Source of the DNA: Umezawaea tangerina
GTDB lineage: Bacteria > Actinomycetota > Actinomycetes > Mycobacteriales > Pseudonocardiaceae
Direction: 5' to 3'
Assembly (NCBI RefSeq): GCF_003002815.1
Contig: NZ_PVTF01000007.1
Location: 1 to 64,000 of the forward strand
DNA: 64,000 nt
This document shows, one piece after another, positions 1-64,000 of this stretch. Below the pieces are notes generated by a model that was given only the letters and a program-made list of their open reading frames with translations, searched no databases and was not told where the DNA came from. How positions within the stretch are numbered: position 1 is the stretch's first letter; each line of letters begins with the position of its first letter. The translations under genes and the position numbers were made by a program.

Positions 1-1016
1 TTCCACCGGTCCCAGGATGTTGATCCGGAGTGGGGACTCCCGACTGGTGTCGGTGGGCATCCGCTTCACCACTGGCTTTCTGGACGAGGAGCCGCGTTGC
101 GTCGGCGTGTGGAGCGCAGCACGGCGCGCGTGGACGGGTGCATCTTCCGGGCAGAGGTTGTCCGCAGTGTCCCAAGCTAAAGGATGCATGACCATCTGGA
201 TGGCGCTTACCTGCCGCATTTCAACGTTGACCACACGACGACGAGCAGTTCTGCCGGTCATTCTGCATGTGGTCCGTCGCGTTGTCCGGTGCGCGCGCAT
301 ATACCGGGTGGACAAGGGTTCTCGCCGTTCCCACGCCGAACAGGCCCGCCCTCGGTATCCGCAACAGTGGAATAAGCCAACATATTCTTTGCGCGGCGAA
401 CTATTTGCGCCGCTTCGCCGGGCAGGATATCTCCGGCGGTATCACCGGGTTTCGGGCAGGGGTGTTCTCGCGGACTGGAGGTCAGGGGTCGCACACCGCC
501 GCCGTTCGACGGTGACGACCCTGGTCTAAATGGAAGTCGGCTCCCATTTGTAACGATAAAGTGTCCACAATGGACCGGTATTGCGCGGGCACTCGAGTAG
601 GCAAGGCCACTTTGCTGTCGGTCGGCTGTCGAATTCCTGTCGCATCGCGGGACGCCGGCGTGACCGCCCGGCGCGGATGGTGTCGAGACCACCGCCGGTC
701 GGACGTCCCGGACGTCGGACTGTCCGATGTGGACTCGTTCGGCCGGCACCCTCGTCGAGGCGGTCGTCGTCAGGTGTTCCCCGCCGGTTGCCGCGGCCCG
801 CGCCGCCCGAGTCCGACACCCCTGCTCCTGCTGGCAACATCGTGCCGATCTCCGCGGGCTGTTCCGCCTTCTGGCCTGCGTGTTCGGCCGACGGCCGACA
901 TCTCCGCACGTCTTGGTCGGGCTTGGTCAGGTGTAGCGCTCAACCTCCCGGTGTTACCTTCGGCGGAGCGGGTCGCGTGACACCACAGGGCAATCCAGAG
1001 GGAGTCGGGAACAGCG
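1..1016. other. Long stretch without a supportable gene
   Basis: About 1 kb before the first convincing gene. The first 600 bases are visibly less GC-rich than the rest of the window. The open frames on both strands give translations rich in Arg, Ser and Pro, with no domain motif and no good ribosome binding site. It may be an intergenic region or decayed coding sequence. The last 50 bases should hold the promoter of the lipoprotein gene that starts at 1017. Confidence 0.6.
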
Positions 1017-1670
1017 ATGGGCAAGAACAGCAGTCGGGTTGTCCGCGGTGCGGCCGTCGTCGTCTTGGCGGCGTTCGGCGCGTTGACGGCCTGCTCCGCC
1101 GGCGAGACCGGGGGGTCGGCCGGCGGAGACGACGTCACGCCGTCCTCCTCGACGGTGAAGCAGACCCAGACCTCCGCCAGTGCGAGCGCCGGGGGCTCCG
1201 ACGCCCTGCGCGACAACGGCGACAAGCCCCCCAGCGGGGAGCCGTTGTGCGCCACCGCGAAGGTGAGCCTCGGGCTCGAGTTCCCGGTCCAGGGGGTGGA
1301 AGGTCAGCTGAGCGTCCCGGTCCTGCTGGCCAACAGCTCGGCCGCCCGCTGCACGATCCAGGGCTTCCCCGGCGTCCAGTTCCAGACGATCAACGGTGAT
1401 CCCTGGGACCTCGGGCGCGGGGACGACCCGATCAAGCCGGTCAGCCTCGCACCCGGTGAGTCGACCAGCGCCACGCTGGTCTTCCTGAGCGCGGGCACCA
1501 GGGAGGGCACCTCGCACTGGACGCCCGACTCGGTTCTCGTCACGCCGCCGAACACGACCGACACCCAGCGCCTGACGTGGGACTTCGGCGCGATCCTGCG
1601 CCAGGACACCGCCACCCGCCCCGGCACGTTCGTCCGCGCGGTCGACGCCGTGGACTACGGCAACAGGTGA
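1017..1670 (+). CDS. DUF4232-type lipoprotein
   Basis: Predicted 217-residue exported lipoprotein. A basic N-terminus and hydrophobic core lead to a lipobox LTAC with the lipidated Cys at residue 26, followed by a low-complexity Ser/Thr/Gly linker. The remaining ~130 residues contain two Cys (CATA and RCTI) and a beta-rich pattern typical of DUF4232, a common actinobacterial extracellular domain of unknown function. The ATG follows GGGAG at a usable distance. It is a single gene, convergent with the arsenate reductase gene. The family call rests on overall pattern only, and no substrate can be suggested. Confidence 0.75.
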   Translation: MGKNSSRVVRGAAVVVLAAFGALTACSAGETGGSAGGDDVTPSSSTVKQTQTSASASAGGSDALRDNGDKPPSGEPLCATAKVSLGLEFPVQGVEGQLSVPVLLANSSAARCTIQGFPGVQFQTINGDPWDLGRGDDPIKPVSLAPGESTSATLVFLSAGTREGTSHWTPDSVLVTPPNTTDTQRLTWDFGAILRQDTATRPGTFVRAVDAVDYGNR

Positions 1671-1680
1671 TCCCGGCCGG

Positions 1681-2094
1681 TCAGCCGACGTCGTCGGGGA
1701 GCAGTTCGGCGAGCAGGTCGCGCACCCGCCTGTCGATGTCGTCCCGGATCGGTCGCACGGCGTCGACGCCCTGTCCGGCCGGGTCCTCGAGGTCCCAGTC
1801 GAGGTAGCGCTTGCCGGGGTGGACGGGGCAGGCGTCGCCGCAGCCCATGGAGATGACGACGTCGGCGGCCCGCACGGCCTCGTCGGTCAGCGGCTTGGGG
1901 AACTCCCGCGCCAGGTCGAGGCCGAGCTCCGCCATCACCTCGACCACGGCCGGGTTGACGCTGCTCGCGGGCGCCGACCCGGCGGAGCGGACGGTGACCC
2001 GGCCCGCCGCGTGGTGGGCCAGCAGCGCGGCGGCCATCTGGGAGCGGCCCGCGTTGTGGACGCAGACGAAGAGGACTTCCGGCTTGCCGGTCAC
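1681..2094 (-). CDS. arsC: Arsenate reductase, LMW-phosphatase type
   Basis: A 137-residue cytoplasmic enzyme of the low-molecular-weight tyrosine-phosphatase fold. The N-terminal loop VCVHNAGRSQMA matches the CX5R-type anion site of thioredoxin- or mycothiol-linked arsenate reductases. A second Cys pair lies in MGCGDACP, and a DWDLEDP motif supports the arsenate reductase branch over protein phosphatases. It reduces As(V) to As(III). The start is GTG, preceded by GAGGAG. It lies 97 bp downstream of the flavoprotein gene on the same strand, in a module with an ArsR fusion. No ArsB/Acr3 exporter is visible nearby. Confidence 0.9.
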   Translation of the reverse strand: MTGKPEVLFVCVHNAGRSQMAAALLAHHAAGRVTVRSAGSAPASSVNPAVVEVMAELGLDLAREFPKPLTDEAVRAADVVISMGCGDACPVHPGKRYLDWDLEDPAGQGVDAVRPIRDDIDRRVRDLLAELLPDDVG

Positions 2095-2191
2095 ACTGGC
2101 TCCTCGGGGTTCGGACGCGGGCTGGTGCGGCGCGGACCGGCGCCACCCCTCGTGCGCCGGGCCGCGCCACGTCGGACACGGCCCTGGGTGG

Positions 2192-3511
2192 TCACGGGCC
2201 TTGGGGAGCGGGAGCGCTCAAGGACAGGACCTGCGGTCCGGTCGGGGCGCAGCACCCGGTGGTGTCGTCGTCCTGGGCGTCGAAGACGCCCGCACCGCCG
2301 CACACGCCGGTCTCGGGCAGGACGAGCTCCACCCGCGAGGCGGACTCGTGGTCGCCCGCGAGCTCGGCCGCGATGCTGCGGACCTGCTCGTACCCGGTGA
2401 GGGCGAGGAACGTCGGCGCGCGGCCGTAGCTCTTCATCCCGGCGAGGAACACCCCCGGCTCGGGGTGGGCGAGCTCGGTCGCGCCGTGGGGCGGGACGGA
2501 ACCGCACGAGTGGGCGTTCGGGTCGATCAGCGGTGCCAGCGCGGTCGGCGCCTGGAGCACCGGGTCGAGGTCGAGGCGCAGCTCCGAGAGCCAGGCCAGG
2601 TCCGGTCGGAACCCGGTCAGCGCGAGCACCTCGTCCACCGGCTCCACCCGGTGTCCCGCCGAGGACACCAGCGCCAGTCGACCGTCCACTGCGGACTCGA
2701 CGGCGGCGGTGCGGAACCCGGTGACCACCTGGACGCGTCCGGCGCGCACCGCCTGCTCGGCGCGCAGCCCCAGGGCGCCGCGTGCGGGGAGCTGGTCGGC
2801 GTCCCCGCCGCCGAAGGCGTTGCCGACGACGCCGCGGCGCAGCAGCCACACGACCTCGGTGTCGGGGAGCGCGGTCAGCGCGACAAGGGCGGTCAACGCC
2901 GAGTGCCCGCTGCCCGCGACCGCGACCCGCCCGCCCGCGTACCGGGCGGCGACCTGCGGGTCCTGCAGATCCGGGACGCGGTAGGAGACGCGGGCCTGTC
3001 CGCGCTCGCCGACCGCGGGCAGGCCGTCACCCCCGAGCGGGTTGGGGCCACCCCAGGTTCCCGACGCGTCGACGAGGGCCCGTGCGGTGACGCGCTCCTC
3101 CGTGCCGTCGTCGTGCCGGACGTGCACGGTCAGCGGTTCGGTGTCCCGGCCGGAGTCCACGAGCCGGTCACGTCCGCGTCGGGCGACGCCGACCACCCGC
3201 GCGCCGAACCGCACCCGGTCGCCCAGGGCGTCGGCCAACGGCTCCAGGTACTCCTGCGCCCACTGCGCGCCGGTCGGGTACCCGTCGGCGGGGCGCTGCC
3301 AGCCGGTCGGCGCCAGCAGTCGGGCCGCGGCGGGGTCGACCAGCTCGGTCCACGCCGAGAACAGCCGGACGTGGTGCCACCGCCGCACCGCGGCACCGGC
3401 CTGGGCTCCCGCTTCGAGCACCAGCGGGCGCAGGCCGCGTTCGGCCAGGTGCGCCGCCGCGGCCAACCCGACGGGACCGGCTCCGACCACTACCACGGGG
3501 AGTTCGTCCAT
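2192..3511 (-). CDS. FAD/NAD(P)-dependent flavoprotein of the ars module (ArsO-like)
   Basis: About 439 residues. An N-terminal Rossmann motif (VGAGPVGLAAA) binds FAD, and a second dinucleotide site lies near residue 200 (VAGSGHSA). This is the layout of flavin-containing monooxygenase/thioredoxin-reductase-like enzymes. The C-terminus carries Cys motifs (CGGAG, GCC) that could bind a metalloid. Similar flavoproteins (ArsO) occur in actinobacterial ars operons, but their reaction is poorly defined. The start is uncertain: an upstream ATG at 3526 overlaps the first operator palindrome, while the ATG used here begins MDELPVVVVG, a natural N-terminus. Neither has a strong RBS. Divergent from the ArsR fusion gene. 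Confidence 0.75.
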   Translation of the reverse strand: MDELPVVVVGAGPVGLAAAAHLAERGLRPLVLEAGAQAGAAVRRWHHVRLFSAWTELVDPAAARLLAPTGWQRPADGYPTGAQWAQEYLEPLADALGDRVRFGARVVGVARRGRDRLVDSGRDTEPLTVHVRHDDGTEERVTARALVDASGTWGGPNPLGGDGLPAVGERGQARVSYRVPDLQDPQVAARYAGGRVAVAGSGHSALTALVALTALPDTEVVWLLRRGVVGNAFGGGDADQLPARGALGLRAEQAVRAGRVQVVTGFRTAAVESAVDGRLALVSSAGHRVEPVDEVLALTGFRPDLAWLSELRLDLDPVLQAPTALAPLIDPNAHSCGSVPPHGATELAHPEPGVFLAGMKSYGRAPTFLALTGYEQVRSIAAELAGDHESASRVELVLPETGVCGGAGVFDAQDDDTTGCCAPTGPQVLSLSAPAPQGP

Positions 3512-3524
3512 CACGGCACCATTC

Positions 3525-3540
3525 ATCGATGGGGATCGAT
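3525..3540. promoter_or_regulatory. Candidate ArsR operator 1
   Basis: ATCGATGGGGATCGAT, two ATCGAT hexamers around GGGG. It has the same 16-bp layout as the second site, whose centre is 33 bp away (about three helical turns). It overlaps the farthest possible start codon of the flavoprotein gene, so binding would block leftward transcription. The sequence is seen; its role as an operator is inferred. Confidence 0.55.
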
Positions 3541-3557
3541 CCGACGCGGCGGACTCT

Positions 3558-3573
3558 ATCGACGGGCGTCGAT
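3558..3573. promoter_or_regulatory. Candidate ArsR operator 2
   Basis: ATCGACGGGCGTCGAT, a 7-bp inverted repeat with a 2-bp centre, between the divergent flavoprotein gene and the ArsR fusion gene. It matches operator 1 at most positions. It lies 37 bp before the fusion gene's ATG, where an autorepressor would be expected to bind. Confidence 0.6.
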
Positions 3574-3609
3574 TGACGCAACCGTCGAACCGGGCCGATA
3601 ATCCGGACC

Positions 3610-4461
3610 ATGACCACGACGCCCGTCCACGGGCAGCTCGCGCCGCAGGACGCGGCCACCTACGCCGAGTGGTTCGCCTGCCTGGCCGAGCCCACCAGGG
3701 TGCGGCTCCTGCACGCGGTCGCGACGGCGGGCCGCCCGGTGACCGTGGGCGAGCTGACCGGGTGGACGGACATCAGCCAGTCGACCTGCTCGCACCACCT
3801 GCGCAAGCTCGCCGAGGTCGGGTTCCTGTCGCTGCGCAAGGAGGGCACGACCACGCTGGTCACCGTCAACCCGGCGTGCTGCACCGGTCTCCCGCACGCC
3901 GCCGACGTCGTGATGGGCGTGCTCGCACCCCGACCGTGCTGCCCGACCGACGTGCCCGCCGACGTCGTGGTCCGCGCGCTGCGCCGCGGCGACTGGGCGG
4001 CTGTGCTGCGCATCTACGGCGAGGGCATCGCCACGGGGGACGCCACCTTCGAGACCGAGGTGCCCGACCGCGCGGCGCTGGACGGCAGGTGGCTACCGGG
4101 GCACCGGTGGGTCGCGGAGGTCGACGGCCGGGTCGCGGGGTGGGCGGCGGCCTCGCCCGTGTCCGCGCGGGACTGCTACGCGGGGGTCGCGGAGACCTCG
4201 GTGTACATCGGCGAGGGGTTCCGCGGTCGCGGGGTCGGCAAGGCGTTGGTGCGCAAGCAGGTCACGGCCGCCGACGAGACCGGGCTCTGGACGTTGCAGA
4301 CGGCCATCTTCCCGGAGAACCGGCCCAGCCTCGCCCTGCACCACGCCGCGGGCTTCCGGACGCTCGGGGTCCGCGAGCGGGTCGCGCGGCACCACGGGCG
4401 CTGGCGCGACACCGTGTTCCTCGAACGCCGCCGGGCCGGCGACCCCGTGGCCGCCGAGTAG
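3610..4461 (+). CDS. ArsR repressor fused to ArsN/PAT-like GNAT acetyltransferase
   Basis: A 283-residue two-domain protein. Residues ~12-95 form an ArsR/SmtB winged helix (recognition helix near STCSHHLRKL) with Cys at 24 and 60 and vicinal pairs at 90/91 and 110/111 that could sense As(III) or organoarsenicals. Residues ~118-275 form a GNAT domain with FRGRGVGKAL for acetyl-CoA and AIFPENRPSLALHHAAGF, typical of phosphinothricin/arsinothricin N-acetyltransferases (ArsN1/PAT). Known PAT/ArsN enzymes acetylate the amino group of glutamate-analogue toxins. Here sensor and detoxifying enzyme appear to be one polypeptide, divergent from the flavoprotein-arsC genes. The exact substrate cannot be told from sequence. 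Confidence 0.88.
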   Translation: MTTTPVHGQLAPQDAATYAEWFACLAEPTRVRLLHAVATAGRPVTVGELTGWTDISQSTCSHHLRKLAEVGFLSLRKEGTTTLVTVNPACCTGLPHAADVVMGVLAPRPCCPTDVPADVVVRALRRGDWAAVLRIYGEGIATGDATFETEVPDRAALDGRWLPGHRWVAEVDGRVAGWAAASPVSARDCYAGVAETSVYIGEGFRGRGVGKALVRKQVTAADETGLWTLQTAIFPENRPSLALHHAAGFRTLGVRERVARHHGRWRDTVFLERRRAGDPVAAE

Positions 4462-4476
4462 TCCGGGGGAGGCGCC

Positions 4477-5367
4477 TCAGCCCGGCGACCCGGTGACGAC
4501 GTCGCGGACGCGGTCGCGCAGCCACCGGTGGGTGTGGTCGGCGTCGTTGCGCGGGTGCCACGCCATGCCCAGCGGCACGGGCGGCAGGTCGAAGGGCAGC
4601 TCGAAGGCGTGCAGCCCCAACCGCTCCAGCGTCGCCCGGCCGGTGACGGCGGGGGCGAGGCAGACGACGTCGGTCTCCCCGGCCAGGAACAGCGACGCGG
4701 CGTAGGTCGGTACCACGGCCACCACCCGCCTGCTCAGGCCGAGCTCGTCCAGGCGTTCGTCGACCGGCCCGCGGGCCCGGCCGCGGCGGGACAGGGCGAC
4801 GTGGTCGGCCGCGGCGAACCGGCGCGGGGTGACCCTGCGGACGGCGGCGAGCGGGTGCGAGCGGCGGACGAAGCCGACGAGGTGTTCGGTGGCCAGCACC
4901 TCGGTGCGGATCTCGGGGTCGGTCGCGCCGATGACGCCGATCTCCAGGTCGACCACGCCTTCGCGCAACGCGGGACCGCCCTCCACCCCCTCCGGCCGGA
5001 ACCGCAGGGTGACGCCCGGCGCCTGGCCGCGGACGTCGCCGATCAGCCGCGGGATGACCGTGGTCGAGTACAGGTCGGTGACCTGGAGGTCGAACGTCCG
5101 CACGGTGGTCGCGACGTCGGCGTCCGGTGCCGGGCCGAACAGCGCCGTCGCCCGCGCCACCACGGCGCGCACCTCACCGCGCAGCTCCAGCGCGCGCGGC
5201 GTCGGCACGAGGTCGCGGCCCGCGCGGACCAGCAGCGGGTCGTCGAACACGCGGCGCAGCCTGGCGAGCGACCGGCTCATCGCGGGCGCCGAGGTGTGCG
5301 TGCGCGCGGCCGCGGCCGTGACGCTGTTGTCGGTCAGCAGGGCGTCCAGCGCCAGCAGCAGGTTCAT
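4477..5367 (-). CDS. LysR-family transcriptional regulator
   Basis: About 296 residues from the ATG beginning MNLLLALDALL, the usual LysR N-terminus. In-frame starts extend up to 5418 but would run through the inverted repeat in the divergent promoter. Residues ~1-60 are the winged HTH (VTAAAARTHTSAPAMSRSLARLR), and the rest is the LysR effector-binding fold. Position and orientation suggest that it controls the divergent FAD monooxygenase/CocE operon and itself. Convergent with the ArsR fusion gene, 15 bp apart. The effector is unknown, but an aromatic or ester substrate of the operon is a reasonable guess. Confidence 0.88.
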   Translation of the reverse strand: MNLLLALDALLTDNSVTAAAARTHTSAPAMSRSLARLRRVFDDPLLVRAGRDLVPTPRALELRGEVRAVVARATALFGPAPDADVATTVRTFDLQVTDLYSTTVIPRLIGDVRGQAPGVTLRFRPEGVEGGPALREGVVDLEIGVIGATDPEIRTEVLATEHLVGFVRRSHPLAAVRRVTPRRFAAADHVALSRRGRARGPVDERLDELGLSRRVVAVVPTYAASLFLAGETDVVCLAPAVTGRATLERLGLHAFELPFDLPPVPLGMAWHPRNDADHTHRWLRDRVRDVVTGSPG

Positions 5368-5404
5368 GTCCAGGGACTCCACCTGCCGATTATCAGGGGT
5401 GGAA

Positions 5405-5434
5405 TGACTCCTTATCAACGTTGCACTGGAGTCA
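5405..5434. promoter_or_regulatory. Inverted repeat, candidate LysR binding site
   Basis: TGACTCC (5405-5411) and its exact reverse complement GGAGTCA (5428-5434) separated by 16 bp, in the divergent region between the LysR gene and the monooxygenase operon. Long, widely spaced repeats of this kind are typical LysR recognition sites. The flanking TTATCA copies (5390-5395 and 5412-5417) may be part of promoter elements. Confidence 0.5.
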
Positions 5435-5485
5435 ACCGGCGACCGCTCCTACGGTGGACCTGTCGACCACCACAGGAGGATTCCC

Positions 5486-5539
5486 TTGAACCACAACAGG
5501 TCCCACCGCCGTGCGCGTCCACTGGGGAGCGACCGGTGA
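5486..5539 (+). CDS. Possible 17-codon leader peptide
   Basis: A strong Shine-Dalgarno AGGAGGA (5474-5480) stands 5 nt before a TTG that opens a short frame reading MNHNRSHRRARPLGSDR. Its TGA (5537-5539) overlaps the GTG start of the monooxygenase gene (GTGA), so the two would be translationally coupled. The peptide is basic and has no recognisable domain. It could be a regulatory leader, or the SD may be fortuitous, because the main gene has its own GGGGAG at 5524-5529. Confidence 0.4.
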   Translation: MNHNRSHRRARPLGSDR

Positions 5540-6660
5540 CGCGGGTGATCGTGATCGGCGGGGGCATCGTCGGTCTCACGACGGGCCTGGCGCTGCGCCG
5601 TGCCGGAGCCGACGTGCTGGTGTGCGAGCGGGCGCCGGAGATCCGGGCCGCCGGGGCGTCGCTGGGGCTGTGGCGCAACGCGCTGGCCGTCTTCGACTCC
5701 CTCGGTGTCGGCGACGGCGTCCGCGCGATCGGCAAGCCCTCCGCGATGCGGTTCCACGACCGGACGGGTGCGCCGATCGAGACCCCTGGGTCCACCGCCG
5801 CGGACCACGAGTACCTGCTGGCCCACCGGGCCAAGCTCAACGTCCTGCTCGCCGACGCCGTCGGCGCGGGGAACATCCGGCTCGACGCCGAGTTCGTCGG
5901 CTACGAGGAGCACCACGACGGGGTCGCCGTCCACTTCGCCGACGGCCGCACCGAGCACGCGGACCTGCTGGTCGGCGCGGACGGTGCGTTCTCCGCGGTG
6001 CGCGGCCTCCTCGTCCCCGGCGCCCGTGCGCGGGAGCACGTCGGCCACCACGCCTGGCGCGCGGTCCTGCCGCCCGGCGGGCCGGAGGTGGAGCGGGACG
6101 TGATGGTGCTGGGGCGCAACGGTTCCCGCGGCGGGTACACGCGGTCCTACGACGGCGGCGTGTTCTGGCTGCTGTCCCAGTTCGGCTCGCCCGCCCTGAC
6201 CGGCACCGCCAAGCAACAGGCGCTGGAGCGCGCGCGGGACCTCGACGACGGCGGCTGGAACTCGTCGCTGGCCGAGCTCATCGAGGCCACCCCGGAGGAG
6301 CTGGTGCTGCACAACCAGATCATGGTCGTGCCGCCGCTGCCGCACTGGACCTCGCGCCGGGTCGCGCTCGTCGGGGACGCCGCGCACGCGATGTCGCCGC
6401 ACATCACCGCGGGCGCCTCGCTGGGCGTCGAGGACGCCGCCCTGCTCGCGCGCTACCTGACCACCCACCACGACGTGCCCGTCGCGCTCAAGGCCTACGA
6501 GGCCGACCGCATCCCCCACTACGCCCACGTCGCGGCGCTCTCGAAGGTGGTGGAGGACTCGGCCTCCCCGTGGGAGTTCGCCCGGAGCTACGCGGCCTTC
6601 AGCCACTGGATGACCAACCAGGAGCCGGTGGCCGAGCGGGACCTGGGGGTGCGGCCATGA
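5536..6660 (+). CDS. FAD-dependent monooxygenase, aromatic hydroxylase type
   Basis: 374 residues. The N-terminal GGGIVGL at residues 8-14 is the ADP-binding GxGxxG site, a DG-type motif lies at LVGADGAFSAVR, and the FAD ribityl motif is GDAAHAMSPH. These mark the PheA/TetX-like class A flavin monooxygenases that hydroxylate or epoxidise aromatic substrates with NAD(P)H and O2. The GTG start has GGGGAG 6 nt upstream. The gene overlaps the following CocE hydrolase gene by 4 bp (ATGA), so it is the first main gene of a three-gene operon likely controlled by the divergent LysR protein. The substrate is not recognisable. Confidence 0.88.
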   Translation: MTRVIVIGGGIVGLTTGLALRRAGADVLVCERAPEIRAAGASLGLWRNALAVFDSLGVGDGVRAIGKPSAMRFHDRTGAPIETPGSTAADHEYLLAHRAKLNVLLADAVGAGNIRLDAEFVGYEEHHDGVAVHFADGRTEHADLLVGADGAFSAVRGLLVPGARAREHVGHHAWRAVLPPGGPEVERDVMVLGRNGSRGGYTRSYDGGVFWLLSQFGSPALTGTAKQQALERARDLDDGGWNSSLAELIEATPEELVLHNQIMVVPPLPHWTSRRVALVGDAAHAMSPHITAGASLGVEDAALLARYLTTHHDVPVALKAYEADRIPHYAHVAALSKVVEDSASPWEFARSYAAFSHWMTNQEPVAERDLGVRP

Positions 6661-8405
6661 CGTTCACGGTGACGGTCGACGTGGAGGTGCCGACGCGCGA
6701 CGGGACCGCGTTGGCGACCAACGTCTGGTGCCCGTCGGGGGAGGGGCCCTTCCCGGCGCTGCTGCTGCGCACGCCCTACGGCAAGGACGACGCCGGGCTG
6801 TTCGGCAACCCCAAGCTGCCGGACGTGTTCGCGCTGGTGGGGGCGGGGTACGCGATCGTGGTGCAGGACGTGCGCGGCACGTCCCGGTCGCCCGGCACGT
6901 TCGTCCCGCACCTGACCGACGGCGACGACGGCGTGGACACCATCGCCTGGCTGCGCGCCCAACCCTGGTGCGACGGGAACATCGGCACGTGGGGCGGTTC
7001 GTACATGGGGTTCGTGCAGTGGCAGACCGCGGTGGGCGGGCCTGCGGGCCTGCGCGCGATGGCACCGGTGATGACGTCCGCCGACCTCTACCGGGCACCG
7101 TGGTACTCGCCCGGAGGCGCGCTGTCGCTGGACGCGGTCCTGAGCTGGGGTGCGCTCGCCGCCCTCGGCTCGCTGCGCGGTACCCCCGACGCGCCGGAGG
7201 TCGCCCTGCTGCGGGAGATGCTGGTACGACGGCGTCCGCTGCTCGACCCGCTCCCGGTCGCCGAGCGCCCGGTGCTGCGCGACGCACTGCCGTGGGTCGG
7301 CGACGTGCTCGACCACCCGTCGCGCGACGGGTACTGGCGTGACCTCGCGTCGACCGAGCGCTGCGCCGCCATCACGGTGCCCGCGCTGAGCATCGGCGGC
7401 TGGTACGACGTGTTCATCGGCGAGACCGTCCGGGCCTACGCGGAGATGCGGCGGCACGGCGGCAGCGTCGAGGCGCGCGAGGGGCAGCGGTTGGTGATCG
7501 GACCGTGGGCCCATCCCGACGGCGCGGACCTCGGTCGGTTCCCGGACCGCTCGTTCGGGCCGGCGGGCGGCATCGAGGCAGCGGGCGTCACGGAGGCGCA
7601 CCTGCGCTTCTTCGACCGCTGGGTGCGCGGCCGCGACGACCGGCCGGACGACGGGAAGCGCGTGCGCCTCTTCGTGATGGGCCTGGACGAGTGGCGCGAC
7701 GAGGACGACTGGCCGTTGCCCGACACCCGCTACACCGACTACCACCTCTCCAGCCGGGCCGGGGCCAACACCGCCGCGGGCGACGGGGAGCTGGGCACCG
7801 CGCCGCCGACCGCCGACGCGCACGACACCTACCTGTACGACCCGCGCAGGCCCGTGCCCACGCTGGGCGGCACGGTGCTCGCGACCGGTCCCGGCGAGTT
7901 CGCCGGTCCGGCCGACCAGTCCCCGGTCGAGGGTCGCGACGACGTGCTCTGCTTCACCACCCCCGTGCTGCGCGCCGCCGTCGAGGTCACCGGGCACGTC
8001 CGGCTGGTGCTGCACGTCAGCTCCTCGGCCCTGGACACGGACTTCACGGCCAAGCTGGTCGACGTCCACCCGGACGGCCGGGCGATCATCCTGTGCGAGG
8101 GCGTCCGACGGGCCCGCTACCGCGACTCCCCCGCCGAACCCACACCCCTGCGCGCCGGCGAGGTCACCGAGCTGGTGGTCGACGTCGGTGTCACGTCGAA
8201 CGCCTTCCTGCCCGGCCACCGGATCCGGCTGGAGGTGTCCAGCGGCAACTTCCCGCGCTACGACCGCAACACCAACACCGGCGGCGCCGTCGCCCACGAC
8301 GGGGAGGCCGACCTGGTCGTCGCGGTGAACCGCGTGTTCCACGGCCCCGCGCACCCCAGCCGCCTGGTCCTGCCCGTGATCGACCGAGGGGATCCGAGGC
8401 CGTGA
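6657..8405 (+). CDS. CocE/NonD-family hydrolase (first copy)
   Basis: 582 residues, the usual length for CocE-like X-Pro dipeptidyl-peptidase/esterase proteins. The alpha/beta-hydrolase core has the nucleophile Ser in GGSYMG, a probable acid in GGWYDVF and the His in IGPWAHPD. The C-terminal ~220 residues form the jelly-roll of X-Pro peptidase C-terminal domains (VSSSALDTDF, GHRIRLEVSS). Family members hydrolyse acyl esters (cocaine esterase) or amides. Overlaps both neighbours by 4 bp, so it is translated in concert with the monooxygenase and the SnoaL-NIPSNAP protein. A second CocE-type gene lies at 12300. Confidence 0.9.
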   Translation: MTFTVTVDVEVPTRDGTALATNVWCPSGEGPFPALLLRTPYGKDDAGLFGNPKLPDVFALVGAGYAIVVQDVRGTSRSPGTFVPHLTDGDDGVDTIAWLRAQPWCDGNIGTWGGSYMGFVQWQTAVGGPAGLRAMAPVMTSADLYRAPWYSPGGALSLDAVLSWGALAALGSLRGTPDAPEVALLREMLVRRRPLLDPLPVAERPVLRDALPWVGDVLDHPSRDGYWRDLASTERCAAITVPALSIGGWYDVFIGETVRAYAEMRRHGGSVEAREGQRLVIGPWAHPDGADLGRFPDRSFGPAGGIEAAGVTEAHLRFFDRWVRGRDDRPDDGKRVRLFVMGLDEWRDEDDWPLPDTRYTDYHLSSRAGANTAAGDGELGTAPPTADAHDTYLYDPRRPVPTLGGTVLATGPGEFAGPADQSPVEGRDDVLCFTTPVLRAAVEVTGHVRLVLHVSSSALDTDFTAKLVDVHPDGRAIILCEGVRRARYRDSPAEPTPLRAGEVTELVVDVGVTSNAFLPGHRIRLEVSSGNFPRYDRNTNTGGAVAHDGEADLVVAVNRVFHGPAHPSRLVLPVIDRGDPRP

Positions 8406-9199
8406 CCGACTCCCACGACATCGCCCGCCTGGTGGCGGGGCTGGCCCACGCGCAGGACCGCCGCGACTGGACCGCGTTGCGGGCGCTGTTCGCCGATCGC
8501 ACGCACCTCGACCTGTCCGGTCACCCCGGCGCCCCGGCCGAGGACGTCACCGCCGACGCGCTGGTCGCCAGGGCGCGGTCGGTGCTGGAGGGCTTCGACC
8601 GCACGGTCCACACGCCCTGGCACCTGGTGGCCACTGTGGACGGTGTCGAGGCGACTTGCCGGGCAGAGGTGATCGCCTACCACCACGTGCCGACCGCACC
8701 CGGAGCGGTGGGGGAGTGCACGATGCGCGGCCACTGGGACCTGGCTCTGCGCAAGGAGTCCGGCCGCTGGCTGGTGCACCGGTGGGCCGTGGTGCGGACG
8801 GAACCGTGGGAGGGTTCGCCCGACGTCTACCGGCTCGCGGCCGAGCGCGTCCGGACCCGCCGCGGACAGCACGACGGCGGGTACTTCGAGGTCCGCCGCG
8901 AGCGGGCCGCGGCGGGACGGCGCGCGGACCTGGTGCGGTGCATGGGGGAGCAGGTCATCCCGCTGCACGTGGAGAAGGGGATGGAGGTGGTCGCCGCGTT
9001 CGTCGACCTGGACGACGAGGACGCCTACGTGTGGGTCCGCCGGTTCGCACACGAGGACGAGCGCCGCGCCGTGCTCGACGCGGTCCACGACGACCCGCGC
9101 TGGCGCGACGGGATCGGCCCGGCGGTGCGGGACCTGCTCGCGCCGGGCCGACCGTCCACCACCCGCCTGGTCCCCGTGGACACGGAAGTCCTGCCCTGA
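8402..9199 (+). CDS. SnoaL-like domain fused to NIPSNAP-like domain
   Basis: 265 residues. The first ~145 resemble a SnoaL-4/NTF2-like cone fold (VAGLAHAQDRRDWTALRALF, then GHWDLALRKESGRWLVHRWAV), often a cyclase, isomerase or small hydroxylase-like partner. Residues ~158-255 look like a NIPSNAP/dimeric alpha-beta barrel (YFEVRRERA ... HVEKGMEVVAAFV). The GTG start overlaps the upstream stop. No catalytic residue can be assigned with certainty. As the last gene of the LysR-linked operon, it probably acts on a product of the monooxygenase or hydrolase. Fusion of these two small folds in one chain is unusual. Confidence 0.7.
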   Translation: MTDSHDIARLVAGLAHAQDRRDWTALRALFADRTHLDLSGHPGAPAEDVTADALVARARSVLEGFDRTVHTPWHLVATVDGVEATCRAEVIAYHHVPTAPGAVGECTMRGHWDLALRKESGRWLVHRWAVVRTEPWEGSPDVYRLAAERVRTRRGQHDGGYFEVRRERAAAGRRADLVRCMGEQVIPLHVEKGMEVVAAFVDLDDEDAYVWVRRFAHEDERRAVLDAVHDDPRWRDGIGPAVRDLLAPGRPSTTRLVPVDTEVLP

Positions 9200-9220
9200 C
9201 GGCGCGTCCGGCGGTCGCGG

Positions 9221-10021
9221 TCAGGTCGAGGGACGGCCGAAGATCGTGCGTTCCAGGTCGTGTGCGGCCGTGCGCACGGCCTCGGCGCAGCGCTCCCGGT
9301 TCTGCCGGACGCGCTCCCTCGGACCGGAGACGCTGATGGCGCCGTGCGCGGTGCCCCTGGTGTCGACCACCGGCGCGCTCACGGCGGCCAGGTCGTCTTC
9401 GCTCTCGCCGTCGTTGAACGCGTACCCCTGCGACCGCACCAGCTTCAGCTCCTCCGACAGCGCGCGTCGGGAGCGGATGGTCGCCGAGGTGCTCACGGCC
9501 AGCCGTGCGGAGGGGAACACGTGCTGGAGCTCGTCCTCGCTCAGCCGGGCCAGCAGGCACTTGCCCGCGGCGGTGGCGTGGGCGGGCATGCGGGCGCCGA
9601 CCCGCGAGGCGGCGCGGATGACGTGGCCGCCCTCGATCGCGGCGACGAAGACGATGTCGGTGCCCTCCAGCACGATCAGCTGGGCGGTCTCGCCCGTCTC
9701 GGCCGCGGCCTGCGCCAGGAACGGGGTCGCCTCGCTCTTCAGGTCGCCGACGCCGATGACCGACATCCCGAGCTCGACCAGCCGGTACCCGGCGCCGTAG
9801 GACTTGTCGTCGCTGTTGTAGCGCAGCAGGCCGCGGTCGAGCAGGGTGGTCACCATGCGGTGCGCGGTCGACCGCGCCACGTCGAGGCCCTTGGCGACGT
9901 CGCTGGTGCGCAGCCACGGCCGCTCGATGAGCATGAGCAGGATCCGGGCGGCGTTGTCGACGGCCTCGATGGTGTACGGGCCTCGGGTGGGCTCGGCGGG
10001 TGGGCGGTCGGCCGTGGACAT
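9221..10021 (-). CDS. IclR-family transcriptional regulator
   Basis: 266 residues from the ATG reading MSTADRPP. An upstream in-frame start at 10093 would add 24 residues with no support. The N-terminal winged helix (ILLMLIERPWLRTSDVAKGLDVARSTAHRMV) is followed by the IclR effector domain (GETAQLIVLEGTDIVFV, RMPAHATAAGKCLLA, GAISVSGP). It sits between two catabolic-type operons, convergent with the first (22 bp apart) and divergent from the second. It most likely regulates the second, starting at 10287. IclR proteins usually sense aromatic or short acids. Confidence 0.92.
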   Translation of the reverse strand: MSTADRPPAEPTRGPYTIEAVDNAARILLMLIERPWLRTSDVAKGLDVARSTAHRMVTTLLDRGLLRYNSDDKSYGAGYRLVELGMSVIGVGDLKSEATPFLAQAAAETGETAQLIVLEGTDIVFVAAIEGGHVIRAASRVGARMPAHATAAGKCLLARLSEDELQHVFPSARLAVSTSATIRSRRALSEELKLVRSQGYAFNDGESEDDLAAVSAPVVDTRGTAHGAISVSGPRERVRQNRERCAEAVRTAAHDLERTIFGRPST

Positions 10022-10216
10022 GGACCCAGTATCCCATCTGGTGGTCGGGCTCCGGTCGCGGCCCGTGTTCGGCCCGCCGATCAGGCGTCCCACTGGAAAG
10101 GGGGAGTTCTGCTGGGTGGGACCTTAACCAGGGGACGCGTTCCCGTCCAGAACCTCGGACATCTCGGGAGTTCGGCGAGTGTGTGCCGCGAACGGGCTTT
10201 GCCTCGGGGAGCAGTT

Positions 10217-10254
10217 CGTCCTACTGTGAGGGACGTGTACCGCGCAGTAGGACG
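10217..10254. promoter_or_regulatory. Perfect inverted repeat upstream of the MDR operon
   Basis: CGTCCTACTG (10217-10226) and CAGTAGGACG (10245-10254) are exact 10-bp complements with an 18-bp spacer, 32 bp before the start codon at 10287. The 265-bp divergent interval between the IclR gene and this operon holds no other clear element. It could be the IclR operator, or a hairpin in the leader. Function is inferred. Confidence 0.5.
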
Positions 10255-10286
10255 TGCGGTCCACGTCATCGTCCACCGGAGGAAGG

Positions 10287-11426
10287 ATGTCGGTGTCCGT
10301 ACCCGAGACCAGTCTGCAGCTCCAGTCCCGCCTGTCGCCCGACGCGCGGCTGCACCTGGGGCTGGCCACCGTGCCGGTCGCCCGACCGGCCGCCGACGAG
10401 GTCGTGATCCGCGTGGAGGCCGCGCCGGTCAACCCGTCCGACATCGGCGCGATGATCGGCCCGGCCGACGTCTCGCGCACGCGGGTCGAGCGGTCCGGCG
10501 ACGCGCCGGAGATCTCCATGCCCATGCCGCCGGAGGCGATGCCCGCGCTGGCCGCGAGGGTCGGCCCCGCGGTCCCGGCGGGCGTCGAGGGCGCGGGTGT
10601 GGTCGTTGCGGCCGGTTCGTCCCCACGGGCACGGGCGTTGGTCGGACGGGTGGTGGCCACCAGCACCGGCGCCATGTACGCCCAGCACCGCGTCGCCAAG
10701 GTCGACGACCTGCTGGTGACCAAGGACGGTGCGACACCGGCCGAGGCCGCGTCCTCCTTCGTGAACCCGCTGACGGCGTTGGGCATGCTGGAGACGATGC
10801 GCGGCGAGGGGCACACGGCCCTCGTCCACACCGCCGCGGCCTCGAACCTGGGGCAGATGCTGAACCGGGTCTGCCTCGCCGACGGCGTCGGCCTGGTGAA
10901 CGTCGTGCGCAGCCAGGAGCAGGCGGGGATCCTGCGGGACATCGGGGCCGAGCACGTCGTGGACTCCAGCACGCCGACGTTCCCGGAGGACCTGACCGCC
11001 GCGATCGCGGCGACCGGCGCCACGCTCTGCTTCGACGTGATCGGCGGCGGCGACATGGTCTCGCGCGTGCTGACCGCGATGGAGACCGTCCAGGCGGCGA
11101 AGCTGACCGGGCACCACCGCTACGGGTCGAGCGTCCACAAGCAGGTCTACGTCTGCGGCCGCCTCGACACCCGCCCGACGGAGCTCGCGAACACCTTCGG
11201 CCTGGCCTGGGGTGTCGGCGGATGGCTGCTGACCACCTTCCTCGCCCAGGTGGGGCCCGAGGTCGTCGGTCGTCTGAAGGACCGCGTGGCCGACGAGCTC
11301 ACCACGACGTTCGCCAGCCGCTACGCGCGCACGATCTCGCTGCGCGAGGCCCTGGACCCCGAGGTCGTCGCCGCCTACCACCGCCGTGCGACCGGCGAGA
11401 AGTACCTGATCGCGCCGCAGTCGTGA
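10287..11426 (+). CDS. MDR-family zinc-type alcohol dehydrogenase/quinone reductase-like protein
   Basis: 379 residues of the medium-chain dehydrogenase/reductase superfamily. The GroES-like N-terminal half contains EAAPVNPSDIGAM, and the NAD(P)-binding half contains LVHTAAASNLGQML and CFDVIGGGDMV. The structural-zinc Cys cluster is absent, as in quinone/enoyl reductases. ATG follows GGAGGAAGG. First gene of a three-gene operon with an alpha/beta hydrolase and a CocE hydrolase, divergent from the IclR gene. It probably reduces an activated double bond or carbonyl in the same degradative route. The substrate is unknown. Confidence 0.85.
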   Translation: MSVSVPETSLQLQSRLSPDARLHLGLATVPVARPAADEVVIRVEAAPVNPSDIGAMIGPADVSRTRVERSGDAPEISMPMPPEAMPALAARVGPAVPAGVEGAGVVVAAGSSPRARALVGRVVATSTGAMYAQHRVAKVDDLLVTKDGATPAEAASSFVNPLTALGMLETMRGEGHTALVHTAAASNLGQMLNRVCLADGVGLVNVVRSQEQAGILRDIGAEHVVDSSTPTFPEDLTAAIAATGATLCFDVIGGGDMVSRVLTAMETVQAAKLTGHHRYGSSVHKQVYVCGRLDTRPTELANTFGLAWGVGGWLLTTFLAQVGPEVVGRLKDRVADELTTTFASRYARTISLREALDPEVVAAYHRRATGEKYLIAPQS

Positions 11427-11460
11427 GCGGCGCGCGGACACGGGACGAGGAGCCGCGGTG

Positions 11461-12282
11461 ATGGGCGACGAGCTGGCGAAGATCGCGGTGAACGGCGTGG
11501 AGCTGGGCTACCGGGTCCACGGGGCGGCGTCGGGCGGACCGCCGCTGGTGTTCGTCCACGGGTACTGCATGCGCTCCACCTCCGGGTCCTACGAGGAGGT
11601 GCTGGAGCTGCTCGCCGCGAGCCGCACCGTCTACGCGCTCGACTTCCGGGGGCACGGCGCGTCCCCCTGCGACCCGGCGGACTGGACCCTCGCGGCGGTG
11701 GCCGACGACGTGGTGGCCTTCGCGCACGCGCTCGGGCTCGACGCGCCCGCCTACGCGGGGCACTCCCTCGGCGCCCAGATCGGCGTCTTCGCGGAGATCC
11801 GCCATCCGGGGACCTTCTCCGCCCTGTGCCTGCTGGCGCCGGGGCCGGCCGACACCCGCCGCGACCCGGTGGACATGCTCCGGTTCCTCGTCGAGCACGG
11901 GCACGACCGGGACGCGGTGCGCGAGGGGTTCCGCGGGATGTTCGCCCGCCCGCCGGGGCGGATGCTGGAGCTCGCCGTCGACGCCGCGGTCCTGGTCGAC
12001 AGCGGCGTGCACCGCGCGTTGTCCGAGCAGAACTCGACGCACTCGGTCGACGACCGGCTCGGGGAGGTCGCCGCGCCGACGCTGCTGGTCCGCGGGGAGC
12101 GCGACACCGTCATCGCGCCCGAGCGGCAGCACGACCTGGCGCGGAAGCTGAGGCGCTGCAAGGAGGTGGCCTTCTCCACCGAGGGCCACATGCTGCCGCA
12201 GGAGAGCCCCGCCATGACCGCGCGGGAGATCCTCGCCTTCCTCGACCACGACCGGGAACCACTGGTCGCCGCGACGCCGTGA
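11461..12282 (+). CDS. Alpha/beta hydrolase
   Basis: 273 residues. It has the oxyanion motif HGYCMR, the nucleophile elbow GHSLGA (Ser), an acid in VRGERDTVIAP and the His in STEGHMLPQE. The fold is that of small esterases and C-C bond hydrolases. The start is ATG 11461 or the GTG just before it, with GACGAGGAG upstream. It lies 34 bp after the MDR gene and its stop overlaps an alternative start of the next gene. By context it could hydrolyse an ester or a ring-cleavage product, but no motif settles this. Confidence 0.88.
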   Translation: MGDELAKIAVNGVELGYRVHGAASGGPPLVFVHGYCMRSTSGSYEEVLELLAASRTVYALDFRGHGASPCDPADWTLAAVADDVVAFAHALGLDAPAYAGHSLGAQIGVFAEIRHPGTFSALCLLAPGPADTRRDPVDMLRFLVEHGHDRDAVREGFRGMFARPPGRMLELAVDAAVLVDSGVHRALSEQNSTHSVDDRLGEVAAPTLLVRGERDTVIAPERQHDLARKLRRCKEVAFSTEGHMLPQESPAMTAREILAFLDHDREPLVAATP

Positions 12283-12299
12283 ACGAAGGAGACCCGACC

Positions 12300-13907
12300 G
12301 TGCCGCAGCCGACACCCGAGGACGCCCGCCAGGACCTGGGAGCGGTCACCCACCCGCTGCCCGACGGGGTGGTCGTCGAACGGGACGTCCGCGTCGCCAT
12401 GCGCGACGGCGTGCGCCTGGCCGTCACCGTGTACCGGCCGCGGGAGGCGGGCCGGTTCCCGGTCGTGCTGTGCGTTACGGCCTACGGCAAGGACTTCGGC
12501 CCGGCCGACTACTCCACGCTCCCGAGGATGCGGGACGCCGGCATGGCCGTCGGGACGATGCACATCTCCGACGTGACGACGTGGGAAGGTCCCGACCCCG
12601 CGTTCTGGGTGCCGAACGGGTACGTCGTCGTGGTGGCCGACGCACGGGGGTTCTACGAGTCCGAAGGGCGGGCGGGCATCTACTCGGAGCAGGACGCCGA
12701 GGACTACGCCGAGCTGGTGGAGTGGGCGGGCGGCCAACCCTGGAGCACCGGCGCGGTCGGCCTGAACGGCGTGTCCTACCTCGCGATCACCCAGTGGATG
12801 TGCGCGTCCCGGACGAAACCGGCCCACCTCAAGGCGATCATCCCCTGGGAGGGCGCGAGCGACCTGCTGCGGGACGCGACGCACCACGGCGGGATACCGG
12901 AGACGAGGTTCCGCACCGCGTGGCTGGCCGGGTCGTTGGCGCGCGGCGCCGGGGACGACATCGTCGCGCGCGGGCCCGCGATGCTGGAACGGGCCGAGCG
13001 CGACCCGTTCCCGCTCGAGGCGATCGACGTGCCCGCCCTGGTCTGCGCCTCCTGGTCCGACCACGGGCTGCACTCCCGCGGGTCGGTCGAGGGGTTCGCG
13101 CGGATGTCGTCGGGCGACAAGTGGCTGTACACGCACGGCGGCAAGAAGTGGGAGGTCTACTACAGCGCGGACGCGCTGGAGTGGCAGAGGTCGTTCTTCG
13201 ACCACTTCCTCAAGGGCGAGGACAACGGCTTCCCCCGGCGTCCCCGCGTCCGGCTGGAGGTGCGGCTCGACGGCGAGGCCGTCGAGGTGCGGGGTGAGGA
13301 CTCGTGGCCGCCCGATCGGACGCAGCTCGTCCCGCACTACCTGGACTTGAGCCAGGGGAGCCTGACCCCCGACGCGCCGTCCGCGGGCCAGTCCCGTCTC
13401 CTCGACGCGGAGTCGGGGCAGACCGCCGGGTTCGAGCTGTCGTTCGACCGCAGGACCGAGGTGACCGGCCCGATGGTGGCCAGGCTCTGGGTGTCCACTG
13501 TGGACACCGACGACCTCGACCTCTTCGTCGCCGTCCGCAAGTTCGACCGCGACGGCCGCGAGGTCCACTTCGCGGGCAAGGACGGGCACCGCGAGGGGGT
13601 CGTGGCACTCGGCTGGCTCCGCGTGTCGCAGCGCCACCCGGACCGGGAGCGGTCCTCGCCGTGGCGGCCCTTCCTGAGCCACGACCGCAGCGAGCCGGTG
13701 CGGCCGGGCGGGATCGTCCCGGTCGAGATCGAGGTCCTGCCGTCCAGCACCCTTTTCGAGGCGGGGGAGTCGCTGCGCCTGGTGGTCAGCGGCCGCGACA
13801 TCGTGGAGCACGCGCGGTTCGGGCACGACGACACCGTCAACCGGGGTGGGTACGAGATCCACGCCGGTGCGGAGCACCCCTCGCACCTCCTCGTGCCCTT
13901 CTGCTGA
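12300..13907 (+). CDS. CocE/NonD-family hydrolase (second copy)
   Basis: 535 residues from the GTG that has AAGGAG 8 nt upstream. An earlier GTG at 12279, overlapping the previous stop, is also in frame. The nucleophile Ser lies in NGVSYLA (the GxSYxx of CocE), a probable Asp in SWSDHGLHSRG and His in YTHGGKKW. A C-terminal jelly-roll domain follows (VSTVDTDDLDLFV, ESLRLVVSGRD). Clearly a different subfamily from the copy at 6657. Both occur in neighbouring operons, which suggests sequential hydrolysis of a complex ester or amide substrate. Confidence 0.9.
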   Translation: MPQPTPEDARQDLGAVTHPLPDGVVVERDVRVAMRDGVRLAVTVYRPREAGRFPVVLCVTAYGKDFGPADYSTLPRMRDAGMAVGTMHISDVTTWEGPDPAFWVPNGYVVVVADARGFYESEGRAGIYSEQDAEDYAELVEWAGGQPWSTGAVGLNGVSYLAITQWMCASRTKPAHLKAIIPWEGASDLLRDATHHGGIPETRFRTAWLAGSLARGAGDDIVARGPAMLERAERDPFPLEAIDVPALVCASWSDHGLHSRGSVEGFARMSSGDKWLYTHGGKKWEVYYSADALEWQRSFFDHFLKGEDNGFPRRPRVRLEVRLDGEAVEVRGEDSWPPDRTQLVPHYLDLSQGSLTPDAPSAGQSRLLDAESGQTAGFELSFDRRTEVTGPMVARLWVSTVDTDDLDLFVAVRKFDRDGREVHFAGKDGHREGVVALGWLRVSQRHPDRERSSPWRPFLSHDRSEPVRPGGIVPVEIEVLPSSTLFEAGESLRLVVSGRDIVEHARFGHDDTVNRGGYEIHAGAEHPSHLLVPFC

Positions 13908-13915
13908 CCGGAGCC

Positions 13916-13950
13916 GGACGCCCCCTGGTCAGGTGCGCTCGGGGGCGTCC
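13916..13950. terminator. Hairpin between convergent genes
   Basis: GGACGCCCCC (13916-13925) and GGGGGCGTCC (13941-13950) are perfect 10-bp arms with a 15-nt loop, 8 bp after the CocE stop. The second arm lies in the last codons of the convergent TetR gene. There is no U-run, as is usual in actinomycetes. Confidence 0.55.
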
Positions 13951-14558
13951 GCGAGCAGCAGGCGGTCGAGGCAGAAGTCCAGCGCGGCCTCCAGGTGGTC
14001 CGCGGAGCCGGTGGAGAGCAGGACGCTGACGCCGCCCTGGACGGCGGTGACCACGGCGGCGGCCGTGCGGTCGGCGTCGAGGGCGGGGTCGGCCTCGCCT
14101 GCCGCCTGGGTGGCCTCGATGCCGACCCGGATCGCCGCCTGCCAGCGCCGGACCAGCTGCGCCGTGACGGTCTGGGCCGCCGGACCGTACCGGCCCACGT
14201 CGGCGATCAGCACCCCGAGCGGGCAGTGCGGTCCCCGGTCGCGGCAGGTCCGGACGACGGTGTCGCGCCAGTCGGCCCACGCCGCACGCGAGTCGAGCCC
14301 GTCCAGGTACGGCCCCTGGTCGTCGAACACGCGCCCGGCCTCGAGCTCGGTGACCGCGAGCAGCAGCTGCTCCCGACCGCGCGGGAAGTAGTGGAACAGC
14401 TGGCTCTTCCCGGTTCCGCTGCGCCTGCACACGTCGTCGAGCGTGGTGGCGAGCGTGCCGCGTTCCCGGATCTCGGCCGCGGCCGCCTCGACGATGCGCC
14501 GTCGGGTGGCCGCGCCCTTGGCGGTGGCCACGCCCCCGGACTGTACTTGCCGGTACAT
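13929..14558 (-). CDS. TetR-family regulator of the adjacent quinone reductase
   Basis: 209 residues. The N-terminal HTH (IVEAAAAEIRERGTLATTLDDVCRRSGTGKSQLFHYF) is followed by a helical ligand domain of the TetR_C_6/YxaF-like type (HCPLGVLIADV). The ATG at 14558 has AGGAG 7 nt upstream. A palindrome TGTAC-N6-GTACA overlaps this start, suggesting autorepression. A GTG at 14531 is the alternative start. Divergent by 24 bp from an NADPH:quinone-reductase gene, its obvious target. Probably a redox or electrophile sensor. Confidence 0.88.
   Translation of the reverse strand: MYRQVQSGGVATAKGAATRRRIVEAAAAEIRERGTLATTLDDVCRRSGTGKSQLFHYFPRGREQLLLAVTELEAGRVFDDQGPYLDGLDSRAAWADWRDTVVRTCRDRGPHCPLGVLIADVGRYGPAAQTVTAQLVRRWQAAIRVGIEATQAAGEADPALDADRTAAAVVTAVQGGVSVLLSTGSADHLEAALDFCLDRLLLADAPERT
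14542..14557. promoter_or_regulatory. Candidate TetR operator over a start codon
   Basis: TGTAC (14542-14546) and GTACA (14553-14557), perfect 5-bp arms with a 6-bp spacer. The repeat covers the first codons of the TetR gene and lies 25 bp before the divergent reductase start. Confidence 0.5.
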
Positions 14559-14582
14559 TCTGCGGCTCCTAGCTTGGGTCGG

Positions 14583-15539
14583 GTGAAAGCGATCGAGATC
14601 GACGAGGCGGGTGGTCCGGAGGTCCTGCGGCTGCGTGAGCGGCAGGCACCCCGTCCGGGCCCCGGCGAGATCCTGGTGGACGTCCGCGTGGCGGGCGTGA
14701 ACTTCTTCGACACCTCCGTCCGCAAGCACCGCCTGGTCGAGGTGCCGGGCGCGGAAGGCGCCGGTGTGGTGCTGGAGACCGGGGAGGGTGTGCACGGGTT
14801 CGCGCCCGGTGACCGCGTCGCGTGGATGGACAGCACCCGGCACGGCGGCTACGCCGAGCAGGTCGTGCTCCCCGCGACCTGCTTCGTCGCGGTGCCCGGC
14901 ACCGTCGACGACGAGACGGCCGCGGCCCTGGTCCTGCAAGGCCTGACCGCGCACCACCTCGCCACCGTCTCCCACGCCGTGCGGCCGGGGGACGTCGCAC
15001 TCGTGCACGCCGCCGCGGGCGGGGTCGGCATGCTGCTGACCCAGCTCGTGAAAGCCCGCGGTGGCACCGTCATCGGCCTGGTGTCGCGGCCGGAGAAGGT
15101 CGGGATCGCCACCGAGGCGGGCGCCGACCACGTCCTGGTCTCCACCGGCGCCGCGTTCGTCGGGCCGGTCCGCGACCTGACCGGCGGCGAGGGCGTGCAC
15201 GTCGTGTACGACGGCGCGGGCGCGACCACGTTCGACGCGTCGCTGGAGGCGCTGCGCACGCACGGCACGCTGGTCTTCTACGGGCCGCTGATCGGTGAGG
15301 TGCCGAGCATCCGCGTCGACGACCTCCCCCGCAGCGTCCGCCTCACCTACCCCACGACCGACGACCACCTCCGCGGCGAGGGGGCGCTCGCGACCCACAT
15401 GGCCGAGCTGTTCGCGCTCGTCGGGACGGGCGAGCTGGTCGTCCGGATCGGCGGCCGCTACCCGCTGGCCGACGCGGCACGGGCCCACGCCGACATCGAG
15501 TCCAGGGCCACCACGGGGAAGCTGCTGCTGTTCCCGTGA
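14583..15539 (+). CDS. NADPH:quinone oxidoreductase-like MDR protein
   Basis: 318 residues, the standard length of zeta-crystallin/QOR proteins. The N-terminal GroES-like domain (PGEILVDVRVAGVNFFDTSVR) lacks zinc ligands. The nucleotide site VHAAAGGVGMLLTQLVKARG and the downstream YDGAGATTFD and FYGPLIGEVP match quinone reductases. It reduces quinones or enones with NADPH, probably as detoxification under control of the divergent TetR protein. GTG start. Nothing recognisable follows until the next TetR module. Confidence 0.9.
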   Translation: MKAIEIDEAGGPEVLRLRERQAPRPGPGEILVDVRVAGVNFFDTSVRKHRLVEVPGAEGAGVVLETGEGVHGFAPGDRVAWMDSTRHGGYAEQVVLPATCFVAVPGTVDDETAAALVLQGLTAHHLATVSHAVRPGDVALVHAAAGGVGMLLTQLVKARGGTVIGLVSRPEKVGIATEAGADHVLVSTGAAFVGPVRDLTGGEGVHVVYDGAGATTFDASLEALRTHGTLVFYGPLIGEVPSIRVDDLPRSVRLTYPTTDDHLRGEGALATHMAELFALVGTGELVVRIGGRYPLADAARAHADIESRATTGKLLLFP

Positions 15540-15672
15540 CCACGAGCCGTTGTGGACAGTCCGAAGAGGACTCGCGGTGAGGTGGTCCGGTGCGCCCCGG
15601 TCTGCTCGGCACGGGGCGCGTCCCACGTGGGCCCTCCTGATCCGCCGCGCCACGGCTCGCTCGACCTCCCGG

Positions 15673-15694
15673 TTCCGCGTCGATCGTTGCGGAG
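15673..15694. promoter_or_regulatory. Operator-like palindrome 1 of the second TetR module
   Basis: A 22-bp imperfect palindrome with halves TTCCGCGTCGA and TCGTTGCGGAG around the same TCGA|TCG centre as three further sites nearby. It lies 54 bp upstream of the TetR start at 15748. Confidence 0.5.
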
Positions 15695-15709
15695 CCCGAC
15701 GCTAGCACG

Positions 15710-15731
15710 TTCCGCATCGATCGATGCGGAA
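15710..15731. promoter_or_regulatory. Operator-like palindrome 2 of the second TetR module
   Basis: A perfect 22-bp palindrome: TTCCGCATCGA followed by its exact reverse complement. It ends 16 bp before the TetR start codon at 15748, so binding would block the regulator's own promoter. Confidence 0.65.
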
Positions 15732-15747
15732 GGCGTACCCTGCGGGG

Positions 15748-16356
15748 ATGAGGACCGAACAGCGCCGCCCGACCGGCCGTCCGCGGGGGTTCGACGTCGA
15801 CGAAGCCCTCGAACGCGCGATGATGGTCTTCTGGGAGCACGGCTACGAGGGCGCGAGCCTGGCCACCCTGACCGCGGCGATGGGCATCTCCACCACCAGC
15901 ATGTACGCGACCTTCGGCAACAAGGAGGAGCTGTTCCGCAAAGCGCTGGGGCGCTACACCGAGGGGCCCAGCGCGTACCTGGACCGCGCCCTGGAGGAGT
16001 CGACCGCGCTGGGCGTGGCCACGGCGGTCCTGGCGGGCACCGTCCGCACCACCACGCGCCCGGCGCAGCCCAACGGGTGCCTCGGAGTGCAGAGCGCGCT
16101 GGTCACCAGCGACTCCGGGCGCGAGGTCCGCGACGTCCTGGTCGCCTGGCGGGACAACGGCTTCCGCGCCATCCGGGAGCGGTTCGAGCGCGCCGTCGAG
16201 GACGGCGACCTGCCGGGGGAGGCCGACCCGGCGCTGCTCGCCCGCTACGTCACCACCCTGTCGTTCGGCATCGCCGTGCAGGCCGCGGGCGGCGTCGGGC
16301 GCGACGAGCTCCAGGAGCTGGCCGACGCGGCGCTGCGCAACTGGCCGCTGACCTGA
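15748..16356 (+). CDS. TetR-family regulator with four nearby cognate-looking sites
   Basis: 202 residues starting MRTEQRRPTGRPRGF, the usual N-terminus of AcrR/TetR proteins of the TetR_C_16/Rv1255c-like type. The HTH is GYEGASLATLTAAMGISTTSMYATFGNKEELF. The C-terminal domain contains the frequent QPNGCLGVQ motif. Upstream in-frame starts are not supported. Palindromes of one consensus lie before this gene and before the next (SDR) gene, so the protein probably represses itself and the SDR gene. The ligand is unknown. Confidence 0.9.
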   Translation: MRTEQRRPTGRPRGFDVDEALERAMMVFWEHGYEGASLATLTAAMGISTTSMYATFGNKEELFRKALGRYTEGPSAYLDRALEESTALGVATAVLAGTVRTTTRPAQPNGCLGVQSALVTSDSGREVRDVLVAWRDNGFRAIRERFERAVEDGDLPGEADPALLARYVTTLSFGIAVQAAGGVGRDELQELADAALRNWPLT

Positions 16357-16374
16357 CCCCCACGCCTCTCCGAC

Positions 16375-16396
16375 TTCTGTAGCGATCGATGCAGAA
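16375..16396. promoter_or_regulatory. Operator-like palindrome 3
   Basis: 22 bp with halves TTCTGTAGCGA and TCGATGCAGAA, two mismatches from a perfect palindrome, 18 bp after the TetR stop codon. It has the same centre and spacing as palindromes 1 and 2, and lies upstream of the SDR gene. Confidence 0.5.
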
Positions 16397-16406
16397 CGTG
16401 CTACGG

Positions 16407-16438
16407 TCGAGTTGTGCATCGATCGATGCACAACTCGA
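16407..16438. promoter_or_regulatory. Operator-like palindrome 4, 32 bp and perfect
   Basis: TCGAGTTGTGCATCGA followed by its exact reverse complement, 32 bp with no spacer and no mismatch. Its core is the ATCGATCGAT shared by the other sites. It ends 55 bp before the SDR start codon at 16494. It is the best candidate for the site through which the TetR protein represses the SDR gene. Confidence 0.65.
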
Positions 16439-16493
16439 AAGCGATCTGCGCGGGCAGCAGGCCTGCCGGACCGCACATCCGCGGAGGAGGGGC

Positions 16494-17180
16494 ATGTCCG
16501 TCGCACTGGTCACCGGCGCCAACAAGGGCATCGGTTTCGAGACGGCCAAACAGCTCCGGGAGCTGGGCCACGTCGTCTACGTGGGAGCGCGCGACGTCGA
16601 ACGGGGTGGGAAGGCGGCCGCGTCGATCGGCGCGAGGTTCGTGCGGCTCGACGTGACCGACGACGCCTCGGTCGCCGCCGCGCTGGCGACGATCGGGGCG
16701 GACGAGGGCAGGCTCGACGTCCTGGTGCACAACGCGGGTGTCCTCGGCGACGAGGGCGTCGACGGTCCCGCGGCGCTGCGGGTCTTCGACACCAACGCGG
16801 TGGGGATCGTCCGCGTCACGGAGGCCGCGCTCCCGCTGCTGCGCAAGTCCGACAACCCCAACGTCGTCACCGTCTCCAGCAGCGCCGGGTCGTTCTGGGC
16901 GGTGACCAACCCCGACCGGCCGGAGTTCCGGCTGCCGCTCGCGCTCTACTCCGCGTCCAAGGCGGCGGCGACCATGCTGACGGTCCAGTACGCGAAGTCC
17001 CAGCCCGGCATCAGGTTCAACGCGCTGGAGCCCGGCACCACCGCGACCGACATGACCGCGGCCTTCGGGATCGGGAGGTCGCCGCAGGAGAGCGCCGCGG
17101 TCGTCGTGCGCCTGGCCACCCTCGGCGCGGACGGTCCGACGGGCACGTTGCGGGACGAGGCCGGGGAGCTGGCCTGGTAG
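16494..17180 (+). CDS. Short-chain dehydrogenase/reductase (SDR)
   Basis: 228 residues. The classical SDR pattern is seen: TGANKGIG (cofactor), NAG (HNAGVLGD), catalytic Ser in VTVSSSAGS and YSASK with Tyr and Lys. It resembles carbonyl-reductase-like SDRs that use NADPH. The ATG follows GGAGGAGG. It lies downstream of a TetR gene and two palindromes of the TetR-site consensus, so it is likely induced by a ligand that may also be its substrate or a related carbonyl compound. Confidence 0.92.
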   Translation: MSVALVTGANKGIGFETAKQLRELGHVVYVGARDVERGGKAAASIGARFVRLDVTDDASVAAALATIGADEGRLDVLVHNAGVLGDEGVDGPAALRVFDTNAVGIVRVTEAALPLLRKSDNPNVVTVSSSAGSFWAVTNPDRPEFRLPLALYSASKAAATMLTVQYAKSQPGIRFNALEPGTTATDMTAAFGIGRSPQESAAVVVRLATLGADGPTGTLRDEAGELAW

Positions 17181-17187
17181 GTGGTGG

Positions 17188-17220
17188 GAACGGTCGAGGG
17201 GTGCCGCCCCTCGACCGTTC
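17188..17220. terminator. Strong hairpin terminator between convergent genes
   Basis: GAACGGTCGAGGGG (17188-17201) and CCCCTCGACCGTTC (17207-17220), 14-bp perfect arms with a 5-nt loop. It lies in the 54-bp gap between the convergent SDR and DDN-like genes and is probably bidirectional. Confidence 0.8.
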
Positions 17221-17234
17221 ACGGGTGGTCGGGA

Positions 17235-17681
17235 TCAGTCCCGCGGGGTGAGCACGACGATCGGGATCTCGCGGTCGGTCTTGTGCGCGTACTCGTCGTA
17301 GAGCGGGAAGATGCCCGCCATCAGCGCCCAGAGCGGCTCGCGCTCGGCGGGGGAGCAGACCCTCGCGGTGGCGGTGAACCGGCGGGCGCCGACCTGCACG
17401 CCGACGCTCGGGTCCGCCACCAGGTTCTTGAACCACTCCGGGTCCTCGTCGGCACCGCCCTTGGAGGCGACGACGACGAAGTCGTCGCCCGAGGTGCCGT
17501 AGATCAGGCACGTGCGGCGCGCGATGCCGCTGCGGCGCCCGGTCGTGGCGAGCACGAGCGTGAACACGCCGTTCGACTCGTACCCCTCGGTGCCGCCCGA
17601 GGCCAGGTACTCGCGGGTCTGCTCGGCGACCCAGTCCCACTGGGAGTCGGTGGCGCGGTCGAGGTCATCGGCGACGGCCAT
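17235..17681 (-). CDS. Deazaflavin (F420)-dependent nitroreductase family protein
   Basis: 148 residues of the DDN/split-barrel family. It starts at the ATG reading MAVADDLD; the longer frame to 17774 has no support. Diagnostic motifs are LATTGRRSGIARRTCLIY, VVVASKGGADEDPEWFKNL and the PxV segment ADPSVGVQVGARRF. Members bind F420 and reduce quinones or nitro compounds, or have unknown roles. Single gene, separated by a hairpin from the convergent SDR gene. Confidence 0.9.
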   Translation of the reverse strand: MAVADDLDRATDSQWDWVAEQTREYLASGGTEGYESNGVFTLVLATTGRRSGIARRTCLIYGTSGDDFVVVASKGGADEDPEWFKNLVADPSVGVQVGARRFTATARVCSPAEREPLWALMAGIFPLYDEYAHKTDREIPIVVLTPRD

Positions 17682-18182
17682 GGCGGCGGTCCTTTCCGGT
17701 TGGCGGGTGGTCGGCGACCCTGGGACGAACCCGGCGCGGTGGTCTCGACACGGTATGCCTGTGACGGCGGTCACCCTCCTTCGAGGCGTGCCCGCCCACC
17801 GGGAGCGTCGGCCGAATTCCGCAGGGCCCGCCGTGATTCGGGTGCGCGAACCAATTCCCCTTTCTCATTTCACCCGGTGTGCGTGGTGGCAACATCTCGC
17901 CCAACGGCGTGCTTGACGCCCTCGACGTCGCCGGGCTAAATTCCGACAAATGGGAAGACAATTAGGGGATTGAGTCGCGAGTCGTCGTTGACGTGGGAGA
18001 ACCGGGTATTCACGTCAATGGCCGTCGGATCGTCGAGGGTCACGCATTTTATGCGGAATGACGTGCCGTGGACACCCGGAATTCCCTAGTCCTCCACCGC
18101 GGCGTCGATTGCGGGACGGCCGGGAATCCGGCGGACACCACAGGCGCGGCCGGGGAACCGGCTCGGACGGGCGGTGCAGCCG
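17682..18182. other. 500-bp regulatory interval
   Basis: No convincing gene. The middle (about 17800-18070) is AT-richer than its surroundings. It should carry the divergent promoters of the DDN-like gene and of the MmyB-type regulator gene. I see no strong palindrome. Confidence 0.5.
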
Positions 18183-19043
18183 ATGCGGGGGAAGACCGAG
18201 GCGATCACGCGGGGCGCGCTGGCCGACTTCCTGCGCCAGCGGCGCGACGCGCTGTCACCGGAGGTGGTGGGGCTGCGGGCCGGTCTGCGGCGCCGCGCGC
18301 CGGGCCTGCGCCGGGACGAGGTGGCGCGCCTGGCGAACATGTCGACGACCTACTACGAGCGGCTGGAGCAGGGGCGCGGCCCGCAGCCGTCGGCCGCCAT
18401 CCTCGGCGGCCTGGCGCGCGCGTTGCGGCTGGACCCGGACGAGCGGGCCTACCTGCACCTGCTGGCCGGGCACGCCGAGCCCGTGGTGGCGGCACCGGCC
18501 GCCGCCGTCGACCCCCGGCTGCTGTCGGTGATGCGGGCGATGGCGGCGACGTTCCCGGCGTTCGTCACCGACGACCTGGGCACCGTGGCGGCGCAGAACG
18601 AGCTGTACACGAGGCTGTTCGGCCGGGTCGCCGGACGGCCCCGCCGGGAGGGAAACCTGTTCTGGGGCTGGTTCGCCTCCGGCCGGTTGCGCCGGTCGGT
18701 CCTGAACCCGCCGGAGCACCAGGAGTCCATCGGCCGCAACTTCGTCGCCTACCTGCGGGTCGTCGTGGCCAAGCGCGGCTACGACGTGGCCGCGGCGGCA
18801 CTGGTGGCGGACCTGTGCGCGGCGAGCGAGGAGTTCCTGCGGATGTGGGACGAGCACCGGGTCTCCAGCTCGCCGTTCCCGGTCTTGAGCGTGCTGGACG
18901 ACCGGGTCGGCAGGCTGGACTTCGAGGGCGCGCTGATGGTCAACTCGCGGTTGGGGCAACGCCTGTACTCGCTGCACGCGGTCACCGGCACCCCCACCCA
19001 GCAGCGGTTGACCGCGCTCATCGTCGGGTCGTCAGCCCGGTGA
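18183..19043 (+). CDS. XRE/MmyB-type transcriptional regulator
   Basis: 286 residues. An N-terminal XRE helix-turn-helix (LRAGLRRRAPGLRRDEVARLANMSTTYYERLEQGRGPQPS region) is followed by the MmyB-like ligand-binding domain (FVTDDLGTVAAQNELYTRLFG, ... LDFEGALMVNSRLGQRL), a PAS-like fold known to bind fatty acids. MmyB homologues regulate antibiotic clusters such as methylenomycin. The start is ATG 18183, or GTG 18174 just before it. Its last 26 bp overlap the 3' end of the convergent aminotransferase gene, so it is the natural candidate to regulate the facing operon. Confidence 0.9.
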   Translation: MRGKTEAITRGALADFLRQRRDALSPEVVGLRAGLRRRAPGLRRDEVARLANMSTTYYERLEQGRGPQPSAAILGGLARALRLDPDERAYLHLLAGHAEPVVAAPAAAVDPRLLSVMRAMAATFPAFVTDDLGTVAAQNELYTRLFGRVAGRPRREGNLFWGWFASGRLRRSVLNPPEHQESIGRNFVAYLRVVVAKRGYDVAAAALVADLCAASEEFLRMWDEHRVSSSPFPVLSVLDDRVGRLDFEGALMVNSRLGQRLYSLHAVTGTPTQQRLTALIVGSSAR

Positions 19044-20277
19044 AGGCCTCCTCCATCCTGGTCAGCGCCGCGGCCAGGTGCGGCAGGCGGACGGGGTCGT
19101 CGGCGGCCAGTGCCTCCCGCTGCTGGTCCTCGTCGCCGTAGAGCAGGCTGGTGGCGGCCTTGAAGCGGAGCCCGCGCACGTCGTCGCCGAGCAGGTGCCC
19201 CGGCAGGACGACGACGCCCGAGTCGTCCAGCAGCCGCCTGCCCAGCTCGGCGGAGTCCCCGATGCCGTTGCCCGCCAGCAGCCCGCGGACCGGCTCGAAG
19301 TCGGGGTAGACGTAGAACCCGCCCGTCGGCGGCCTGCACCGGGCACCGGACCTGGTGACGACGTCGTGCACCGCCCTGGCCACCGCACCGTGCAGCCGGG
19401 TGCCGGCGGCGAGCCGTTCGCGGATCTCGGGCGGCTCCGCGTAGACGTGCTCCACGACGTGCTGCATCGGCCCGGCCAGCGTCGACCAGACCTCGCCGGC
19501 CACCGACACCACGGAGTCCCGGAGCCACCGGCCGCGGTCCCCCTCGGGGAACCGGGCGACCCCGATCCGCCAGCCGCCCAGGCCCAGCGACTTGGACAGG
19601 CCGCTGGTCACCACGGTCCGGTCCGGCACGACCTCGGCCGGGCTGAGGAACGGGGTCGCCGCGGGGTCGTGCACGAGGTCGCGGTAGATCTCGTCCGAGA
19701 CGACCAGCAGGTCCTCGGCCTCTGCGACGGCGCACACCTCGCGCACCAGCGAGGGCGGCGCGAGCGTGCCGGTCGGGTTGTCCGGCAGCGTGAGCACCAG
19801 CAGCCGCGGGTCGCGGCCGCGCGCCCTGGCGGCGTGGACGGCCCGCCGCAGGGCCCCCGGCTCCGGCACACCACCGCACGCGTCCGGGATCGGCACCCCG
19901 ATGACCTCCTTGCCCGCGTACCGGACCTGGGCGGCGTAGCTGTTCCACGCCGGGCGCGGCAGCAGGACGTCGCCGGGCACGGCGAGCTGCAGCGCCATCA
20001 GCAGCGCCTTGCTGCCGGGCGCCAGCACGATCTGGTCGGCGTCGGTGGGCAGCCGCCGCCGACCGAAGTAGCCCGCCACCGCGGCGCGGGCGGACTCGGC
20101 GCCCGCGACCGGTCCGTACGCCGTGCGGCGGGCCCCCGCGGCGAGCTGCCGGGCCAGCTCCGGGAGCAGGGGGAGCCGGGCCTCGCCGAAGGCCAGGTGC
20201 ACCAGGGACTCCCCGTCGGCCCGGCGCCGGTCGACCATCTGGTTGAGCGCGAGGTTGGGTGACAGGTCGGTGGTCAT
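19018..20277 (-). CDS. PLP-dependent aminotransferase, class I/II
   Basis: 419 residues, fold type I. Visible motifs are NPTG at 167-170, SDEIY at 194-198 and the PLP Lys at about 229 in SGLSKSLGLGGWR. ATG with GAGGAG upstream overlaps the KamA stop (ATGA), so it is the last gene of the six-gene operon. It probably removes or adds an amino group on the pathway's amino acid. The N-terminal AFGEARLPLLPEL segment is typical of aspartate/valine-type aminotransferases, but the substrate is open. The 3' end runs 26 bp into the oppositely oriented regulator gene. Confidence 0.9.
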   Translation of the reverse strand: MTTDLSPNLALNQMVDRRRADGESLVHLAFGEARLPLLPELARQLAAGARRTAYGPVAGAESARAAVAGYFGRRRLPTDADQIVLAPGSKALLMALQLAVPGDVLLPRPAWNSYAAQVRYAGKEVIGVPIPDACGGVPEPGALRRAVHAARARGRDPRLLVLTLPDNPTGTLAPPSLVREVCAVAEAEDLLVVSDEIYRDLVHDPAATPFLSPAEVVPDRTVVTSGLSKSLGLGGWRIGVARFPEGDRGRWLRDSVVSVAGEVWSTLAGPMQHVVEHVYAEPPEIRERLAAGTRLHGAVARAVHDVVTRSGARCRPPTGGFYVYPDFEPVRGLLAGNGIGDSAELGRRLLDDSGVVVLPGHLLGDDVRGLRFKAATSLLYGDEDQQREALAADDPVRLPHLAAALTRMEEAFTGLTTRR

Positions 20278-21593
20278 GGGGCGCTCCTCGGTGGCTTGCA
20301 CGCCGCGGCGAGGTCAGGCGGTGTGTCGGGCGCGAGGTCGAGCTCGTCGAGCCACGCCGCGGTGGCCGAGTAGCGGGCGCGGAACGGCCTGCCGACCAGG
20401 GCGGGGTCGCGGGCCTGCACCATGCGCAGCTGGAAGAAGCCGCCGTCGACCCCGTCCACGACGACCTTGCCCGGTGCCGCCGACATCACCGGGCCGCGGA
20501 CGGTGCGGGCGAGCCCCGGCAGCGTGCGGTAGGCCGTCCGGAAGACGTCCACGGCCCTGGCCAGCGGCACCTTGAAGTAGTCGTGCGGTCCGGTGTCCCG
20601 TGCCACGAACAGGTAGTACGGCACGGTGCCCGCCGCCAGCTCCGCCCGCCACAGCTCGGCCACGACCGCGGCGTCGTCGTTGACGTGGGCGATCAGCGGG
20701 GCCTGGCAGTACACCGCGGCACCGGTGGCGCGGATCCGCAGCAACGCGCGCCGCGCCGGGTCGGTCTCCAGCTCGCGCGGGTGGCTGAAGTGCGCCATGA
20801 CGGCCAGCTGCCTGCCCGAGGCGACGACGTCCTCGAACAGGCGGGCCACCTCGTCGGCGTCGGGGTCGGTGGTGAAGCGGTGGGGCCAGTAGGCGACCGA
20901 CTTGGTGCCGATCCGGATCGTGCGCACGGTCTCGACGGCCAGCAGCGGCGCAATATGGCTGCGGAGCCGTTGCGCGGACATCACCATCGGGTCGCCGCCG
21001 GTCACCAGGACGTCGCTGACCTCCGGGTGCGCGCGCAGGTAGGCGACCAGCCCTGACGGTTCCGGTGCGGCGAACCGCAGCTCGGGATCCCCGATGAACT
21101 GCGCCCACCGGAAGCAGTAGGTGCAGTACGCGTGGCAGGTCTGCCCCTGTCCGGGGAAGTAGAGGACGGTCTCGCGGTACTTGTGCTGCAACCCCGGCAC
21201 CGCCGCACCCGCCTGGACGGGCACGTTGGACCGCTGCGCGGACGGGTGCGGGTTGAGGCCCGCGCGGATGTCGTCGACCACCTCCCGCAGCCGCCCGCCG
21301 GTCGTCGCCGCCAGCCGCCGCTCGTCGGAGTCGGGCAGCATGCCGGGCTGCGGGAAGGTCAGCCGGAAGATCGGGTCGTCCGGCACGGCCGCCCAGTCGA
21401 CCAGGTTGTCCAGCACGTAGTCGTTGACCCGGAACGGGAGCACCAGGGAGACCCGCCGCATCGACTCGCGGACGTCCGGCGGCAGCCCGTACCGGTCCGC
21501 GATCGCGTCGAGGTGGCGCGGGCCGTAGGCGTGGAACCTGGTGCCCTCCAGTGCGTTCGGCATCGCGAAGCCGTTCCTCCGGGGGTCAGCCAC
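20274..21593 (-). CDS. KamA-family radical SAM 2,3-aminomutase
   Basis: 439 residues from the GTG that overlaps the panC-like stop by 8 bp. The ATG reading MPNALEG (21563) is an alternative. The radical SAM cluster CHAYCTYC has Cys at 153, 157 and 160. TGGDPM and the C-terminal segment VNDDAAVVAELWRA ... VPYYLF match lysine 2,3-aminomutases (SAM + PLP, moving the alpha-amino group to C3). The usual DAPGGGGK region is shortened to SAAPGK (Lys at about 376), so the Asp that holds the lysine side-chain amine appears lost. Lysine may not be the substrate; another alpha-amino acid giving a beta-amino acid is likely. Confidence 0.85.
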   Translation of the reverse strand: MADPRRNGFAMPNALEGTRFHAYGPRHLDAIADRYGLPPDVRESMRRVSLVLPFRVNDYVLDNLVDWAAVPDDPIFRLTFPQPGMLPDSDERRLAATTGGRLREVVDDIRAGLNPHPSAQRSNVPVQAGAAVPGLQHKYRETVLYFPGQGQTCHAYCTYCFRWAQFIGDPELRFAAPEPSGLVAYLRAHPEVSDVLVTGGDPMVMSAQRLRSHIAPLLAVETVRTIRIGTKSVAYWPHRFTTDPDADEVARLFEDVVASGRQLAVMAHFSHPRELETDPARRALLRIRATGAAVYCQAPLIAHVNDDAAVVAELWRAELAAGTVPYYLFVARDTGPHDYFKVPLARAVDVFRTAYRTLPGLARTVRGPVMSAAPGKVVVDGVDGGFFQLRMVQARDPALVGRPFRARYSATAAWLDELDLAPDTPPDLAAACKPPRSAP

Positions 21594-22443
21594 CGATGAC
21601 GACGGGCAGGTGGTCGACCAGGTGCGTGCCGCCCACCCTGGCGATCACACCCAGCACCGCGTCGCCGCGGAAGTCGTCCGGGACGGCGGCGAAGGTGTCG
21701 GCGTCCACGACGGTCAGCGACTTCACCAGCAGCGGCGGGTCGAGCCTGCTCGCGGCGTCGAGCACCTCCTCGGCCGCGGCGAGGGCGTCCTTCGCGGTAT
21801 CCAGGTGTTCCCGCGCGGCGAACAGCGCGCGCGACAACGACAGGGCGGTGACCCGTTCGGCGGGGGACAGGTAGGCGTTGCGGCTCGACATGGCCAGCCC
21901 GTCGGGCTCGCGGACGGTGGGCACGCCGACGATCCGCAGCGGGAAGTCCAGGTCGGCGACCATGCGCCGCACGAGTGCCAGCTGCTGGGCGTCCTTCTCC
22001 CCGAACACGGCCACGTCGGGGGCCACGAGGTGGAAGAACTTGGTGACCACGGTGAGGATCCCAGGGAACAGGTCCGGCCGCAGCGCGCCCTCGTGCGTGG
22101 CGGCGATGGGACCGGGGTCGAGGCGGACCACCGGCCCGCCGTTGGGGTAGACCTCGGCCGAGGTCGGGGCGAACACCACGTCCGCCCCCTCCGCCGCGCA
22201 CAGCGCCAGGTCCGCGTCGAGCTCGCGCGGGTAGCGGTCGAAGTCCTCCGCGGCCCCGAACTGGAGCGGGTTGACGAAGACGCTGACCACGACGGTCGCC
22301 GCCTCGCGCCGGGCGGCGCGGATCAACGCCGCGTGCCCGGCGTGCAGCGATCCCATGGTCATCACGAGGGCCAGGCCACCGCTGCCGCGGTCGACCACCT
22401 CGGCCAGTTCCGCGCGGGAGCGGACAAGGACGCACCGGGACAC
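21586..22443 (-). CDS. PanC-like pantothenate synthetase homologue
   Basis: 285 residues. True PanC uses ATP to join pantoate and beta-alanine. Conserved signatures are present: MGSLHAGH (HIGH at 34-37), VFVNPLQF, DFDRYPRELDADL, FGEKDAQQL, VREPDGLAMSSRNAYLS. The substrate loop usually reading like RP(G/T)HFxGV is here LRPDLFPGI, lacking the His. GTG start with GGAGGTGAG upstream, 5 bp after the methyltransferase gene. Placement inside an operon with an aminomutase and two other amide-forming enzymes suggests a pathway role with a beta-amino acid in place of beta-alanine. A plain housekeeping role cannot be excluded. Confidence 0.87.
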   Translation of the reverse strand: MSRCVLVRSRAELAEVVDRGSGGLALVMTMGSLHAGHAALIRAARREAATVVVSVFVNPLQFGAAEDFDRYPRELDADLALCAAEGADVVFAPTSAEVYPNGGPVVRLDPGPIAATHEGALRPDLFPGILTVVTKFFHLVAPDVAVFGEKDAQQLALVRRMVADLDFPLRIVGVPTVREPDGLAMSSRNAYLSPAERVTALSLSRALFAAREHLDTAKDALAAAEEVLDAASRLDPPLLVKSLTVVDADTFAAVPDDFRGDAVLGVIARVGGTHLVDHLPVVIGG

Positions 22444-22448
22444 CGGTC

Positions 22449-23177
22449 TCACCTCCGGTCGCAGGTCATCAGGGAGCTGACCGGGTGTTCCCGGTACCTC
22501 AGCCAGAAGGACTCGTCGCGGTCGCCGTCGGGCGGCGGCGTGCGCACCGGTGACCAGCTGACGGTGCCGAAACCCGCCTGGACCGCGGCGAGCTCGTAGT
22601 CCGCGAGCTGCCACTCGTAGTCCTCCAGCGGCGTCGGCGGGTCGGTGGTGAACTCCTGGCGGATCAGCGGGACCTCCTCGCCGGGCACGCGGTCGAGCAG
22701 GCGCAGCCCGAACTCCTCGTAGTTGCCCTCGGGGAACGGGGTGGGGTTGGGCACGATGGCCAGCAGCCGGCCGCCGTCGGTCAGCGTCGCCCGGATGTTG
22801 AGGAACATCGAGTGCAGCGCCGCGCGGCTGGACGCGTAGTTGAACAGGTAGACCGCGGTGGCCAGGTCGAAGCGCCCCAGCGGCGGGAGGTCGGTCGCGT
22901 CGGCGATGACGTACTCGATGCCCAGCGGTGCCCTCGCCTCGTACTTCTGGGCGAGCCGCACCATCTCCACCGAGACGTCCACGCCCACCACCGGTCGGGC
23001 ACCGCTCTCGGCCAGCAACCGGGTGTTGTAGCCGTACCCGCAGGCGAGGTCGAGGGCGGACAGCCCGGTGAGGTCGCCGAGCGCGCCGCACAGGGTGAAC
23101 GTGTCCGCGGCGGAGAAGGCGGCGGTGGACTTGGACTCCTCGAACCGCGCGCCGATCGCGTCGTACTGCTCGCTCAT
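22449..23177 (-). CDS. Class I SAM-dependent methyltransferase
   Basis: 242 residues with the Rossmann-type SAM site ALDLACGYGYNTRLL (about 42-55), an acidic strand-2 end (VGVDVSVEM), then ADATDLPPLGRFDLATAVYLFNY. This is a small-molecule N- or O-methyltransferase fold. The ATG overlaps the asparagine-synthetase stop by 4 bp. Within the operon it probably methylates an amine, carboxylate or hydroxyl of the assembled product. The acceptor cannot be predicted from sequence. Confidence 0.88.
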   Translation of the reverse strand: MSEQYDAIGARFEESKSTAAFSAADTFTLCGALGDLTGLSALDLACGYGYNTRLLAESGARPVVGVDVSVEMVRLAQKYEARAPLGIEYVIADATDLPPLGRFDLATAVYLFNYASSRAALHSMFLNIRATLTDGGRLLAIVPNPTPFPEGNYEEFGLRLLDRVPGEEVPLIRQEFTTDPPTPLEDYEWQLADYELAAVQAGFGTVSWSPVRTPPPDGDRDESFWLRYREHPVSSLMTCDRR

Positions 23178-25177
23178 CGCCGGACCAGCGCCCCGCCCGT
23201 GCCGTCGAACTCCCGCAGCAGGATCCGGTCGATGTCCAGGTCGGGCACCCGGAAGTCGTCGACGAGGCTGTCCTGGAGCAGCAACGTGCTGAGCACCTGG
23301 AGGTAGGCGTGGTTGTCCGGGAAGGGAACCGATCCGTCCTCAGTGGACTTGACGCGGTCGACGAGCCGCCGCACGCCGTGCGGGTCGAGCACGCCGCAGT
23401 CGCGCACCCGGCGCGGTGACAGGAGCTCGTCCACCCAGTCGCCCGTGCCCGTCGGGAGCAGGTGCTCCGCGCCGGGGACCCGCATCCCGAACTTCGGCCG
23501 GTCGCGGATCTCGGCGGGCAGGACGTCCGCGTACGCCTCGCGCAGGACGTGCTTCTCACGGGTCAGCCCGCGCAGCTTCCACTCGCGGGGCAGCCCGGCC
23601 GCGAACTCGACGACCGACCTGTCCACGAAGGGGTAGCGCGCCTCGATGCGGCACCCGGCGCCGGGACGGTCGGCCAGGCAGGTCATCCCGTAGCCGCACA
23701 ACAGGGTCACGAAGTCGAGCACCTGCGATCGGCCGACCACGTCCAGGTCGTCGTACCCGCTCACCTGGGCGCGCGCGAACTCCGCCAGCCGCCGGTCGTC
23801 GTCGGCGACGCCGTCGCGTGCCGCCAGCAGACCGGGCAGCAGCTCGGCCTCGAACCGGCGCAGGTGGGCGCCCAGCACCGGGCCGCCGTCGCCCGCCCGC
23901 TCCTGGAAGAAGCGCAGGATGTCGCCCGCCGTCATCGGGTCGGTGAGCAGGACGTCGTTCAACCCCTTGCCCAGCAGCGCTTCCCGCTCCGCCGTGAACC
24001 CGTCGGCCAGGCAGGAGTCCAGGACGGTGGCCTCCTTGAGGATGTCGTAGCCGAAGAACGACTCGTCGGCGCCCTCGCCGCCCAGCACGATCCGGACCCC
24101 GGCCTTCCCGACGTGCTCGGCGAGCATCTCGGAGGCGACCGGCGCGCAGAAGTGCAGCAGCGCCTCGCACTTGCGGACCAGGTTCGGGAACCGGTCGCGG
24201 ATGTCGCGGCCGGTGACCACCACCGACGAGTGGTCGGTGCCCAGCTTCTCCGCGATGACCCGCTGGTAGGCCGACTCGTCCGCCCAGGACCCCGGCACGG
24301 TGATGGAGAACGTGGGCAGCGTGCCGGTCGTGCGCTCCCGGACGATCGCGGCGATGACGCTCGAGTCCAGCCCTCCGCTGAGGAACGCGCCGAGGGGGTA
24401 GTCCCCGCGCAGCCGGAACCGGACCGCCTCGTCGAGCCGGTCGCGCAGCTCCTCCTTGGCGGCCTCGAAGGTCAGGCCCGGCCGTGCTCCCGCGCCCCGG
24501 TCCACCGGAATCTCGAAGTAGCGCGACACCACCACCCCGGCGGGGCCGACGCGGGCGAAGTGGCCGGGGGGAAGGCTGCGCACACCGGTGAAGCACGTCT
24601 CACCCGGCACCGGTGTCCAGTAGCGGCCGTTGGCCCGGACGCCGTCGGCCGACAGCTCGCGGCGCACCTCCGGGAACGCGAACAGGCCCTTGATCTCGGA
24701 GGCGAAGTAGAGGGAGCCGCCCTGTTCGGTGTAGAACAACGGCCGTTCGCCGAACGGGTCGCGCCCCAGCAGCAGCTCCTGCCGTTCGCGGTCGTAGAAC
24801 GCGAAGGCGAACTGGCCGTTGAGCCGGTCGAGCGCCCGCTCACCCCAGACCACGAGGCTGTGCAGCAGGACTTCCGTGTCCGACCTCGTGGCGAACGAGA
24901 CCCCCCGCGCCTCCAGCTCGTGCCGCAGCTCCAGGTAGTTGAAGATCTCCCCGTTGAACCCGAGCACGTACCGGTCGTCGGCGGTGACCATCGGCTGCTT
25001 GCCCAGCAGCGGGTCGATGACCGAGAGCCGGACCGTGCCGAAGCTGAGCCGGGCGTCGTCGTAGATGCCGACCTCGTCGGGGCCGCGGTGGGCGATCGCC
25101 CGGACACCGCGGCGCAGGTTCGTGATCCGGTCCTCCTTCCGCTTGCCGCTGTTGACGAAACCGACGACACCGCACAT
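23174..25177 (-). CDS. asnB: Asparagine synthetase-like glutamine-hydrolysing amidotransferase
   Basis: 667 residues, class II glutamine amidotransferase plus ATP-pyrophosphatase. The nucleophile is Cys2 (MCGVVGFV), with RGPDEVG and FNGEIFNY in the glutaminase domain. The synthetase PPi loop SGGLDSS is at 267-273. Length is near the upper end for AsnB. It converts a carboxylate to an amide via an acyl-adenylate, in primary metabolism on aspartate but in gene clusters often on a dedicated acid. Second gene of the operon, 39 bp after the GS-like gene and overlapping the methyltransferase gene. Context favours a specialised substrate over asparagine. Confidence 0.9.
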   Translation of the reverse strand: MCGVVGFVNSGKRKEDRITNLRRGVRAIAHRGPDEVGIYDDARLSFGTVRLSVIDPLLGKQPMVTADDRYVLGFNGEIFNYLELRHELEARGVSFATRSDTEVLLHSLVVWGERALDRLNGQFAFAFYDRERQELLLGRDPFGERPLFYTEQGGSLYFASEIKGLFAFPEVRRELSADGVRANGRYWTPVPGETCFTGVRSLPPGHFARVGPAGVVVSRYFEIPVDRGAGARPGLTFEAAKEELRDRLDEAVRFRLRGDYPLGAFLSGGLDSSVIAAIVRERTTGTLPTFSITVPGSWADESAYQRVIAEKLGTDHSSVVVTGRDIRDRFPNLVRKCEALLHFCAPVASEMLAEHVGKAGVRIVLGGEGADESFFGYDILKEATVLDSCLADGFTAEREALLGKGLNDVLLTDPMTAGDILRFFQERAGDGGPVLGAHLRRFEAELLPGLLAARDGVADDDRRLAEFARAQVSGYDDLDVVGRSQVLDFVTLLCGYGMTCLADRPGAGCRIEARYPFVDRSVVEFAAGLPREWKLRGLTREKHVLREAYADVLPAEIRDRPKFGMRVPGAEHLLPTGTGDWVDELLSPRRVRDCGVLDPHGVRRLVDRVKSTEDGSVPFPDNHAYLQVLSTLLLQDSLVDDFRVPDLDIDRILLREFDGTGGALVRR

Positions 25178-25216
25178 GGACGTACCCCACCTTGTCGAGT
25201 GATGGACGGGTGGAAC

Positions 25217-26587
25217 TCAGACCGACTCGAGGTAGCGGCGCCGCTCCCAGCCGGTCACCTCGGCGTCGGCGGCCGCCTGCTCCGCCTGGCCCAGCAGGCA
25301 CAGCAGCCGCGTCAGCTCGTCGCCCAGCGCCGACCGCGCGAACTTGCTCCGGTCCAGCAGGGTCACGGCCTCCGCCACGGTGCGCGGCAGCGGTTCGGCG
25401 TCGCCCCCGGCGTAGACGTCCGCGGTCGACTCGGGCGGCGGTTCCCGGTGGTCCTCCAGCCCGGCGAGCCCCGCCAGCAGCTGGGTGGCCACCAGCAGGT
25501 GGGGGTTGGCGTCGGCCGTCGCCACCCGGTGCTCCAGCCGGGTCCCGGCGTCGCCGTGCACGAGCGCGCGCACCGCGACCGAGCGATGGTCGAACCCCCA
25601 GGTGACGTGGGTCGGCGCGAACGAGTAGCCCACGGACCGCTTGTAGCCGTTGGGGGTCGGGACGGCGACGTGGCAGGTCTCGGCGACGTGGTGCACCAGA
25701 CCGCCCAGGTAGGACCGCCCCTGCTCGCTGAGCCCGCCGGTCTCCTCGTCCCAGAAGGCGTTGCGGCCCGTCCGCCGGTCGCGCAGGCTCTGGTGCACGT
25801 GCAGCCCGCTGCCGGAGGACTCCGCCCACGGCTTGGCCATGAACGTGGCCAGGTACCCGTGCGAGGCCGCGACCTGCTTGACCGCGTAGCGGAAGAACAC
25901 CAGGTCGTCCGCTGCGGCCAGCGGCGCGGAGTACCGCAGGTTGATCTCCACCTGGCCCGCGCCGTACTCCGCCCCGCTGGCCTCCACCACCACGCCCACG
26001 GCGTGCAGCGCCGACTGGACGTCCCGGATCACCGGCCACAGGTAGGAGTCGTCGTGCAGGCTGTAGATGGGGTTGCGCCCGTGGCGCGGGCGCAGCGTCT
26101 CCCGGTCGAGCAGGTAGAACTCGGTCTCCAGGCCCACGTCCGGCTCGAACCCCGCCTGCCGGACGCGGTCCTGCGCGCGGCGGAGCACCAGCCGCGGGTC
26201 GAGCGGGACGGGCAGGCCCTCCCGGTCGACGACGTCGCAGAACACCAGCGCCGTCCCCGGCCGCCACGGCACCAGCCGCAGGGTCGTCGGGTCCGGCACC
26301 AGGAAGACGTCCGGATAGCCGCTCTCCCAGCTGTACCCGCCCGCGGGCGGCAGCACGTCGAGGCCGTAGTCGAGGCAGAACACCCCGGAGGAGAGCGCGA
26401 ACTCCGCGGTCCGCCGGAAGACCTGCGCGGGGATCCGCTTGCCCCGGATCGCCCCCATCACGTCCACGACGGCGAGCTCGACGGTCTCGATCGAGTGGTC
26501 GTCGATGAACCGGTCGACTGCCCGCGTCCCGTCTCCCACCGTGGCATCACGCACGGGACCGACGGTAGGAGTACCGATCCGGGCCAA
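25217..26587 (-). CDS. Glutamine synthetase-like ligase (GlnA3/4/PuuA type)
   Basis: Up to 456 residues of the GS fold. The N-terminal beta-grasp part reads ELAVVDVMGAIRGKRIP. The ATP/glutamate sites are GLETEFYLLDRETL, GAGQVEINL, KPWAESSGSGLHVHQSL and the C-terminal RLEHRVATADANPHL. This is the gamma-glutamyl-amine/polyamine ligase branch, not housekeeping GlnA, which would carry a GDNGSGMH(T/C)HQS box. It forms an amide between a carboxylate (often glutamate) and an amine. The start is uncertain: TTG 26587 gives the full N-terminus, with later GTG codons possible. First gene of the operon, behind a 71-bp region with palindromes. Confidence 0.85.
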   Translation of the reverse strand: MARIGTPTVGPVRDATVGDGTRAVDRFIDDHSIETVELAVVDVMGAIRGKRIPAQVFRRTAEFALSSGVFCLDYGLDVLPPAGGYSWESGYPDVFLVPDPTTLRLVPWRPGTALVFCDVVDREGLPVPLDPRLVLRRAQDRVRQAGFEPDVGLETEFYLLDRETLRPRHGRNPIYSLHDDSYLWPVIRDVQSALHAVGVVVEASGAEYGAGQVEINLRYSAPLAAADDLVFFRYAVKQVAASHGYLATFMAKPWAESSGSGLHVHQSLRDRRTGRNAFWDEETGGLSEQGRSYLGGLVHHVAETCHVAVPTPNGYKRSVGYSFAPTHVTWGFDHRSVAVRALVHGDAGTRLEHRVATADANPHLLVATQLLAGLAGLEDHREPPPESTADVYAGGDAEPLPRTVAEAVTLLDRSKFARSALGDELTRLLCLLGQAEQAAADAEVTGWERRRYLESV

Positions 26588-26627
26588 CCACGTCCTGTTT
26601 GTACGTGGATGGCGTCAGCGCTGACGC
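26588..26627. promoter_or_regulatory. Palindromic promoter region of the six-gene operon
   Basis: Two inverted repeats lie in the 71 bp before the GS-like gene: CCACGT-N9-ACGTGG (26588-26608) and the perfect 16-bp palindrome GCGTCAGCGCTGACGC (26612-26627). Either could bind the MmyB-type regulator or another factor. The second could instead end transcripts from the upstream hydrolase gene. Confidence 0.45.
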
Positions 26628-26658
26628 GGGTGTCGCGGGTGCTCTTCGAGGTGTGTGC

Positions 26659-27615
26659 TCACGGGGCCGTCCGGCCGTGTTCGGCGAGGAAGTCGAGCAG
26701 GAGCCCGGTGATCTCGTCGGGGCGCTCCTGCTGGATCCAGTGACCGGCCCCCGGCAGGATGACCTTGGGGATGGTCAGCGCCGAGATGAGCTCCTGGGCG
26801 CCGGGCATGACCTGGCTGGGGTCGCGGTCGCCGCCGACGAAGAGCGCGGGCGCCCGGACGGTCGCACCGGCCCACGCGCCGGTGAGCTCCCACCCGCGGT
26901 CCAGCGCGCGGTACCAGTCGAGGGCGCTGGTGAAGCCGGACTCCGCGAAGGTGTCGGCGAAGACGTCGAGCTCCGTCTCGTCGAGCCAGGAGGGCAGCTC
27001 CGCGGGCTCGTCGAGGTAGTCCAGGATGGCGGTGTCCCGCGGCACCACGAGCTGGATGGGGGTCGGGTCGTTGGCGGGGTTGTCGCCGGAGAGGGTGAAG
27101 AGCAGGCGGCGGAAGGTGGTCCGGGGGTCGCGGTCGAACTCGGCGTCCGCCTCGGGCTCCTCGAGGCGGTTCACGTAGAACTCGCCGCCCAGGAGCTCGC
27201 GCATCGTCCGCAACGGCGGGGTGGGCGGGCGGTAGCGGGGCGGCGCGCTCAGGGTGACGACGCCGCGGACCACGTCGGGGCGGAGCAGGGCCGTCTGCCA
27301 GGCGACCGGGGCGCCGAAGTCGTGGCCGACGACGGTGGCCCGCTCCTCGCCGAAGGCGTGGACGAGCCCGACGACGTCACCGACCAGGTGGAGCATCGTG
27401 TAGTCGTCGACGGACCCCGGCCGGTCGCTGCGGCCGAACCCGCGCTGGTCGGGGGCGACCACGTGGTACCCGGCCGCGGCGAGCGCGGGGATCTGGTGGC
27501 GCCAGGAGTACCAGAGCTCGGGGAACCCGTGCAGCAGCAGGACGAGCGGTCCTTCTCCCGCCTCCACCACGTGCAGGCGGATGCCGTTGGTCTCGATGAA
27601 CCCGTGGGTGGTCAT
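26659..27615 (-). CDS. Epoxide hydrolase-like alpha/beta hydrolase
   Basis: 318 residues. HGFPELWYSW carries the HGxP oxyanion motif, and the nucleophile is Asp in GHDFGAPVAW, diagnostic of soluble epoxide hydrolases and haloalkane dehalogenases. The His is in GAGHWIQQERP, with a cap domain in between. It adds water to epoxides, probably xenobiotic or lipid-derived. ATG. It lies 89 bp downstream of a TetR gene on the same strand, with an operator-like palindrome between them. It may read through into the GS-like operon, but the palindromes there argue for a separate unit. Confidence 0.9.
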   Translation of the reverse strand: MTTHGFIETNGIRLHVVEAGEGPLVLLLHGFPELWYSWRHQIPALAAAGYHVVAPDQRGFGRSDRPGSVDDYTMLHLVGDVVGLVHAFGEERATVVGHDFGAPVAWQTALLRPDVVRGVVTLSAPPRYRPPTPPLRTMRELLGGEFYVNRLEEPEADAEFDRDPRTTFRRLLFTLSGDNPANDPTPIQLVVPRDTAILDYLDEPAELPSWLDETELDVFADTFAESGFTSALDWYRALDRGWELTGAWAGATVRAPALFVGGDRDPSQVMPGAQELISALTIPKVILPGAGHWIQQERPDEITGLLLDFLAEHGRTAP

Positions 27616-27638
27616 GACGTTCCTCCGACGCTTGGCTG

Positions 27639-27660
27639 TACGACGTACATGTACAACGTA
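27639..27660. promoter_or_regulatory. Candidate TetR operator before the epoxide hydrolase gene
   Basis: A 22-bp palindrome with centre GTACATGTAC and outer TACG/CGTA arms (halves TACGACGTACA and TGTACAACGTA, two mismatched pairs), 24 bp upstream of the hydrolase start. Confidence 0.55.
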
Positions 27661-27704
27661 TAGCCACGGCGCGGGGGAGCGTCAAGGGGAGGTGGTCGTG
27701 GTCG

Positions 27705-28352
27705 TCAGGCGATGCCGTGGACGCCCCGGACGAGCAGGTCCAGGTTGTCGTCGAAGTAGCCGTCCCGGTCGAAGCAGTTCGCCAGCTCCGGCGCGGCCGC
27801 CACGACGTGCGGGTAGCGGCTCGGCGGCAGCGCCTGGAGCCGCGCCTTCCGCTGCCGGACCGCGTCTTCCTCGTCCTCCGGCCCGCGGCGGTCGGCGGGG
27901 GCGGCCGTCACCAGCGCGATCACCGACGACACCAGGAACATCGCGGCCTCGGCCGCGCGGCGCGTGTCCAGTCCGGCGCGGCCCAGCAGCTCCAGCACCC
28001 GCTCGGCCAACCGCAGACCCGGCTCGGTGGCGAGCACCCTGGCCGACGCCAGCCCCGCCACCGCCGGATGGGGCCGCAGTGCCGCCAGGAGCGCGGCGAG
28101 GATCGCGCGCAGCTGCCCGTCCCAGGGCCCGTCGGTGGGCTCGGGGACGTCCACCGACGCGATCAGGTGCTCGGCCATCGCGTCGAGCAGGCTGTCCTTG
28201 TCGTCGAAGTGCCAGTACATGGCCATCGGGGTGACGGCGTTCTCCTGCGCCAGGCGCCGGATCGTCACGGCCGCCAGCCCCTCGGCGTCGGCCAGTTCGA
28301 CCGCGCGGCCGACGATCGCCTCGCGACTCAGTCGCACACCCCGCTTGCCCAT
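27705..28352 (-). CDS. TetR-family regulator (TetR class C-terminal type)
   Basis: 215 residues. The N-terminal HTH is IVGRAVELADAEGLAAVTIRRLAQENAVTPMAMYWHFDDKDSLLDAM, the form seen in true TetR and related sensors. It has a helical ligand-binding domain, ending LDLLVRGVHGIA. ATG MGKRGVRLSREAI. It lies directly upstream of the epoxide hydrolase gene in the same direction, with a palindrome in the gap, so it probably controls that gene. The ligand is unknown. Confidence 0.9.
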   Translation of the reverse strand: MGKRGVRLSREAIVGRAVELADAEGLAAVTIRRLAQENAVTPMAMYWHFDDKDSLLDAMAEHLIASVDVPEPTDGPWDGQLRAILAALLAALRPHPAVAGLASARVLATEPGLRLAERVLELLGRAGLDTRRAAEAAMFLVSSVIALVTAAPADRRGPEDEEDAVRQRKARLQALPPSRYPHVVAAAPELANCFDRDGYFDDNLDLLVRGVHGIA

Positions 28353-28414
28353 CCCGGAACCCTACGACGTGCAGCGCCCCGGCATCCGCGGGCCGGACCC
28401 CTCCGTCCGGTGCG

Positions 28415-28783
28415 TCAGCCGCGGTCGTGGAGGGTGATCCGGTAGCCGTCGGGGTCGGCGAAGGTGAACGTCCGGCCGAAGGGTCCGTCGATCGGAGCGG
28501 CGACGATGGTGTGGCCGTCGGCGACCAGGGTGTCGTGGATGGCCTGCACGTCGGTGGCGTGCAGCCAGATCGCGGCGCCGACGCCGGGGTGGTCGGCGGA
28601 GTCGAGGTCGGTGCCGGGGACGACGTCGCGCAGGGCGAACGCGATCGGCTTGGTCTCGAACACGACGGCGTGCGGGGGTCCGGCCGGGGAGCGGACGAGG
28701 CCGAGGTAGCGCTCGTAGAACGCCTGCGAGGCGTCGAGGTCGCGGGCCTGCAGCGAGATGAAGTCGGGTCCGGTGACGGGCAT
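28415..28783 (-). CDS. VOC-superfamily (glyoxalase-like) protein
   Basis: 122 residues made of two beta-alpha-beta-beta-beta modules of the vicinal oxygen chelate fold: ISLQARDLDASQAFYERYLGL in the first half, and VADGHTIVAAPIDGPFGRTFTFADPDGYRITLHDRG in the second. Such proteins act as glyoxalases, thiol transferases, dioxygenases or binding proteins for drugs. It is divergent from a MarR gene with two shared operators, a typical layout for an inducible detoxification protein. Confidence 0.88.
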   Translation of the reverse strand: MPVTGPDFISLQARDLDASQAFYERYLGLVRSPAGPPHAVVFETKPIAFALRDVVPGTDLDSADHPGVGAAIWLHATDVQAIHDTLVADGHTIVAAPIDGPFGRTFTFADPDGYRITLHDRG

Positions 28784-28802
28784 GGTGTGCTCCTCCGCTA
28801 TG

Positions 28803-28818
28803 TGTCAGCTTTCTGACA
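28803..28818. promoter_or_regulatory. MarR operator copy 1
   Basis: TGTCAG-CTTT-CTGACA, perfect 6-bp arms around 4 bp, just upstream of the VOC gene start. It has the same arms as the copy at 28831, with centres 28 bp apart. Confidence 0.7.
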
Positions 28819-28830
28819 CGAGACAATCTA

Positions 28831-28846
28831 TGTCAGAATGCTGACA
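28831..28846. promoter_or_regulatory. MarR operator copy 2, touching the MarR start codon
   Basis: TGTCAG-AATG-CTGACA. Its last base is the A of the MarR ATG. Identical arms to copy 1. The pair fits a MarR dimer repressing both divergent genes. Confidence 0.7.
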
Positions 28847-29292
28847 TGAGTCAAGACGGTGTCGACCTGGGGACGTCACTGGGCTACCTGCTCAAGGAGG
28901 CGTCGAGCGTCCTGCGCGCGGCCATGGAGGAGGTGCTGCGGCCGCTCGGGATGAGCGTGACCCACTACTCCTGCCTGGAACTGCTGGCCCAACGACCGGG
29001 CCTGTCGAACTCCGAGCTCGCGCGCGGCGCGTTCGTGACGCGGCAGTCGATGAACGTGCTGCTCCAGGCCCTGGAACGGGACGGCTACGTGACCAGGCCC
29101 GAGCAGGCACCCGTCGGGAAGGCGCTCCCCGCGCAGCTCACGCCACGCGGCAGGCGCAGCCTGGCGAAGGCGAGCGCGGCCGTCCGGGCCGTCGAGGTCA
29201 GGATGCTGGCGGGCATGACCGAGGCCGAGCAGGCGGGCGCGTTCCGGATCCTGCGCAGCATGATCGGTTCCCTGCGTGACGACGGCGCTTAG
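28846..29292 (+). CDS. MarR-family transcriptional regulator
   Basis: 148 residues with the MarR winged helix: MSVTHYSCLELLAQRPGLSNSELARGAFVTRQSMNVLLQALERDGYV, then wing residues PVGKALPAQLTPRG, and long dimerisation helices at both ends. The ATG sits at the edge of operator copy 2, so the transcript may be leaderless or nearly so. Probably autorepressing and controlling the divergent VOC gene in response to an antibiotic or phenolic ligand. Confidence 0.92.
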   Translation: MSQDGVDLGTSLGYLLKEASSVLRAAMEEVLRPLGMSVTHYSCLELLAQRPGLSNSELARGAFVTRQSMNVLLQALERDGYVTRPEQAPVGKALPAQLTPRGRRSLAKASAAVRAVEVRMLAGMTEAEQAGAFRILRSMIGSLRDDGA

Positions 29293-29325
29293 CGCGTTCT
29301 GACCGCCCTGCCGCGAGAGGAGCCC

Positions 29326-30528
29326 CTAGGGCTTGTCCTTCTTGGCCTGGCCCGGCGGCTCGTCCTTCTTGCCCGGCCCGTGCCCTTCGCCCTGTCCGGG
29401 GCCGTCGGCCTGGACGGGCGCGGGGCCTTGGGCGGGTGCGGGTTCCTGGGCGGGTGCGGCTTGCTGCGCCTGGGCGGTGTCCTGTGCCTGGGCGGCCGCG
29501 GCGCCGACCTGGTCGGACGTCTGCTGCTGGGTGGCCGGGGGACTCGTGTCGGACATCGCGGCGGGCTGCGGTGCGGTCGTGGTGGACTCGACGACGACCG
29601 CGGGGTCGGCGGTGCCGGGTGACTCGGAGACGGGCGGGGCGGAGTCGGGCGCGAGGGCCCAGCCGAGGCAGAGGGCTCCCAGGATGCCCGCCGCGGTGGC
29701 GACGAGCGCCGTCCGGCGCGGGGCGCGCATCACCGTCGTGGGGAGGTCGCCGGAGCGCAGGGTGTCGGCGCACTGGCGGGCGGTGGGCCGGTCGGCGGGG
29801 GACTGCGAGGTCATCAGCGTCAGCAACCGGGCCAGGTCCGCGGGCAGGTGCGCGGGGACGACGGGGGAGCGGTGCAGGCGCGAGACGATGGTCTCGACGT
29901 CGCTCCCGGTGTACTCGCAGTGGCCGGTGAGGCATTCCAGCAGGACCAGGCCGAGGGCGTAGACGTCGGCGGGGGAGTCGACCCCGGCGCCGCGCACCTG
30001 TTCGGGGGCGATGTAGGCGGCCGTGCCGACCAGCAGGCCGGTGCGGGTGAGGCGGGTGCTGCCGATCGTGTGGGCCAGGCCGAAGTCGGCGAGGTAGGGG
30101 GTGCCGTCGGCGTCGAGCAGGATGTTGGACGGCTTCACGTCGCGGTGCACCACGCCCTGACCGTGCACGTGGGCCAGCGCGTCGGCCACGGCGGCACCCA
30201 GCGTCCGCACCTCCTCGACGGGCAGCGGTCCCTCGGCCATCCGGTGGCGCAGCGTGGGCCCGTCGACCAGGCGCAGCACGACGAACCGCGTGCGCCCGGA
30301 GGTGCCCGCGTCGTGCACGGACACCAGGCCGGGGTGGGACAGCCCCGCCAGGATGCGGACCTCGTTGTCGAACCGGCGGGCGTTGGCGAGGTCGGTGTCG
30401 GCCGCGAACAGCTTCACCGCGACCTCGCGCCCCAGCAGGGTGTCCTGGGCGCGGCGGACCTCCGCCATGCCTCCGACCCCGATCACCTCGGCCAGTTCGT
30501 ACCGGTCGGCGAGCAGTTCGTCGGTCAC
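29326..30528 (-). CDS. Membrane Ser/Thr protein kinase (PknB-like)
   Basis: 400 residues from the GTG preceded by GAGGTG. The kinase domain covers ~1-265: Gly loop IGVGGMAEV, Lys39 (VAVKLF), catalytic HRDVKPSN with Asp130, DFG 148-150 and AYIAPEQV. A membrane helix (LVATAAGILGALCLGWALA) follows near residue 290. The outer part is low-complexity Gln/Pro/Ala with a Lys/Gly-rich end and no PASTA repeats. It should phosphorylate cytoplasmic substrates in response to an unknown outside cue. A hairpin separates it from the upstream pectinesterase gene. Confidence 0.92.
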   Translation of the reverse strand: MTDELLADRYELAEVIGVGGMAEVRRAQDTLLGREVAVKLFAADTDLANARRFDNEVRILAGLSHPGLVSVHDAGTSGRTRFVVLRLVDGPTLRHRMAEGPLPVEEVRTLGAAVADALAHVHGQGVVHRDVKPSNILLDADGTPYLADFGLAHTIGSTRLTRTGLLVGTAAYIAPEQVRGAGVDSPADVYALGLVLLECLTGHCEYTGSDVETIVSRLHRSPVVPAHLPADLARLLTLMTSQSPADRPTARQCADTLRSGDLPTTVMRAPRRTALVATAAGILGALCLGWALAPDSAPPVSESPGTADPAVVVESTTTAPQPAAMSDTSPPATQQQTSDQVGAAAAQAQDTAQAQQAAPAQEPAPAQGPAPVQADGPGQGEGHGPGKKDEPPGQAKKDKP

Positions 30529-30593
30529 CGCTGCACCTCTCGTCGCGACTCGGGACACCGCCGGGTTGCCCCGCCGCCGGGAGTCGCAAACCG

Positions 30594-30640
30594 CGCGCAC
30601 CCCGGCGGCCGTCGGGGGAGTGCGGCCGCCGGGGTGCGCG
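30594..30640 (-). terminator. Terminator of the pectinesterase/GH12 unit
   Basis: CGCGCACCCCGGCGGCCG (30594-30611) and its exact complement (30623-30640), 18-bp arms with an 11-nt loop. It starts 2 bp after the pectinesterase stop on the minus strand. Confidence 0.85.
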
Positions 30641-30641
30641 C

Positions 30642-31631
30642 TCAGCCCACGGGGTTCCAGCCGTCGGAACCCGCGAGGTACTTCTGCCGGGTGTAGGTGG
30701 CGGCCTGCGAGGACGACAGCTGGGGCCGGTTCGCGTTGGTGCCCGCGCCCGCCCCGGTGTTGGCGTACTCGAAGAACCGCGCCGACTTCCACGTCGTGGA
30801 CCCCATGTCGGTCCACGGCTGCGAGGTGCGGACGTGCGCGCCCAGCGAGGACTCGCGGATGACCACCTGGGCCTGGTTGGCCGTGCCGTTGGGGCTCCAC
30901 GGCCTGCCCAGGTACACCGTGCCGGAGGGGGCGTTCGAGGTGAACGCGCACTTGTGGAACAGGAACCCGTACGGGTTGTTGCGGTCCGTCGCGGCCGCGG
31001 TGACGTAGCCGTTGTTGCTCGACGATCCGCGCGACAGCGAGTGGATGGTGGAACCGTCGAACACCACGGTGCCGAGGCCGAAGACGAAGTCCACGTCGCC
31101 CTCGACGTAGGAGTTGCGGAAGTACTGCCGGTAGCGCGAGGTGTAGGACGGGCCCCACGACAGCAGCGTGTCCTGGTTGCCCAGCACGCGCACGTTGTCG
31201 TACACCTGCCGGTCGCCGTTGGCCGCCAGCGCCACCGCCTGCTCCGAGGGCGCCCCGGTCTCGGCGAAGTCGTTCTTCACGGTGAGCGCCCGCACCGTCG
31301 TGCCGGGCGAGTTGATGGTGACCGTCGCCGAGGTCAGCGTGCTGCCGGTGTCCTTGGCGGCCTTGTTCATGACGAGCACGACGTCCGACGCGGTGCCGGT
31401 CGCGCCCTGGATGAGCAGGTTCGACTTGGCGGCCGGGACGGTCACCGGCTCGCGGTAGGTGCCGCGGGCGATGGTGATGGTCGTGCCCGCGGACACCGCG
31501 TTCACCGCCGCCTGGAGCGTGCGGTAGTCGCCGCTGCCGTCGGCGGCCACCGTCACCGCGGCGGCGTGCGCGGTGGCGGTGGACAGCCCGGTAAGCAGTG
31601 CCGCCGCGACGACGGCCGCGAGCGCCCTCAC
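30642..31631 (-). CDS. Secreted pectin methylesterase (CE8)
   Basis: 329 residues. A signal peptide reads VRALAAVVAAALLTGLSTATAHA. The right-handed beta-helix carries pectinesterase motifs GDYRTLQAAV, QAVAL, GNQDTLLSW (catalytic Asp), DFVFGLGTVVF (catalytic Asp) and YLGRPW (Arg/Trp). It removes methyl groups from pectin outside the cell. GTG start overlaps the GH12 stop (GTGA), so the two secreted enzymes are co-translated. Together they point to growth on plant cell walls. Confidence 0.93.
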   Translation of the reverse strand: MRALAAVVAAALLTGLSTATAHAAAVTVAADGSGDYRTLQAAVNAVSAGTTITIARGTYREPVTVPAAKSNLLIQGATGTASDVVLVMNKAAKDTGSTLTSATVTINSPGTTVRALTVKNDFAETGAPSEQAVALAANGDRQVYDNVRVLGNQDTLLSWGPSYTSRYRQYFRNSYVEGDVDFVFGLGTVVFDGSTIHSLSRGSSSNNGYVTAAATDRNNPYGFLFHKCAFTSNAPSGTVYLGRPWSPNGTANQAQVVIRESSLGAHVRTSQPWTDMGSTTWKSARFFEYANTGAGAGTNANRPQLSSSQAATYTRQKYLAGSDGWNPVG

Positions 31632-32317
31632 GTCGTCACCGAGTAGCTGCTGGACGCGAAGTCCATGCCGCCCGCCGAGGAGGTGATCTCGAAACCGAAC
31701 TGCACCTCTCCCACGGTCACGTCGCCGTACCAGCCGCGCGACCCGATCCACTTCAGCACCGCCAGCACGTCGACCGTGCCGGAGTTGGTGTTGCCGGTGC
31801 GCAGGAACGAGAACACCTGGTTCGCGCCGTTGGACCCGCGGTAGACGTCCCAGGTGTGGCCGCCCACGGTCACCGTGGTCTGCTTCGACCCGATCGGGCC
31901 CACCGCGCCCTGCTTGTTGACCCAGATCATGACCTCGTAGGCGTTGTTGTCCGCCCAGATGTCGTAGGCCGTGGTGTAGGCGCCCGATCCCGGCCTGCTG
32001 ACCGCGAACGAGCTCGACAGCCTGCCCAGCGCGCTGAGCTTCTTGTTGACCGCTTTCGCCGAGTGCGGGTACGCCTTCACGCCGCCGGTGTCGGGGTGGT
32101 CTGCCCACACGCCCCAGTTGCTGTACGAGTTCGCCCAGATCGTCTGCGGTCCGGCGCCGCTTCCCCACACGTCGTTGCGGACGGTGTAGCCGCCGTTGGA
32201 CCACGTCCCCCACTTGTCCGTGGACGACCAGGTGGCGGCCCGCGCCATTCCGGTCGCGACAACCAGACCCAGCACGACGAGGACCGCAACAACGGTCGAT
32301 CGAATTCCGTTGACCAT
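31628..32317 (-). CDS. Secreted glycoside hydrolase family 12 (endoglucanase/xyloglucanase)
   Basis: 229 residues. Signal peptide MVNGIRSTVVAVLVVLGLVVATGMARA is followed by a beta-jelly roll starting TWSSTDKWGTWSNGGYTVRNDVWG. The presumed nucleophile Glu is in AYEVMIWVN and the acid/base Glu near VQFGFEIT, typical GH12 positions. It hydrolyses beta-1,4-glucan or xyloglucan. There is no carbohydrate-binding module. The promoter is in 32318-32589. First gene of the unit, coupled to the pectinesterase gene. Confidence 0.88.
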   Translation of the reverse strand: MVNGIRSTVVAVLVVLGLVVATGMARAATWSSTDKWGTWSNGGYTVRNDVWGSGAGPQTIWANSYSNWGVWADHPDTGGVKAYPHSAKAVNKKLSALGRLSSSFAVSRPGSGAYTTAYDIWADNNAYEVMIWVNKQGAVGPIGSKQTTVTVGGHTWDVYRGSNGANQVFSFLRTGNTNSGTVDVLAVLKWIGSRGWYGDVTVGEVQFGFEITSSAGGMDFASSSYSVTT

Positions 32318-32589
32318 GGCTCCGCTTTCCGGGGCGTGTCCGCCCGAGTGGTCGCGACGAAACGCGGTCGAATGGTTCCGACCGATTCGCCGGGCGAGTG
32401 TCGATGACGGGGCGGTACCGACGACTATCGCCGCGGAGGTAACCTCGTGTCAACAAGAATGGATTACCATGCGCATTTATTCACGTATTCGATGAATTCG
32501 ATCCCGGTATTCGACCACGATCGTCGGCGGGTCGATTCTCCGGTCGATTCTCCGGGTGACCCCTTCGACGTCCGGCGACGGACGCGCGG
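32318..32589. other. AT-richer promoter interval of the GH12 unit
   Basis: 272 bp with lower GC than the surroundings and no gene. It should hold the GH12 promoter. I see no CebR-like (TGGGAGCGCTCCCA) operator in it. Confidence 0.5.
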
Positions 32590-33870
32590 TCAGCGGGCCC
32601 TTCCGGGCGCGAAGCCGGACCGCCGTTCCCGCACCGCCGCCACGACCTTGGCGACCTGCGCGTCGAAGGCGTCGAGCTGCTCGGCCTCGGCACCGCTCGC
32701 GACGAAGGCGCGTCGGTCGCAGGCCGTGCCCGCGCGCCAGATCCGCTCGATCGCGCGCGTCGCGGTGATGTCGGCCAACGGGTCACCGGACACGAGGACC
32801 AGGTCCGCGCGCCCGCCGACCGCGATGGCTCCCCGGTCGGGAAGGCCGAACACCCGTGCGGGCTCCGCGGTCGCGGCGGCGAGGGCTCGCGCCGGGCTGA
32901 GGCCGCACCGGACCAGGAGCTCCAGCTCCCGGTGCAGGCTCGCCCCGAACACGGTGCCGGGGTTCGGGGCGTCGGTGCCCGCCAGCAGGGTGACTCCCGC
33001 GTCGGCCAGCCGCCGCACGTTGTCCTCGGCCCGCGAGTAGGGCGGCATCCGGCTGCCGAGGGCTGGGGCGTCCGCGGTCAACCGCCGCCTCCAGGTGTCC
33101 CCGAGCGCCTCGGCGAGCCGGGGGTCCCCGGCCACCGCCGCGCCACCCCGTTCGCCCAGGGTGTTCTCGATGGTGGCCAGCGTCGGGCCGACCGCGATCC
33201 CGGCCTCGGCGATCCGGGCGACCAGGGCGTCGTCCAGCACGGTGTCCGCGGGCACGTGGGCGATCACGTCGACACCGGCGGACACGACCTCCGCGACACC
33301 GGCCGTCGAGCTCACGTGGGCGACGACGAGCAGGCCGCGGGCGTGCGTGGCGGTGACGAGCGCCGCGATGGTCCCGGCGTCCAGCGACGGCCACAGGCCC
33401 CCGACGCCGGAGACGACCTTCAGGTAGTCCGAGCCCTCCGCGACCCGGTCGGCGACGAACCGCTCGGCCTGGTCGGCCGAGGTCAGGGTCGGGAACGGGG
33501 CGTACATCATCGACGGGTGCCCGCCGGGCGCGGTGGCGCCGACCCCCGCGGAGCGCACGTCGGCCACGTCCGGGCGGGACCCCGCCTGCTCCTTGGCCGC
33601 GGCCAGCAGGTCGGGGGTGCTGAACATGTCCAGGACGGTGGTCACGCCGAAGGTCAGCGACTGCGCGAGGGCGCCGGGGAACAGGTGCGCGTGCGCGTCG
33701 AGGAGACCGGGGAGCAGGGTCCCACCGCCCGCGTCGACCACCTCGTCGCCCTCCAGGGCGGCGGAGGTGGGGGAGCACGCGGTGACCAGGCCGTCGGCGA
33801 ACCGGACCGAGGTCCAGTCCCGCGTCGTCGTCCCGTCGAACACCTTCGCGTTCACGATTGTCGTCGCCAC
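32590..33870 (-). CDS. Metal-dependent amidohydrolase (imidazolonepropionase-like)
   Basis: About 426 residues from the GTG with GGGGGAGG upstream; TTG 33885 is an alternative start. Amidohydrolase motifs are GLLDAHAHLF (HxH metal site), SDYLKVVSG (position of the bridging Lys), AHVSS, AHVPAD and GTDAPNPG (metal Asp). The C-terminal beta-sandwich returns with GGRADLVLVSGDPL. It hydrolyses a cyclic amide, urea or dipeptide substrate. Cytoplasmic, and apparently monocistronic. Substrate not predictable. Confidence 0.88.
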   Translation of the reverse strand: MATTIVNAKVFDGTTTRDWTSVRFADGLVTACSPTSAALEGDEVVDAGGGTLLPGLLDAHAHLFPGALAQSLTFGVTTVLDMFSTPDLLAAAKEQAGSRPDVADVRSAGVGATAPGGHPSMMYAPFPTLTSADQAERFVADRVAEGSDYLKVVSGVGGLWPSLDAGTIAALVTATHARGLLVVAHVSSTAGVAEVVSAGVDVIAHVPADTVLDDALVARIAEAGIAVGPTLATIENTLGERGGAAVAGDPRLAEALGDTWRRRLTADAPALGSRMPPYSRAEDNVRRLADAGVTLLAGTDAPNPGTVFGASLHRELELLVRCGLSPARALAAATAEPARVFGLPDRGAIAVGGRADLVLVSGDPLADITATRAIERIWRAGTACDRRAFVASGAEAEQLDAFDAQVAKVVAAVRERRSGFAPGRAR

Positions 33871-34006
33871 GACGTCCTCCCCCAAGAGGTCCCGAAGATC
33901 CGCGCGGGCAGTCTAGGGCGCGCGTTCGGCGGGCTTGGCGGCGCTGACCCGGCGGCCGGGTGCATGACAGGTGGGTGGTGTCGGCGGACCACCGCACCCG
34001 GTGAGG

Positions 34007-34336
34007 TCACCCGGTGGGGCCGCGGTGGTAGTCGGGGCCGAGGTCGAGCCCGAGCTGGCCGGGCAGGTCGCCCTCCGCGACCGGTCCGTGCAGCCGGGAC
34101 TTCGAGCAGCGGCCGCAGTCGACCGGCGACCGGGTCGGCTTGAACCGGGTGAAGTCCCACCCGCCGGTGCCGACGTGGCAGCCGGGTCCGGGCACGGACA
34201 CGCCGAGCCAGTCCTGCAACCGGACCGCGTGGACCACCTTCGAGCCTTCGAGGTAGCCGTTGTCGCCGTGGCCGAACCGGGCGCGGGCGTCGGCGGCGGG
34301 GTCGGCGAGCGCGTCGTGCAGCCTGGAGGTGCTCAC
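34007..34336 (-). CDS. Small hypothetical protein with Cys motif
   Basis: 109 residues from the GTG reading VSTSRLHDAL. I do not recognise the family. A short helical N-terminus is followed by GHGDNGYLEGSKVVHAVRLQDWLGVSVPGPGCHVGTGGWD, then DCGRC, and a Gly/Pro-rich end. The Cys residues (GCH, CGRC) could bind metal. The conserved look (Trp, Gly, Cys) argues for a real gene, but the start is uncertain because the frame is open upstream to 34501. Confidence 0.55.
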   Translation of the reverse strand: MSTSRLHDALADPAADARARFGHGDNGYLEGSKVVHAVRLQDWLGVSVPGPGCHVGTGGWDFTRFKPTRSPVDCGRCSKSRLHGPVAEGDLPGQLGLDLGPDYHRGPTG

Positions 34337-34507
34337 GGTGCCTGGGGTCTCCTCGTGCCTCGTCCGGTGGTCGTTCCTGCGTGGGGCCCACCCGACAGTA
34401 CGAGCGGGGTCACCCGGTGCGCGTCTTCGAGTCCGGTGTGTCGGCCGGTCGAACTCGATCATGTCACCCGTCCGCCCGAACCCGTCCGCCCGAAGCGGCA
34501 CGGGCGG

Positions 34508-35197
34508 TCAGTGGCCGAGCAGGCGCGCGCTCTCCTCGGCCCGGTGCAGCGCGGTCAGCAGGGCCGCCCGGCCGGTGTGGTCGATGTCCTGCGTGAGCGC
34601 CCGCACGGCGGTCTCCCCGCCCGTCCCCAGGCGCCCGACCAGCTCGCGGTGGACCGCGGCCATGCGCCGGGCGTCGAAGTCGGGCCGGACGAAGGTGAGC
34701 AGCAGGCGCACCTCGTCCTCGCAGCGCCGGTAGCTCTCCAGCACGTGCGCGTTGCCCGCCGTGGCGACGATCGCGCGGTGCACGGCGCTGTGCGCCTGCG
34801 TCAGCTCCCGCCAGGACGGGCCCGGCGACCGTTCCGCCAGCGCCTCCAGCCGCTCCACCTCGGCCAGCACCGGGCCGAGGTCCGCGCCCGCGTCGAGCGC
34901 CATGCGCAGCGCGCCGAGCTCCAGCAGCTTGCGGTAGTCGAACACCTCGTCGATGCGCTGCCTGCTCAACGGGGCGACGACGGCGCCGCGATGGCGTTCG
35001 TGGATCACCAGGCCGCGTTCGACGAGCAGCCGCAGCCCCGCGCGGATCGTGTGCCTGCCCACGTCGAAGCGCTCGGCCAGGTCCTCCTCGCGGAAGCGGG
35101 TGCCGACCGGGTGCGCGCCGTCGAGCAGCTCGTCCCGCAGGGTCGCCGCCACCCGTTCCGGAGCGGTGTGCGCGCCGGTCGACGGTGCCACGGTCAT
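34508..35197 (-). CDS. GntR-family (FadR/VanR subfamily) regulator
   Basis: 229 residues. N-terminal winged HTH: LRDELLDGAHPVGTRFREEDLAERFDVGRHTIRAGLRLLVERGLV. The helical FCD effector domain (FDYRKLLELGALRMAL, HSAVHRAIVATAGNAHVLES, VHRELV) usually binds carboxylates with a metal. Divergent from an alpha/beta hydrolase gene across an AT-rich 132-bp region with GntR-like sites, so it is likely the repressor of both. Confidence 0.92.
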   Translation of the reverse strand: MTVAPSTGAHTAPERVAATLRDELLDGAHPVGTRFREEDLAERFDVGRHTIRAGLRLLVERGLVIHERHRGAVVAPLSRQRIDEVFDYRKLLELGALRMALDAGADLGPVLAEVERLEALAERSPGPSWRELTQAHSAVHRAIVATAGNAHVLESYRRCEDEVRLLLTFVRPDFDARRMAAVHRELVGRLGTGGETAVRALTQDIDHTGRAALLTALHRAEESARLLGH

Positions 35198-35245
35198 GCC
35201 ATCCCCCCACGTGCCTTCCACCCGCGACGACGATACACGGGCAGA

Positions 35246-35278
35246 TTGTGCTACAAAATCGCCAGTATTGTTGTACAA
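35246..35278. promoter_or_regulatory. Candidate GntR (FadR-type) operators
   Basis: TTGTGCTACAA (35246-35256, perfect TTGT-N3-ACAA) and TTGTACAA (35271-35278) lie in the divergent region. TTGTxxxACAA-type sites fit FadR/VanR-subfamily GntR proteins. They overlap the likely promoter of the hydrolase gene. Confidence 0.55.
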
Positions 35279-35329
35279 ATTCAGTCGAGCACGGTGGCCG
35301 GCCCACCTGCCGGGCGCTGAGGAGTGACG

Positions 35330-36109
35330 ATGCCGATCGACGACGTCCGCACCGGACCACCCGTACTGCTGCTGCCCGGTGGCGCCGAAGCCTGCGAGGG
35401 CTTCTTCCCCGGCCTGCCCGAGGGCCTGGCCGCCGACCCCGGCTGCCGGGTGGTCGTGCACGACCGCCCCGGAACCGGGACTTCCGCGGCGGCCGGGTCC
35501 CTCGCCGGGGCGGCGGCCCACCTGGCCCGGCTGATCGACGAGCTCGACTCCGGCCCCGTGGTGCTGGCGGGCCAGAGCCTCGGCGGCGCCGTGGCGGTGC
35601 TCCTCGCCGCCGCGCACCCGGAGAAGGTCGCGGGTCTGGTCCTGATCGACCCGACGCCCGTCAACGACCCGCGCGTCTGCTCCCGGTTGGAGCGGTCGAT
35701 GCGGGCGGTCGGCGCGCTCGCGTCGGTTCCCGGCGTCGGCAGGCTGCTGTCGGCTGCCCTGGGCGCCGCCACCCGGCGGACCGCGCGGCGGCTGCGGCTG
35801 CGACCGGACTGCGCGGCCGCGCTCGTCAGGACCGGCGGCGCCGACCTCCGCAAGCTGGCCGCGGCGGTCCGGGGGATCACCGCGCTGTCCGAAGGCCTCC
35901 GGGAAGCCGACCTGCCCCGCGTCCCGGCCGTCGTGGTCACCGCCGACCGCGCACCGGACTCCGTCGTCCGCCGTGCCCACACCCGCCTGGCCGCCGCGTT
36001 CGGCACCGAGGTCGTGTGCTGGCCGGGCGCGACCCACAGCGCGCACCTGGACCACCCCGACGAGACCCTCGCCGCCGTCCGCGACGTCGTGGCTCGCGCC
36101 AGGACCTGA
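35330..36109 (+). CDS. Alpha/beta hydrolase
   Basis: 259 residues, ATG 6 nt after GAGGAG. Oxyanion region LLPGGAEACEGFF, nucleophile Ser in AGQSLGGAVAVLL, acid region DPTP and the C-terminal His in HSAHLDHPDETL. A small esterase/lactonase-like enzyme of the alpha/beta-hydrolase superfamily, without family-specific motifs. Probably induced through the divergent GntR protein by its own substrate or product acid. Confidence 0.87.
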   Translation: MPIDDVRTGPPVLLLPGGAEACEGFFPGLPEGLAADPGCRVVVHDRPGTGTSAAAGSLAGAAAHLARLIDELDSGPVVLAGQSLGGAVAVLLAAAHPEKVAGLVLIDPTPVNDPRVCSRLERSMRAVGALASVPGVGRLLSAALGAATRRTARRLRLRPDCAAALVRTGGADLRKLAAAVRGITALSEGLREADLPRVPAVVVTADRAPDSVVRRAHTRLAAAFGTEVVCWPGATHSAHLDHPDETLAAVRDVVARART

Positions 36110-36131
36110 CCCGGCACCCCCGCCGCTCCCG

Positions 36132-36758
36132 TCACGACCCGGCGAGACCGGTCCGCCAGGCCCACGAGGCGATCTCGACGCGGTTGCGCGCGCCGAGCTT
36201 GGACGTCACGGAGGTCAGGTGCGTCTTCACCGTGGACAGCGACATGTGGAGCTCGACGGCGATCTCCTGGTTGGTGAGCCCGCGCGCCACCTCGCGCACG
36301 ACGTCCTGCTCCCGTGCCGTGAGCCTGGTCCGCTCGGCCGCGCGGTCCGGCCGCGAGAACTGCTCGAGCAGCCGCAGGGTCACCTCCGGGGAGATCAGCG
36401 CGTTGCCCTTCGCCGCCGCCCGCACGGCCTCCACCAGCAGCTCTGGCCCGGCGTCCTTGGTCAGGAAGCCGCTGGCACCGTGCTGCAGCGCGGTGTGCAC
36501 GTACTCGTCGAGGTCGAAGGTCGTCACGACGACGACCTTCGAGATCGGCGAGAGCCGCTTGGTGACCTCGAGGCCGTCGAGCCCCGGCATCCGGATGTCC
36601 AGCAGGCACACGTCGGGGCGCAGCTCGCGGGCGGTGGTGACGGCCATGACGCCGTCGGCCACGTCGGCGACCACGGTGATGTCCGGCCGCCGCTCCAGGA
36701 TCAGCCGGAACCCGGTGCGCACCATCTCCTGGTCGTCGGCGATGAGGACCGAGATCAC
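36132..36758 (-). CDS. Response regulator, NarL/LuxR type
   Basis: 208 residues. Receiver domain with DDQ near the N-terminus, phospho-acceptor Asp in VCLLDIRMPG, Thr in VVVTTFD and Lys in FLTKDAG. The C-terminal LuxR HTH is LTAREQDVVREVARGLTNQEIAVELHMSLSTVKTHL. The GTG overlaps the histidine-kinase stop (GTGA). It is the DNA-binding half of the two-component system. The divergent ABC exporter genes at 38001 are plausible targets. Confidence 0.95.
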   Translation of the reverse strand: MISVLIADDQEMVRTGFRLILERRPDITVVADVADGVMAVTTARELRPDVCLLDIRMPGLDGLEVTKRLSPISKVVVVTTFDLDEYVHTALQHGASGFLTKDAGPELLVEAVRAAAKGNALISPEVTLRLLEQFSRPDRAAERTRLTAREQDVVREVARGLTNQEIAVELHMSLSTVKTHLTSVTSKLGARNRVEIASWAWRTGLAGS

Positions 36759-37891
36759 CCGCGTCCCTCCCGCGGCAGCTCGGCGAGGACCTGCCAGCCG
36801 GTGTCGTGCGGACCCGCGGAGAACAGGCCGCCCAGGATGCCCACCCGTTCCCGCATGCCGACGATGCCGTAGCCCGCCGGGCCCGCCGACCGCTGCCTGC
36901 CGTCGTCGGTGACGACGACCCGCAGCGCCGTCGGCGTCCAGGACAGCGCCACGTCGACCTCGGTCGGCTCGACGGCGTGCTTGTGGGCGTTGGTCAACGA
37001 CTCCTGGACCAGCCGCAGCACGGACCGGCCCAGCTCCGGTGGCAGGTCGGGCGGGAGGTCGGCGCGCAGCCGGACGGGCAGCCCCTGCTCGCGGGCGCGT
37101 TCGACGACTGCCAGGACGTCGGCGCCGAGGTCGGTCGTCGCCACGTCCGGCCCACCGCCGCGCAGCGTCCCGACGAGCCTGCGCATCGCGCCCACCGCGT
37201 CCTTCCCGCTGCCGACGATGCCGGGCAGCAGCCGGTGCGCCGCCCCCGGATCGTCCTCCGCCACGTCCAGCGCGGCCTGCGCCTGCACCAGCATCCCGGT
37301 CACGTGGTGCGCGACGACGTCGTGCAGCTCGCGGGCCAGTGCGATGCGCTCCTCGCGCTGCGCGCCGGACACCGAGCTGGACAGCAGCCGCTCCCGGTCC
37401 TCGTCGCGCGACCGGAAGTACCACCCGGTCCCGACCGCGACCGTGCCCAGCAGCAGGGACCCGACGACGTTCGACTGGGTCCAGACGAAGGTCGTGCGCA
37501 CGACGGCGGCGTGCAGGCTGACCGCCATGAAGACCGCCACGGTGGCGGCGGACGCCCGCGGGGTCGCCTGCCGCACCACGACGGCGACGAGCACCATGCA
37601 CGCCGCGGTCTCGGCGAGCGTGAGCGGGCTCAACAGGCCCTCCAGGTGCGTCCCCACGGGCCTGAACCCCTGCAGCACCAGGGTGACCAGCACCACCGCC
37701 GCGGCCGCCACCGCCGTCGCCGCCACCGCGTGGCGGTGCGCGAGGAGCGCTGCCGCGCACGCGGGCAGCGTCAGCAGCCACACCCAGAGGTCGGGGCCGG
37801 GGCCGTGCCGGGGGAGGAGCCAGGTCAGCTCGGTCACCAGCAACGCGGAGAGCGCGAGCGCGGTCGGCCACTGTCTGCGAAGTCCGTCCAC
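36755..37891 (-). CDS. Sensor histidine kinase, HisKA_3 type
   Basis: 378 residues. Four to six membrane helices lie in the first ~160 residues, then the dimerisation helix with phospho-His in ARELHDVVAHHVTGM, and an ATPase domain with LTNAHKHA (N box) and GYGIVGMRERV (G box). This is the DesK/NarX-type kinase common in actinomycetes. GTG start. It pairs with the overlapping LuxR-type regulator gene. It lies divergent from an ABC/FtsX exporter, an arrangement often seen for antibiotic or peptide-sensing systems. Confidence 0.93.
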   Translation of the reverse strand: MDGLRRQWPTALALSALLVTELTWLLPRHGPGPDLWVWLLTLPACAAALLAHRHAVAATAVAAAAVVLVTLVLQGFRPVGTHLEGLLSPLTLAETAACMVLVAVVVRQATPRASAATVAVFMAVSLHAAVVRTTFVWTQSNVVGSLLLGTVAVGTGWYFRSRDEDRERLLSSSVSGAQREERIALARELHDVVAHHVTGMLVQAQAALDVAEDDPGAAHRLLPGIVGSGKDAVGAMRRLVGTLRGGGPDVATTDLGADVLAVVERAREQGLPVRLRADLPPDLPPELGRSVLRLVQESLTNAHKHAVEPTEVDVALSWTPTALRVVVTDDGRQRSAGPAGYGIVGMRERVGILGGLFSAGPHDTGWQVLAELPREGRG

Positions 37892-38000
37892 GGTGGGAAC
37901 GCTACTGATCCGGCCCGCCCGCCACCTCGGTCACCTGACCGACCCGCGATGGCGGTGCGGCCGAGGCGGGGACCACCGCGGGGCCGACAGCATCCTCGGC

Positions 38001-38660
38001 ATGGATCCGGTGCTGAGCGGCCGCGGACTGGCCAAGAGGTACGGCGGGACACCCGCCCTCGACGGTGTGGACATCGACATCGGCGAAGGGGAGGTGCTGG
38101 CCGTGGTCGGGCCGTCGGGCTCGGGCAAGACGAGCCTCCTGCACGTGCTGTCCGGGATCGTGCCCGCCGACGGGGGAGAGGTGTTCCTCGACCGCGCCCC
38201 GCTCGGCGGGCTGTCCGAGGCGGGGCGCGGCAGGCTGCGGCGCACCGCGTTCGGCTTCGTGTTCCAGTCCGGGATGCTCGTCGACGAGCTGACCGCGGAG
38301 GAGAACGCGGCGTTGCCGATGCTGCTGGGCGGCGCGCCCCGCGGGCTCGCGCTGCGCACGGCCCGCGAGTGCCTGGGCAGGCTCGGTCTGTCGGGGTTGG
38401 AGGCGCGCAGACCCGCCGCGCTGTCCGGCGGCCAGGCCCAGCGGGTCGCCATCGCCCGCGCGCTCGTGCACCGGCCGCGGGTCGTCTTCGCCGACGAGCC
38501 GACCGGGGCGCTGGACACCAGGACCGGGTACGAGGTCATGTCCGCGCTGCTGGAGGCCGCGCGGGACACCGGTGCCGCGGTGGTGGTCGTGACGCACGAC
38601 CGGACCATCGCCGACCGCGCCCACCGGGTGGTCGGACTCCAGGACGGCAGGTCGGGATGA
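38001..38660 (+). CDS. ABC transporter ATP-binding protein (MacB/LolD type)
   Basis: 219 residues with Walker A GPSGSGKTS, signature LSGGQAQR, Walker B VVFADEPTGALD and switch His in VVVTHD. It is the ATPase partner of the FtsX-like permease, whose ATG overlaps its stop (ATGA). No clear RBS precedes the ATG at 38001, so leaderless or weak translation is possible. Probably an exporter of peptides or lipophilic drugs, next to a two-component system. Confidence 0.93.
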   Translation: MDPVLSGRGLAKRYGGTPALDGVDIDIGEGEVLAVVGPSGSGKTSLLHVLSGIVPADGGEVFLDRAPLGGLSEAGRGRLRRTAFGFVFQSGMLVDELTAEENAALPMLLGGAPRGLALRTARECLGRLGLSGLEARRPAALSGGQAQRVAIARALVHRPRVVFADEPTGALDTRTGYEVMSALLEAARDTGAAVVVVTHDRTIADRAHRVVGLQDGRSG

Positions 38661-40822
38661 GGCTCGCGATGACGTTGCTGCGCAGGGACCGCCGCGGCCG
38701 GATCTCCGCCGCGCTGGTCGCCCTCGGTGTGGCGGTGGGTGTCCTGCTGGTCCTCTGGCTGCTCGCGGCGCCGACCGCGTTGAGGGCGCGGGAGGACCGC
38801 GCCGCCTGGCGCGTCGGCGGGGAGCCGGGGCCGCTGGCGGTCTCGGCCACGCGCGACGAGTTCCGCGGCAGGATGATCGAGCGCTTCGACGTCGCGGCGG
38901 AGCACCCCGGTGAGGTCGCCGTCGCGCAGGGGATCCCGCGGCTGCCCGGTCCGGGAGAGGTGCTGTTCTCCCCGGCGCTGGCCGACCTGGTGCGCACGAC
39001 GCCGTCGGCGGAGCTCGGTGACCGCTTCCCCGGTGTCGTCGTGGGCATGATCGGCGACCAGGCGCTGCGGTTCCCCGACGAGCTGGTCGTGGTCGTCGGC
39101 CACCCGCCGGGAGTGGTCGACGGCAGCGGGGTCCGCGACCTGCTCGGGTCGCGCGTGCCGGTGGACGGCTCCGCCGGGATGCTGTGGCTGCTCACCAGGA
39201 TCGGCCTGGTGGTGCTCGTGGTGCCCTGCCTGGTGCTCGTCGCCTCGGTCGGCAGGCTCACGGCCGCCAGGCGCGAACGCCGGCTCACCGCCCTGCGGCT
39301 CGCGGGTGCCACGCCGGTCCAGGCCGCCGTGGTGGTCGCGGTGGAGATCGCGGCGGGCGCGGTCATCGGCAGCCTGCTCGGCGGCGCACTGGCCTGGCCG
39401 TCGAGCGGCCTGGTCGCGCGGATCCCCTGGGGCGGCGGGACCTGGTTCCCCGGCGACTTCACCTCCGACCCGCTCGTGGCCGCCGCGGTGCAGGTGTGCG
39501 CGCCGGTGCTGGTCGTGGGCGCCGCGGTGCTCGGGCACTGGCGGGTCGTCACCCGACCGCCGGGCGTGGCGGTGCTCCGCCGGGTCCGCGGGAGGCGGCT
39601 GCTGATCGGTCTGGCGGCGTTCGTGCTGTTCTCCGCCGGTGTCGTGGTCGCACGGGAGGTCGGCGGCCCGAGGCGGTTCGAGGTGGTGCTGGCCGGGGTC
39701 GGCGGGGTCGCGCTGGCGCTGGTGTTCACCGGGCCCCTGGTGACGTCGCTGGTCGGACGGCTCTTCGTCGGGTGCTGGCGCGGACCGGCGACGCTGCTCG
39801 CGGGGCGACGGCTCGTCGGCGACCCGGTCGCGGCGTTCCGCGGGTCGGCGGGCGTGGTCGTCGCCGTGTTCACCGCGTCGATGGCGCTGACCATGATGCC
39901 GACGCTGGAGGGGCAGGTCCGCTTCGACGACGGCACGTGGTCGCCGGACGCGATCGTCGCGCACGGCGTCACCGACCCGAGCCGCGTCGACGCGCTGCGG
40001 GCGGCCACGGACGCCCCGGTCCTGCCCCTGACCTACGGGCTGCTCGCGGCGGGCGGCCGGTCGCAGCCCGCGCTGGTCGGCCGGTGCGAGGACGTCACGA
40101 GGGTCCTCACCGGACTCAGCTGCGCGCCGGGGCCCGCGGTGTACCTGCCGCAGCCCCTCGACGGTCCACTCAGGATCACCAGCCGCCAGGCCGCGGCCAG
40201 GACGGAGCTGCCGTCGGACGTCGAGGTCCGGCCCTACCCCGGCGGCTCCTACGCCGTCGTCGACCCCGAGCTCGCACCGGCCCTGGCCGCGCGGCCCACC
40301 AGCGTGGCGGTGCTGACCACACCGGGCGACCGCGAGGTGCTGCACACCGCCCTCGTCCGGGCCTTCCCCGGAGTCGCGCTGGAGGACGGCGAGACCGCCG
40401 ACGTGCTGGGCAGCACGGTGCTCGACGACCTGCGCCGCGCGGTCCTGCTCGGCCTGGCGTTCGCCGTGCTGCTGGGCGGCTCGGGCGCGGCCGTGTCCGC
40501 CGTGGGCTCCGTGGTCGACCGCCGCCGCGCGTTCGGCGCGCTGCTGGCGACGGGCACGCCCCTGCGGCTGCTGCGCGCGGCACTGCGGCGCGAGGTGGTG
40601 CTGCCGGTGGTCACCGCGACGCTCGCCGCGTGCGCGGCGGGTACCGGCGTCGGCCTCGGACTGCTCTCCATCACACCGGGCATCCCGCACCACTCGGGCA
40701 CCCCGATGACCCCGTGGATCCTCGCCCCGGTCGCCGCGGGGTCGCTCGTCGCCCTGGTCGCCGCCACGGCGTGCGGGCTGGCGCTGCGCGGGGTCACGCC
40801 CACGACCGACTACCAGGACTAG
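38657..40822 (+). CDS. FtsX-like ABC transporter permease
   Basis: 721 residues. An N-terminal membrane helix (ISAALVALGVAVGVLLVLWLL) precedes an external segment of ~120 residues. Three helices beginning TRIGLVVLVVPCLVLVASVGRLTAARRERRLTALRLAGAT form the first FtsX domain. A second external region follows, then a C-terminal FtsX domain (VLLGLAFAVLLGGSGAAVSAVGSV ... RRRAFGALLATGTP). This duplicated plan matches MacB/SalY-like exporters. Coupled to the upstream ATPase gene. Confidence 0.92.
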   Translation: MRLAMTLLRRDRRGRISAALVALGVAVGVLLVLWLLAAPTALRAREDRAAWRVGGEPGPLAVSATRDEFRGRMIERFDVAAEHPGEVAVAQGIPRLPGPGEVLFSPALADLVRTTPSAELGDRFPGVVVGMIGDQALRFPDELVVVVGHPPGVVDGSGVRDLLGSRVPVDGSAGMLWLLTRIGLVVLVVPCLVLVASVGRLTAARRERRLTALRLAGATPVQAAVVVAVEIAAGAVIGSLLGGALAWPSSGLVARIPWGGGTWFPGDFTSDPLVAAAVQVCAPVLVVGAAVLGHWRVVTRPPGVAVLRRVRGRRLLIGLAAFVLFSAGVVVAREVGGPRRFEVVLAGVGGVALALVFTGPLVTSLVGRLFVGCWRGPATLLAGRRLVGDPVAAFRGSAGVVVAVFTASMALTMMPTLEGQVRFDDGTWSPDAIVAHGVTDPSRVDALRAATDAPVLPLTYGLLAAGGRSQPALVGRCEDVTRVLTGLSCAPGPAVYLPQPLDGPLRITSRQAAARTELPSDVEVRPYPGGSYAVVDPELAPALAARPTSVAVLTTPGDREVLHTALVRAFPGVALEDGETADVLGSTVLDDLRRAVLLGLAFAVLLGGSGAAVSAVGSVVDRRRAFGALLATGTPLRLLRAALRREVVLPVVTATLAACAAGTGVGLGLLSITPGIPHHSGTPMTPWILAPVAAGSLVALVAATACGLALRGVTPTTDYQD

Positions 40823-40832
40823 ACGGTGCCCC

Positions 40833-40874
40833 CGTCCGGTCCGGCAGTCCGATCGAGGACCACCGGACCGGACG
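40833..40874. terminator. Hairpin after the permease gene
   Basis: CGTCCGGTCCGG (40833-40844) and CCGGACCGGACG (40863-40874), perfect 12-bp arms with an 18-nt loop, 10 bp after the permease stop. Confidence 0.65.
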
Positions 40875-40897
40875 GCGGAAAGCCCGAGGCGTCGCAC

Positions 40898-40933
40898 GAC
40901 GAGCGGGGGCGACGGTGGTCGCCCCCGCTCGTC
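40898..40933. terminator. Strong bidirectional terminator
   Basis: GACGAGCGGGGGCGAC (40898-40913), loop GGTG, then the exact complement (40918-40933). A 16-bp stem with a tetraloop, 12 bp beyond the stop of the convergent peptidase gene. Confidence 0.9.
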
Positions 40934-40945
40934 ACGCCGGTCGGC

Positions 40946-43900
40946 TCAGCACCCGCCGGTCGACTCCGCGATCCGGTAGGCGTGGACGACGGTCACCTCA
41001 GCGGTGTCGCCCGCCGCGTCGGTCGTCCTGGCGCGCAACGACGCGAACCTCGCGCCCGTCGGGTGCCGGACCAGTGCCGTGCCGCCGTCGACGGGCACGG
41101 CCGTCCACGTCGTGCCGTCGTCGAACGACGCCTCGACCTCCACACCGGTCACCGCGGGCGTGCCCGGCTGCCGCTCCACCGTCAACGGCACCGGCACCGT
41201 CGCACCGCACGCGGCGTTGTCGCCGTCGAGCTCCGGCCGGAACCGGGGCACGGACATGGGCAACGGGCCTTCGCGGTCGTGGGCGGAGCGGAACGTCCAC
41301 GTGCCGCTGGTCCTGGTGGACAGGTTCGACGCGGTGTGGGTCTGCTCGACCTCGACCCGGTAGCCGCCCTCGGCCGCCGGTACGGGGAAGTCCGCGGCCT
41401 GCTTGGCCTCCTCGCCGATCCGGACGCCGTCCCGGTACAGGGTGATCCGGCTCGCCGCGGACGGCCGGGAGCCCTCGCCGCCGTTGGTGTCGGCGTGCAT
41501 CGGCACCCGCACGCCGATGTCGTCACCGCGCCGGACGAGTGCGCGGTCCGCTGTGGACGGACCGAACACGGCGGCGTTGAGCGTCTGGTCGTAGGCGCCG
41601 CCGGGCTCGACCGCGCGTGCCGGTGGTGCCAGCACGACCTCGGTGCGCAGGTCCGCCGACCACTGCTCGAACGCCCACCGCCACCGGAGTCCGCCGCCCG
41701 CGGTGACCAGGTCCACCGACGGGCCCGCCGGTGTCGTCGACGACCACCCGGCGGTGATCCCCTCCGGGACCACGGCGAGCCGGTACTGCTTGTCCGGCCC
41801 GCCGGGACGCACGACGGTGGTCGTCTCGGCCAGCTCGGACGGCGTCGCGGTGCGCTCGTAGCCGACCGGCAGCCTGCCGGTCTCCGACCAGTGCAGCCGG
41901 TAGGTCACCGGGGTGGATCCCCTCGGCGTGCCGGTGAACTGCGCGCCGAACGAGGTGGTGAGGTCGGGCGCGTCCGGCCCGACCCGCCCGGTGTGCAGGC
42001 GGCCGGACTGGAACCACGTCGTGAAGGGGGCCTGCCCGTCGCCGGACCCGGTGAAGGTCACGTACCCCGCCCGCTGCCGCGCCGCGGGGTCCGGGGTGGC
42101 GAGCACGACCGGCCTGGTCTCGCGCGCGTCGAACACCGACCGCGTGTCGGCGGTCAGCGAGAGCTTCGGCTGCGCGATCACGACGCGCTCGCGGTCGGGT
42201 CCGGTCATGCTCGTGTAGACCCGGTAGTCGCCGCGGGGCAGGCGGACCGTGGTCGACGGCTCCGTGCCGCCGTCCACCAGCCTGCTCCGCCCGGTGGCGA
42301 CGTCCACGACGGTCGTCCGCGAGTAGGGCACCGGGTTCCCGGCGAGGTCGAGGTGGGCGATCGTGTAGTCGTAGTGCTCGGTCTCGCGGGTGACGGTGAC
42401 CAGCGTGCGCGGCCCCGCGCCGCCGGACGCGACCAGCGCGCCCGCGTACCGGCCGTCGGCGGCGGGGACGGTCGTGTCGGCGGTGACCGTCGTCGTGGCC
42501 TCGCCACCCGCGGGCACGGTCAGCCTGGTCGGCGAGACGGTGATCATGCCCGCGGGTGCCGCGCCCGCCGGACCGGTGACGTCGACCGCCAGGTCGAGCA
42601 CCAGGGGCTCGGTGCCGGAGTTGCGGTAGGTCACCTCGCGGGTGATCGTCGGGTCGTCCCCGTGCGGCCACCGCTGGAGGCCGAGGTCGAGGTTCGAGGG
42701 CTCGGAGACGACCCGTTGCGCCAGCGCCCGCGGCACGTCGACCCGGCCGAAGCCCTGGTCGGTGACCGGGACCGCCGGGGACGCCACGGCCGACGCGGTG
42801 ATGGTCGACTTGATCCGCTCGCCCGACCAGTCCGGGTGCTGCTGCTTGAGCAGCGCGGCGACGCCCACCACGTGCGGGGTCGCCATCGAGGTGCCGGTCA
42901 TGGACCGGTGGTCCGCGGTGCCCGCCTTGGCGGCCGTGATGTCCACGCCGGGCGCGGTCACGTCCGGCTTCACCCCGCCCGTCGCGGTCGGGCCCCGTCC
43001 GGAGAACGCGGCCACGACGTCGGAGCGGTCCACCGCGCCGACGCTCAACGCGCTCCGCGCGCTGCCCGGTGAGGAGATCGACCCGGCGCCGGGCCCGTCG
43101 TTCCCGGCGGCGGCCACGAACAGCATCCCCTTCTCGCGGGAGAGCCGGTCGACGGCCTCCTCCAGGGGGTCGGTGTCGGGTGTGTCGGTGTCGCCGAGGC
43201 TGAGGTTGACCACCTGCGCGCCCTGGTCGGCGGCCCACTGCATCCCGGCGAGGATCGCCGAGTCGGAGCAGCCGCCGAGCGCGCCCACGCAGACCTTGCC
43301 GTCGAGCAGCCGGGCCTCGGGCGCGACACCGCGGTAGCGCTCGTCCCTGCCGGCGATGATCGAGGCGACGTGGGTGCCGTGCCCCGCGGTGTCGGTGTTG
43401 TCCGGGTCGTCGGTGAAGTTCCGCTCGGCGACCTGGCTGCCCACCAGGTCCGGGTGCTCCTCGTCGACCCCGGTGTCGAGCACCGCGACGGTCACGCCCC
43501 TGCCGGTCAGCCCCGCCTGCCACGCCGCCGGTGCGCCGATCTGCCTGGTGCTGCGGTCCAGCGCCAGGTCGCGCTTGCCGTCGAGCCACACCTTCCCGAC
43601 CGCGCCGTCGCGCAGCGCCTCCCACGCGCCGCCGTTCTTGTCCACGGTGCCCGCGACCGCTCCCACCGCGTCCAGTCGCGTGCCGACCGACAGCGCGCCG
43701 ACCTCCGCCCGCGCGCCCGCCGCCGTTCGGACGATCACCGGCACGGTCGGGCGCCGCGCGTCGTCGTAACCGAACTCCACCAGCGAGGTCACGTCGAACA
43801 GCCGCCGGTCCAGCCTGCCCGCGGCGACCGGCGCCGCGGCGTCCTGCGGGAGGACGTACAGCCGGCCGCCGTCCCGGTAGGTGTCGACGGCCACCTCCTC

Positions 43901-44137
43901 CCGCCCCGCCCCCGGCTCGTAGGACACGACCTGGTCGCCCGCCACCACGACGCGGTCGCCGGTGATCAGCGTGATGTCGTGGCGCGCCGCGCCCGGCTGG
44001 GCCGCCCCGGCGTCCGCGGTCCGCGCCCACGGCGTGGGCGCCGCGCCCGCGACCACCAGGCCGACGGAGACGGCGAGCACGACCATTCCCTTGCGCCCCA
44101 ACGATTTTCGTATCGCTCGTACACCTGTGGTGTGCAT
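40946..44137 (-). CDS. Large secreted subtilisin-like serine peptidase (S8)
   Basis: 1063 residues. Signal peptide with hydrophobic core MVVLAVSVGLVVAGAA near residue 18-33, a propeptide-like region to ~200, then the S8 domain: Asp221 (VLDTGVD), His253 (GHGTHVA), Asn in AAAGNDG and Ser417 (GTSMATPHV). The ~600-residue C-terminal part is beta-sandwich-like and ends near a Cys. Typical of actinobacterial exported subtilases. ATG 44137 has a weak RBS. Convergent with the ABC permease gene across two hairpins. Confidence 0.95.
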   Translation of the reverse strand: MHTTGVRAIRKSLGRKGMVVLAVSVGLVVAGAAPTPWARTADAGAAQPGAARHDITLITGDRVVVAGDQVVSYEPGAGREEVAVDTYRDGGRLYVLPQDAAAPVAAGRLDRRLFDVTSLVEFGYDDARRPTVPVIVRTAAGARAEVGALSVGTRLDAVGAVAGTVDKNGGAWEALRDGAVGKVWLDGKRDLALDRSTRQIGAPAAWQAGLTGRGVTVAVLDTGVDEEHPDLVGSQVAERNFTDDPDNTDTAGHGTHVASIIAGRDERYRGVAPEARLLDGKVCVGALGGCSDSAILAGMQWAADQGAQVVNLSLGDTDTPDTDPLEEAVDRLSREKGMLFVAAAGNDGPGAGSISSPGSARSALSVGAVDRSDVVAAFSGRGPTATGGVKPDVTAPGVDITAAKAGTADHRSMTGTSMATPHVVGVAALLKQQHPDWSGERIKSTITASAVASPAVPVTDQGFGRVDVPRALAQRVVSEPSNLDLGLQRWPHGDDPTITREVTYRNSGTEPLVLDLAVDVTGPAGAAPAGMITVSPTRLTVPAGGEATTTVTADTTVPAADGRYAGALVASGGAGPRTLVTVTRETEHYDYTIAHLDLAGNPVPYSRTTVVDVATGRSRLVDGGTEPSTTVRLPRGDYRVYTSMTGPDRERVVIAQPKLSLTADTRSVFDARETRPVVLATPDPAARQRAGYVTFTGSGDGQAPFTTWFQSGRLHTGRVGPDAPDLTTSFGAQFTGTPRGSTPVTYRLHWSETGRLPVGYERTATPSELAETTTVVRPGGPDKQYRLAVVPEGITAGWSSTTPAGPSVDLVTAGGGLRWRWAFEQWSADLRTEVVLAPPARAVEPGGAYDQTLNAAVFGPSTADRALVRRGDDIGVRVPMHADTNGGEGSRPSAASRITLYRDGVRIGEEAKQAADFPVPAAEGGYRVEVEQTHTASNLSTRTSGTWTFRSAHDREGPLPMSVPRFRPELDGDNAACGATVPVPLTVERQPGTPAVTGVEVEASFDDGTTWTAVPVDGGTALVRHPTGARFASLRARTTDAAGDTAEVTVVHAYRIAESTGGC

Positions 44138-44275
44138 GCGTGGAACGTACTGACGAGCGGAGGTGGCCTTCTTCGGTCGATGGGCCGGGAAAACTCTCGC
44201 GCGGCCTCGCCCGGAGGGGCGAGGGGGTCGGTCGTCCGACCGATGCCGCGCGCCCCGACCCGCCTCCGCGAACCC

Positions 44276-45007
44276 CTACCGGCCCAACGACGCGGCGGCC
44301 CCGGCCAGCAGCCAGTCGAGACCGAGCTCGAAGCTCCGCTCGGACTCCTGCGCGGACGGCGGTTCGGACGGGCCCGCGTCGGCGAGGTGGGGGAGTCCGC
44401 CCGCGTCGACCTGCTCCCGCACGTACCGCGCGGCGGCCTCGCGCCGGGCGACGTCCACCTCCTCCGTGGCCCGGCGGCGGATGCGGCCCGCCAGCTCGGC
44501 GCTCACGTGACCGTAGGTGAAGGTCTCGACCGCGAGCACGAGCGCGCGCCGCGTGGCGCCGTCGACGTCGAGCCCGCGGACCGCGGCCGCGGACTCGTCC
44601 ATGCGCCGGAGCGAGGCCGGGCCGATCGCGCACCCGGTGTCGCGGGTGACCAGCAGCCACGGGTGGCGCAGCGCCGCGGCCCTGTTGCAGCGGGCCAGCT
44701 TGCGCAGCGCCTCGCGCCAGTCGGCGGGGACCTCGCCCACGAGCGTCTCCTCGGCCGCGGCGTCGTGCATGAGGTCGAGGAGGTCGTCCTTGCCGCCGAT
44801 GTGGCCGTAGAGGCTCATCGGGCGGGCGTCCAGCTCGGCCGCGATCCGGCGGATCGAGACGGCGTCGAGGCCCTCGTCGTCGGCCACGGCCATCGCCGCC
44901 TCGACGATCCGCTCGCGGGTCAGCGGCCGGGTCTTCGGCTCGCGCGTCGCCTCGCGGAGCCAGATCGGCTCGCCGCGACCCTCGGCGGGGGGACGTGGTG
45001 TGGGCAC
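44276..45007 (-). CDS. TetR-family regulator (TetR_C_1 type)
   Basis: 243 residues. HTH: RERIVEAAMAVADDEGLDAVSIRRIAAELDARPMSLYGHIGGKDDLLDLM. The long C-terminal domain (HPWLLVTRDTGCAIGPASLRRMDESAAAVRGL) is of the tetracycline-repressor class. ATG start. Divergent from the Ala-rich unknown gene, with inverted and direct repeats of GATACGG between them, so it probably regulates that gene and itself. Confidence 0.9.
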   Translation of the reverse strand: MPTPRPPAEGRGEPIWLREATREPKTRPLTRERIVEAAMAVADDEGLDAVSIRRIAAELDARPMSLYGHIGGKDDLLDLMHDAAAEETLVGEVPADWREALRKLARCNRAAALRHPWLLVTRDTGCAIGPASLRRMDESAAAVRGLDVDGATRRALVLAVETFTYGHVSAELAGRIRRRATEEVDVARREAAARYVREQVDAGGLPHLADAGPSEPPSAQESERSFELGLDWLLAGAAASLGR

Positions 45008-45045
45008 GAGCCGAGGGTACCTAGGTCGACCGCACCGGCGATACT

Positions 45046-45091
45046 CCGTATCGGATCCTGATACGGTGTACGAACAGCGATACGGTGTACG
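45046..45091. promoter_or_regulatory. Repeat-rich operator region of the TetR/Ala-rich gene pair
   Basis: An inverted repeat CCGTATC-N7-GATACGG (45046-45066) is followed by a 13-bp direct repeat GATACGGTGTACG at 45060-45072 and 45079-45091 (19-bp period). The right arm of the inverted repeat is also the start of the first direct copy. This suggests two overlapping TetR binding sites just before the ATG at 45108. Confidence 0.6.
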
Positions 45092-45107
45092 GCAGGAAGG
45101 TGTGGCG

Positions 45108-45998
45108 ATGGCGATCGTCGAGTGCTACCGGTTCGTCGAGGACGACCTGACCTCGGTCGACGGGGACCTGTCCTGGCGGGTGGGGGAGTGGAACGAGGTG
45201 GGCGGGAGGATCGCCTGCTGCTCCTCCGGCCTGCACGCGTCGCTGACGCCGCGCGACTCCGTCCGCAACGTCCGCGGCACGCGGTGGTTCCTCGCGGAGG
45301 CCAGGGGCGAGCTCTCCCACGAGGACACCAAGTTCGCGGCCTCGGGGATGAGGTTGGTCGAGGAGATCCCGGCGGTCGTCCTGCGCCGCTTCGCCGTGGT
45401 GTGCGCGCGGCGCGCCGTCGACCACCTCGAACGGCGGCACCCGGTGGACGCCCGGATCCGGCACTGCGTCCGGGCGGCCGAGGGCTTCCTCGACGGCGCG
45501 GTCGGCGAGGCCGACCTGCTGGAGGCCCGCCGGGCGGCGGGCGCCGTCCTCGACGAGGACCCGGCCACCGGTCCCGACACCGGGCGCGCCCTGGCGGCCG
45601 CGCTCTCCGCCTCCCGCGCCGCCAACGGGAACGCCGCGTCCTGGGCGGCCTCGGCGGCCGGTGCCGCCTACGCGGCCCACGTCTGCGCCGACGCCATCGA
45701 CGCGGCCGCCGCGCTCACGGCCGCGTTCACGGGCGTGCACAACGTCGCCGCGGGCATCGCCGCCGCGAACGCCGCCGACCGCGCCGCTGCCGCCGCCCGC
45801 ACCGCCGCGTCGGCCGGTGCGGTCGCGCACGCCGCGGCTGTGGCCGCGCGGAGCGGCGTGCACCCGCCGGACACCGCCGCGGACCGCTACTACGCCGCCT
45901 GGTCGGCGTTCTCCGCGCACCCCGTCGACGCGCACTACCTGGAGCAGGACGCGGACCTGCTCAAGCTGGTCGCCGACGCGCGGGGCGCACGCGTCTGA
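45108..45998 (+). CDS. Unknown protein, small N-terminal domain plus Ala-rich helical region
   Basis: 296 residues, ATG 7 nt after AGGAAGG. I cannot name a function. Residues 1-~75 (VECYRFVEDDLTSVDG ... GLHASLTPRDSV ... FLAEARGELSHEDTKFAASGMRLVEEIP) resemble small domains with a G(L/F)HxxxxPxD motif seen in phage-like and toxin-associated proteins. Residues ~140-250 are more than half Ala and predicted all-helical. No signal peptide. It is the only likely target of the divergent TetR protein. Distant DUF7666-type similarity is possible but unproven. Confidence 0.7.
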   Translation: MAIVECYRFVEDDLTSVDGDLSWRVGEWNEVGGRIACCSSGLHASLTPRDSVRNVRGTRWFLAEARGELSHEDTKFAASGMRLVEEIPAVVLRRFAVVCARRAVDHLERRHPVDARIRHCVRAAEGFLDGAVGEADLLEARRAAGAVLDEDPATGPDTGRALAAALSASRAANGNAASWAASAAGAAYAAHVCADAIDAAAALTAAFTGVHNVAAGIAAANAADRAAAAARTAASAGAVAHAAAVAARSGVHPPDTAADRYYAAWSAFSAHPVDAHYLEQDADLLKLVADARGARV

Positions 45999-46005
45999 CC
46001 GGTGC

Positions 46006-47484
46006 TCAGCGGGGTTCGCCGCGCACGGGCCTGCCGGGGAACGCGGTGGTGTCGAGCACGCCGTCGCGCACGACCGGCGTGCCGCCCACCAGCAGGTGCC
46101 GGACCCCGGTCGAGGGGCGCACCGAGTCGAAGTAGGTGGCGTTGTCGGTGACGGCCTCCGGGTCCACCACGACGATGTCGGCGTCCGCGCCGGGCGCGAG
46201 CCGCCCCTTCGGGCGCATCGCGGGAGCCACCTCGTCCAGGACGCGGGCGGGCAGGTAGGAGCACCGCCGGAACGCCTCCGACCAGGTCCACGTCGCCGTC
46301 TCCCTGACCATCAGGCGCAACGACTTGGCGAACGTGCCCGCCGTCCGCGGGTGCGTGCTCCCGCCCGCGGGCAGCGGCCACTCGAAGCTCTCGCTGGTCC
46401 CGTCGGGCCACACCACCGGCATGGCGTCGCTGGCCACGACCGAGTCGGGGAACGCCAGCGAGTGCAGCAGCAGCTCCCGGTCGACGGCCTTGTCCTCGTC
46501 GAGGTAGGCCAGGACGCACGCGGCACCGGGGTCGGTGGCGCGCAGCTCCCGCAGCCGCGCCTCGTCCGCGACCCGCTCACCCGTCCGCACGATCGTGATG
46601 TCGCTCGGCCTCATGCCCCAGCGGGCGAGCCGGTCCGGTTCGAGGAAGAAGGCGCCGATGCCGGTGCTGCCCGCGCCGTAGGGGTAGGCCTCCACCGTGA
46701 TCCGCGAGCCCGCGGCGCGCGCCTTGTCCAGGGTCGCCAGCACCCGGTCGACGTGCCGTCGGGACGTGCTGTTCACGTGGCAGTGGTGCATGGCGGCGCC
46801 GGTCTCGGCCGCCACGATCGCGATCTCCTCGCTGCCGTCGACCGGGATCGACGGGTCCGCCTCCACGATCTCCCGCACGTGGGTGAACGTGGGCACGGCG
46901 GCACGGGCGGCCAGGCGGGCCACCGCGACGAACTCGGCCGGGTCGGAGTAGGGCGCGTACCCCATCAGCACACCGATGCCCAGCCCGCCGTCGGCCAGCT
47001 CGTCCTCCAGCACGCCCAGCCAGCGGCCGAGCTGCTCGGGGGTGGACGTCGCCTGCCACCGCGGCTCCCCGAGCACCGCCAGCATCCCGGTCCGGCTCGC
47101 GTCGGGCTCGATCCCGGCCAGGACCCGCGCCCGCGCACCGGCCCAGGACGCCGAGAACCCGTAGTTCAACGGCCGCCCCTCAGCCGCGGCCTCGGCGTAG
47201 GCGCGCCGCAGCGGCATGAGCCCCGACTCGAGGTCCAGCGCGGTAGTGACCCCGTCCAACGCCTGCAACCGGTGCCCCGCCACGGAGTTCACGTGGCTGT
47301 GCAGGTCGACGAACCCCGGCCCGACCACGAGCCCGGCCACGTCGACCTCGGTCGCGCCGGCCACGGGCCCGACCGCGCTCGCGACCTCCAGCACGCGGCC
47401 GTCGCGCACGTGCACGTCCGCCACGGCGTCGTGACCGGAACCGGGGTCCACCACCCGGCCACCGCGCAGCACGAGGTCGCTCAT
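46006..47484 (-). CDS. D-aminoacylase/dihydroorotase-like amidohydrolase
   Basis: 492 residues from the ATG reading MSDLVLRGGRVVDPG. Amidohydrolase features are GFVDLHSHVN (HxH), MHHCHVNSTS (metal His), ITVEAYPYGAG, VASDAMPVVWPDG (metal Asp), HPRTAGTFAKSL and the closing GADADIVVVDP. The HPRxxGTF segment is typical of N-acyl-D-amino-acid deacylases. It is divergent from a mannonate-dehydratase-like gene across 141 bp. Hydrolysis of an N-acyl-D-amino acid or a related amide is likely. Confidence 0.87.
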   Translation of the reverse strand: MSDLVLRGGRVVDPGSGHDAVADVHVRDGRVLEVASAVGPVAGATEVDVAGLVVGPGFVDLHSHVNSVAGHRLQALDGVTTALDLESGLMPLRRAYAEAAAEGRPLNYGFSASWAGARARVLAGIEPDASRTGMLAVLGEPRWQATSTPEQLGRWLGVLEDELADGGLGIGVLMGYAPYSDPAEFVAVARLAARAAVPTFTHVREIVEADPSIPVDGSEEIAIVAAETGAAMHHCHVNSTSRRHVDRVLATLDKARAAGSRITVEAYPYGAGSTGIGAFFLEPDRLARWGMRPSDITIVRTGERVADEARLRELRATDPGAACVLAYLDEDKAVDRELLLHSLAFPDSVVASDAMPVVWPDGTSESFEWPLPAGGSTHPRTAGTFAKSLRLMVRETATWTWSEAFRRCSYLPARVLDEVAPAMRPKGRLAPGADADIVVVDPEAVTDNATYFDSVRPSTGVRHLLVGGTPVVRDGVLDTTAFPGRPVRGEPR

Positions 47485-47625
47485 GTGTCCGCCGCCCTTC
47501 TCGACCACGCCACCCGCGGGAGCGCGTCGTGGCCGGGACCTGGAAGCTGGAGCCTAGGTGATTCCGCCGTCGGGTGGAGTCGGAGGAGCACGGCGTGATC
47601 GTGCCGGGACCGCGGAGGAGCCAGC

Positions 47626-48855
47626 ATGAGGATCGAGTCGGCCGAGGTCGTGGTGACCTGCCCTGGGCGCAACTTCGTGACGTTGAGGATCACCACCGAC
47701 GACGGGCTCACCGGGTGGGGCGACGCGACGCTCAACGGGCGTGAGCTGGCGGTCGAGGCGTACCTGCGCGAGCACGTGGTGCCGTTGCTGATCGGGCGGG
47801 ACGCGGGGGCTGTCGAGGACACCTGGCAGTACCTGTACCGGGGTGCCTACTGGCGGTGTGGGCCGGTGACGATGGCGGCGGTCGCCGCGGTCGACACCGC
47901 CCTGTGGGACATCAAGGCCAAGGCCGCCGGGATGCCGCTCTACCAGCTGCTCGGCGGTGCGTCGAGGGTCGGCGCGCTGGCGTACGGCCACGCCTCGGGA
48001 CGGGACGTGCCGGAGCTGTTCGACTCGATCCGGCTGCACCTGGAGCGCGGTTTCCGGGCCATCCGGGTGCAGACCGGCATCCCCGGCCTGGACACCGTGT
48101 ACGGCGTGGCCGCGTCCGAGGCCGGTGGCGGCCAGCGCTACGACTACGAGCCCGCCAGGCCGACCGCGCTGCCGGTGGAGGAGGTCTGGGACACCCGCGC
48201 CTACCTGCGGCACGTGCCCGGCGTGTTCGAAGCGGTGCGCGCGGAGTTCGGGCCGGAGTTGCCGCTGCTGCACGACGGCCACCACCGGATGACGCCGATC
48301 GAGGCCGCCCGGCTGGGCAAGGCCCTGGAGCCCTACGACCTGTTCTGGCTGGAGGACGCGACCCCCGGCGAGGACCAGGCGGCGCTGCGGCTGGTCCGGC
48401 AGCACACCACGACGCCGCTGGCGATCGGGGAGGTGTTCAACAGCGTGCACGACTACACCGCGCTGCTGGGCGAGCGGCTGATCGACTACGTGCGGTCGGC
48501 CGTGACGCACGCCGGCGGGGTGACGGGGCTGAAGAAGGTGCTCGACCTGGCCGCGGTGTACGGCGTGAAGTCCGGCATCCACGGCCCGACCGACATCTCC
48601 CCGGTCGGCATGGCCGCCGCGCTGCACCTGGACATCGCGGTGCACAACTTCGGCATCCAGGAGTACATGCCGCACACCGCCGAGACCCTGGAGGTGTTCC
48701 GCACCTCGTTCACGTTCGCCGACGGCCTGCTGCACCCCTCGGACACACCAGGCCTCGGTGTCGAGCTCGACCTGGCCGCGGCGGCGCGGTTCCCCTACCG
48801 CGCCGCGTACCTGCCGGTGAACCGACTGGCCGACGGGACCGTCCACGACTGGTGA
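47626..48855 (+). CDS. Enolase-superfamily sugar-acid dehydratase (ManD/RspA-like)
   Basis: 409 residues, the length of D-mannonate dehydratases. Capping domain [22 protein letters not shown], then a barrel with LLHDGHHRM (metal Asp, His base), [12 protein letters not shown] (Glu), LAIGEVFNS (Glu), [17 protein letters not shown] and a C-terminal [12 protein letters not shown]. The long insert with QRYDYEP is typical of ManD. It should dehydrate D-mannonate or D-gluconate to a 2-keto-3-deoxy acid, or be a low-activity homologue. A hairpin follows the stop. Confidence 0.9.
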
Positions 48856-48896
48856 GCCGCGAGCGGTGGACGCCGGCCCCGGTGGCAGCCCGGACG

Positions 48897-48944
48897 CGGC
48901 GGGAGCACGGTGGCCCGGTCGTGGGCATCACCGTGCTCCCGCCG
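48897..48944. terminator. Hairpin terminator between convergent genes
   Basis: 16-bp complementary arms (48897-48912 and 48929-48944, core GGGAGCACGGTG / CACCGTGCTCCC) with a 16-nt loop, between the ManD-like and DUF1540 genes. Probably bidirectional. Confidence 0.8.
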
Positions 48945-48950
48945 GTGCGG

Positions 48951-49259
48951 TCAGTTCTTCTGGTAGGTCAGGCAGTTCGCGACGTGGTCGCCCTGCCCGG
49001 CGCCGATGCGCACGCTCTTCGCCGTGCACTCCAGCGCGGCGTTGTGGGCGCAGTCGCCGCGCGAACACGCGCCGACCTGCGCCACGACCTTGTCCAGGCC
49101 TCCCTTGGTGCTCAACGGGATGAAGGTGCCGCAGTCGGCGGCGCCGTTCTCGCCGCGCACGGTGATGGCGAAGGCGTGGCAGCCGTCGTGGTTGTACGAG
49201 CAGCCGCTCACCGTGCACTCGTGGACGGCGGGCATCGCCGGGTTCTCGAGGGTGGTCAT
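48951..49259 (-). CDS. Cys-rich DUF1540 protein (two repeats)
   Basis: 102 residues from the ATG with AGGAG upstream. It contains two copies of the DUF1540 pattern: HECTVSGCSYNHDGCHAFAI with a later DCGTF, and VGACSRGDCAHNAALECTAKSV with a later ANCL. The evenly spaced Cys (and His) suggest metal binding. No signal peptide. Function of the family is unknown. Transcribed after a TetR gene on the same strand, with short palindromes in between. Confidence 0.9.
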   Translation of the reverse strand: MTTLENPAMPAVHECTVSGCSYNHDGCHAFAITVRGENGAADCGTFIPLSTKGGLDKVVAQVGACSRGDCAHNAALECTAKSVRIGAGQGDHVANCLTYQKN

Positions 49260-49360
49260 GTCCGCTCCTGCTTTCCGTGGTGGGAACGCGTTCGGGTTGG
49301 TTCGAACGGTGCCACCGCGGGCCGGGGCGCGCAATTCGGCGAACTGTTAGGGGAGCCTGT

Positions 49361-49432
49361 CCTTTCTCCTTGGGAGAAAGGTGTTCTCGGCCGCTGTCCG
49401 TCCTCTTAGGAGGGTCTCTCCACTCCTTGGAG
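49361..49432. repeat. Cluster of short CTCC/GGAG palindromes
   Basis: CCTTTCTCC-TTG-GGAGAAAGG (49361-49381, perfect 9-bp arms), TCCT-CTT-AGGA (49401-49411) and CTCC-TT-GGAG (49423-49432) lie at the 3' end of the TetR gene and in the leader of the DUF1540 gene. The first may be the TetR terminator. The similar cores suggest repeated regulator sites. Confidence 0.5.
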
Positions 49433-50050
49433 GACACCCGTCCCAACGGTGTCGGAATCCGGCGCGGTGGACGGTTGGTCGGGCGTCGCGCCCGCGGTCA
49501 GGGAGCGCAGGCGGGCCATGGACTCGCGGATGACGTCGCGCAGGTCGCCGTCCTCGGCGGCGTCGACCCACTGCGCGTAGGCGACGCGGTAGACGGCCAG
49601 GCCCGCCTCGGCGGCCAGCTCCGCCTCCGAGGCCTCCGCACCGCGTCGGCGCAGCCCGGCCGCCAGTGCCCCCGACATGTGCGCGAGCTTGATCAGCTCG
49701 CGTTCCTGCAGCTCGGGGTTGGCCATGATCACCGCCTGCCGCTGTTTCGAGTACTCGCGGTCGCCGCCGATCAGCCCGGCCACGGCGTCGAGCGCGAGCG
49801 CGACGGCGTCCAGCACCGAGGTCGTGGCGGGCGCCGACTCCAGGGCGGCGAGCGAGCGCTCCAGCAGGTCGGGCGACCCGTCGAAGAGGACCTCGCGCTT
49901 GTCGGTGAAGTGGCGGAAGAAGGTGCGGGCGGTGACACCGGCCCGTTCGGCGATGTCGGCGACCATCGTCTGCTCGAAGCCGCGGTCCAGGAACAGCTCC
50001 ATCGCGGCCTCGCGCAACCGGCTGTCCGCCCCTGGCTCCCACCGTCCCAT
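49406..50050 (-). CDS. TetR-family regulator
   Basis: 214 residues. HTH: LREAAMELFLDRGFEQTMVADIAERAGVTARTFFRHFTDKREVLFDG, a form common in actinobacterial AcrR-like repressors. ATG MGRWEPGADSR. Divergent from a quinone-reductase-like gene, with two copies of a 17-bp element between them. It probably represses both and responds to an electrophile or drug. Confidence 0.92.
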   Translation of the reverse strand: MGRWEPGADSRLREAAMELFLDRGFEQTMVADIAERAGVTARTFFRHFTDKREVLFDGSPDLLERSLAALESAPATTSVLDAVALALDAVAGLIGGDREYSKQRQAVIMANPELQERELIKLAHMSGALAAGLRRRGAEASEAELAAEAGLAVYRVAYAQWVDAAEDGDLRDVIRESMARLRSLTAGATPDQPSTAPDSDTVGTGVLQGVERPS

Positions 50051-50089
50051 GGTGGTCGAGTCTAGGTGATGTCACTGCGCGACACCGTC

Positions 50090-50106
50090 ATGTCATCACG
50101 TGACAT
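50090..50106. promoter_or_regulatory. TetR operator copy A
   Basis: ATGTCA-TCACG-TGACAT, perfect 6-bp arms. It is the reverse complement of copy B, except for one base. Confidence 0.65.
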
Positions 50107-50121
50107 CAGGGGGGTATGGTG

Positions 50122-50138
50122 ATGTCACGTGATGACGT
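50122..50138. promoter_or_regulatory. TetR operator copy B
   Basis: ATGTCACGTGATGACGT, the same 17-bp element as copy A in inverted orientation with one mismatch, 32 bp away and 20 bp before the reductase ATG. A weaker half-site (GTGATGTCAC) lies near 50066. Confidence 0.65.
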
Positions 50139-50158
50139 CACTGAGGTGGAGGCTCTGA

Positions 50159-51100
50159 ATGGCTACGACGAGGCGGATCCAGTACCACGAGTACGGCGGG
50201 CCCGAGGTCATGCGGCTCGAGGACTTCGAGCCGGTGCGGCCCGGTCCCGGCCAGGTCCTGGTCCGGGTGCGGGCGGCGGCGGTCAACCCGTTGGACTGGA
50301 AGATCCGCAACGGCACGATGAAGCTGATGACCGGCCGGAGCTTCCCTCGGGCGATGGGCAACGACTTCGCCGGTGTGGTCGAGGCCGTGGGGGAGGGCGT
50401 GACCCGGATCCGGGTCGGCGACGAGGTGCTCGGCGGGGCGCAGCTCAAGGCCTCGGGGGCGTTCGCGGAGGTGGTCGTCGCCGAGGAGAAGGCGGTCGTG
50501 CGCAAGCCCGAGGGGCTCTCGTTCGAGGAGGCCGCGGTGCTCCCGACCGTCGGGATCACCGCGTACCAGGCCCTGTTCGGCAAGAACAGGGTGCGGTCGG
50601 GGCAGGCCGTCTTCGTCCACGGCTGCCTGGGCGGGGTCGGCCGCGCCGCCACCCAGCTCGCCCTGGCCCGCGGCGCGGTGGTCGGGGGCAGCTGCCGCCC
50701 CGCCTCCGCCGACGTCGCCCGAGACCTCGGCCTGTCCCCGGTCGTGGGGTTCGACTTCGACCCGCGGAGGCTCGGTGAGCGGTTCGACGTCGTCCTGGAC
50801 ACGGCGGGCACGCTCCCGGCCAAGGCCGCGCGGACGATGCTGACGCCCGGCGGCCGCGTCGTCGACATCACCCCCACTCCCGCGAAGTTCGCCAGGAGCG
50901 CGGTGTCGGCGCGCTACCAGGTCCTGATCGCCCAGTCGGTCACGGGGGACCTGGAGGAGGTCGCGCGAGCCGCCGGGCAGGGCGCGCTGCGCCTGCCGAT
51001 CGCCCGCACGGTGCCGCTGGCCGACGCCGTCGACGCCCTCGCCGAACTGGAGCTCAAGGGCACGCCGAAGGGCGGCAAGCTCGTCATCACGACCGGTTAG
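50159..51100 (+). CDS. NADP-dependent oxidoreductase, quinone-reductase type MDR
   Basis: 313 residues. N-terminal YHEYGGPEVMRLEDFEPVRPGPGQVLVRVRAAAVNPLDWKIR and GNDFAGVVEAVGEGV, then the nucleotide site VFVHGCLGGVGRAATQLALARG and VLDTAGT. No zinc ligands. Similar to NADPH:quinone reductases/enoyl reductases. The ATG follows GAGGTGGAGG. Under likely control of the divergent TetR protein, it would detoxify quinones or enones. Confidence 0.92.
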   Translation: MATTRRIQYHEYGGPEVMRLEDFEPVRPGPGQVLVRVRAAAVNPLDWKIRNGTMKLMTGRSFPRAMGNDFAGVVEAVGEGVTRIRVGDEVLGGAQLKASGAFAEVVVAEEKAVVRKPEGLSFEEAAVLPTVGITAYQALFGKNRVRSGQAVFVHGCLGGVGRAATQLALARGAVVGGSCRPASADVARDLGLSPVVGFDFDPRRLGERFDVVLDTAGTLPAKAARTMLTPGGRVVDITPTPAKFARSAVSARYQVLIAQSVTGDLEEVARAAGQGALRLPIARTVPLADAVDALAELELKGTPKGGKLVITTG

Positions 51101-51134
51101 CCGACCGCCGCCCGGTCCGGCGGACAATGGGCCG

Positions 51135-51827
51135 GTGACCCAGGAGCGAACCCGCGGCCCGGTCCCGCCCACCGGCGGGGCCGGGCGCGGCGTGGTGGAC
51201 GGCGCCTTCCGCGTGCTGCACGCCCTGCCGGAGACCGGCGTCCCGCGTCAGGTGGCGCGGCTCGCCGAGCTCACCGGACTGCCGCGGCCGACCGTCCACC
51301 GGCTGCTCGGCCAGCTGCGCCAGGCCGGGGCGGTCGACCTGGTGGACGGCCGGTGGGTGCTCGCCGCGGACCTGCTGGGACTGGCCCGGCGGGTCGAGCC
51401 GCTCGGCGGGCTGCGCGAGTCGGCCGCCCCGGTGATCCGGGGGCTGCGCGCCCAGACCGGTGCGGCGGTGTCGCTGGTCGTGCCGGACCGGGCGGCGTTC
51501 GTCGCGCTGGAGATGGTGCCGGGGCAGGAGGCGCTGCCGATCGACGCGCGGCCGGGCGCGGCGATGCCCACCACGACCGCCGCGGGCATCGTGCTCGACG
51601 ACGGCCGGACACCGTCCCCGCGCCGCCGGGGGTTCGGCGCCGCGGTCGACGACCAGGACGTGCTCGAAGGGCTCACCTGCTACGCCACGACCGTCGCGCT
51701 GCCCGGCGGCGGGCGGGCGGCGTTGCAGATCGCCACCCCGGCGGCCCGCCCGGCGGACCGGTTCGCCGCCGCGGTGCACCACGCGGCGCGCGCCCTGGAG
51801 CGGCGGGCCGCCGCTCTCGTCCGCTGA
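51135..51827 (+). CDS. IclR-family transcriptional regulator
   Basis: 230 residues. HTH: FRVLHALPETGVPRQVARLAELTGLPRPTVHRLLGQLRQAGAV. The effector domain is shorter than usual (IRGLRAQTGAAVSLVVPDRAAFVALEMVPG ... GAAMPTTTAAGIVL), and the conserved middle seems compressed. GTG start, 34 bp after the reductase gene and 76 bp before an SDR gene, all on the plus strand. A palindrome before the SDR gene is its likely target. Confidence 0.87.
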   Translation: MTQERTRGPVPPTGGAGRGVVDGAFRVLHALPETGVPRQVARLAELTGLPRPTVHRLLGQLRQAGAVDLVDGRWVLAADLLGLARRVEPLGGLRESAAPVIRGLRAQTGAAVSLVVPDRAAFVALEMVPGQEALPIDARPGAAMPTTTAAGIVLDDGRTPSPRRRGFGAAVDDQDVLEGLTCYATTVALPGGGRAALQIATPAARPADRFAAAVHHAARALERRAAALVR

Positions 51828-51866
51828 GCGGACAACGCCTCGAACCCGCCCGCCGACTCCGCCACC

Positions 51867-51883
51867 GTGTGTCGCCTACACAC
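51867..51883. promoter_or_regulatory. Palindrome before the SDR gene
   Basis: GTGTGT-CGCCT-ACACAC, perfect 6-bp arms around 5 bp, 20 bp before the start codon at 51904. Possible operator for the upstream IclR protein. Confidence 0.5.
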
Positions 51884-51903
51884 ATCACGGAGGAGTGCTT
51901 CTC

Positions 51904-52629
51904 ATGGCGGACCAGAAGATCGTGCTCGTCACCGGGGCGAGCCGAGGGCTGGGGCGGGGCATGGCCCGACGGCTCGCCGAGGCGGGCATGGCGGTGCTGG
52001 GCACCTACCGGACCACCGAGCCGCCGAACGCGGACCTGCCGTTCCTGCGCCTCGACACCGCCCGGCACGAGACGTTCCCGGAGTTCGTCGAGGCGGTGCG
52101 GGCGACCGTGCGCGAGCGGTACGGCGTCGAGCGGATCGACCACCTCGTGAACAACGCGGGCATCGGCATCCACGCGCCGTACGCGGAGACAACGCCCGAG
52201 CAGTTCGACGAGCTGGTGGCGACCAACCTCAAGGGCCCGTACTTCCTGACCCAGCGGCTGCTGCCGCTGATCAACGAGGGCGGGCGGGTGCTCAACGTGA
52301 CCACCGCGCTGACCCGCGGCGTCGTGCCGGGGATGTCCGCCTACGCGGCCGTGAAGGGCGCGGTCGAGGTGCTCACCCGCTACCAGGCCGTCGAGCTGGC
52401 GGACCGGTCGATCGCGGTGAACGCGTTGATGGGCGGAGCGGTGGACACCGACTTCGGCGGCGGCATCATGCACTCGCCGCAGGTCCAGGACCTGGCCGCG
52501 CACACCATCGCGTGGAACCGGATCGCCGCGGTCGACGACATCGCCGCGGCCGTCCCGGCCATCCTGTCCGACGGCTTCCGGTGGGCGACCGGGAGCATCG
52601 TCGACCTCAGCGGCGGTCAGAGCGTCTGA
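51904..52629 (+). CDS. Short-chain dehydrogenase/reductase
   Basis: 241 residues. TGASRGLGRG cofactor motif, NNAGIGIHAPY, catalytic-position Thr/Ser in LNVTTALTRG and YAAVKGAVE with Tyr and Lys. In the SSALT-like position the usual Ser is Thr (VTTA), a tolerated variant or a change in activity. The C-terminal GSIVDLSGGQSV is classical. ATG follows GGAGGAG. Probably an NADP(H)-linked reductase of a small carbonyl compound. Confidence 0.9.
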   Translation: MADQKIVLVTGASRGLGRGMARRLAEAGMAVLGTYRTTEPPNADLPFLRLDTARHETFPEFVEAVRATVRERYGVERIDHLVNNAGIGIHAPYAETTPEQFDELVATNLKGPYFLTQRLLPLINEGGRVLNVTTALTRGVVPGMSAYAAVKGAVEVLTRYQAVELADRSIAVNALMGGAVDTDFGGGIMHSPQVQDLAAHTIAWNRIAAVDDIAAAVPAILSDGFRWATGSIVDLSGGQSV

Positions 52630-52794
52630 GCGCCGGCCGCGCCGCGGGCTCCTCCGCGCGGACGGTCTCCGAGGGCGACCCCGGAGACCATCGTCCGCTT
52701 CCGCCGGTCGATATTTGTAGTCAACCCTAAAATTGGGGTCTACTCTACGAATGTCCGGGGACCACCCCCGCGTCGACCGACAGGAGAAGCCGTC

Positions 52795-53637
52795 ATGATC
52801 CTCATCACCACCGCGGGAAAGGTCGGCGCGGAGGCGGCGCGGCTGCTGGCCCGCCGGGAGGTGCCCGTGCGGGTCCTGGTCCGCGACCCGGTGAAGGCGG
52901 CCGCGCTGGAACGGGACGGCGTCGAGGTCGTCCGGGGCGACCTGGCGGAGCGGGCCGACGTCGACGCGGCGGTCAAGGGCGTCTCGGCCGTCGTGCTGGT
53001 GAGCCCGGCGGTCCCCGCCCAGGAGGTGGCCGTCGTCGACAGCGCCGTCCACGCGGGAGTCGGTCACGTCGTGAAGATCACCAGCAAGGCCTCGGCGGAC
53101 TCGCCGATCCCGCGGCGGCGCCACCAGGCCGGGATCGAGGACGCCCTGACCGCCTCCGGTCTCGGCTGCACCCTGCTGCGCAACAACGCCTACATGCAGA
53201 ACTTCCTCATGCTGGCACCAGGGATCGCCAGGACCGACGGGTTCGGCTCGTCCACGGGCGACGGTCGCGTCGGCATGGTGGACACGCGCGACGTGGCCGC
53301 CGTCGCCGCGGAGATCGCCGTCGCGCCCGCCGCGCACGCGGGGAAGACCTACTGGCCCACCGGTCCCGAGAGCCTGTCCTACGCGGACGCGGCGGCCGTG
53401 CTCACGAGGGTGCTCGGCAGGACGATCACCTTTCACCCCCTCACGTTCGAGGAGCAGAAGCGGGCGATGGTCGACGTCGGCGTCCCGGAGGCGGTCGCCG
53501 CGATGAACGCCCAGGCGCTCTCCCTGTTCGCCGAAGGGGACTCCGACTGGGTCACCGACGACGTGCCCGCGATCCTGGGCAGGCGCGCGCGGTCGTTCGA
53601 GCGGTTCGCCACCGACCACCTCGCCGCGTTCTCCTGA
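52795..53637 (+). CDS. NmrA-like NAD(P)-binding protein (atypical SDR, quinone-reductase 2-like)
   Basis: 280 residues. Starts MILITTAGKVGAEAARLLARREVPVRVLVRDP, a degenerate Gly-rich NAD(P) motif where the typical GATGxxG is TTAGKVG. Later motifs are VRGDLAERADVDAAVKGVSAVVLVSP and LLRNNAYMQNFL. Members include redox sensors and NADPH:quinone reductases (QorB). The upstream AT-rich segment (52710-52745) may hold an HxlR-type operator, but no regulator gene is adjacent. Confidence 0.88.
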   Translation: MILITTAGKVGAEAARLLARREVPVRVLVRDPVKAAALERDGVEVVRGDLAERADVDAAVKGVSAVVLVSPAVPAQEVAVVDSAVHAGVGHVVKITSKASADSPIPRRRHQAGIEDALTASGLGCTLLRNNAYMQNFLMLAPGIARTDGFGSSTGDGRVGMVDTRDVAAVAAEIAVAPAAHAGKTYWPTGPESLSYADAAAVLTRVLGRTITFHPLTFEEQKRAMVDVGVPEAVAAMNAQALSLFAEGDSDWVTDDVPAILGRRARSFERFATDHLAAFS

Positions 53638-53718
53638 CGCACCCGTTCCCGCGGCGGACCGACCCGCCGCGCCGGGAACTGGCAGAGTCCCGGTGGCGCG
53701 GTGCGGAAGGGGTGCGGG

Positions 53719-54735
53719 GTGGGCAGGTCGAAGCCGACGATCAGCGATGTCGCGGAGCGGGCGGACGTCTCGCGGGCGACGGTGTCGCGGGTCATGAACA
53801 ACGAGCCCGGTGCCTCCCCGCGGGTGCGGGAGCGGGTGCGCCGGGCGATGGCCGAGCTGGGGTACGAGCCCGACCAGACGGCGCGGGCGCTGGCGTCCGG
53901 GCGGCAGCGGGCGGTGGACGTCGTGGCCATCACGAACGGGCCGGTCGTCGAGTGGCTGGGGTCGCACCCGTACTACAGCCGGGTGCTGGCCGGGGTCACC
54001 TCGGCGTTGGAGGGCACCGACGTGCAGGTCCGCGTGCAGGCCCTGTCCAGTCCCGACGACTTCGCCGCGGTGGACGCGATCGCGGCGCGGGCCACCGTCG
54101 GCGTGGTGCTGGCCGACGTCCCGCTCGCCGCTGCCCTGAGGTTCCGGCAGCGGTGCCGCCGGGTGGTGTCCTTGGCGGCGACGTCGTCGTCGATGCCCGC
54201 GGTCGAGGCCGACAACGCCGGTGGCGCGCACGCGGCCGTCGAGTACCTGCACCGGTCGGGCAGGCGGCGGATCGCGGCCGTCCACGGTCCGGGGCACAGC
54301 GCGGACGCCCGCGAGCGCGAGGAGGGCTACCTGCGCGCGATCCGTGAGCTCGGGCTGCCCGAGTTCGTCGAGCGCGGGGAGTTCCGGCGGGAGGACGGCC
54401 ACCTCGCCGCGCGCAGGCTGCTGGCGGCGCACCCGGAGGTCGACGCGGTGTTCGTGGCCTGCGACCTCATGGCGGCGGGCGCCGTGCAGGCGATCACCGC
54501 GCTCGGCCGGAAGGTCCCCGACGACGTGGCCGTCGTGGGGTTCGACGACAGCGTGGCCGCGGTGTGCGCGAACCCGCCGTTGACCACGATGCGCATGCCG
54601 GTGGAGGAGATGGCGGTCGCGGCGACCCGGCTGCTGCTCGACGGCACCATCGCCTCCGGGTACCGGCGGCGCCTGCCCGTCGAGCTGGTGGTGCGCGACA
54701 GCACTGGGCCGGGCTCAGCGGTCGCGCCCCGCTGA
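53719..54735 (+). CDS. LacI-family transcriptional regulator
   Basis: 338 residues from the GTG with GGAAGGGG upstream. N-terminal HTH TISDVAERADVSRATVSRVMNNEPGASPRVRERVRRAMAELGYEPD and the hinge ARALASGRQR, followed by the sugar-binding fold ending in DDVAVVGFDDS and LTTMRMPVEEMA. Convergent with, and overlapping by 21 bp, an MFS gene for a sugar-efflux-like transporter, so it may sense a sugar or its transport substrate. Confidence 0.94.
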   Translation: MGRSKPTISDVAERADVSRATVSRVMNNEPGASPRVRERVRRAMAELGYEPDQTARALASGRQRAVDVVAITNGPVVEWLGSHPYYSRVLAGVTSALEGTDVQVRVQALSSPDDFAAVDAIAARATVGVVLADVPLAAALRFRQRCRRVVSLAATSSSMPAVEADNAGGAHAAVEYLHRSGRRRIAAVHGPGHSADAREREEGYLRAIRELGLPEFVERGEFRREDGHLAARRLLAAHPEVDAVFVACDLMAAGAVQAITALGRKVPDDVAVVGFDDSVAAVCANPPLTTMRMPVEEMAVAATRLLLDGTIASGYRRRLPVELVVRDSTGPGSAVAPR

Positions 54736-55932
54736 GCGGGCCATGACGGCCAGGCCGGCGGTCGCGGCGAGGGCGAGCGCGGCCGGGATGAGGAACACCA
54801 GCGGCAGCCCCATCCCGGCGGCGCCGATCCCGCCCGCCAGCCCGCCCAGCGCGGAGCTCAGCGCGGTCGAGCTCAGGAAGACGGCCGAGGCGGTGGCCAC
54901 GGCCGTCGGGAGCAGCCGCTGGGCGACGATGATCCCGAGCGCGGCGAAGACGCCCCACACCCCGCCCATGAAGACCTGTCCCGCGAACAGCCCCGCGGCG
55001 GTGCCGGTCAACGCGAAGCAGAGGTTCGCGGCGACCCCGAGACCGGCGCCGAGCACCATCAGGCGCAGCATCCCGGTCCGCCGCGCCACGACCACGGCCA
55101 GCGGCATCAGGACGATCTCGACCAGCGGCTGGATCCCGATCACCGCGCCGCTGAGCCCGGCGGGGAACGCGAGCCGGTCGTCCATGTAGATCGGCAGGTA
55201 CGCGTACTTGATCGACTCCCCGGCGTAGACCAGGACGTAGAGCGCCGTGAAGGCGAGCAGCGGCAGCATCGCCCGCACACCGGGGCCGCGCAGGACCTCT
55301 CCCACCGCCGCGGGCGCCGCCTCGACCCGCGGTGCCCGCAGGGTCCCGATCGGGACCACCTGGGCGAGCGTGCAGACCGCCGTCGCGACCAGCATCGTGC
55401 GCGACGACGTGTGCGCGGCCAGGAAGGAGCCCGCCACCGGGCCGACCACCCAGCCCGCCGTCAACGCCATCCGCACCACGGCCACCACCCCGTCGTCACC
55501 CGGACGGGGGTGGGCCGTCATCTCGTCGTGGACGGCGGCGAACAGCTGCGAGGTGGCGGCACCGGCGAACGCGAGCACGACGGCGCTCAGGACGTAGGGC
55601 ATCCACAGCCGCGTCGAGCACGCGATCCCCACCCACCCGGCGAAGCCCGCGACCGCGCACCCGCGGAACAGCCCCAGGCGGTGACCGGTGCGGTCCGACC
55701 GCGCCCCCACCAGGTAACCGGCCACCGGCGCGGTGAGGTTGGTCAGGTAGAACAGCCCCGCCGCGGTCAGCGACCCGCCCAGCTCGTCGACCAGGAACGA
55801 CGCGATCCGCGGCGCCGCGGCCGAGAACCCGAGCCCGGACAGGAACAACGCCATCGCGGCGCCCCGGTACAGCGGTGACGCCAGCGTCGACCGCACCGCG
55901 GATCCGCGCCGGTCCGTCGTCAGGTCTTCCAC
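54715..55932 (-). CDS. MFS transporter, sugar-efflux (SET)-like
   Basis: 405 residues with 12 predicted membrane helices. Motif A-like loops are VGARSDRTGHRLG (between helices 2 and 3) and VVARRTGMLRLM in the second half. The LNLTAPVAGYL and FAAVHDEMTAHPRPGDDG segments resemble SetA/SetB-type proton-driven sugar exporters. GTG start. Convergent with the LacI gene, whose last bases it overlaps. Confidence 0.87.
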   Translation of the reverse strand: MEDLTTDRRGSAVRSTLASPLYRGAAMALFLSGLGFSAAAPRIASFLVDELGGSLTAAGLFYLTNLTAPVAGYLVGARSDRTGHRLGLFRGCAVAGFAGWVGIACSTRLWMPYVLSAVVLAFAGAATSQLFAAVHDEMTAHPRPGDDGVVAVVRMALTAGWVVGPVAGSFLAAHTSSRTMLVATAVCTLAQVVPIGTLRAPRVEAAPAAVGEVLRGPGVRAMLPLLAFTALYVLVYAGESIKYAYLPIYMDDRLAFPAGLSGAVIGIQPLVEIVLMPLAVVVARRTGMLRLMVLGAGLGVAANLCFALTGTAAGLFAGQVFMGGVWGVFAALGIIVAQRLLPTAVATASAVFLSSTALSSALGGLAGGIGAAGMGLPLVFLIPAALALAATAGLAVMARSAGRDR

Positions 55933-56029
55933 GGGCGCTCCTGTGCTCAGCAGTCGGGGGTGTACCGAGGGTCCGCCGGACGGTAGGGGCGAGAGCGGTT
56001 CCAGGAGAAGCGCCGACGGGGGCGGTCGA

Positions 56030-56174
56030 CCAGGGCGTCGTCGCCACGACCGTCCAGGACATCGCCTCAGCCGCGGGGGTGGCCACGGCGGCGGTGTGCG
56101 CGAGGGTCGGCATCGACGACGACCGCTTCCGGGCGGCCGCGGACCGGGTCACCGACGCGGTGGTCCGCGGCTAG
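56030..56174 (+). pseudogene. Remnant of a TetR-family HTH
   Basis: The plus-strand frame ending at 56174 reads VATTVQDIASAAGVATAAVCARVGIDDDRFRAAAD, the start of a TetR DNA-binding domain in which the Tyr of the usual AAVYA turn is Cys. It stops after ~45 residues without an effector domain or a convincing start codon. It looks like the 5' stump of a lost regulator, 50 bp before the LysE gene, and is unlikely to be functional. Confidence 0.45.
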
Positions 56175-56224
56175 GGGGCGGTGATGCTTGCCCGGCGGCA
56201 CCCCCGGATCGGTAGGATCACCCC

Positions 56225-56866
56225 ATGCCCACGTCGGAAGCACTGGTGGCGTTCGCGCTGACCTCGTTCGTGCTCATCGTCATCCCCGGACCGAGCGTGC
56301 TCTTCGTGATCGGCCGCGCGCTGTCCTACGGGCGGCGCGGTGCTCTGATGAGCGTGCTGGGCAACGAGCTCGGGGCACTCGTGCTCGCGGCGGCGGTCGC
56401 GTTCGGAGTGGGCTCGATCGTGGCCGGGTCCATCATGCTGTTCACCGCCATCAAGCTGCTCGGGGCGGTGTACCTCCTCTTCCTCGGCGTGCAGGCGATC
56501 CGCCACCGCAAGGAGGGCGGCGCGGGCGACGTGGAGTCGGACCGGCGCGTGGTGAGGCCCGCGGCCATGCTGCGCCAGGGTTTCGCCGTGGGCGTGACGA
56601 ACCCGAAGACCATCGTGTTCTTCGTCGCCGTGCTGCCGCAGTTCGTGAGCTTCGAGGCGGGTTCCATCCCGTTCCAGATGCTGGTCCTCAGCCTGCTGTT
56701 CATCACGATCGCGTTCGTGTTCGACGCGGCCTGGGCGCTGCTCGCAGGCACCGCGCGCGCGTGGTTCGCCCGGTCCCCGCGCCGCATGTCGGCCATGCGC
56801 GCGAGCGGCGGCGTCATGATGGTCGGCCTCGCCGGGGGCTTGGCGCTCACCGGCAACAAGGGGTAG
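56225..56866 (+). CDS. LysE/RhtB-family amino-acid exporter
   Basis: 213 residues with about six membrane helices. It starts ALVAFALTSFVLIVIPGPSVLFVIGRALSYGRRGAL, the classical PGP motif of LysE/RhtB. The GVTNPKTIVFFVAVLPQFV segment is also diagnostic. It exports amino acids such as homoserine, threonine or lysine, or related compounds. ATG; no co-transcribed partner except possibly the degraded TetR upstream. A hairpin follows. Confidence 0.92.
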   Translation: MPTSEALVAFALTSFVLIVIPGPSVLFVIGRALSYGRRGALMSVLGNELGALVLAAAVAFGVGSIVAGSIMLFTAIKLLGAVYLLFLGVQAIRHRKEGGAGDVESDRRVVRPAAMLRQGFAVGVTNPKTIVFFVAVLPQFVSFEAGSIPFQMLVLSLLFITIAFVFDAAWALLAGTARAWFARSPRRMSAMRASGGVMMVGLAGGLALTGNKG

Positions 56867-56910
56867 GCGCAGCCGCTCCACGTCGACGCCGAGGTCGCTC
56901 GGGTCGGTGT

Positions 56911-56955
56911 GCGGAAATCCCGGATTCGCGAATTGCGCGGGTCCGGGATTTCCGC
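56911..56955 (+). terminator. Hairpin after the LysE gene
   Basis: GCGGAAATCCCGGA (56911-56924) and TCCGGGATTTCCGC (56942-56955), perfect 14-bp arms with a 17-nt loop, 44 bp after the stop. Confidence 0.8.
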
Positions 56956-57443
56956 CTACCGGCAAGTCCTCGTCCGTCAGGGGTGGGGAATGAGGTCTGA
57001 AGAACGGTCCTGATCCGCTGTGCGGAGGGGCGCTCGAAAACACGTCCGCCGATCGGGCGATCTTCCGGGGCGCTCCCGCGGTGTGGCGGCGGAATTCGCG
57101 GGTCGAGGCCGATCTTGGTGCCGAGGGTGGTGGGTGCGTGCCCTGGTCGGGGTCCACGCTCGTGGCGGTGACCGTCCACTTCGTCCACTCCGGGTCACCG
57201 GGACAAATTGACGAACAGCATTCATATTTGAGCCGGAGAAGAATTCGTGCAAGAATCCGCCGCTCTTGTTGCAAAAGTTCTGCGATAACCTCGTGCGGAT
57301 GATTTTTCGTCGAAAAGTGAACCGCGTCACGCCCCGTTTCGAATGACATGCGATCGTCCGACGAGGGAGTCGGGCGGTATTCGATCTGATCGTGAACTCC
57401 GCGGGCCGCGGCGTCGTGCCGTCCGCGGATGAAGGGATGGAGC
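56956..57443. other. Promoter interval of the DUF4331 operon
   Basis: About 490 bp with no convincing gene. Its second half (57190-57330) is among the AT-richest parts of the window, with runs such as TTGCAAAAGTTC and GATTTTTCGTCG, and should carry the operon promoter. I see no clear operator palindrome. Confidence 0.5.
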
Positions 57444-59030
57444 ATGTCAGCACCGCCTCGCCCACGTCGCAGGCGACGTGTGGCGGTCGCGTTGATCGCG
57501 GCTGGTAGCACCTTGCTCACCGCCGGTCTGGTCGGGTTCGGGCCCGGCACGGCCGGGGCGTCGAGCCACCGGGAAGCCCCGCTGATCGCGGGCGACCCGC
57601 CGGTGGACAACACCGACGTGTACGCGTTCGTCAGCCCCGACAAGCCGGACACCGTCACCCTGGTGGCGAACTGGTACCCGTTCCAGGAGCCCAACGGCGG
57701 CCCGAACTTCTACCCGTGGGCGACCGACGCCCGCTACGACATCAACATCGACAACGACGGCGACGCGCGCCCCGACCTGACCTACCGGTGGACGTTCACC
57801 AACCAGGACAAGCGCGGGAAGTCGACCTTCCTCTACGACAACGGACCCGTCACCTCGCTCGACGACGAGAACCTGCTGTTCCGGCAGAGCTACACGCTGG
57901 AGGTCATCGACGGGAACGGGCGTTCGAAGCGGCTGGTCAGATCGGGCCCGGTCGCACCGTCCAACACCGGCGCGGCGTCGATGCCGGACTACGGGACGCT
58001 GCGGAACCAGGCGATCACGGACGTGCCGGGTGGCGGGAAGTCGTTCGTCGGGCAGGCCGACGACTCGTTCTTCCTCGACCTGCGGGTGTTCGACCTGCTC
58101 TACGGCGGCAACCTGTCCGAGGTCGGGCAGGACACGCTCAAGGGCTACAACGTGAACACGATCGCCTTGCAGGTGCCGAAGTCCGCGTTGGCGCTCAAGG
58201 GCGACGCGACGCGCAACCCGGTGATCGGCGTGTGGAGCGACACCGAGCGGCAGTCCATGCTGCTCACGCCGGGCCAGTCCAAGCCGCTCGGACCGTTCGT
58301 CCAGGTCTCGCGGCTGGGCAACCCGCTGGTCAACGAGGTCGTCGTGCCCGCGGGGCTCAAGGACAAGTTCAACTCCCTGACCCCCGACCAGGACGCGAAG
58401 GTCCCCGACCTGGTCAGCCGGGTGACCGACCCCGAGGTGCCCAGGCTGATCCAGGGCATCTACGGGCTGCCCGCGCCCGCCGCTCCGCGCACCGACCTGG
58501 TGGAGATCTTCCTGACGGGCATCACCACGAAGACGCCGGGTCCGATCAAGGCGGACCTGAACTCGCAGCTCGACAACGCGGACGTGAACCCGAAGCGGTT
58601 CGTGCCCTCCGAGCAGCTGCGGCTCAACACCTCGGTGCCGGTGGCCGCGCAGCCCAACCGGCTGGGCGTGCTGGCGAACGACCTGCAGGGCTACCCGAAC
58701 GGTCGCAGGCTGACCGACGACGTGGTCGACATCGAGGTGCAGGCGCTCGAGGGCGCGGCCGTGAGCGGGATCGTGCCCGCGCTGGCGGCGGGTGACGCGG
58801 TGAACGCCAACGACAAGGCGTTCGGCACGTCGTTCCCGTACGTCGCACTGCCCGCCAACACCGGGGTCAACACGCAGTCGGGTGGCGCCGCGACGCCTCC
58901 CGGTGGTGGCGGCGGTGGGTTCCCGGCCGGTCCGGTGCTCAACGTGCTGCTCGCGGCCCTGCTGATCGGGTCCGGCGCGTGGCTGCTCCGGCGGCGTCCG
59001 CGGTGGACGACCGCTCCGGCCACGGCCTAG
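57444..59030 (+). CDS. Exported DUF4331 protein
   Basis: 528 residues. An Arg-rich start and hydrophobic helix (VAVALIAAGSTLLTAGLVGF) form a signal peptide. The domain begins SSHREAPLIAGDPPVDNTDVYAFVSP, the hallmark of DUF4331. A Gly-rich linker then leads to a C-terminal membrane helix (VLNVLLAALLIGSGAWLL) and basic tail, a surface anchor without LPxTG. The ATG follows GGAG. First gene of a four-gene set with TPR, NicO-type and lipoprotein genes. The biochemical role of the family is unknown; Asp-rich loops (DINIDNDGD) may bind calcium. Confidence 0.9.
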   Translation: MSAPPRPRRRRRVAVALIAAGSTLLTAGLVGFGPGTAGASSHREAPLIAGDPPVDNTDVYAFVSPDKPDTVTLVANWYPFQEPNGGPNFYPWATDARYDINIDNDGDARPDLTYRWTFTNQDKRGKSTFLYDNGPVTSLDDENLLFRQSYTLEVIDGNGRSKRLVRSGPVAPSNTGAASMPDYGTLRNQAITDVPGGGKSFVGQADDSFFLDLRVFDLLYGGNLSEVGQDTLKGYNVNTIALQVPKSALALKGDATRNPVIGVWSDTERQSMLLTPGQSKPLGPFVQVSRLGNPLVNEVVVPAGLKDKFNSLTPDQDAKVPDLVSRVTDPEVPRLIQGIYGLPAPAAPRTDLVEIFLTGITTKTPGPIKADLNSQLDNADVNPKRFVPSEQLRLNTSVPVAAQPNRLGVLANDLQGYPNGRRLTDDVVDIEVQALEGAAVSGIVPALAAGDAVNANDKAFGTSFPYVALPANTGVNTQSGGAATPPGGGGGGFPAGPVLNVLLAALLIGSGAWLLRRRPRWTTAPATA

Positions 59031-59097
59031 CTGTTCCTCCCCGTGGCGCGCCTCTCCCGCGCGCCACGGGGCCTGCACCGACCCGGAGGTCTCCCCG

Positions 59098-60411
59098 ATG
59101 CCTTCCCCCAGCGGCCGCAGGCGGCTGCTCGCCATCGTCGCCATCGTCGGCGGCGCCGTCCTGCTCGGCACCACCGCCGCCACCCTCCTGCGCCCCGCCC
59201 CCGCGGCGCCGCCACCCGCGTCCGCGCCGGTCGCCGAGACGGCTCTCTCGCGTGCCATCTCCTCCGCGCAGTCCAGGCTGCGCACGACACCGGACGACCC
59301 GGCGACGTGGGCCCAGCTGGGCTCCGCGTACGTGGAGCAGGCCCGGATCACCGCCGACCCCTCCTACTACGCCAAGGCCCAGGGAGCACTGGAGAGGTCG
59401 CTGGCCCAACGTCCCGAGAACGGGCCCGCGCTCATCGGCATGGGCTCGCTGGCCAACGCCCGCCACGACTTCGCCGCCGCCCGCGACTGGGGCCTGCGCG
59501 CGCGGACCGCGCTGCCCGACACCGCCGAGGCCCACGGCGTGCTCGCGGACGCCTACACCCAGCTCGGCGACACCGCCGCGGCCACCGCCGCCGTCCAGCG
59601 GATGCTCGACCTCGAACCCGGTGTGCCCGCGTTCACCAGGGCCTCCTACGACCTCGAGCTCCACGGCCGCACCGACGAGGCCCGCCAAGCGCTCGACCGG
59701 GCACTCCAGGACGCCACCGGACCCGACGACATCGCCTTCTGCCAGTACTACCTGGGCGAGCTCGCGTTCGGCTCCGGTGACCTCGACCTCGCCGACGAGC
59801 ACTACGACCAGGGGCTCCTGGCCGACCCGAACGACACCGGTCTCGCCCAGGGCAAGGCGAAGACGGCCGCGGCTCGCGGTCGCACCGACGAGGCGCTCGC
59901 CGCCTACCGGGTCATCACGAGCCGGGTGCCGCTGCCGCAGTACCTCCAGGAGTACGCCGCGCTGCTGACCAGCGCGGGCCGCGGCGACGACGCCGCCCAC
60001 CAGTACGACGTGCTGGCCCAGCAGGAGAAGGTGCTGGCGGCCGCGGGCTCGGTGGACGACCTGGCGGCCTCCGCGGTGGCCGCCGACCGCGGCGACGCGG
60101 CCACCGCGCTGCGCCACGCCGAAGCCGAGTGGTCCAGGCGCCCCAACGTCCTGGTCGCCGACGCGCTCGCGTGGGCGCTGCACCTCGGCGGACGCGACGC
60201 GGAAGCCCTGGAGTACGCCGACAAGGCCGCCGCGCTCGGCAAGGTCGACGCGGGCTTCTCCTTCCACCGCGGCATGATCCTCGCCGCGCTGGGACGTTCC
60301 CACGAGGCCGTCACCGCGTTGGACACCGCACTGCGCACCAACCCGCACTTCTCCCCGCTGCACGCCCCACAGGCGCAGCGGGCACTCGACGACCTGCGGA
60401 GCCCACGATGA
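59098..60411 (+). CDS. Membrane-anchored TPR-repeat protein
   Basis: 437 residues. The N-terminal helix (LLAIVAIVGGAVLLGTTAATLL) acts as signal anchor or signal peptide, followed by a Pro/Ala linker. About eight or nine tetratricopeptide repeats follow (WAQLGSAYVEQARITADPSYYAKAQGALERSLAQRP; ... GYFGE-like LGELAFGSGDLDLADEHYDQGLLADP). It is probably an extracytoplasmic scaffold for partner proteins. The stop overlaps the NicO gene start (ATGA). It lies 67 bp after the DUF4331 gene. Confidence 0.92.
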   Translation: MPSPSGRRRLLAIVAIVGGAVLLGTTAATLLRPAPAAPPPASAPVAETALSRAISSAQSRLRTTPDDPATWAQLGSAYVEQARITADPSYYAKAQGALERSLAQRPENGPALIGMGSLANARHDFAAARDWGLRARTALPDTAEAHGVLADAYTQLGDTAAATAAVQRMLDLEPGVPAFTRASYDLELHGRTDEARQALDRALQDATGPDDIAFCQYYLGELAFGSGDLDLADEHYDQGLLADPNDTGLAQGKAKTAAARGRTDEALAAYRVITSRVPLPQYLQEYAALLTSAGRGDDAAHQYDVLAQQEKVLAAAGSVDDLAASAVAADRGDAATALRHAEAEWSRRPNVLVADALAWALHLGGRDAEALEYADKAAALGKVDAGFSFHRGMILAALGRSHEAVTALDTALRTNPHFSPLHAPQAQRALDDLRSPR

Positions 60412-61874
60412 GGAAACCCCTGGCACTGCTCGTCCTGTGCGCCGCCGCCCTGCTGTTCGCCCCGGCTCAGGCCGACGCGCACCCGTTGGGCAACTTCACG
60501 GTCAACCACCACACCGGCATCACCCTGCGCCCCGATCGGGTCGACCTGCGCGTGGTCGTCGACATCGCGGAGATCCCCACGCTGCAGGAGCCCGTCACCG
60601 ACGCCGACCGCGAGTGCGCCGCCTTGCGGGACAGGACCGAGGTGTCCGTTGACGGGAAGACGGCCGCGCTGACCGTGCGCGCGAGTGCCGTCGAGTTCCC
60701 ACCTGGTGAGGTCGGGCTCGCCACCACGAGGCTGACCTGCCGGTTCGACGCCCCGGCCGCGCTCGACCGCGAGTCGACGGTGTCGGTGCGCGACTCCTAC
60801 CGGTCCGACCGGATCGGTTGGCGCGAGATGACCGCCGTGGGGGACGGTGTCGCGCTGACCGACTCGCCGGTGCCCACCTCCAGCACCAGCGACGAGCTGC
60901 GCCGCTACCCCGACGACCTGCTAGCCGACCCGCTCGACGTCCGCTCCGTCGAGCTGCGGGCACGTCCCGGCTCCAGCGGCGCGGTCGCCGGCGCCCCTCG
61001 GCGGGGGAGCGGTCCGTTCGACTCGGTGGTGGGGTCCGCGACCTCGACGTTCACCGACCTCGCGGGGAGCAGGGACCTCACGCCCGTGGTCGGGCTGCTC
61101 GCCGTGCTGCTGTCGCTGCTGCTCGGCGCGTCGCACGCCGCGCTGCCGGGACACGGCAAGACGGTGATCGCGGCCTACCTCGCGGGCAAGCGGGGGTCCA
61201 CGAAGGACGCCGTGGTCGTGGGGGCGACCGTGACGATCACCCACACCGCCGGTGTGCTCGTGCTCGGGTTGCTCATCAGCGCCTCCAGCGCCGTGGCGGG
61301 CGAGGGAGTGCTGAGCCTGCTGGGTGTGGTCAGCGGGTTGCTCGTCGCGGGGATCGGGGTGGCGCTGCTGGTGTCGGCGCTGCGGCGCCGCGCCGCCGAG
61401 CGTGCGGCGGCGCACCTCCCGGAACCGGTGCTGGTCGGAGCAGGCGCACCTGTCGAGCACGGCCACGGACACGGGCATGGCCACGGGCACGGGCACGGAC
61501 ATGGGCACGGCCACGGACATGGGCACGGCCACGGACATGGGATCGGGCGATCCGGGTTGATCGGCATGGGCGTCGCCGGGGGACTGGTGCCCAGTCCGTC
61601 GGCACTCGTGGTCCTCCTTGGCGCGGTGGCCCTCGGCCGCACCTGGTTCGGCGTCCTCCTGGTCCTCGGCTACGGACTCGGCATGGCGGCCACCCTGACC
61701 GCCGTCGGCCTCGTGCTCGTCCGCCTGCGCGACCGGCTGGAGACCGCGGAACGCGTGGACCGGTTCCGCGCCCGGCTCGGCGGCCTCACCGCGCTGATGC
61801 CCGTCCTCACCGCCACCCTCGTGCTCGTCGTCGGCCTCGGTCTGGCCGCACGAGCCGCACTCGGACTCGGATAG
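60408..61874 (+). CDS. NicO/RcnA-like nickel-cobalt transporter with exported N-terminal domain
   Basis: 488 residues. The signal peptide ends ADAHPLGNF, and ~190 outer residues form a DUF-like beta domain. A polytopic part follows from residue ~226 with ASHAALPGHGKTVIAAYLAGKRG and VTITHTAGVLVLG, the HX4D/His-Thr-His motifs of NicO/RcnA metal permeases. Residues 351-378 are 14 His-Gly pairs between membrane halves, a likely metal-buffering loop. It probably moves Ni/Co or another divalent cation. Coupled to the TPR gene. Confidence 0.9.
   Translation: MRKPLALLVLCAAALLFAPAQADAHPLGNFTVNHHTGITLRPDRVDLRVVVDIAEIPTLQEPVTDADRECAALRDRTEVSVDGKTAALTVRASAVEFPPGEVGLATTRLTCRFDAPAALDRESTVSVRDSYRSDRIGWREMTAVGDGVALTDSPVPTSSTSDELRRYPDDLLADPLDVRSVELRARPGSSGAVAGAPRRGSGPFDSVVGSATSTFTDLAGSRDLTPVVGLLAVLLSLLLGASHAALPGHGKTVIAAYLAGKRGSTKDAVVVGATVTITHTAGVLVLGLLISASSAVAGEGVLSLLGVVSGLLVAGIGVALLVSALRRRAAERAAAHLPEPVLVGAGAPVEHGHGHGHGHGHGHGHGHGHGHGHGHGHGIGRSGLIGMGVAGGLVPSPSALVVLLGAVALGRTWFGVLLVLGYGLGMAATLTAVGLVLVRLRDRLETAERVDRFRARLGGLTALMPVLTATLVLVVGLGLAARAALGLG
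61458..61541 (+). repeat. His-Gly coding repeat, 14 units
   Basis: 84 bp encoding (HG)14 with varied synonymous codons (CAC/CAT; GGC/GGA/GGG). The codon variety argues for selection on the protein and against recent slippage of a perfect microsatellite. Six-base periodicity is clear. Confidence 0.9.
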
Positions 61875-61884
61875 GGAGCCACCA

Positions 61885-62208
61885 GTGCGCCGAACCACCG
61901 CTCTGTGCGCGTTGCTGCTCGCGCTGACCGCCTGCACCGCGCAGGCCGAACCCGGCCCGGTCTTCGACGACGAGGGCAAGGCGGACATCACCTGCCTCGG
62001 GCACCAACCGGCCGCTCCGGGCGCGCGGTACTCCGACGAGGGCATGAGGCGTTCGGACGAGGTGCTGCCCCTGCTGCGGTACTACACCGCGCACGGGCGC
62101 AAGCCGTTCTGCGACGGCGCGGGCGCGTCCGCCGACGACAAGGCGTGGGCGGAGCTCTACGTCCGGCTCGGAGCGGATCGCGCCAACGTCTCCTCCATCG
62201 TGGACTGA
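61885..62208 (+). CDS. Small exported lipoprotein
   Basis: 107 residues, GTG after GGGAGCC. The signal ends in the lipobox LTAC near residue 18, then QAEPGPVFDDEGKADITCLGHQP and HGRKPFCDGAGASADD, with two further Cys and a conserved-looking helical end. No known family is recognised. It lies 10 bp after the NicO gene and so is probably its accessory protein at the outer face of the membrane. Confidence 0.8.
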   Translation: MRRTTALCALLLALTACTAQAEPGPVFDDEGKADITCLGHQPAAPGARYSDEGMRRSDEVLPLLRYYTAHGRKPFCDGAGASADDKAWAELYVRLGADRANVSSIVD

Positions 62209-62300
62209 ACGGGTACCGCACCCGACCTGCGGGGCGATCGGCGCCACGTAGGATGTGACCGTCCCGCGGGGACACCTTGTTCGCACGGCGGAGGAGCCGC

Positions 62301-62906
62301 ATGTCGGAGGTGCCAGGGGTGCCACCGGCACAGCAGCTCCTGGTCGGGCTGGCGCGGTTGGGGCAGGCGATCCGGATGGACGCGTGGCGCAACAGCGGGC
62401 CGTACACCCTGTCGCCGTTGCAGGCCGACATCATCGCGTTCCTCGACGAGCAGGCCGGGCCGAGGCGGCAGGGGGACGTCGTGGCGGCGCTGGCGTCCAC
62501 GCCGCCGACGGTCTCCGACGCGGTGAAGGTGTTGCGCGCCAAGAAGCTCGTCGAAGGCGTCCGCGACCCGGCGGACGCCAGGGCGGTCGTCGTGCGGCTG
62601 ACCCCCGAAGGCGAGGAGGAGGCCCGCCGGCTCGGCGCCGCGTCGCAGGTGATGAGCGAGGCGTTCGCGGTGCTGTCGGAGGCCGATCTCGCCGCGATGC
62701 TGCGCGGGACCGCCGCGGTCATGAAGGGGCTGCAGGACCGCCACGCGATCCCCGTCTCGCGGATGTGCCTGACGTGCCGGTTCTTCGCCCCGGACGCCCA
62801 CCCGCGCGACGCGGCGCGCCCGCACCACTGCAACTTCGTGGACGCGCCCTTCGGCGACGCCCAGCTGCGGGTCACCTGCCCGGACCACCAGCCTGCCGAC
62901 GGGTGA
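62301..62906 (+). CDS. MarR-like regulator with C-terminal Cys/His cluster
   Basis: 201 residues, ATG after GGAGGAG. Winged helix ALASTPPTVSDAVKVLRAKKLVEGVRDPADARAVVVRLTPEG. The last 50 residues carry C156, C159, H175-H176-C177, C193 and H196 (CLTC, HHC, CPDH). This is enough for a zinc or iron-sulphur site, so the protein may sense metal or redox state. It lies 92 bp beyond the NicO operon, and its 3' end overlaps the convergent MFS gene by 35 bp. Metal sensing for the NicO operon is an attractive guess only. Confidence 0.85.
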   Translation: MSEVPGVPPAQQLLVGLARLGQAIRMDAWRNSGPYTLSPLQADIIAFLDEQAGPRRQGDVVAALASTPPTVSDAVKVLRAKKLVEGVRDPADARAVVVRLTPEGEEEARRLGAASQVMSEAFAVLSEADLAAMLRGTAAVMKGLQDRHAIPVSRMCLTCRFFAPDAHPRDAARPHHCNFVDAPFGDAQLRVTCPDHQPADG

Positions 62907-64000
62907 CCGTGCGGAACCCGCGCGTCGACGGCACGAGCGCGGCGGCGGCGGGTGCGGCGAAGCAGACGACCGCGCACACCGCCAGCACCGGGCGCGGTCC
63001 GAAGTGGTCGATCGCCGGGGCGATCAGCGCCAGGCCGACCGGTGCCAGGCCGTAGGACAGCAGGAAGTCCAACGACGACACCCGCGCCAGCATCCTCGGG
63101 TCGACCTCGCGCTGCGTCCCGGTGAACCACGGCACGTTGAACAGCTCGATCCCCACCCCCGCCACGACGTAGGCGCCCACCACGACCACCGCCGGGACGG
63201 GGAGCAGCAGGCTCAGCGGCGCGAACCCGTACACGCCGAGACCCGCGAGGGCCACCCACCCCTCGGCACGCGGTCGCCAGCGGGCGATGAGGACCGCTCC
63301 GACGAGCGCGCCGAGGGTGTAGGCGGTCAGGGCGCCCGCGAGCACGGTCTCCGTCCCGTACCGGTCCCGGCTGACCAGGGGCAGCGCCACCCCGGTGGCG
63401 GAGTACCCGGTGGCGATCACCGCGGTCAGCGCGCCGAGACCGGCCAGGAACCAGGGGTGCCCGCGGGCCTCCCGGACACCCGCGACGAAGTCGGCCGCGA
63501 AGCGGGAGCCGGTCGCCACGACCGCGGCCGTGCCCTTCGGCGGCAGGAGCGCGGCGCCCAGCCACAGCACCCCGGTGCCGACCAGCAGCGCGGAGGTGTC
63601 GACGACGACCGCGAGCAGCGCGGTGAGTCCGGGCGCCACCAGCGTGGTGACCCGCACCGACAGCGTCATGGCCGCGTTCGCCCGCTGCCGCTGGTCCGCC
63701 GCGACGACCTCGGCCGTCAACGCCTGGAACGCGGGACGGCAGGCGCCCTGCCCCGCTCCCGCCACGGCGGCGGCCACCGCCATCAGCACCGTCGAACGCC
63801 CCAGGCCCAGCGCGATCAGCGGCGAGGCGCCCGCGGCGACCAGGCCCGCCCACAGCACCACACGACGCCGCGGGTACCGGTCGGCCAACACCCCCGCCAC
63901 CGGCGCCGCGGCGAGGAAGCCCACCGTGCGCGCCGCCAGGACCACACCCAGCTCCACCGCGCCGATCGACCGGTCGAGCACCGCCAGGCCGAGGATGAAC
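62872..64000 (-). CDS. MFS transporter, 5' end outside the window
   Basis: At least 376 residues. The frame stays open to the window edge, reading FILGLAVLDRSIGAVELG before the first internal start at 63981, so the true N-terminus lies beyond base 64000. MFS motif A is GVLADRYPRRRVVLW. About 11 further helices and TVRVTTLVAPGLTALL-type segments resemble drug/enterobactin exporter-like MFS proteins. The 3' end overlaps the MarR-like gene. The substrate is unknown. Confidence 0.85.
   Translation of the reverse strand, partial: FILGLAVLDRSIGAVELGVVLAARTVGFLAAAPVAGVLADRYPRRRVVLWAGLVAAGASPLIALGLGRSTVLMAVAAAVAGAGQGACRPAFQALTAEVVAADQRQRANAAMTLSVRVTTLVAPGLTALLAVVVDTSALLVGTGVLWLGAALLPPKGTAAVVATGSRFAADFVAGVREARGHPWFLAGLGALTAVIATGYSATGVALPLVSRDRYGTETVLAGALTAYTLGALVGAVLIARWRPRAEGWVALAGLGVYGFAPLSLLLPVPAVVVVGAYVVAGVGIELFNVPWFTGTQREVDPRMLARVSSLDFLLSYGLAPVGLALIAPAIDHFGPRPVLAVCAVVCFAAPAAAALVPSTRGFRTVTRRQAGGPGR

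Follow-up and report, generated by a model that had tools for sequence, protein, structure and literature searches.

A conserved operon of stand-alone ligases in Umezawaea tangerina with a putative 3-aminobutyrate module and a possible small amide product

The 64 kb stretch of DNA from the rare soil bacterium Umezawaea tangerina analyzed here (the window) contains six minus-strand genes, identified by gene calls and family profiles, which are listed below with a neighboring regulator gene and an inverted repeat.

25217-26554, minus strand: GS-like ligase, 445 aa from GTG (the longest open frame runs from TTG at 26587)
23174-25177, minus strand: AsnB-like amidotransferase, 667 aa, with Cys right behind the first Met
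22449-23177, minus strand: SAM methyltransferase (MT), 242 aa
21586-22443, minus strand: PanC-like ligase from GTG (alternative GTG at 22452), 285-288 aa
20274-21593, minus strand: KamA-like radical SAM enzyme, 439 aa
19018-20277, minus strand: aminotransferase-fold (AT) PLP protein from ATG (alternative GTG at 20301), 427-aa frame used for numbering
18174-19043, plus strand: MmyB-type regulator (MLTR_LBD), PF17765 at 105 bits
26588..26608, minus strand: inverted repeat CCACGTACAAACAGGACGTGG, candidate operator upstream of the operon, 33 bp ahead of the GS GTG

The GTG start of the GS-like gene was chosen to match the GTG starts of the loci L033 (U. endophytica) and L156. With start codons checked, the genes are separated by gaps of 39 bp (GS/AsnB) and 5 bp (MT/PanC) or overlap by 4 bp (AsnB/MT), 8 bp (PanC/KamA) and 4 bp (KamA/AT). 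The compact leftward arrangement described in an earlier sequence-only reading is thus borne out, and so is the facing MmyB-type regulator, which is convergent with the operon (tail to tail), its 3' end running 26 bp into the AT gene; an in-frame ATG at 18183 is the start given for the regulator in that reading. All six genes assigned to families there are real, but two function wordings were inexact: the KamA-like protein falls below family cut-offs, and the "aminotransferase" is probably better called a decarboxylase.

The inverted repeat is found at the same position in all three Umezawaea genomes examined. It has a single copy in the window when up to three mismatches are allowed (none in 100 shuffles), and its degenerate form matches 7 of 183 loci examined, each being a copy of the three Umezawaea places. 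Transcription of the operon is probably controlled at this conserved repeat upstream of the GS gene.

The full six-gene set is present in the same order in U. endophytica (L033), where the six enzymes show 82-88% protein identity (dN/dS 0.26-0.40) and the regulator, at the same place, 75-77%; the third genome, Umezawaea sp. Da 62-37, holds only a remnant of the operon. Outside the genus there are nested subsets: GS-AsnB-MT-PanC in Kibdelosporangium banguiense (L100), and GS-AsnB-MT alone, without PanC and KamA, in two Actinoplanes-type strains (L101 and L102). Since the order recurs in U. endophytica and, in part, in three other genera, the arrangement exceeds chance. The genes do co-occur, in another genome and nested in three more; the expectation of co-occurrence across actinomycetes holds for nested parts beyond Umezawaea, but the full set is narrowly distributed, having been found only in Umezawaea. 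All three genomes with an operon-type PanC also have a KamA/AT pair (at a separate locus in K. banguiense; the remnant genome was not counted), and an AT relative at E<=1e-50 is absent from both genomes that have the whole core (GS-AsnB-MT) without an operon-type PanC. Relatives of the MT in 17 of 246 Streptomyces-like genomes occur without AsnB, PanC, KamA or AT of the operon type, one locus having a GS at 30%. Including the window's own copies, the U. tangerina genome has two PanC, eight PF00733 matches (one of them a weak 64-position fragment) and six GS genes. PanC and AsnB of the operon are therefore not the sole genomic copies, and the further copies of PanC, AsnB and GS, together with the co-occurrence, support the proposal that this is an accessory operon in which ligases work with no assembly line.

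The KamA-like protein stays below the cut-off of all six NCBIfam models matched, among them TIGR00238 (124 bits, cut-off 199), TIGR03820 (105, cut-off 525) and TIGR04368 (84, cut-off 650); its structural match is lysine 2,3-aminomutase 2a5h (E 3e-20). TIGR04368, with 84 bits against 650, is the curated glutamate 2,3-aminomutase model, and this value speaks against our main reading. In a MAFFT alignment where identity to the LAM-type proteins is about 30%, Cys153/157/160 of the CxxxCxxC motif and Lys376, which aligns with the PLP lysine, are present in 26 of 26 family members. Arg332 is also found in all 26, with Asp at that position in seven of seven LAM-type proteins, and therefore fits a substrate side chain bearing a carboxylate.

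The AT protein matches Aminotran_1_2 (147 bits), has Lys237 within SKSLGLGGWR, and reached no cut-off among the 25 of 60 NCBIfam matches listed. An AT relative adjoins KamA in 18 of 18 close-clade loci versus 1 of 20 far-clade loci. In the trees the operon pair is nested in a paired, macrolactam-associated clade (19 KamA rows, support 100/100, inner branching partly unresolved). Elsewhere the pair lies in clusters with a VinK-type acyltransferase, two adenylating enzymes, an ACP, a PKS and a P450, and identity to the pairs in eight VinK-holding loci is 65-71% for KamA and 60-66% for AT. Gene lengths in the loci L037 and L038 equal those reported for pretilactam plmK (450), plmJ (419), plmI (308), plmH (507) and plmL (395), while plmG differs (529 versus 533 as called here) (PMC6631532). 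In the incednine pathway, IdnL3 converts beta-glutamate to (S)-3-aminobutyrate by decarboxylation, and the role of IdnL4 is backed by an idnL4 knock-out, no in vitro activity having been seen in that report (PMC11284099); the same gene set is named for pretilactam, mirilactam, lobosamide and others (PMC9230918).

The assignment of KamA and AT as an IdnL4/IdnL3-type (PlmK/PlmJ-type) pair, predicted to convert glutamate to (S)-3-aminobutyrate, is well supported, the likeness to IdnL4/IdnL3 being drawn via the pretilactam-type cluster. Because the two form the pair used by 3-aminobutyrate macrolactam clusters, the AT product is probably a beta-glutamate beta-decarboxylase of the IdnL3/PlmJ type and not an aminotransferase as had been proposed. 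As in the incednine and pretilactam/mirilactam starter modules, a KamA-like gene lies next to one for a PLP fold-type I protein, and the KamA active-site residues are the same; unlike in those modules, the beta-amino acid seems to pass to a PanC-type ligase. No relatives of VinK, the adenylating enzyme, ACP, VinJ, PKS or P450 were found in the window (L041 queries, E<=1e-3), and the U. endophytica locus has merely 27% matches to adenylating enzymes of VinK-type clusters.

The PanC-like protein matches Pantoate_ligase (291 bits) and TIGR00018 (252 bits, cut-off 213); its NCBIfam name would still be PanC. Since the other genomic PanC, on contig C1, is ordinary (52% identical), the operon copy is unlikely to be required for vitamin supply. 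We compared three operon-type copies with 36 comparators, using M. tuberculosis numbering. All 12 listed catalytic and pantoate residues (Met40, His44, His47, Asn69, Gln72, Phe157, Lys160, Asp161, Gln164, Ser196, Ser197, Arg198) are kept in the three copies, and the likeness to pantothenate synthetase extends over the whole family profile; what sets the protein apart is its location in the operon as a second copy and a group of altered residues. His135 is Leu in the three operon copies (His in 33 and Phe in three of the 36 comparators); Leu146 is Phe and Tyr249 is Ser (Leu and Tyr in all 36); Arg278 and Asn282 are both His (Arg and Asn in all 26 comparators with a residue there). The described pantoate contacts of PanC are Gln72, Gln164, Pro38, Phe157 and Met40, those to the beta-alanine carboxyl are Gln72, Arg198 and His135, and Arg278 is one of four arginines above the active-site cavity (PMC9780415); Leu146, Tyr249 and Asn282 are given as pocket residues (PMC11317409). 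Pro38, a pantoate contact, is Met in the operon copies. Pro38 to Met and Y162 to Ala were dropped as operon-specific changes, Met being found in 16 and Ala in 20 of the 36 ordinary comparators. The K. banguiense PanC has the same changes although its operon lacks KamA/AT, so that a different acid or amine could be what these changes accommodate.

The GS-like family assignment is confirmed (Gln-synt_C 281 bits; TIGR03105 249 bits, below the cut-off of 470). The Glu of the GlnA PGYEAP motif, which we take to be the ammonium-site Glu, E327, is Phe in all six operon-type GS copies aligned; this enzyme therefore probably does not make glutamine. At this position the five other GS paralogues of the genome have Glu (two), Phe, Trp and Leu (one each). 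Phe is thus not exclusive to the operon, being common to one further paralogue, and three of the five lack Glu. The AsnB-like protein contains Asn_synthase and GATase_7 domains and scores 402 bits with asn_synth_AEB (cut-off 267); its best solved matches are AsnB 1ct9 (155 bits) and then the hydroxyamidotransferase 7ylz (152 bits). The MT matches Methyltransf_25, with 5jdz as the best solved match (E 2e-42) and ToxA 8rdl as the fourth (E 6e-38). ToxA, the toxoflavin N-methyltransferase, methylates nitrogen, and with ToxA among its nearest solved relatives the MT is probably an N-methyltransferase of this kind. The presence of the core without PanC and KamA in the Actinoplanes-type strains means that its substrate need not be 3-aminobutyrate.

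Fosfazinomycin biosynthesis uses the GS homologue FzmN, the AsnB homologue FzmA and the N-methyltransferase FzmH, and a glutamyl carrier is the source of the hydroxylamine that TsnB9 transfers, the FzmA transfer step itself not having been observed in that work (PMC6133997). A GS homologue, an AsnB homologue and a small-molecule methyltransferase together are what the operon shares with the fosfazinomycin and trichostatin systems. It differs in that no hydrazine or hydroxylamine gene was recognized; the likeness is by description, extending to the TsnB9 type via 7ylz only. No gene supplying an amine N-X was recognized in the operon.

These observations could be combined into the following pathway. 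KamA would turn L-glutamate into beta-glutamate by moving the amino group to C3, and the PLP enzyme would decarboxylate beta-glutamate to (S)-3-aminobutyrate, both steps being strongly suggested by homology. The PanC paralogue would then adenylate pantoate, or a 2-hydroxy acid much like it, and its coupling by the same enzyme to 3-aminobutyrate or 3-aminobutyramide would yield a beta-methyl pantothenate skeleton; the site residues moderately support such a pantoyl step. For the amide end we infer, by weak analogy, that the GS-like enzyme might form a gamma-glutamyl-N-X carrier from a non-ammonia amine, AsnB might free N-X and place it on the carboxylate, and the ToxA-like MT might N-methylate the product. 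From these steps one would expect, as the end product, a small pantothenamide-like compound, an N-acyl 3-aminobutyramide. That stand-alone ligases here replace the assembly line of a specialized-metabolite operon and make such a compound is our tentative reading, to which we give somewhat less than an even chance. Of the earlier guess at a pantothenate-like antimetabolite, the pantothenate-like part gains support from the PanC site changes and a defined beta-amino acid source. The full version, a natural bacterial antivitamin of the pantothenamide type in which pantoate and (S)-3-aminobutyrate, the latter from a module taken over from polyketide clusters, are joined by a retuned PanC and capped with an N-substituted, N-methylated amide to give a beta-methyl pantothenamide without NRPS or PKS, is unlikely as a whole.

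Alternatively, the acid activated by PanC could be the GS-AsnB-MT product, an N-methylated amide acid made as such by the Actinoplanes-type strains, and its joining to 3-aminobutyrate would give a pseudo-dipeptide unrelated to coenzyme A. We consider this somewhat unlikely: the series of core alone (L101/L102), core with PanC (L100) and core with PanC and KamA/AT (Umezawaea) agrees with it, and the acid pocket could have been given another shape by Leu146Phe, Val139Ile and C-terminal changes, but the pantoate hydrogen-bonding Gln72/Gln164 and Met40/Phe157 are kept in all three copies and His135, the loss described best, concerns the side of beta-alanine. The enzyme trio of the FzmN-FzmA-FzmH type, the second rank of 7ylz and the replacement of the ammonium-site Glu of GS by Phe would also suit a cassette that transfers N-X as in the fosfazinomycin and trichostatin systems, with a hydrazide or hydroxamate product and not a plain or N-alkyl amide. 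This is improbable; 152 versus 155 bits gives no discrimination, and no gene for making N-N or N-O bonds is seen among the operon proteins, all of which have other family assignments, or among five flank proteins scanned at L100-L102.

It is quite improbable that, in place of a secreted antimetabolite, the operon yields an altered coenzyme precursor (beta-methyl pantothenate for building the organism's own cofactor) or an amide resembling an osmolyte, since the patchy distribution and the Umezawaea sp. Da 62-37 remnant indicate that it is dispensable; the operon proteins, on the other hand, include no transporter or resistance gene (Pfam; 20 of the 58 called window genes scanned). PanC and AsnB score above the curated cut-offs of the housekeeping enzymes, as spare copies that are neighbors by chance would; such ordinary metabolism is highly improbable given the separate PanC on C1, the other AsnB and GS copies, the gene order conserved in several genera and the PanC changes common to the three operon copies.

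If the tentative pantothenamide-like reading holds, the product would be, like CJ-15,801 and the synthetic pantothenamides, a pantothenate analogue changed in its beta-alanine half. CJ-15,801 comes from a fungus (PMC8717973) and pantothenamides are termed synthetic (PMC4425855); our literature search found no bacterial pathway to an analogue of this kind. With this operon, bacteria would then be a source of coenzyme A antimetabolites, which are studied against staphylococci and malaria parasites and of which the fungal CJ-15,801 is the one natural example in the cited papers (PMC12172042, PMC8717973); the operon would differ from that example in being bacterial and would make a natural relative of the synthetic pantothenamide drug class without NRPS or PKS. 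It would also place a polyketide starter-unit module inside a ligase-only pathway. The PanC copy with its altered beta-amino acid site offers a direct and cheap biochemical test, and the natural series of GS-AsnB-MT, with PanC, and with PanC and KamA/AT should make the role of each gene readable from a metabolite comparison of five genomes.

The sequence-only reading had described six leftward genes facing a convergent MmyB-type regulator, and their positions, overlaps and gaps are all exactly as it stated. Its interpretation, a small methylated amide and perhaps a pantothenate-like antimetabolite, is supported in part and can be sharpened. The operon combines known enzyme families in a new way and, judged from its sequences, could plausibly lead to a pantothenamide-like natural compound; no publication on such an operon was found in the open-licence literature.

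Pfam and NCBIfam identified a GS catalytic domain in the GS-like protein, asparagine synthase and glutaminase domains in the AsnB-like protein, a class I methyltransferase (MT), a pantoate ligase (PanC-like) and a class I/II aminotransferase fold (AT). The KamA-like protein was assigned to its family by NCBIfam only, below the cut-off for all six models matched, and had zero Pfam matches at 1e-3. Judged by its counterparts in two further Umezawaea genomes, the GS gene has its probable start at GTG 26554, which is preceded by one feature:

33 bases before GTG 26554: inverted repeat CCAC-N13-GTGG, common to three Umezawaea genomes

The repeat occurs once in the window, where none is expected by chance. 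The alpha/beta hydrolase upstream of the operon (26659-27615) and, downstream of it, the SDR and the F420-type reductase were rejected as members, since the U. endophytica copy (19.5 kb) contains no match to them. Two other long frames of the window, 38657-40822 (721 aa) and 60408-61874 (488 aa), are called as genes by codon-position GC and have no Pfam match at E<=1e-8.

Three Umezawaea genomes were compared, the window's own (10.7 Mb) counted. KamA was searched in 200 genomes of the family and 397 of the order, and the loci of all 24 other family matches at E<=1e-76 and of 14 of the 24 new order matches were examined. A methyltransferase scan of 84,980 species genomes gave four loci out of 255 pattern matches; it needs exact short peptide stretches, so that distant versions may escape it, and possibly omitted the window's own genome. 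By these searches the complete operon occurs, besides the window, in U. endophytica only. All four scan loci keep the order GS-AsnB-MT: U. endophytica has the full six-enzyme set, in Kibdelosporangium banguiense PanC follows (GS-AsnB-MT-PanC), and the three genes stand alone in Actinoplanes sp. NBRC 103695 and Amorphoplanes auranticolor. The third Umezawaea genome, Umezawaea sp. Da 62-37, holds a remnant:

L156 (G022 C1:422000-441500), 8100-11521: operon remnant with the whole GS and AsnB residues 1-262

The identities are 83% for GS and 88% for the first 262 AsnB residues. AsnB is followed by one frame without an operon match and then by a relative (86%) of the F420-type reductase, whose gene in the window is situated beyond the MmyB regulator; the remaining operon genes are absent at this place, and the upstream inverted repeat is still present. 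The dN/dS ratios between the window and U. endophytica are 0.26-0.40 for the six enzymes and 0.60 for MmyB. The distribution, the remnant and these ratios suggest that the operon is probably old within Umezawaea, under purifying selection where it is kept, and dispensable.

Two other groups of relatives were considered and rejected. Methyltransferase relatives (50-61%) in 17 of 246 Streptomyces-like genomes are not a second home of the operon: all 17 loci, some on short contigs, lack AsnB, PanC, KamA and AT of the operon type, and one of them (L135) has a GS at 30%. These ToxA-like genes (L109, L130-L145) mostly lie inside another conserved gene block common to them. AsnB relatives were found at E<=1e-100 in ten of the 200 family genomes, four being the operon or its remnant and six only 35-39% identical; the three of these six that were examined (L157, L158, L159) are flanked by an acyltransferase/ACP on one side and a large PKS on the other, as in clusters using amidated starter units.

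The relatives of KamA form two clades, a close and a far one. An AT gene is present in all 18 close-clade loci (the U. endophytica operon and 17 others) versus one of the 20 far-clade loci, where the AT relative (51%) is on the opposite strand (L097, G485 C2:255500-275000, 9176-11663). Eight of the 18 close-clade loci contain VinK, an acyltransferase loading beta-amino acid starters, and 17 contain an adenylating-enzyme relative of some kind within the stretch examined; the matches at the U. endophytica operon are weak (27%), and none is present in L091, whose contig is 10.9 kb long. In L041, a relative's locus, Pfam identified VinK_C, ACP, PKS, P450 and two AMP-binding enzymes; the window contains no relative of the L041 VinK, either adenylating enzyme, ACP, VinJ, PKS or P450 at E<=1e-3. 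Two further relatives' loci (L037, L038) agree with the pretilactam cluster in the lengths of five genes; seven genes of that cluster are assigned to 3-aminobutyrate synthesis, and the candidates include its KamA and aminotransferase genes (PMC6631532). For incednine, a route from L-glutamate via beta-glutamate to (S)-3-aminobutyrate is described in PMC11284099 on the basis of feeding, IdnL3 in vitro and an idnL4 knock-out; the same text notes that no in vitro activity of IdnL4 was observed. In our trees the KamA/AT pair of the operon is nested in the paired clade. A reading in which KamA lacks a PLP site and could not be an aminomutase, its PLP-lysine motif seeming deleted, was rejected; the family alignment disproved this by placing an invariant Gly-Lys at the PLP lysine, which is kept together with the three cluster cysteines. 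At the position of the aspartate with which lysine 2,3-aminomutase (LAM) reads lysine, all 26 family members, the far clade included, have Arg, versus Asp in 7/7 LAM-type proteins. Because of the locus content, the cited routes, the trees and these residues, we read the pair as a putative 3-aminobutyrate maker that the operon has in common with assembly-line clusters.

Some far-clade KamA genes have other neighbours. Those of L047, L051, L052 and L053, without a decarboxylase gene, have another cluster in common (L053 only in part), five proteins of which scan in L047 and L051 as a TauD-type dioxygenase, an AurF-type oxygenase, an enolase-superfamily protein, an Ldh_2 dehydrogenase and a class IV aminotransferase; the KamA family may have another undescribed role here. 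In L048, L049 and L056, the KamA gene keeps a place three to four genes from a small protein (167-170 aa) and a large one (916-1018 aa), which by eye resemble NrdR and ribonucleotide reductase.

An ordinary PanC is also present elsewhere in the window's genome. Against the window PanC, the protein itself scores 606 bits and the operon copies of U. endophytica and K. banguiense 501 and 476, while among the matches listed from 396 phylum genomes (311 matching) none outside the window exceeds 289.2. We compared the three operon PanCs with 36 others, 29 of which were the best-scoring from the phylum search and hence the hardest test (M. tuberculosis numbering). All 12 listed catalytic and pantoate residues are kept. 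The operon proteins differ at His135 (His in 33 comparators, Phe in three), at Leu146 and Tyr249 (both 36/36), at Asp248 (33/36), and at Arg278 and Asn282 (26/26 comparators with a residue there; a gap in ten); Pro38Met and Tyr162Ala, which seemed operon-specific against four comparators, are both common among the 36. PMC9780415 lists Gln72, Gln164, Pro38, Phe157 and Met40 as pantoate contacts and Gln72, Arg198 and His135 as contacts of the beta-alanine carboxyl. The sole altered pantoate contact is Pro38, the Met being found in 16/36 comparators; since the clearest change affects the side of the amine, the partner there seems not to be free beta-alanine. A fitting partner would be 3-aminobutyrate or, preferably, the amide of 3-aminobutyrate. 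A KamA/AT pair occurs in all three genomes with an operon-type PanC; K. banguiense carries two such pairs, neither of them within its operon. In the two Actinoplanes-type genomes, which lack this type of PanC, there is no AT relative at E<=1e-50. This co-occurrence agrees with a 3-aminobutyrate partner and, with five genomes, is suggestive only.

The window's genome has six GS genes, and the ammonium-site Glu is Phe in 6/6 operon-type copies and in one other paralogue; the operon protein is thus, by its sequence features, not the housekeeping enzyme. The N-terminal Cys is retained in the operon AsnB, which scores above the cut-off for AsnB in general and matches best, with nearly equal scores, the solved structures of AsnB and a hydroxyamidotransferase. 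The MT is near ToxA, which methylates a nitrogen of toxoflavin. According to PMC6133997, in fosfazinomycin biosynthesis a GS homologue makes glutamylacetylhydrazine, which is then deacetylated, an AsnB homologue cleaves glutamylhydrazine, probably moving hydrazine to arginine, and argininylhydrazine is then the substrate of an N-methyltransferase; TsnB9 is described there as transferring hydroxylamine from a glutamyl carrier. By analogy, GS, AsnB and MT of the operon might transfer an N-X unit onto a carboxylate, which is the weakest part of our reading.

The occurrence of this core without PanC and KamA speaks against joining a pantoate-like acid to 3-aminobutyrate or its amide, as the natural substrate of the core may then be unrelated to 3-aminobutyrate. 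PanC may then join an acid made by the core itself. The scores of the KamA-like protein, below the cut-offs of all its models, also count against the reading.

A hydrazine origin was considered through a neighbour of the core genes in Amorphoplanes auranticolor (L102, 5500-6660); hydrazine-forming heme enzymes are described in PMC12154649. It was rejected: this gene has no Pfam match at 1e-5, and its product resembles by eye a terpene-cyclase-type protein and adjoins a P450. The P450 and this 386-aa protein occupy L102 4220-6660, and the 386-aa frame overlaps the GS start of the core.
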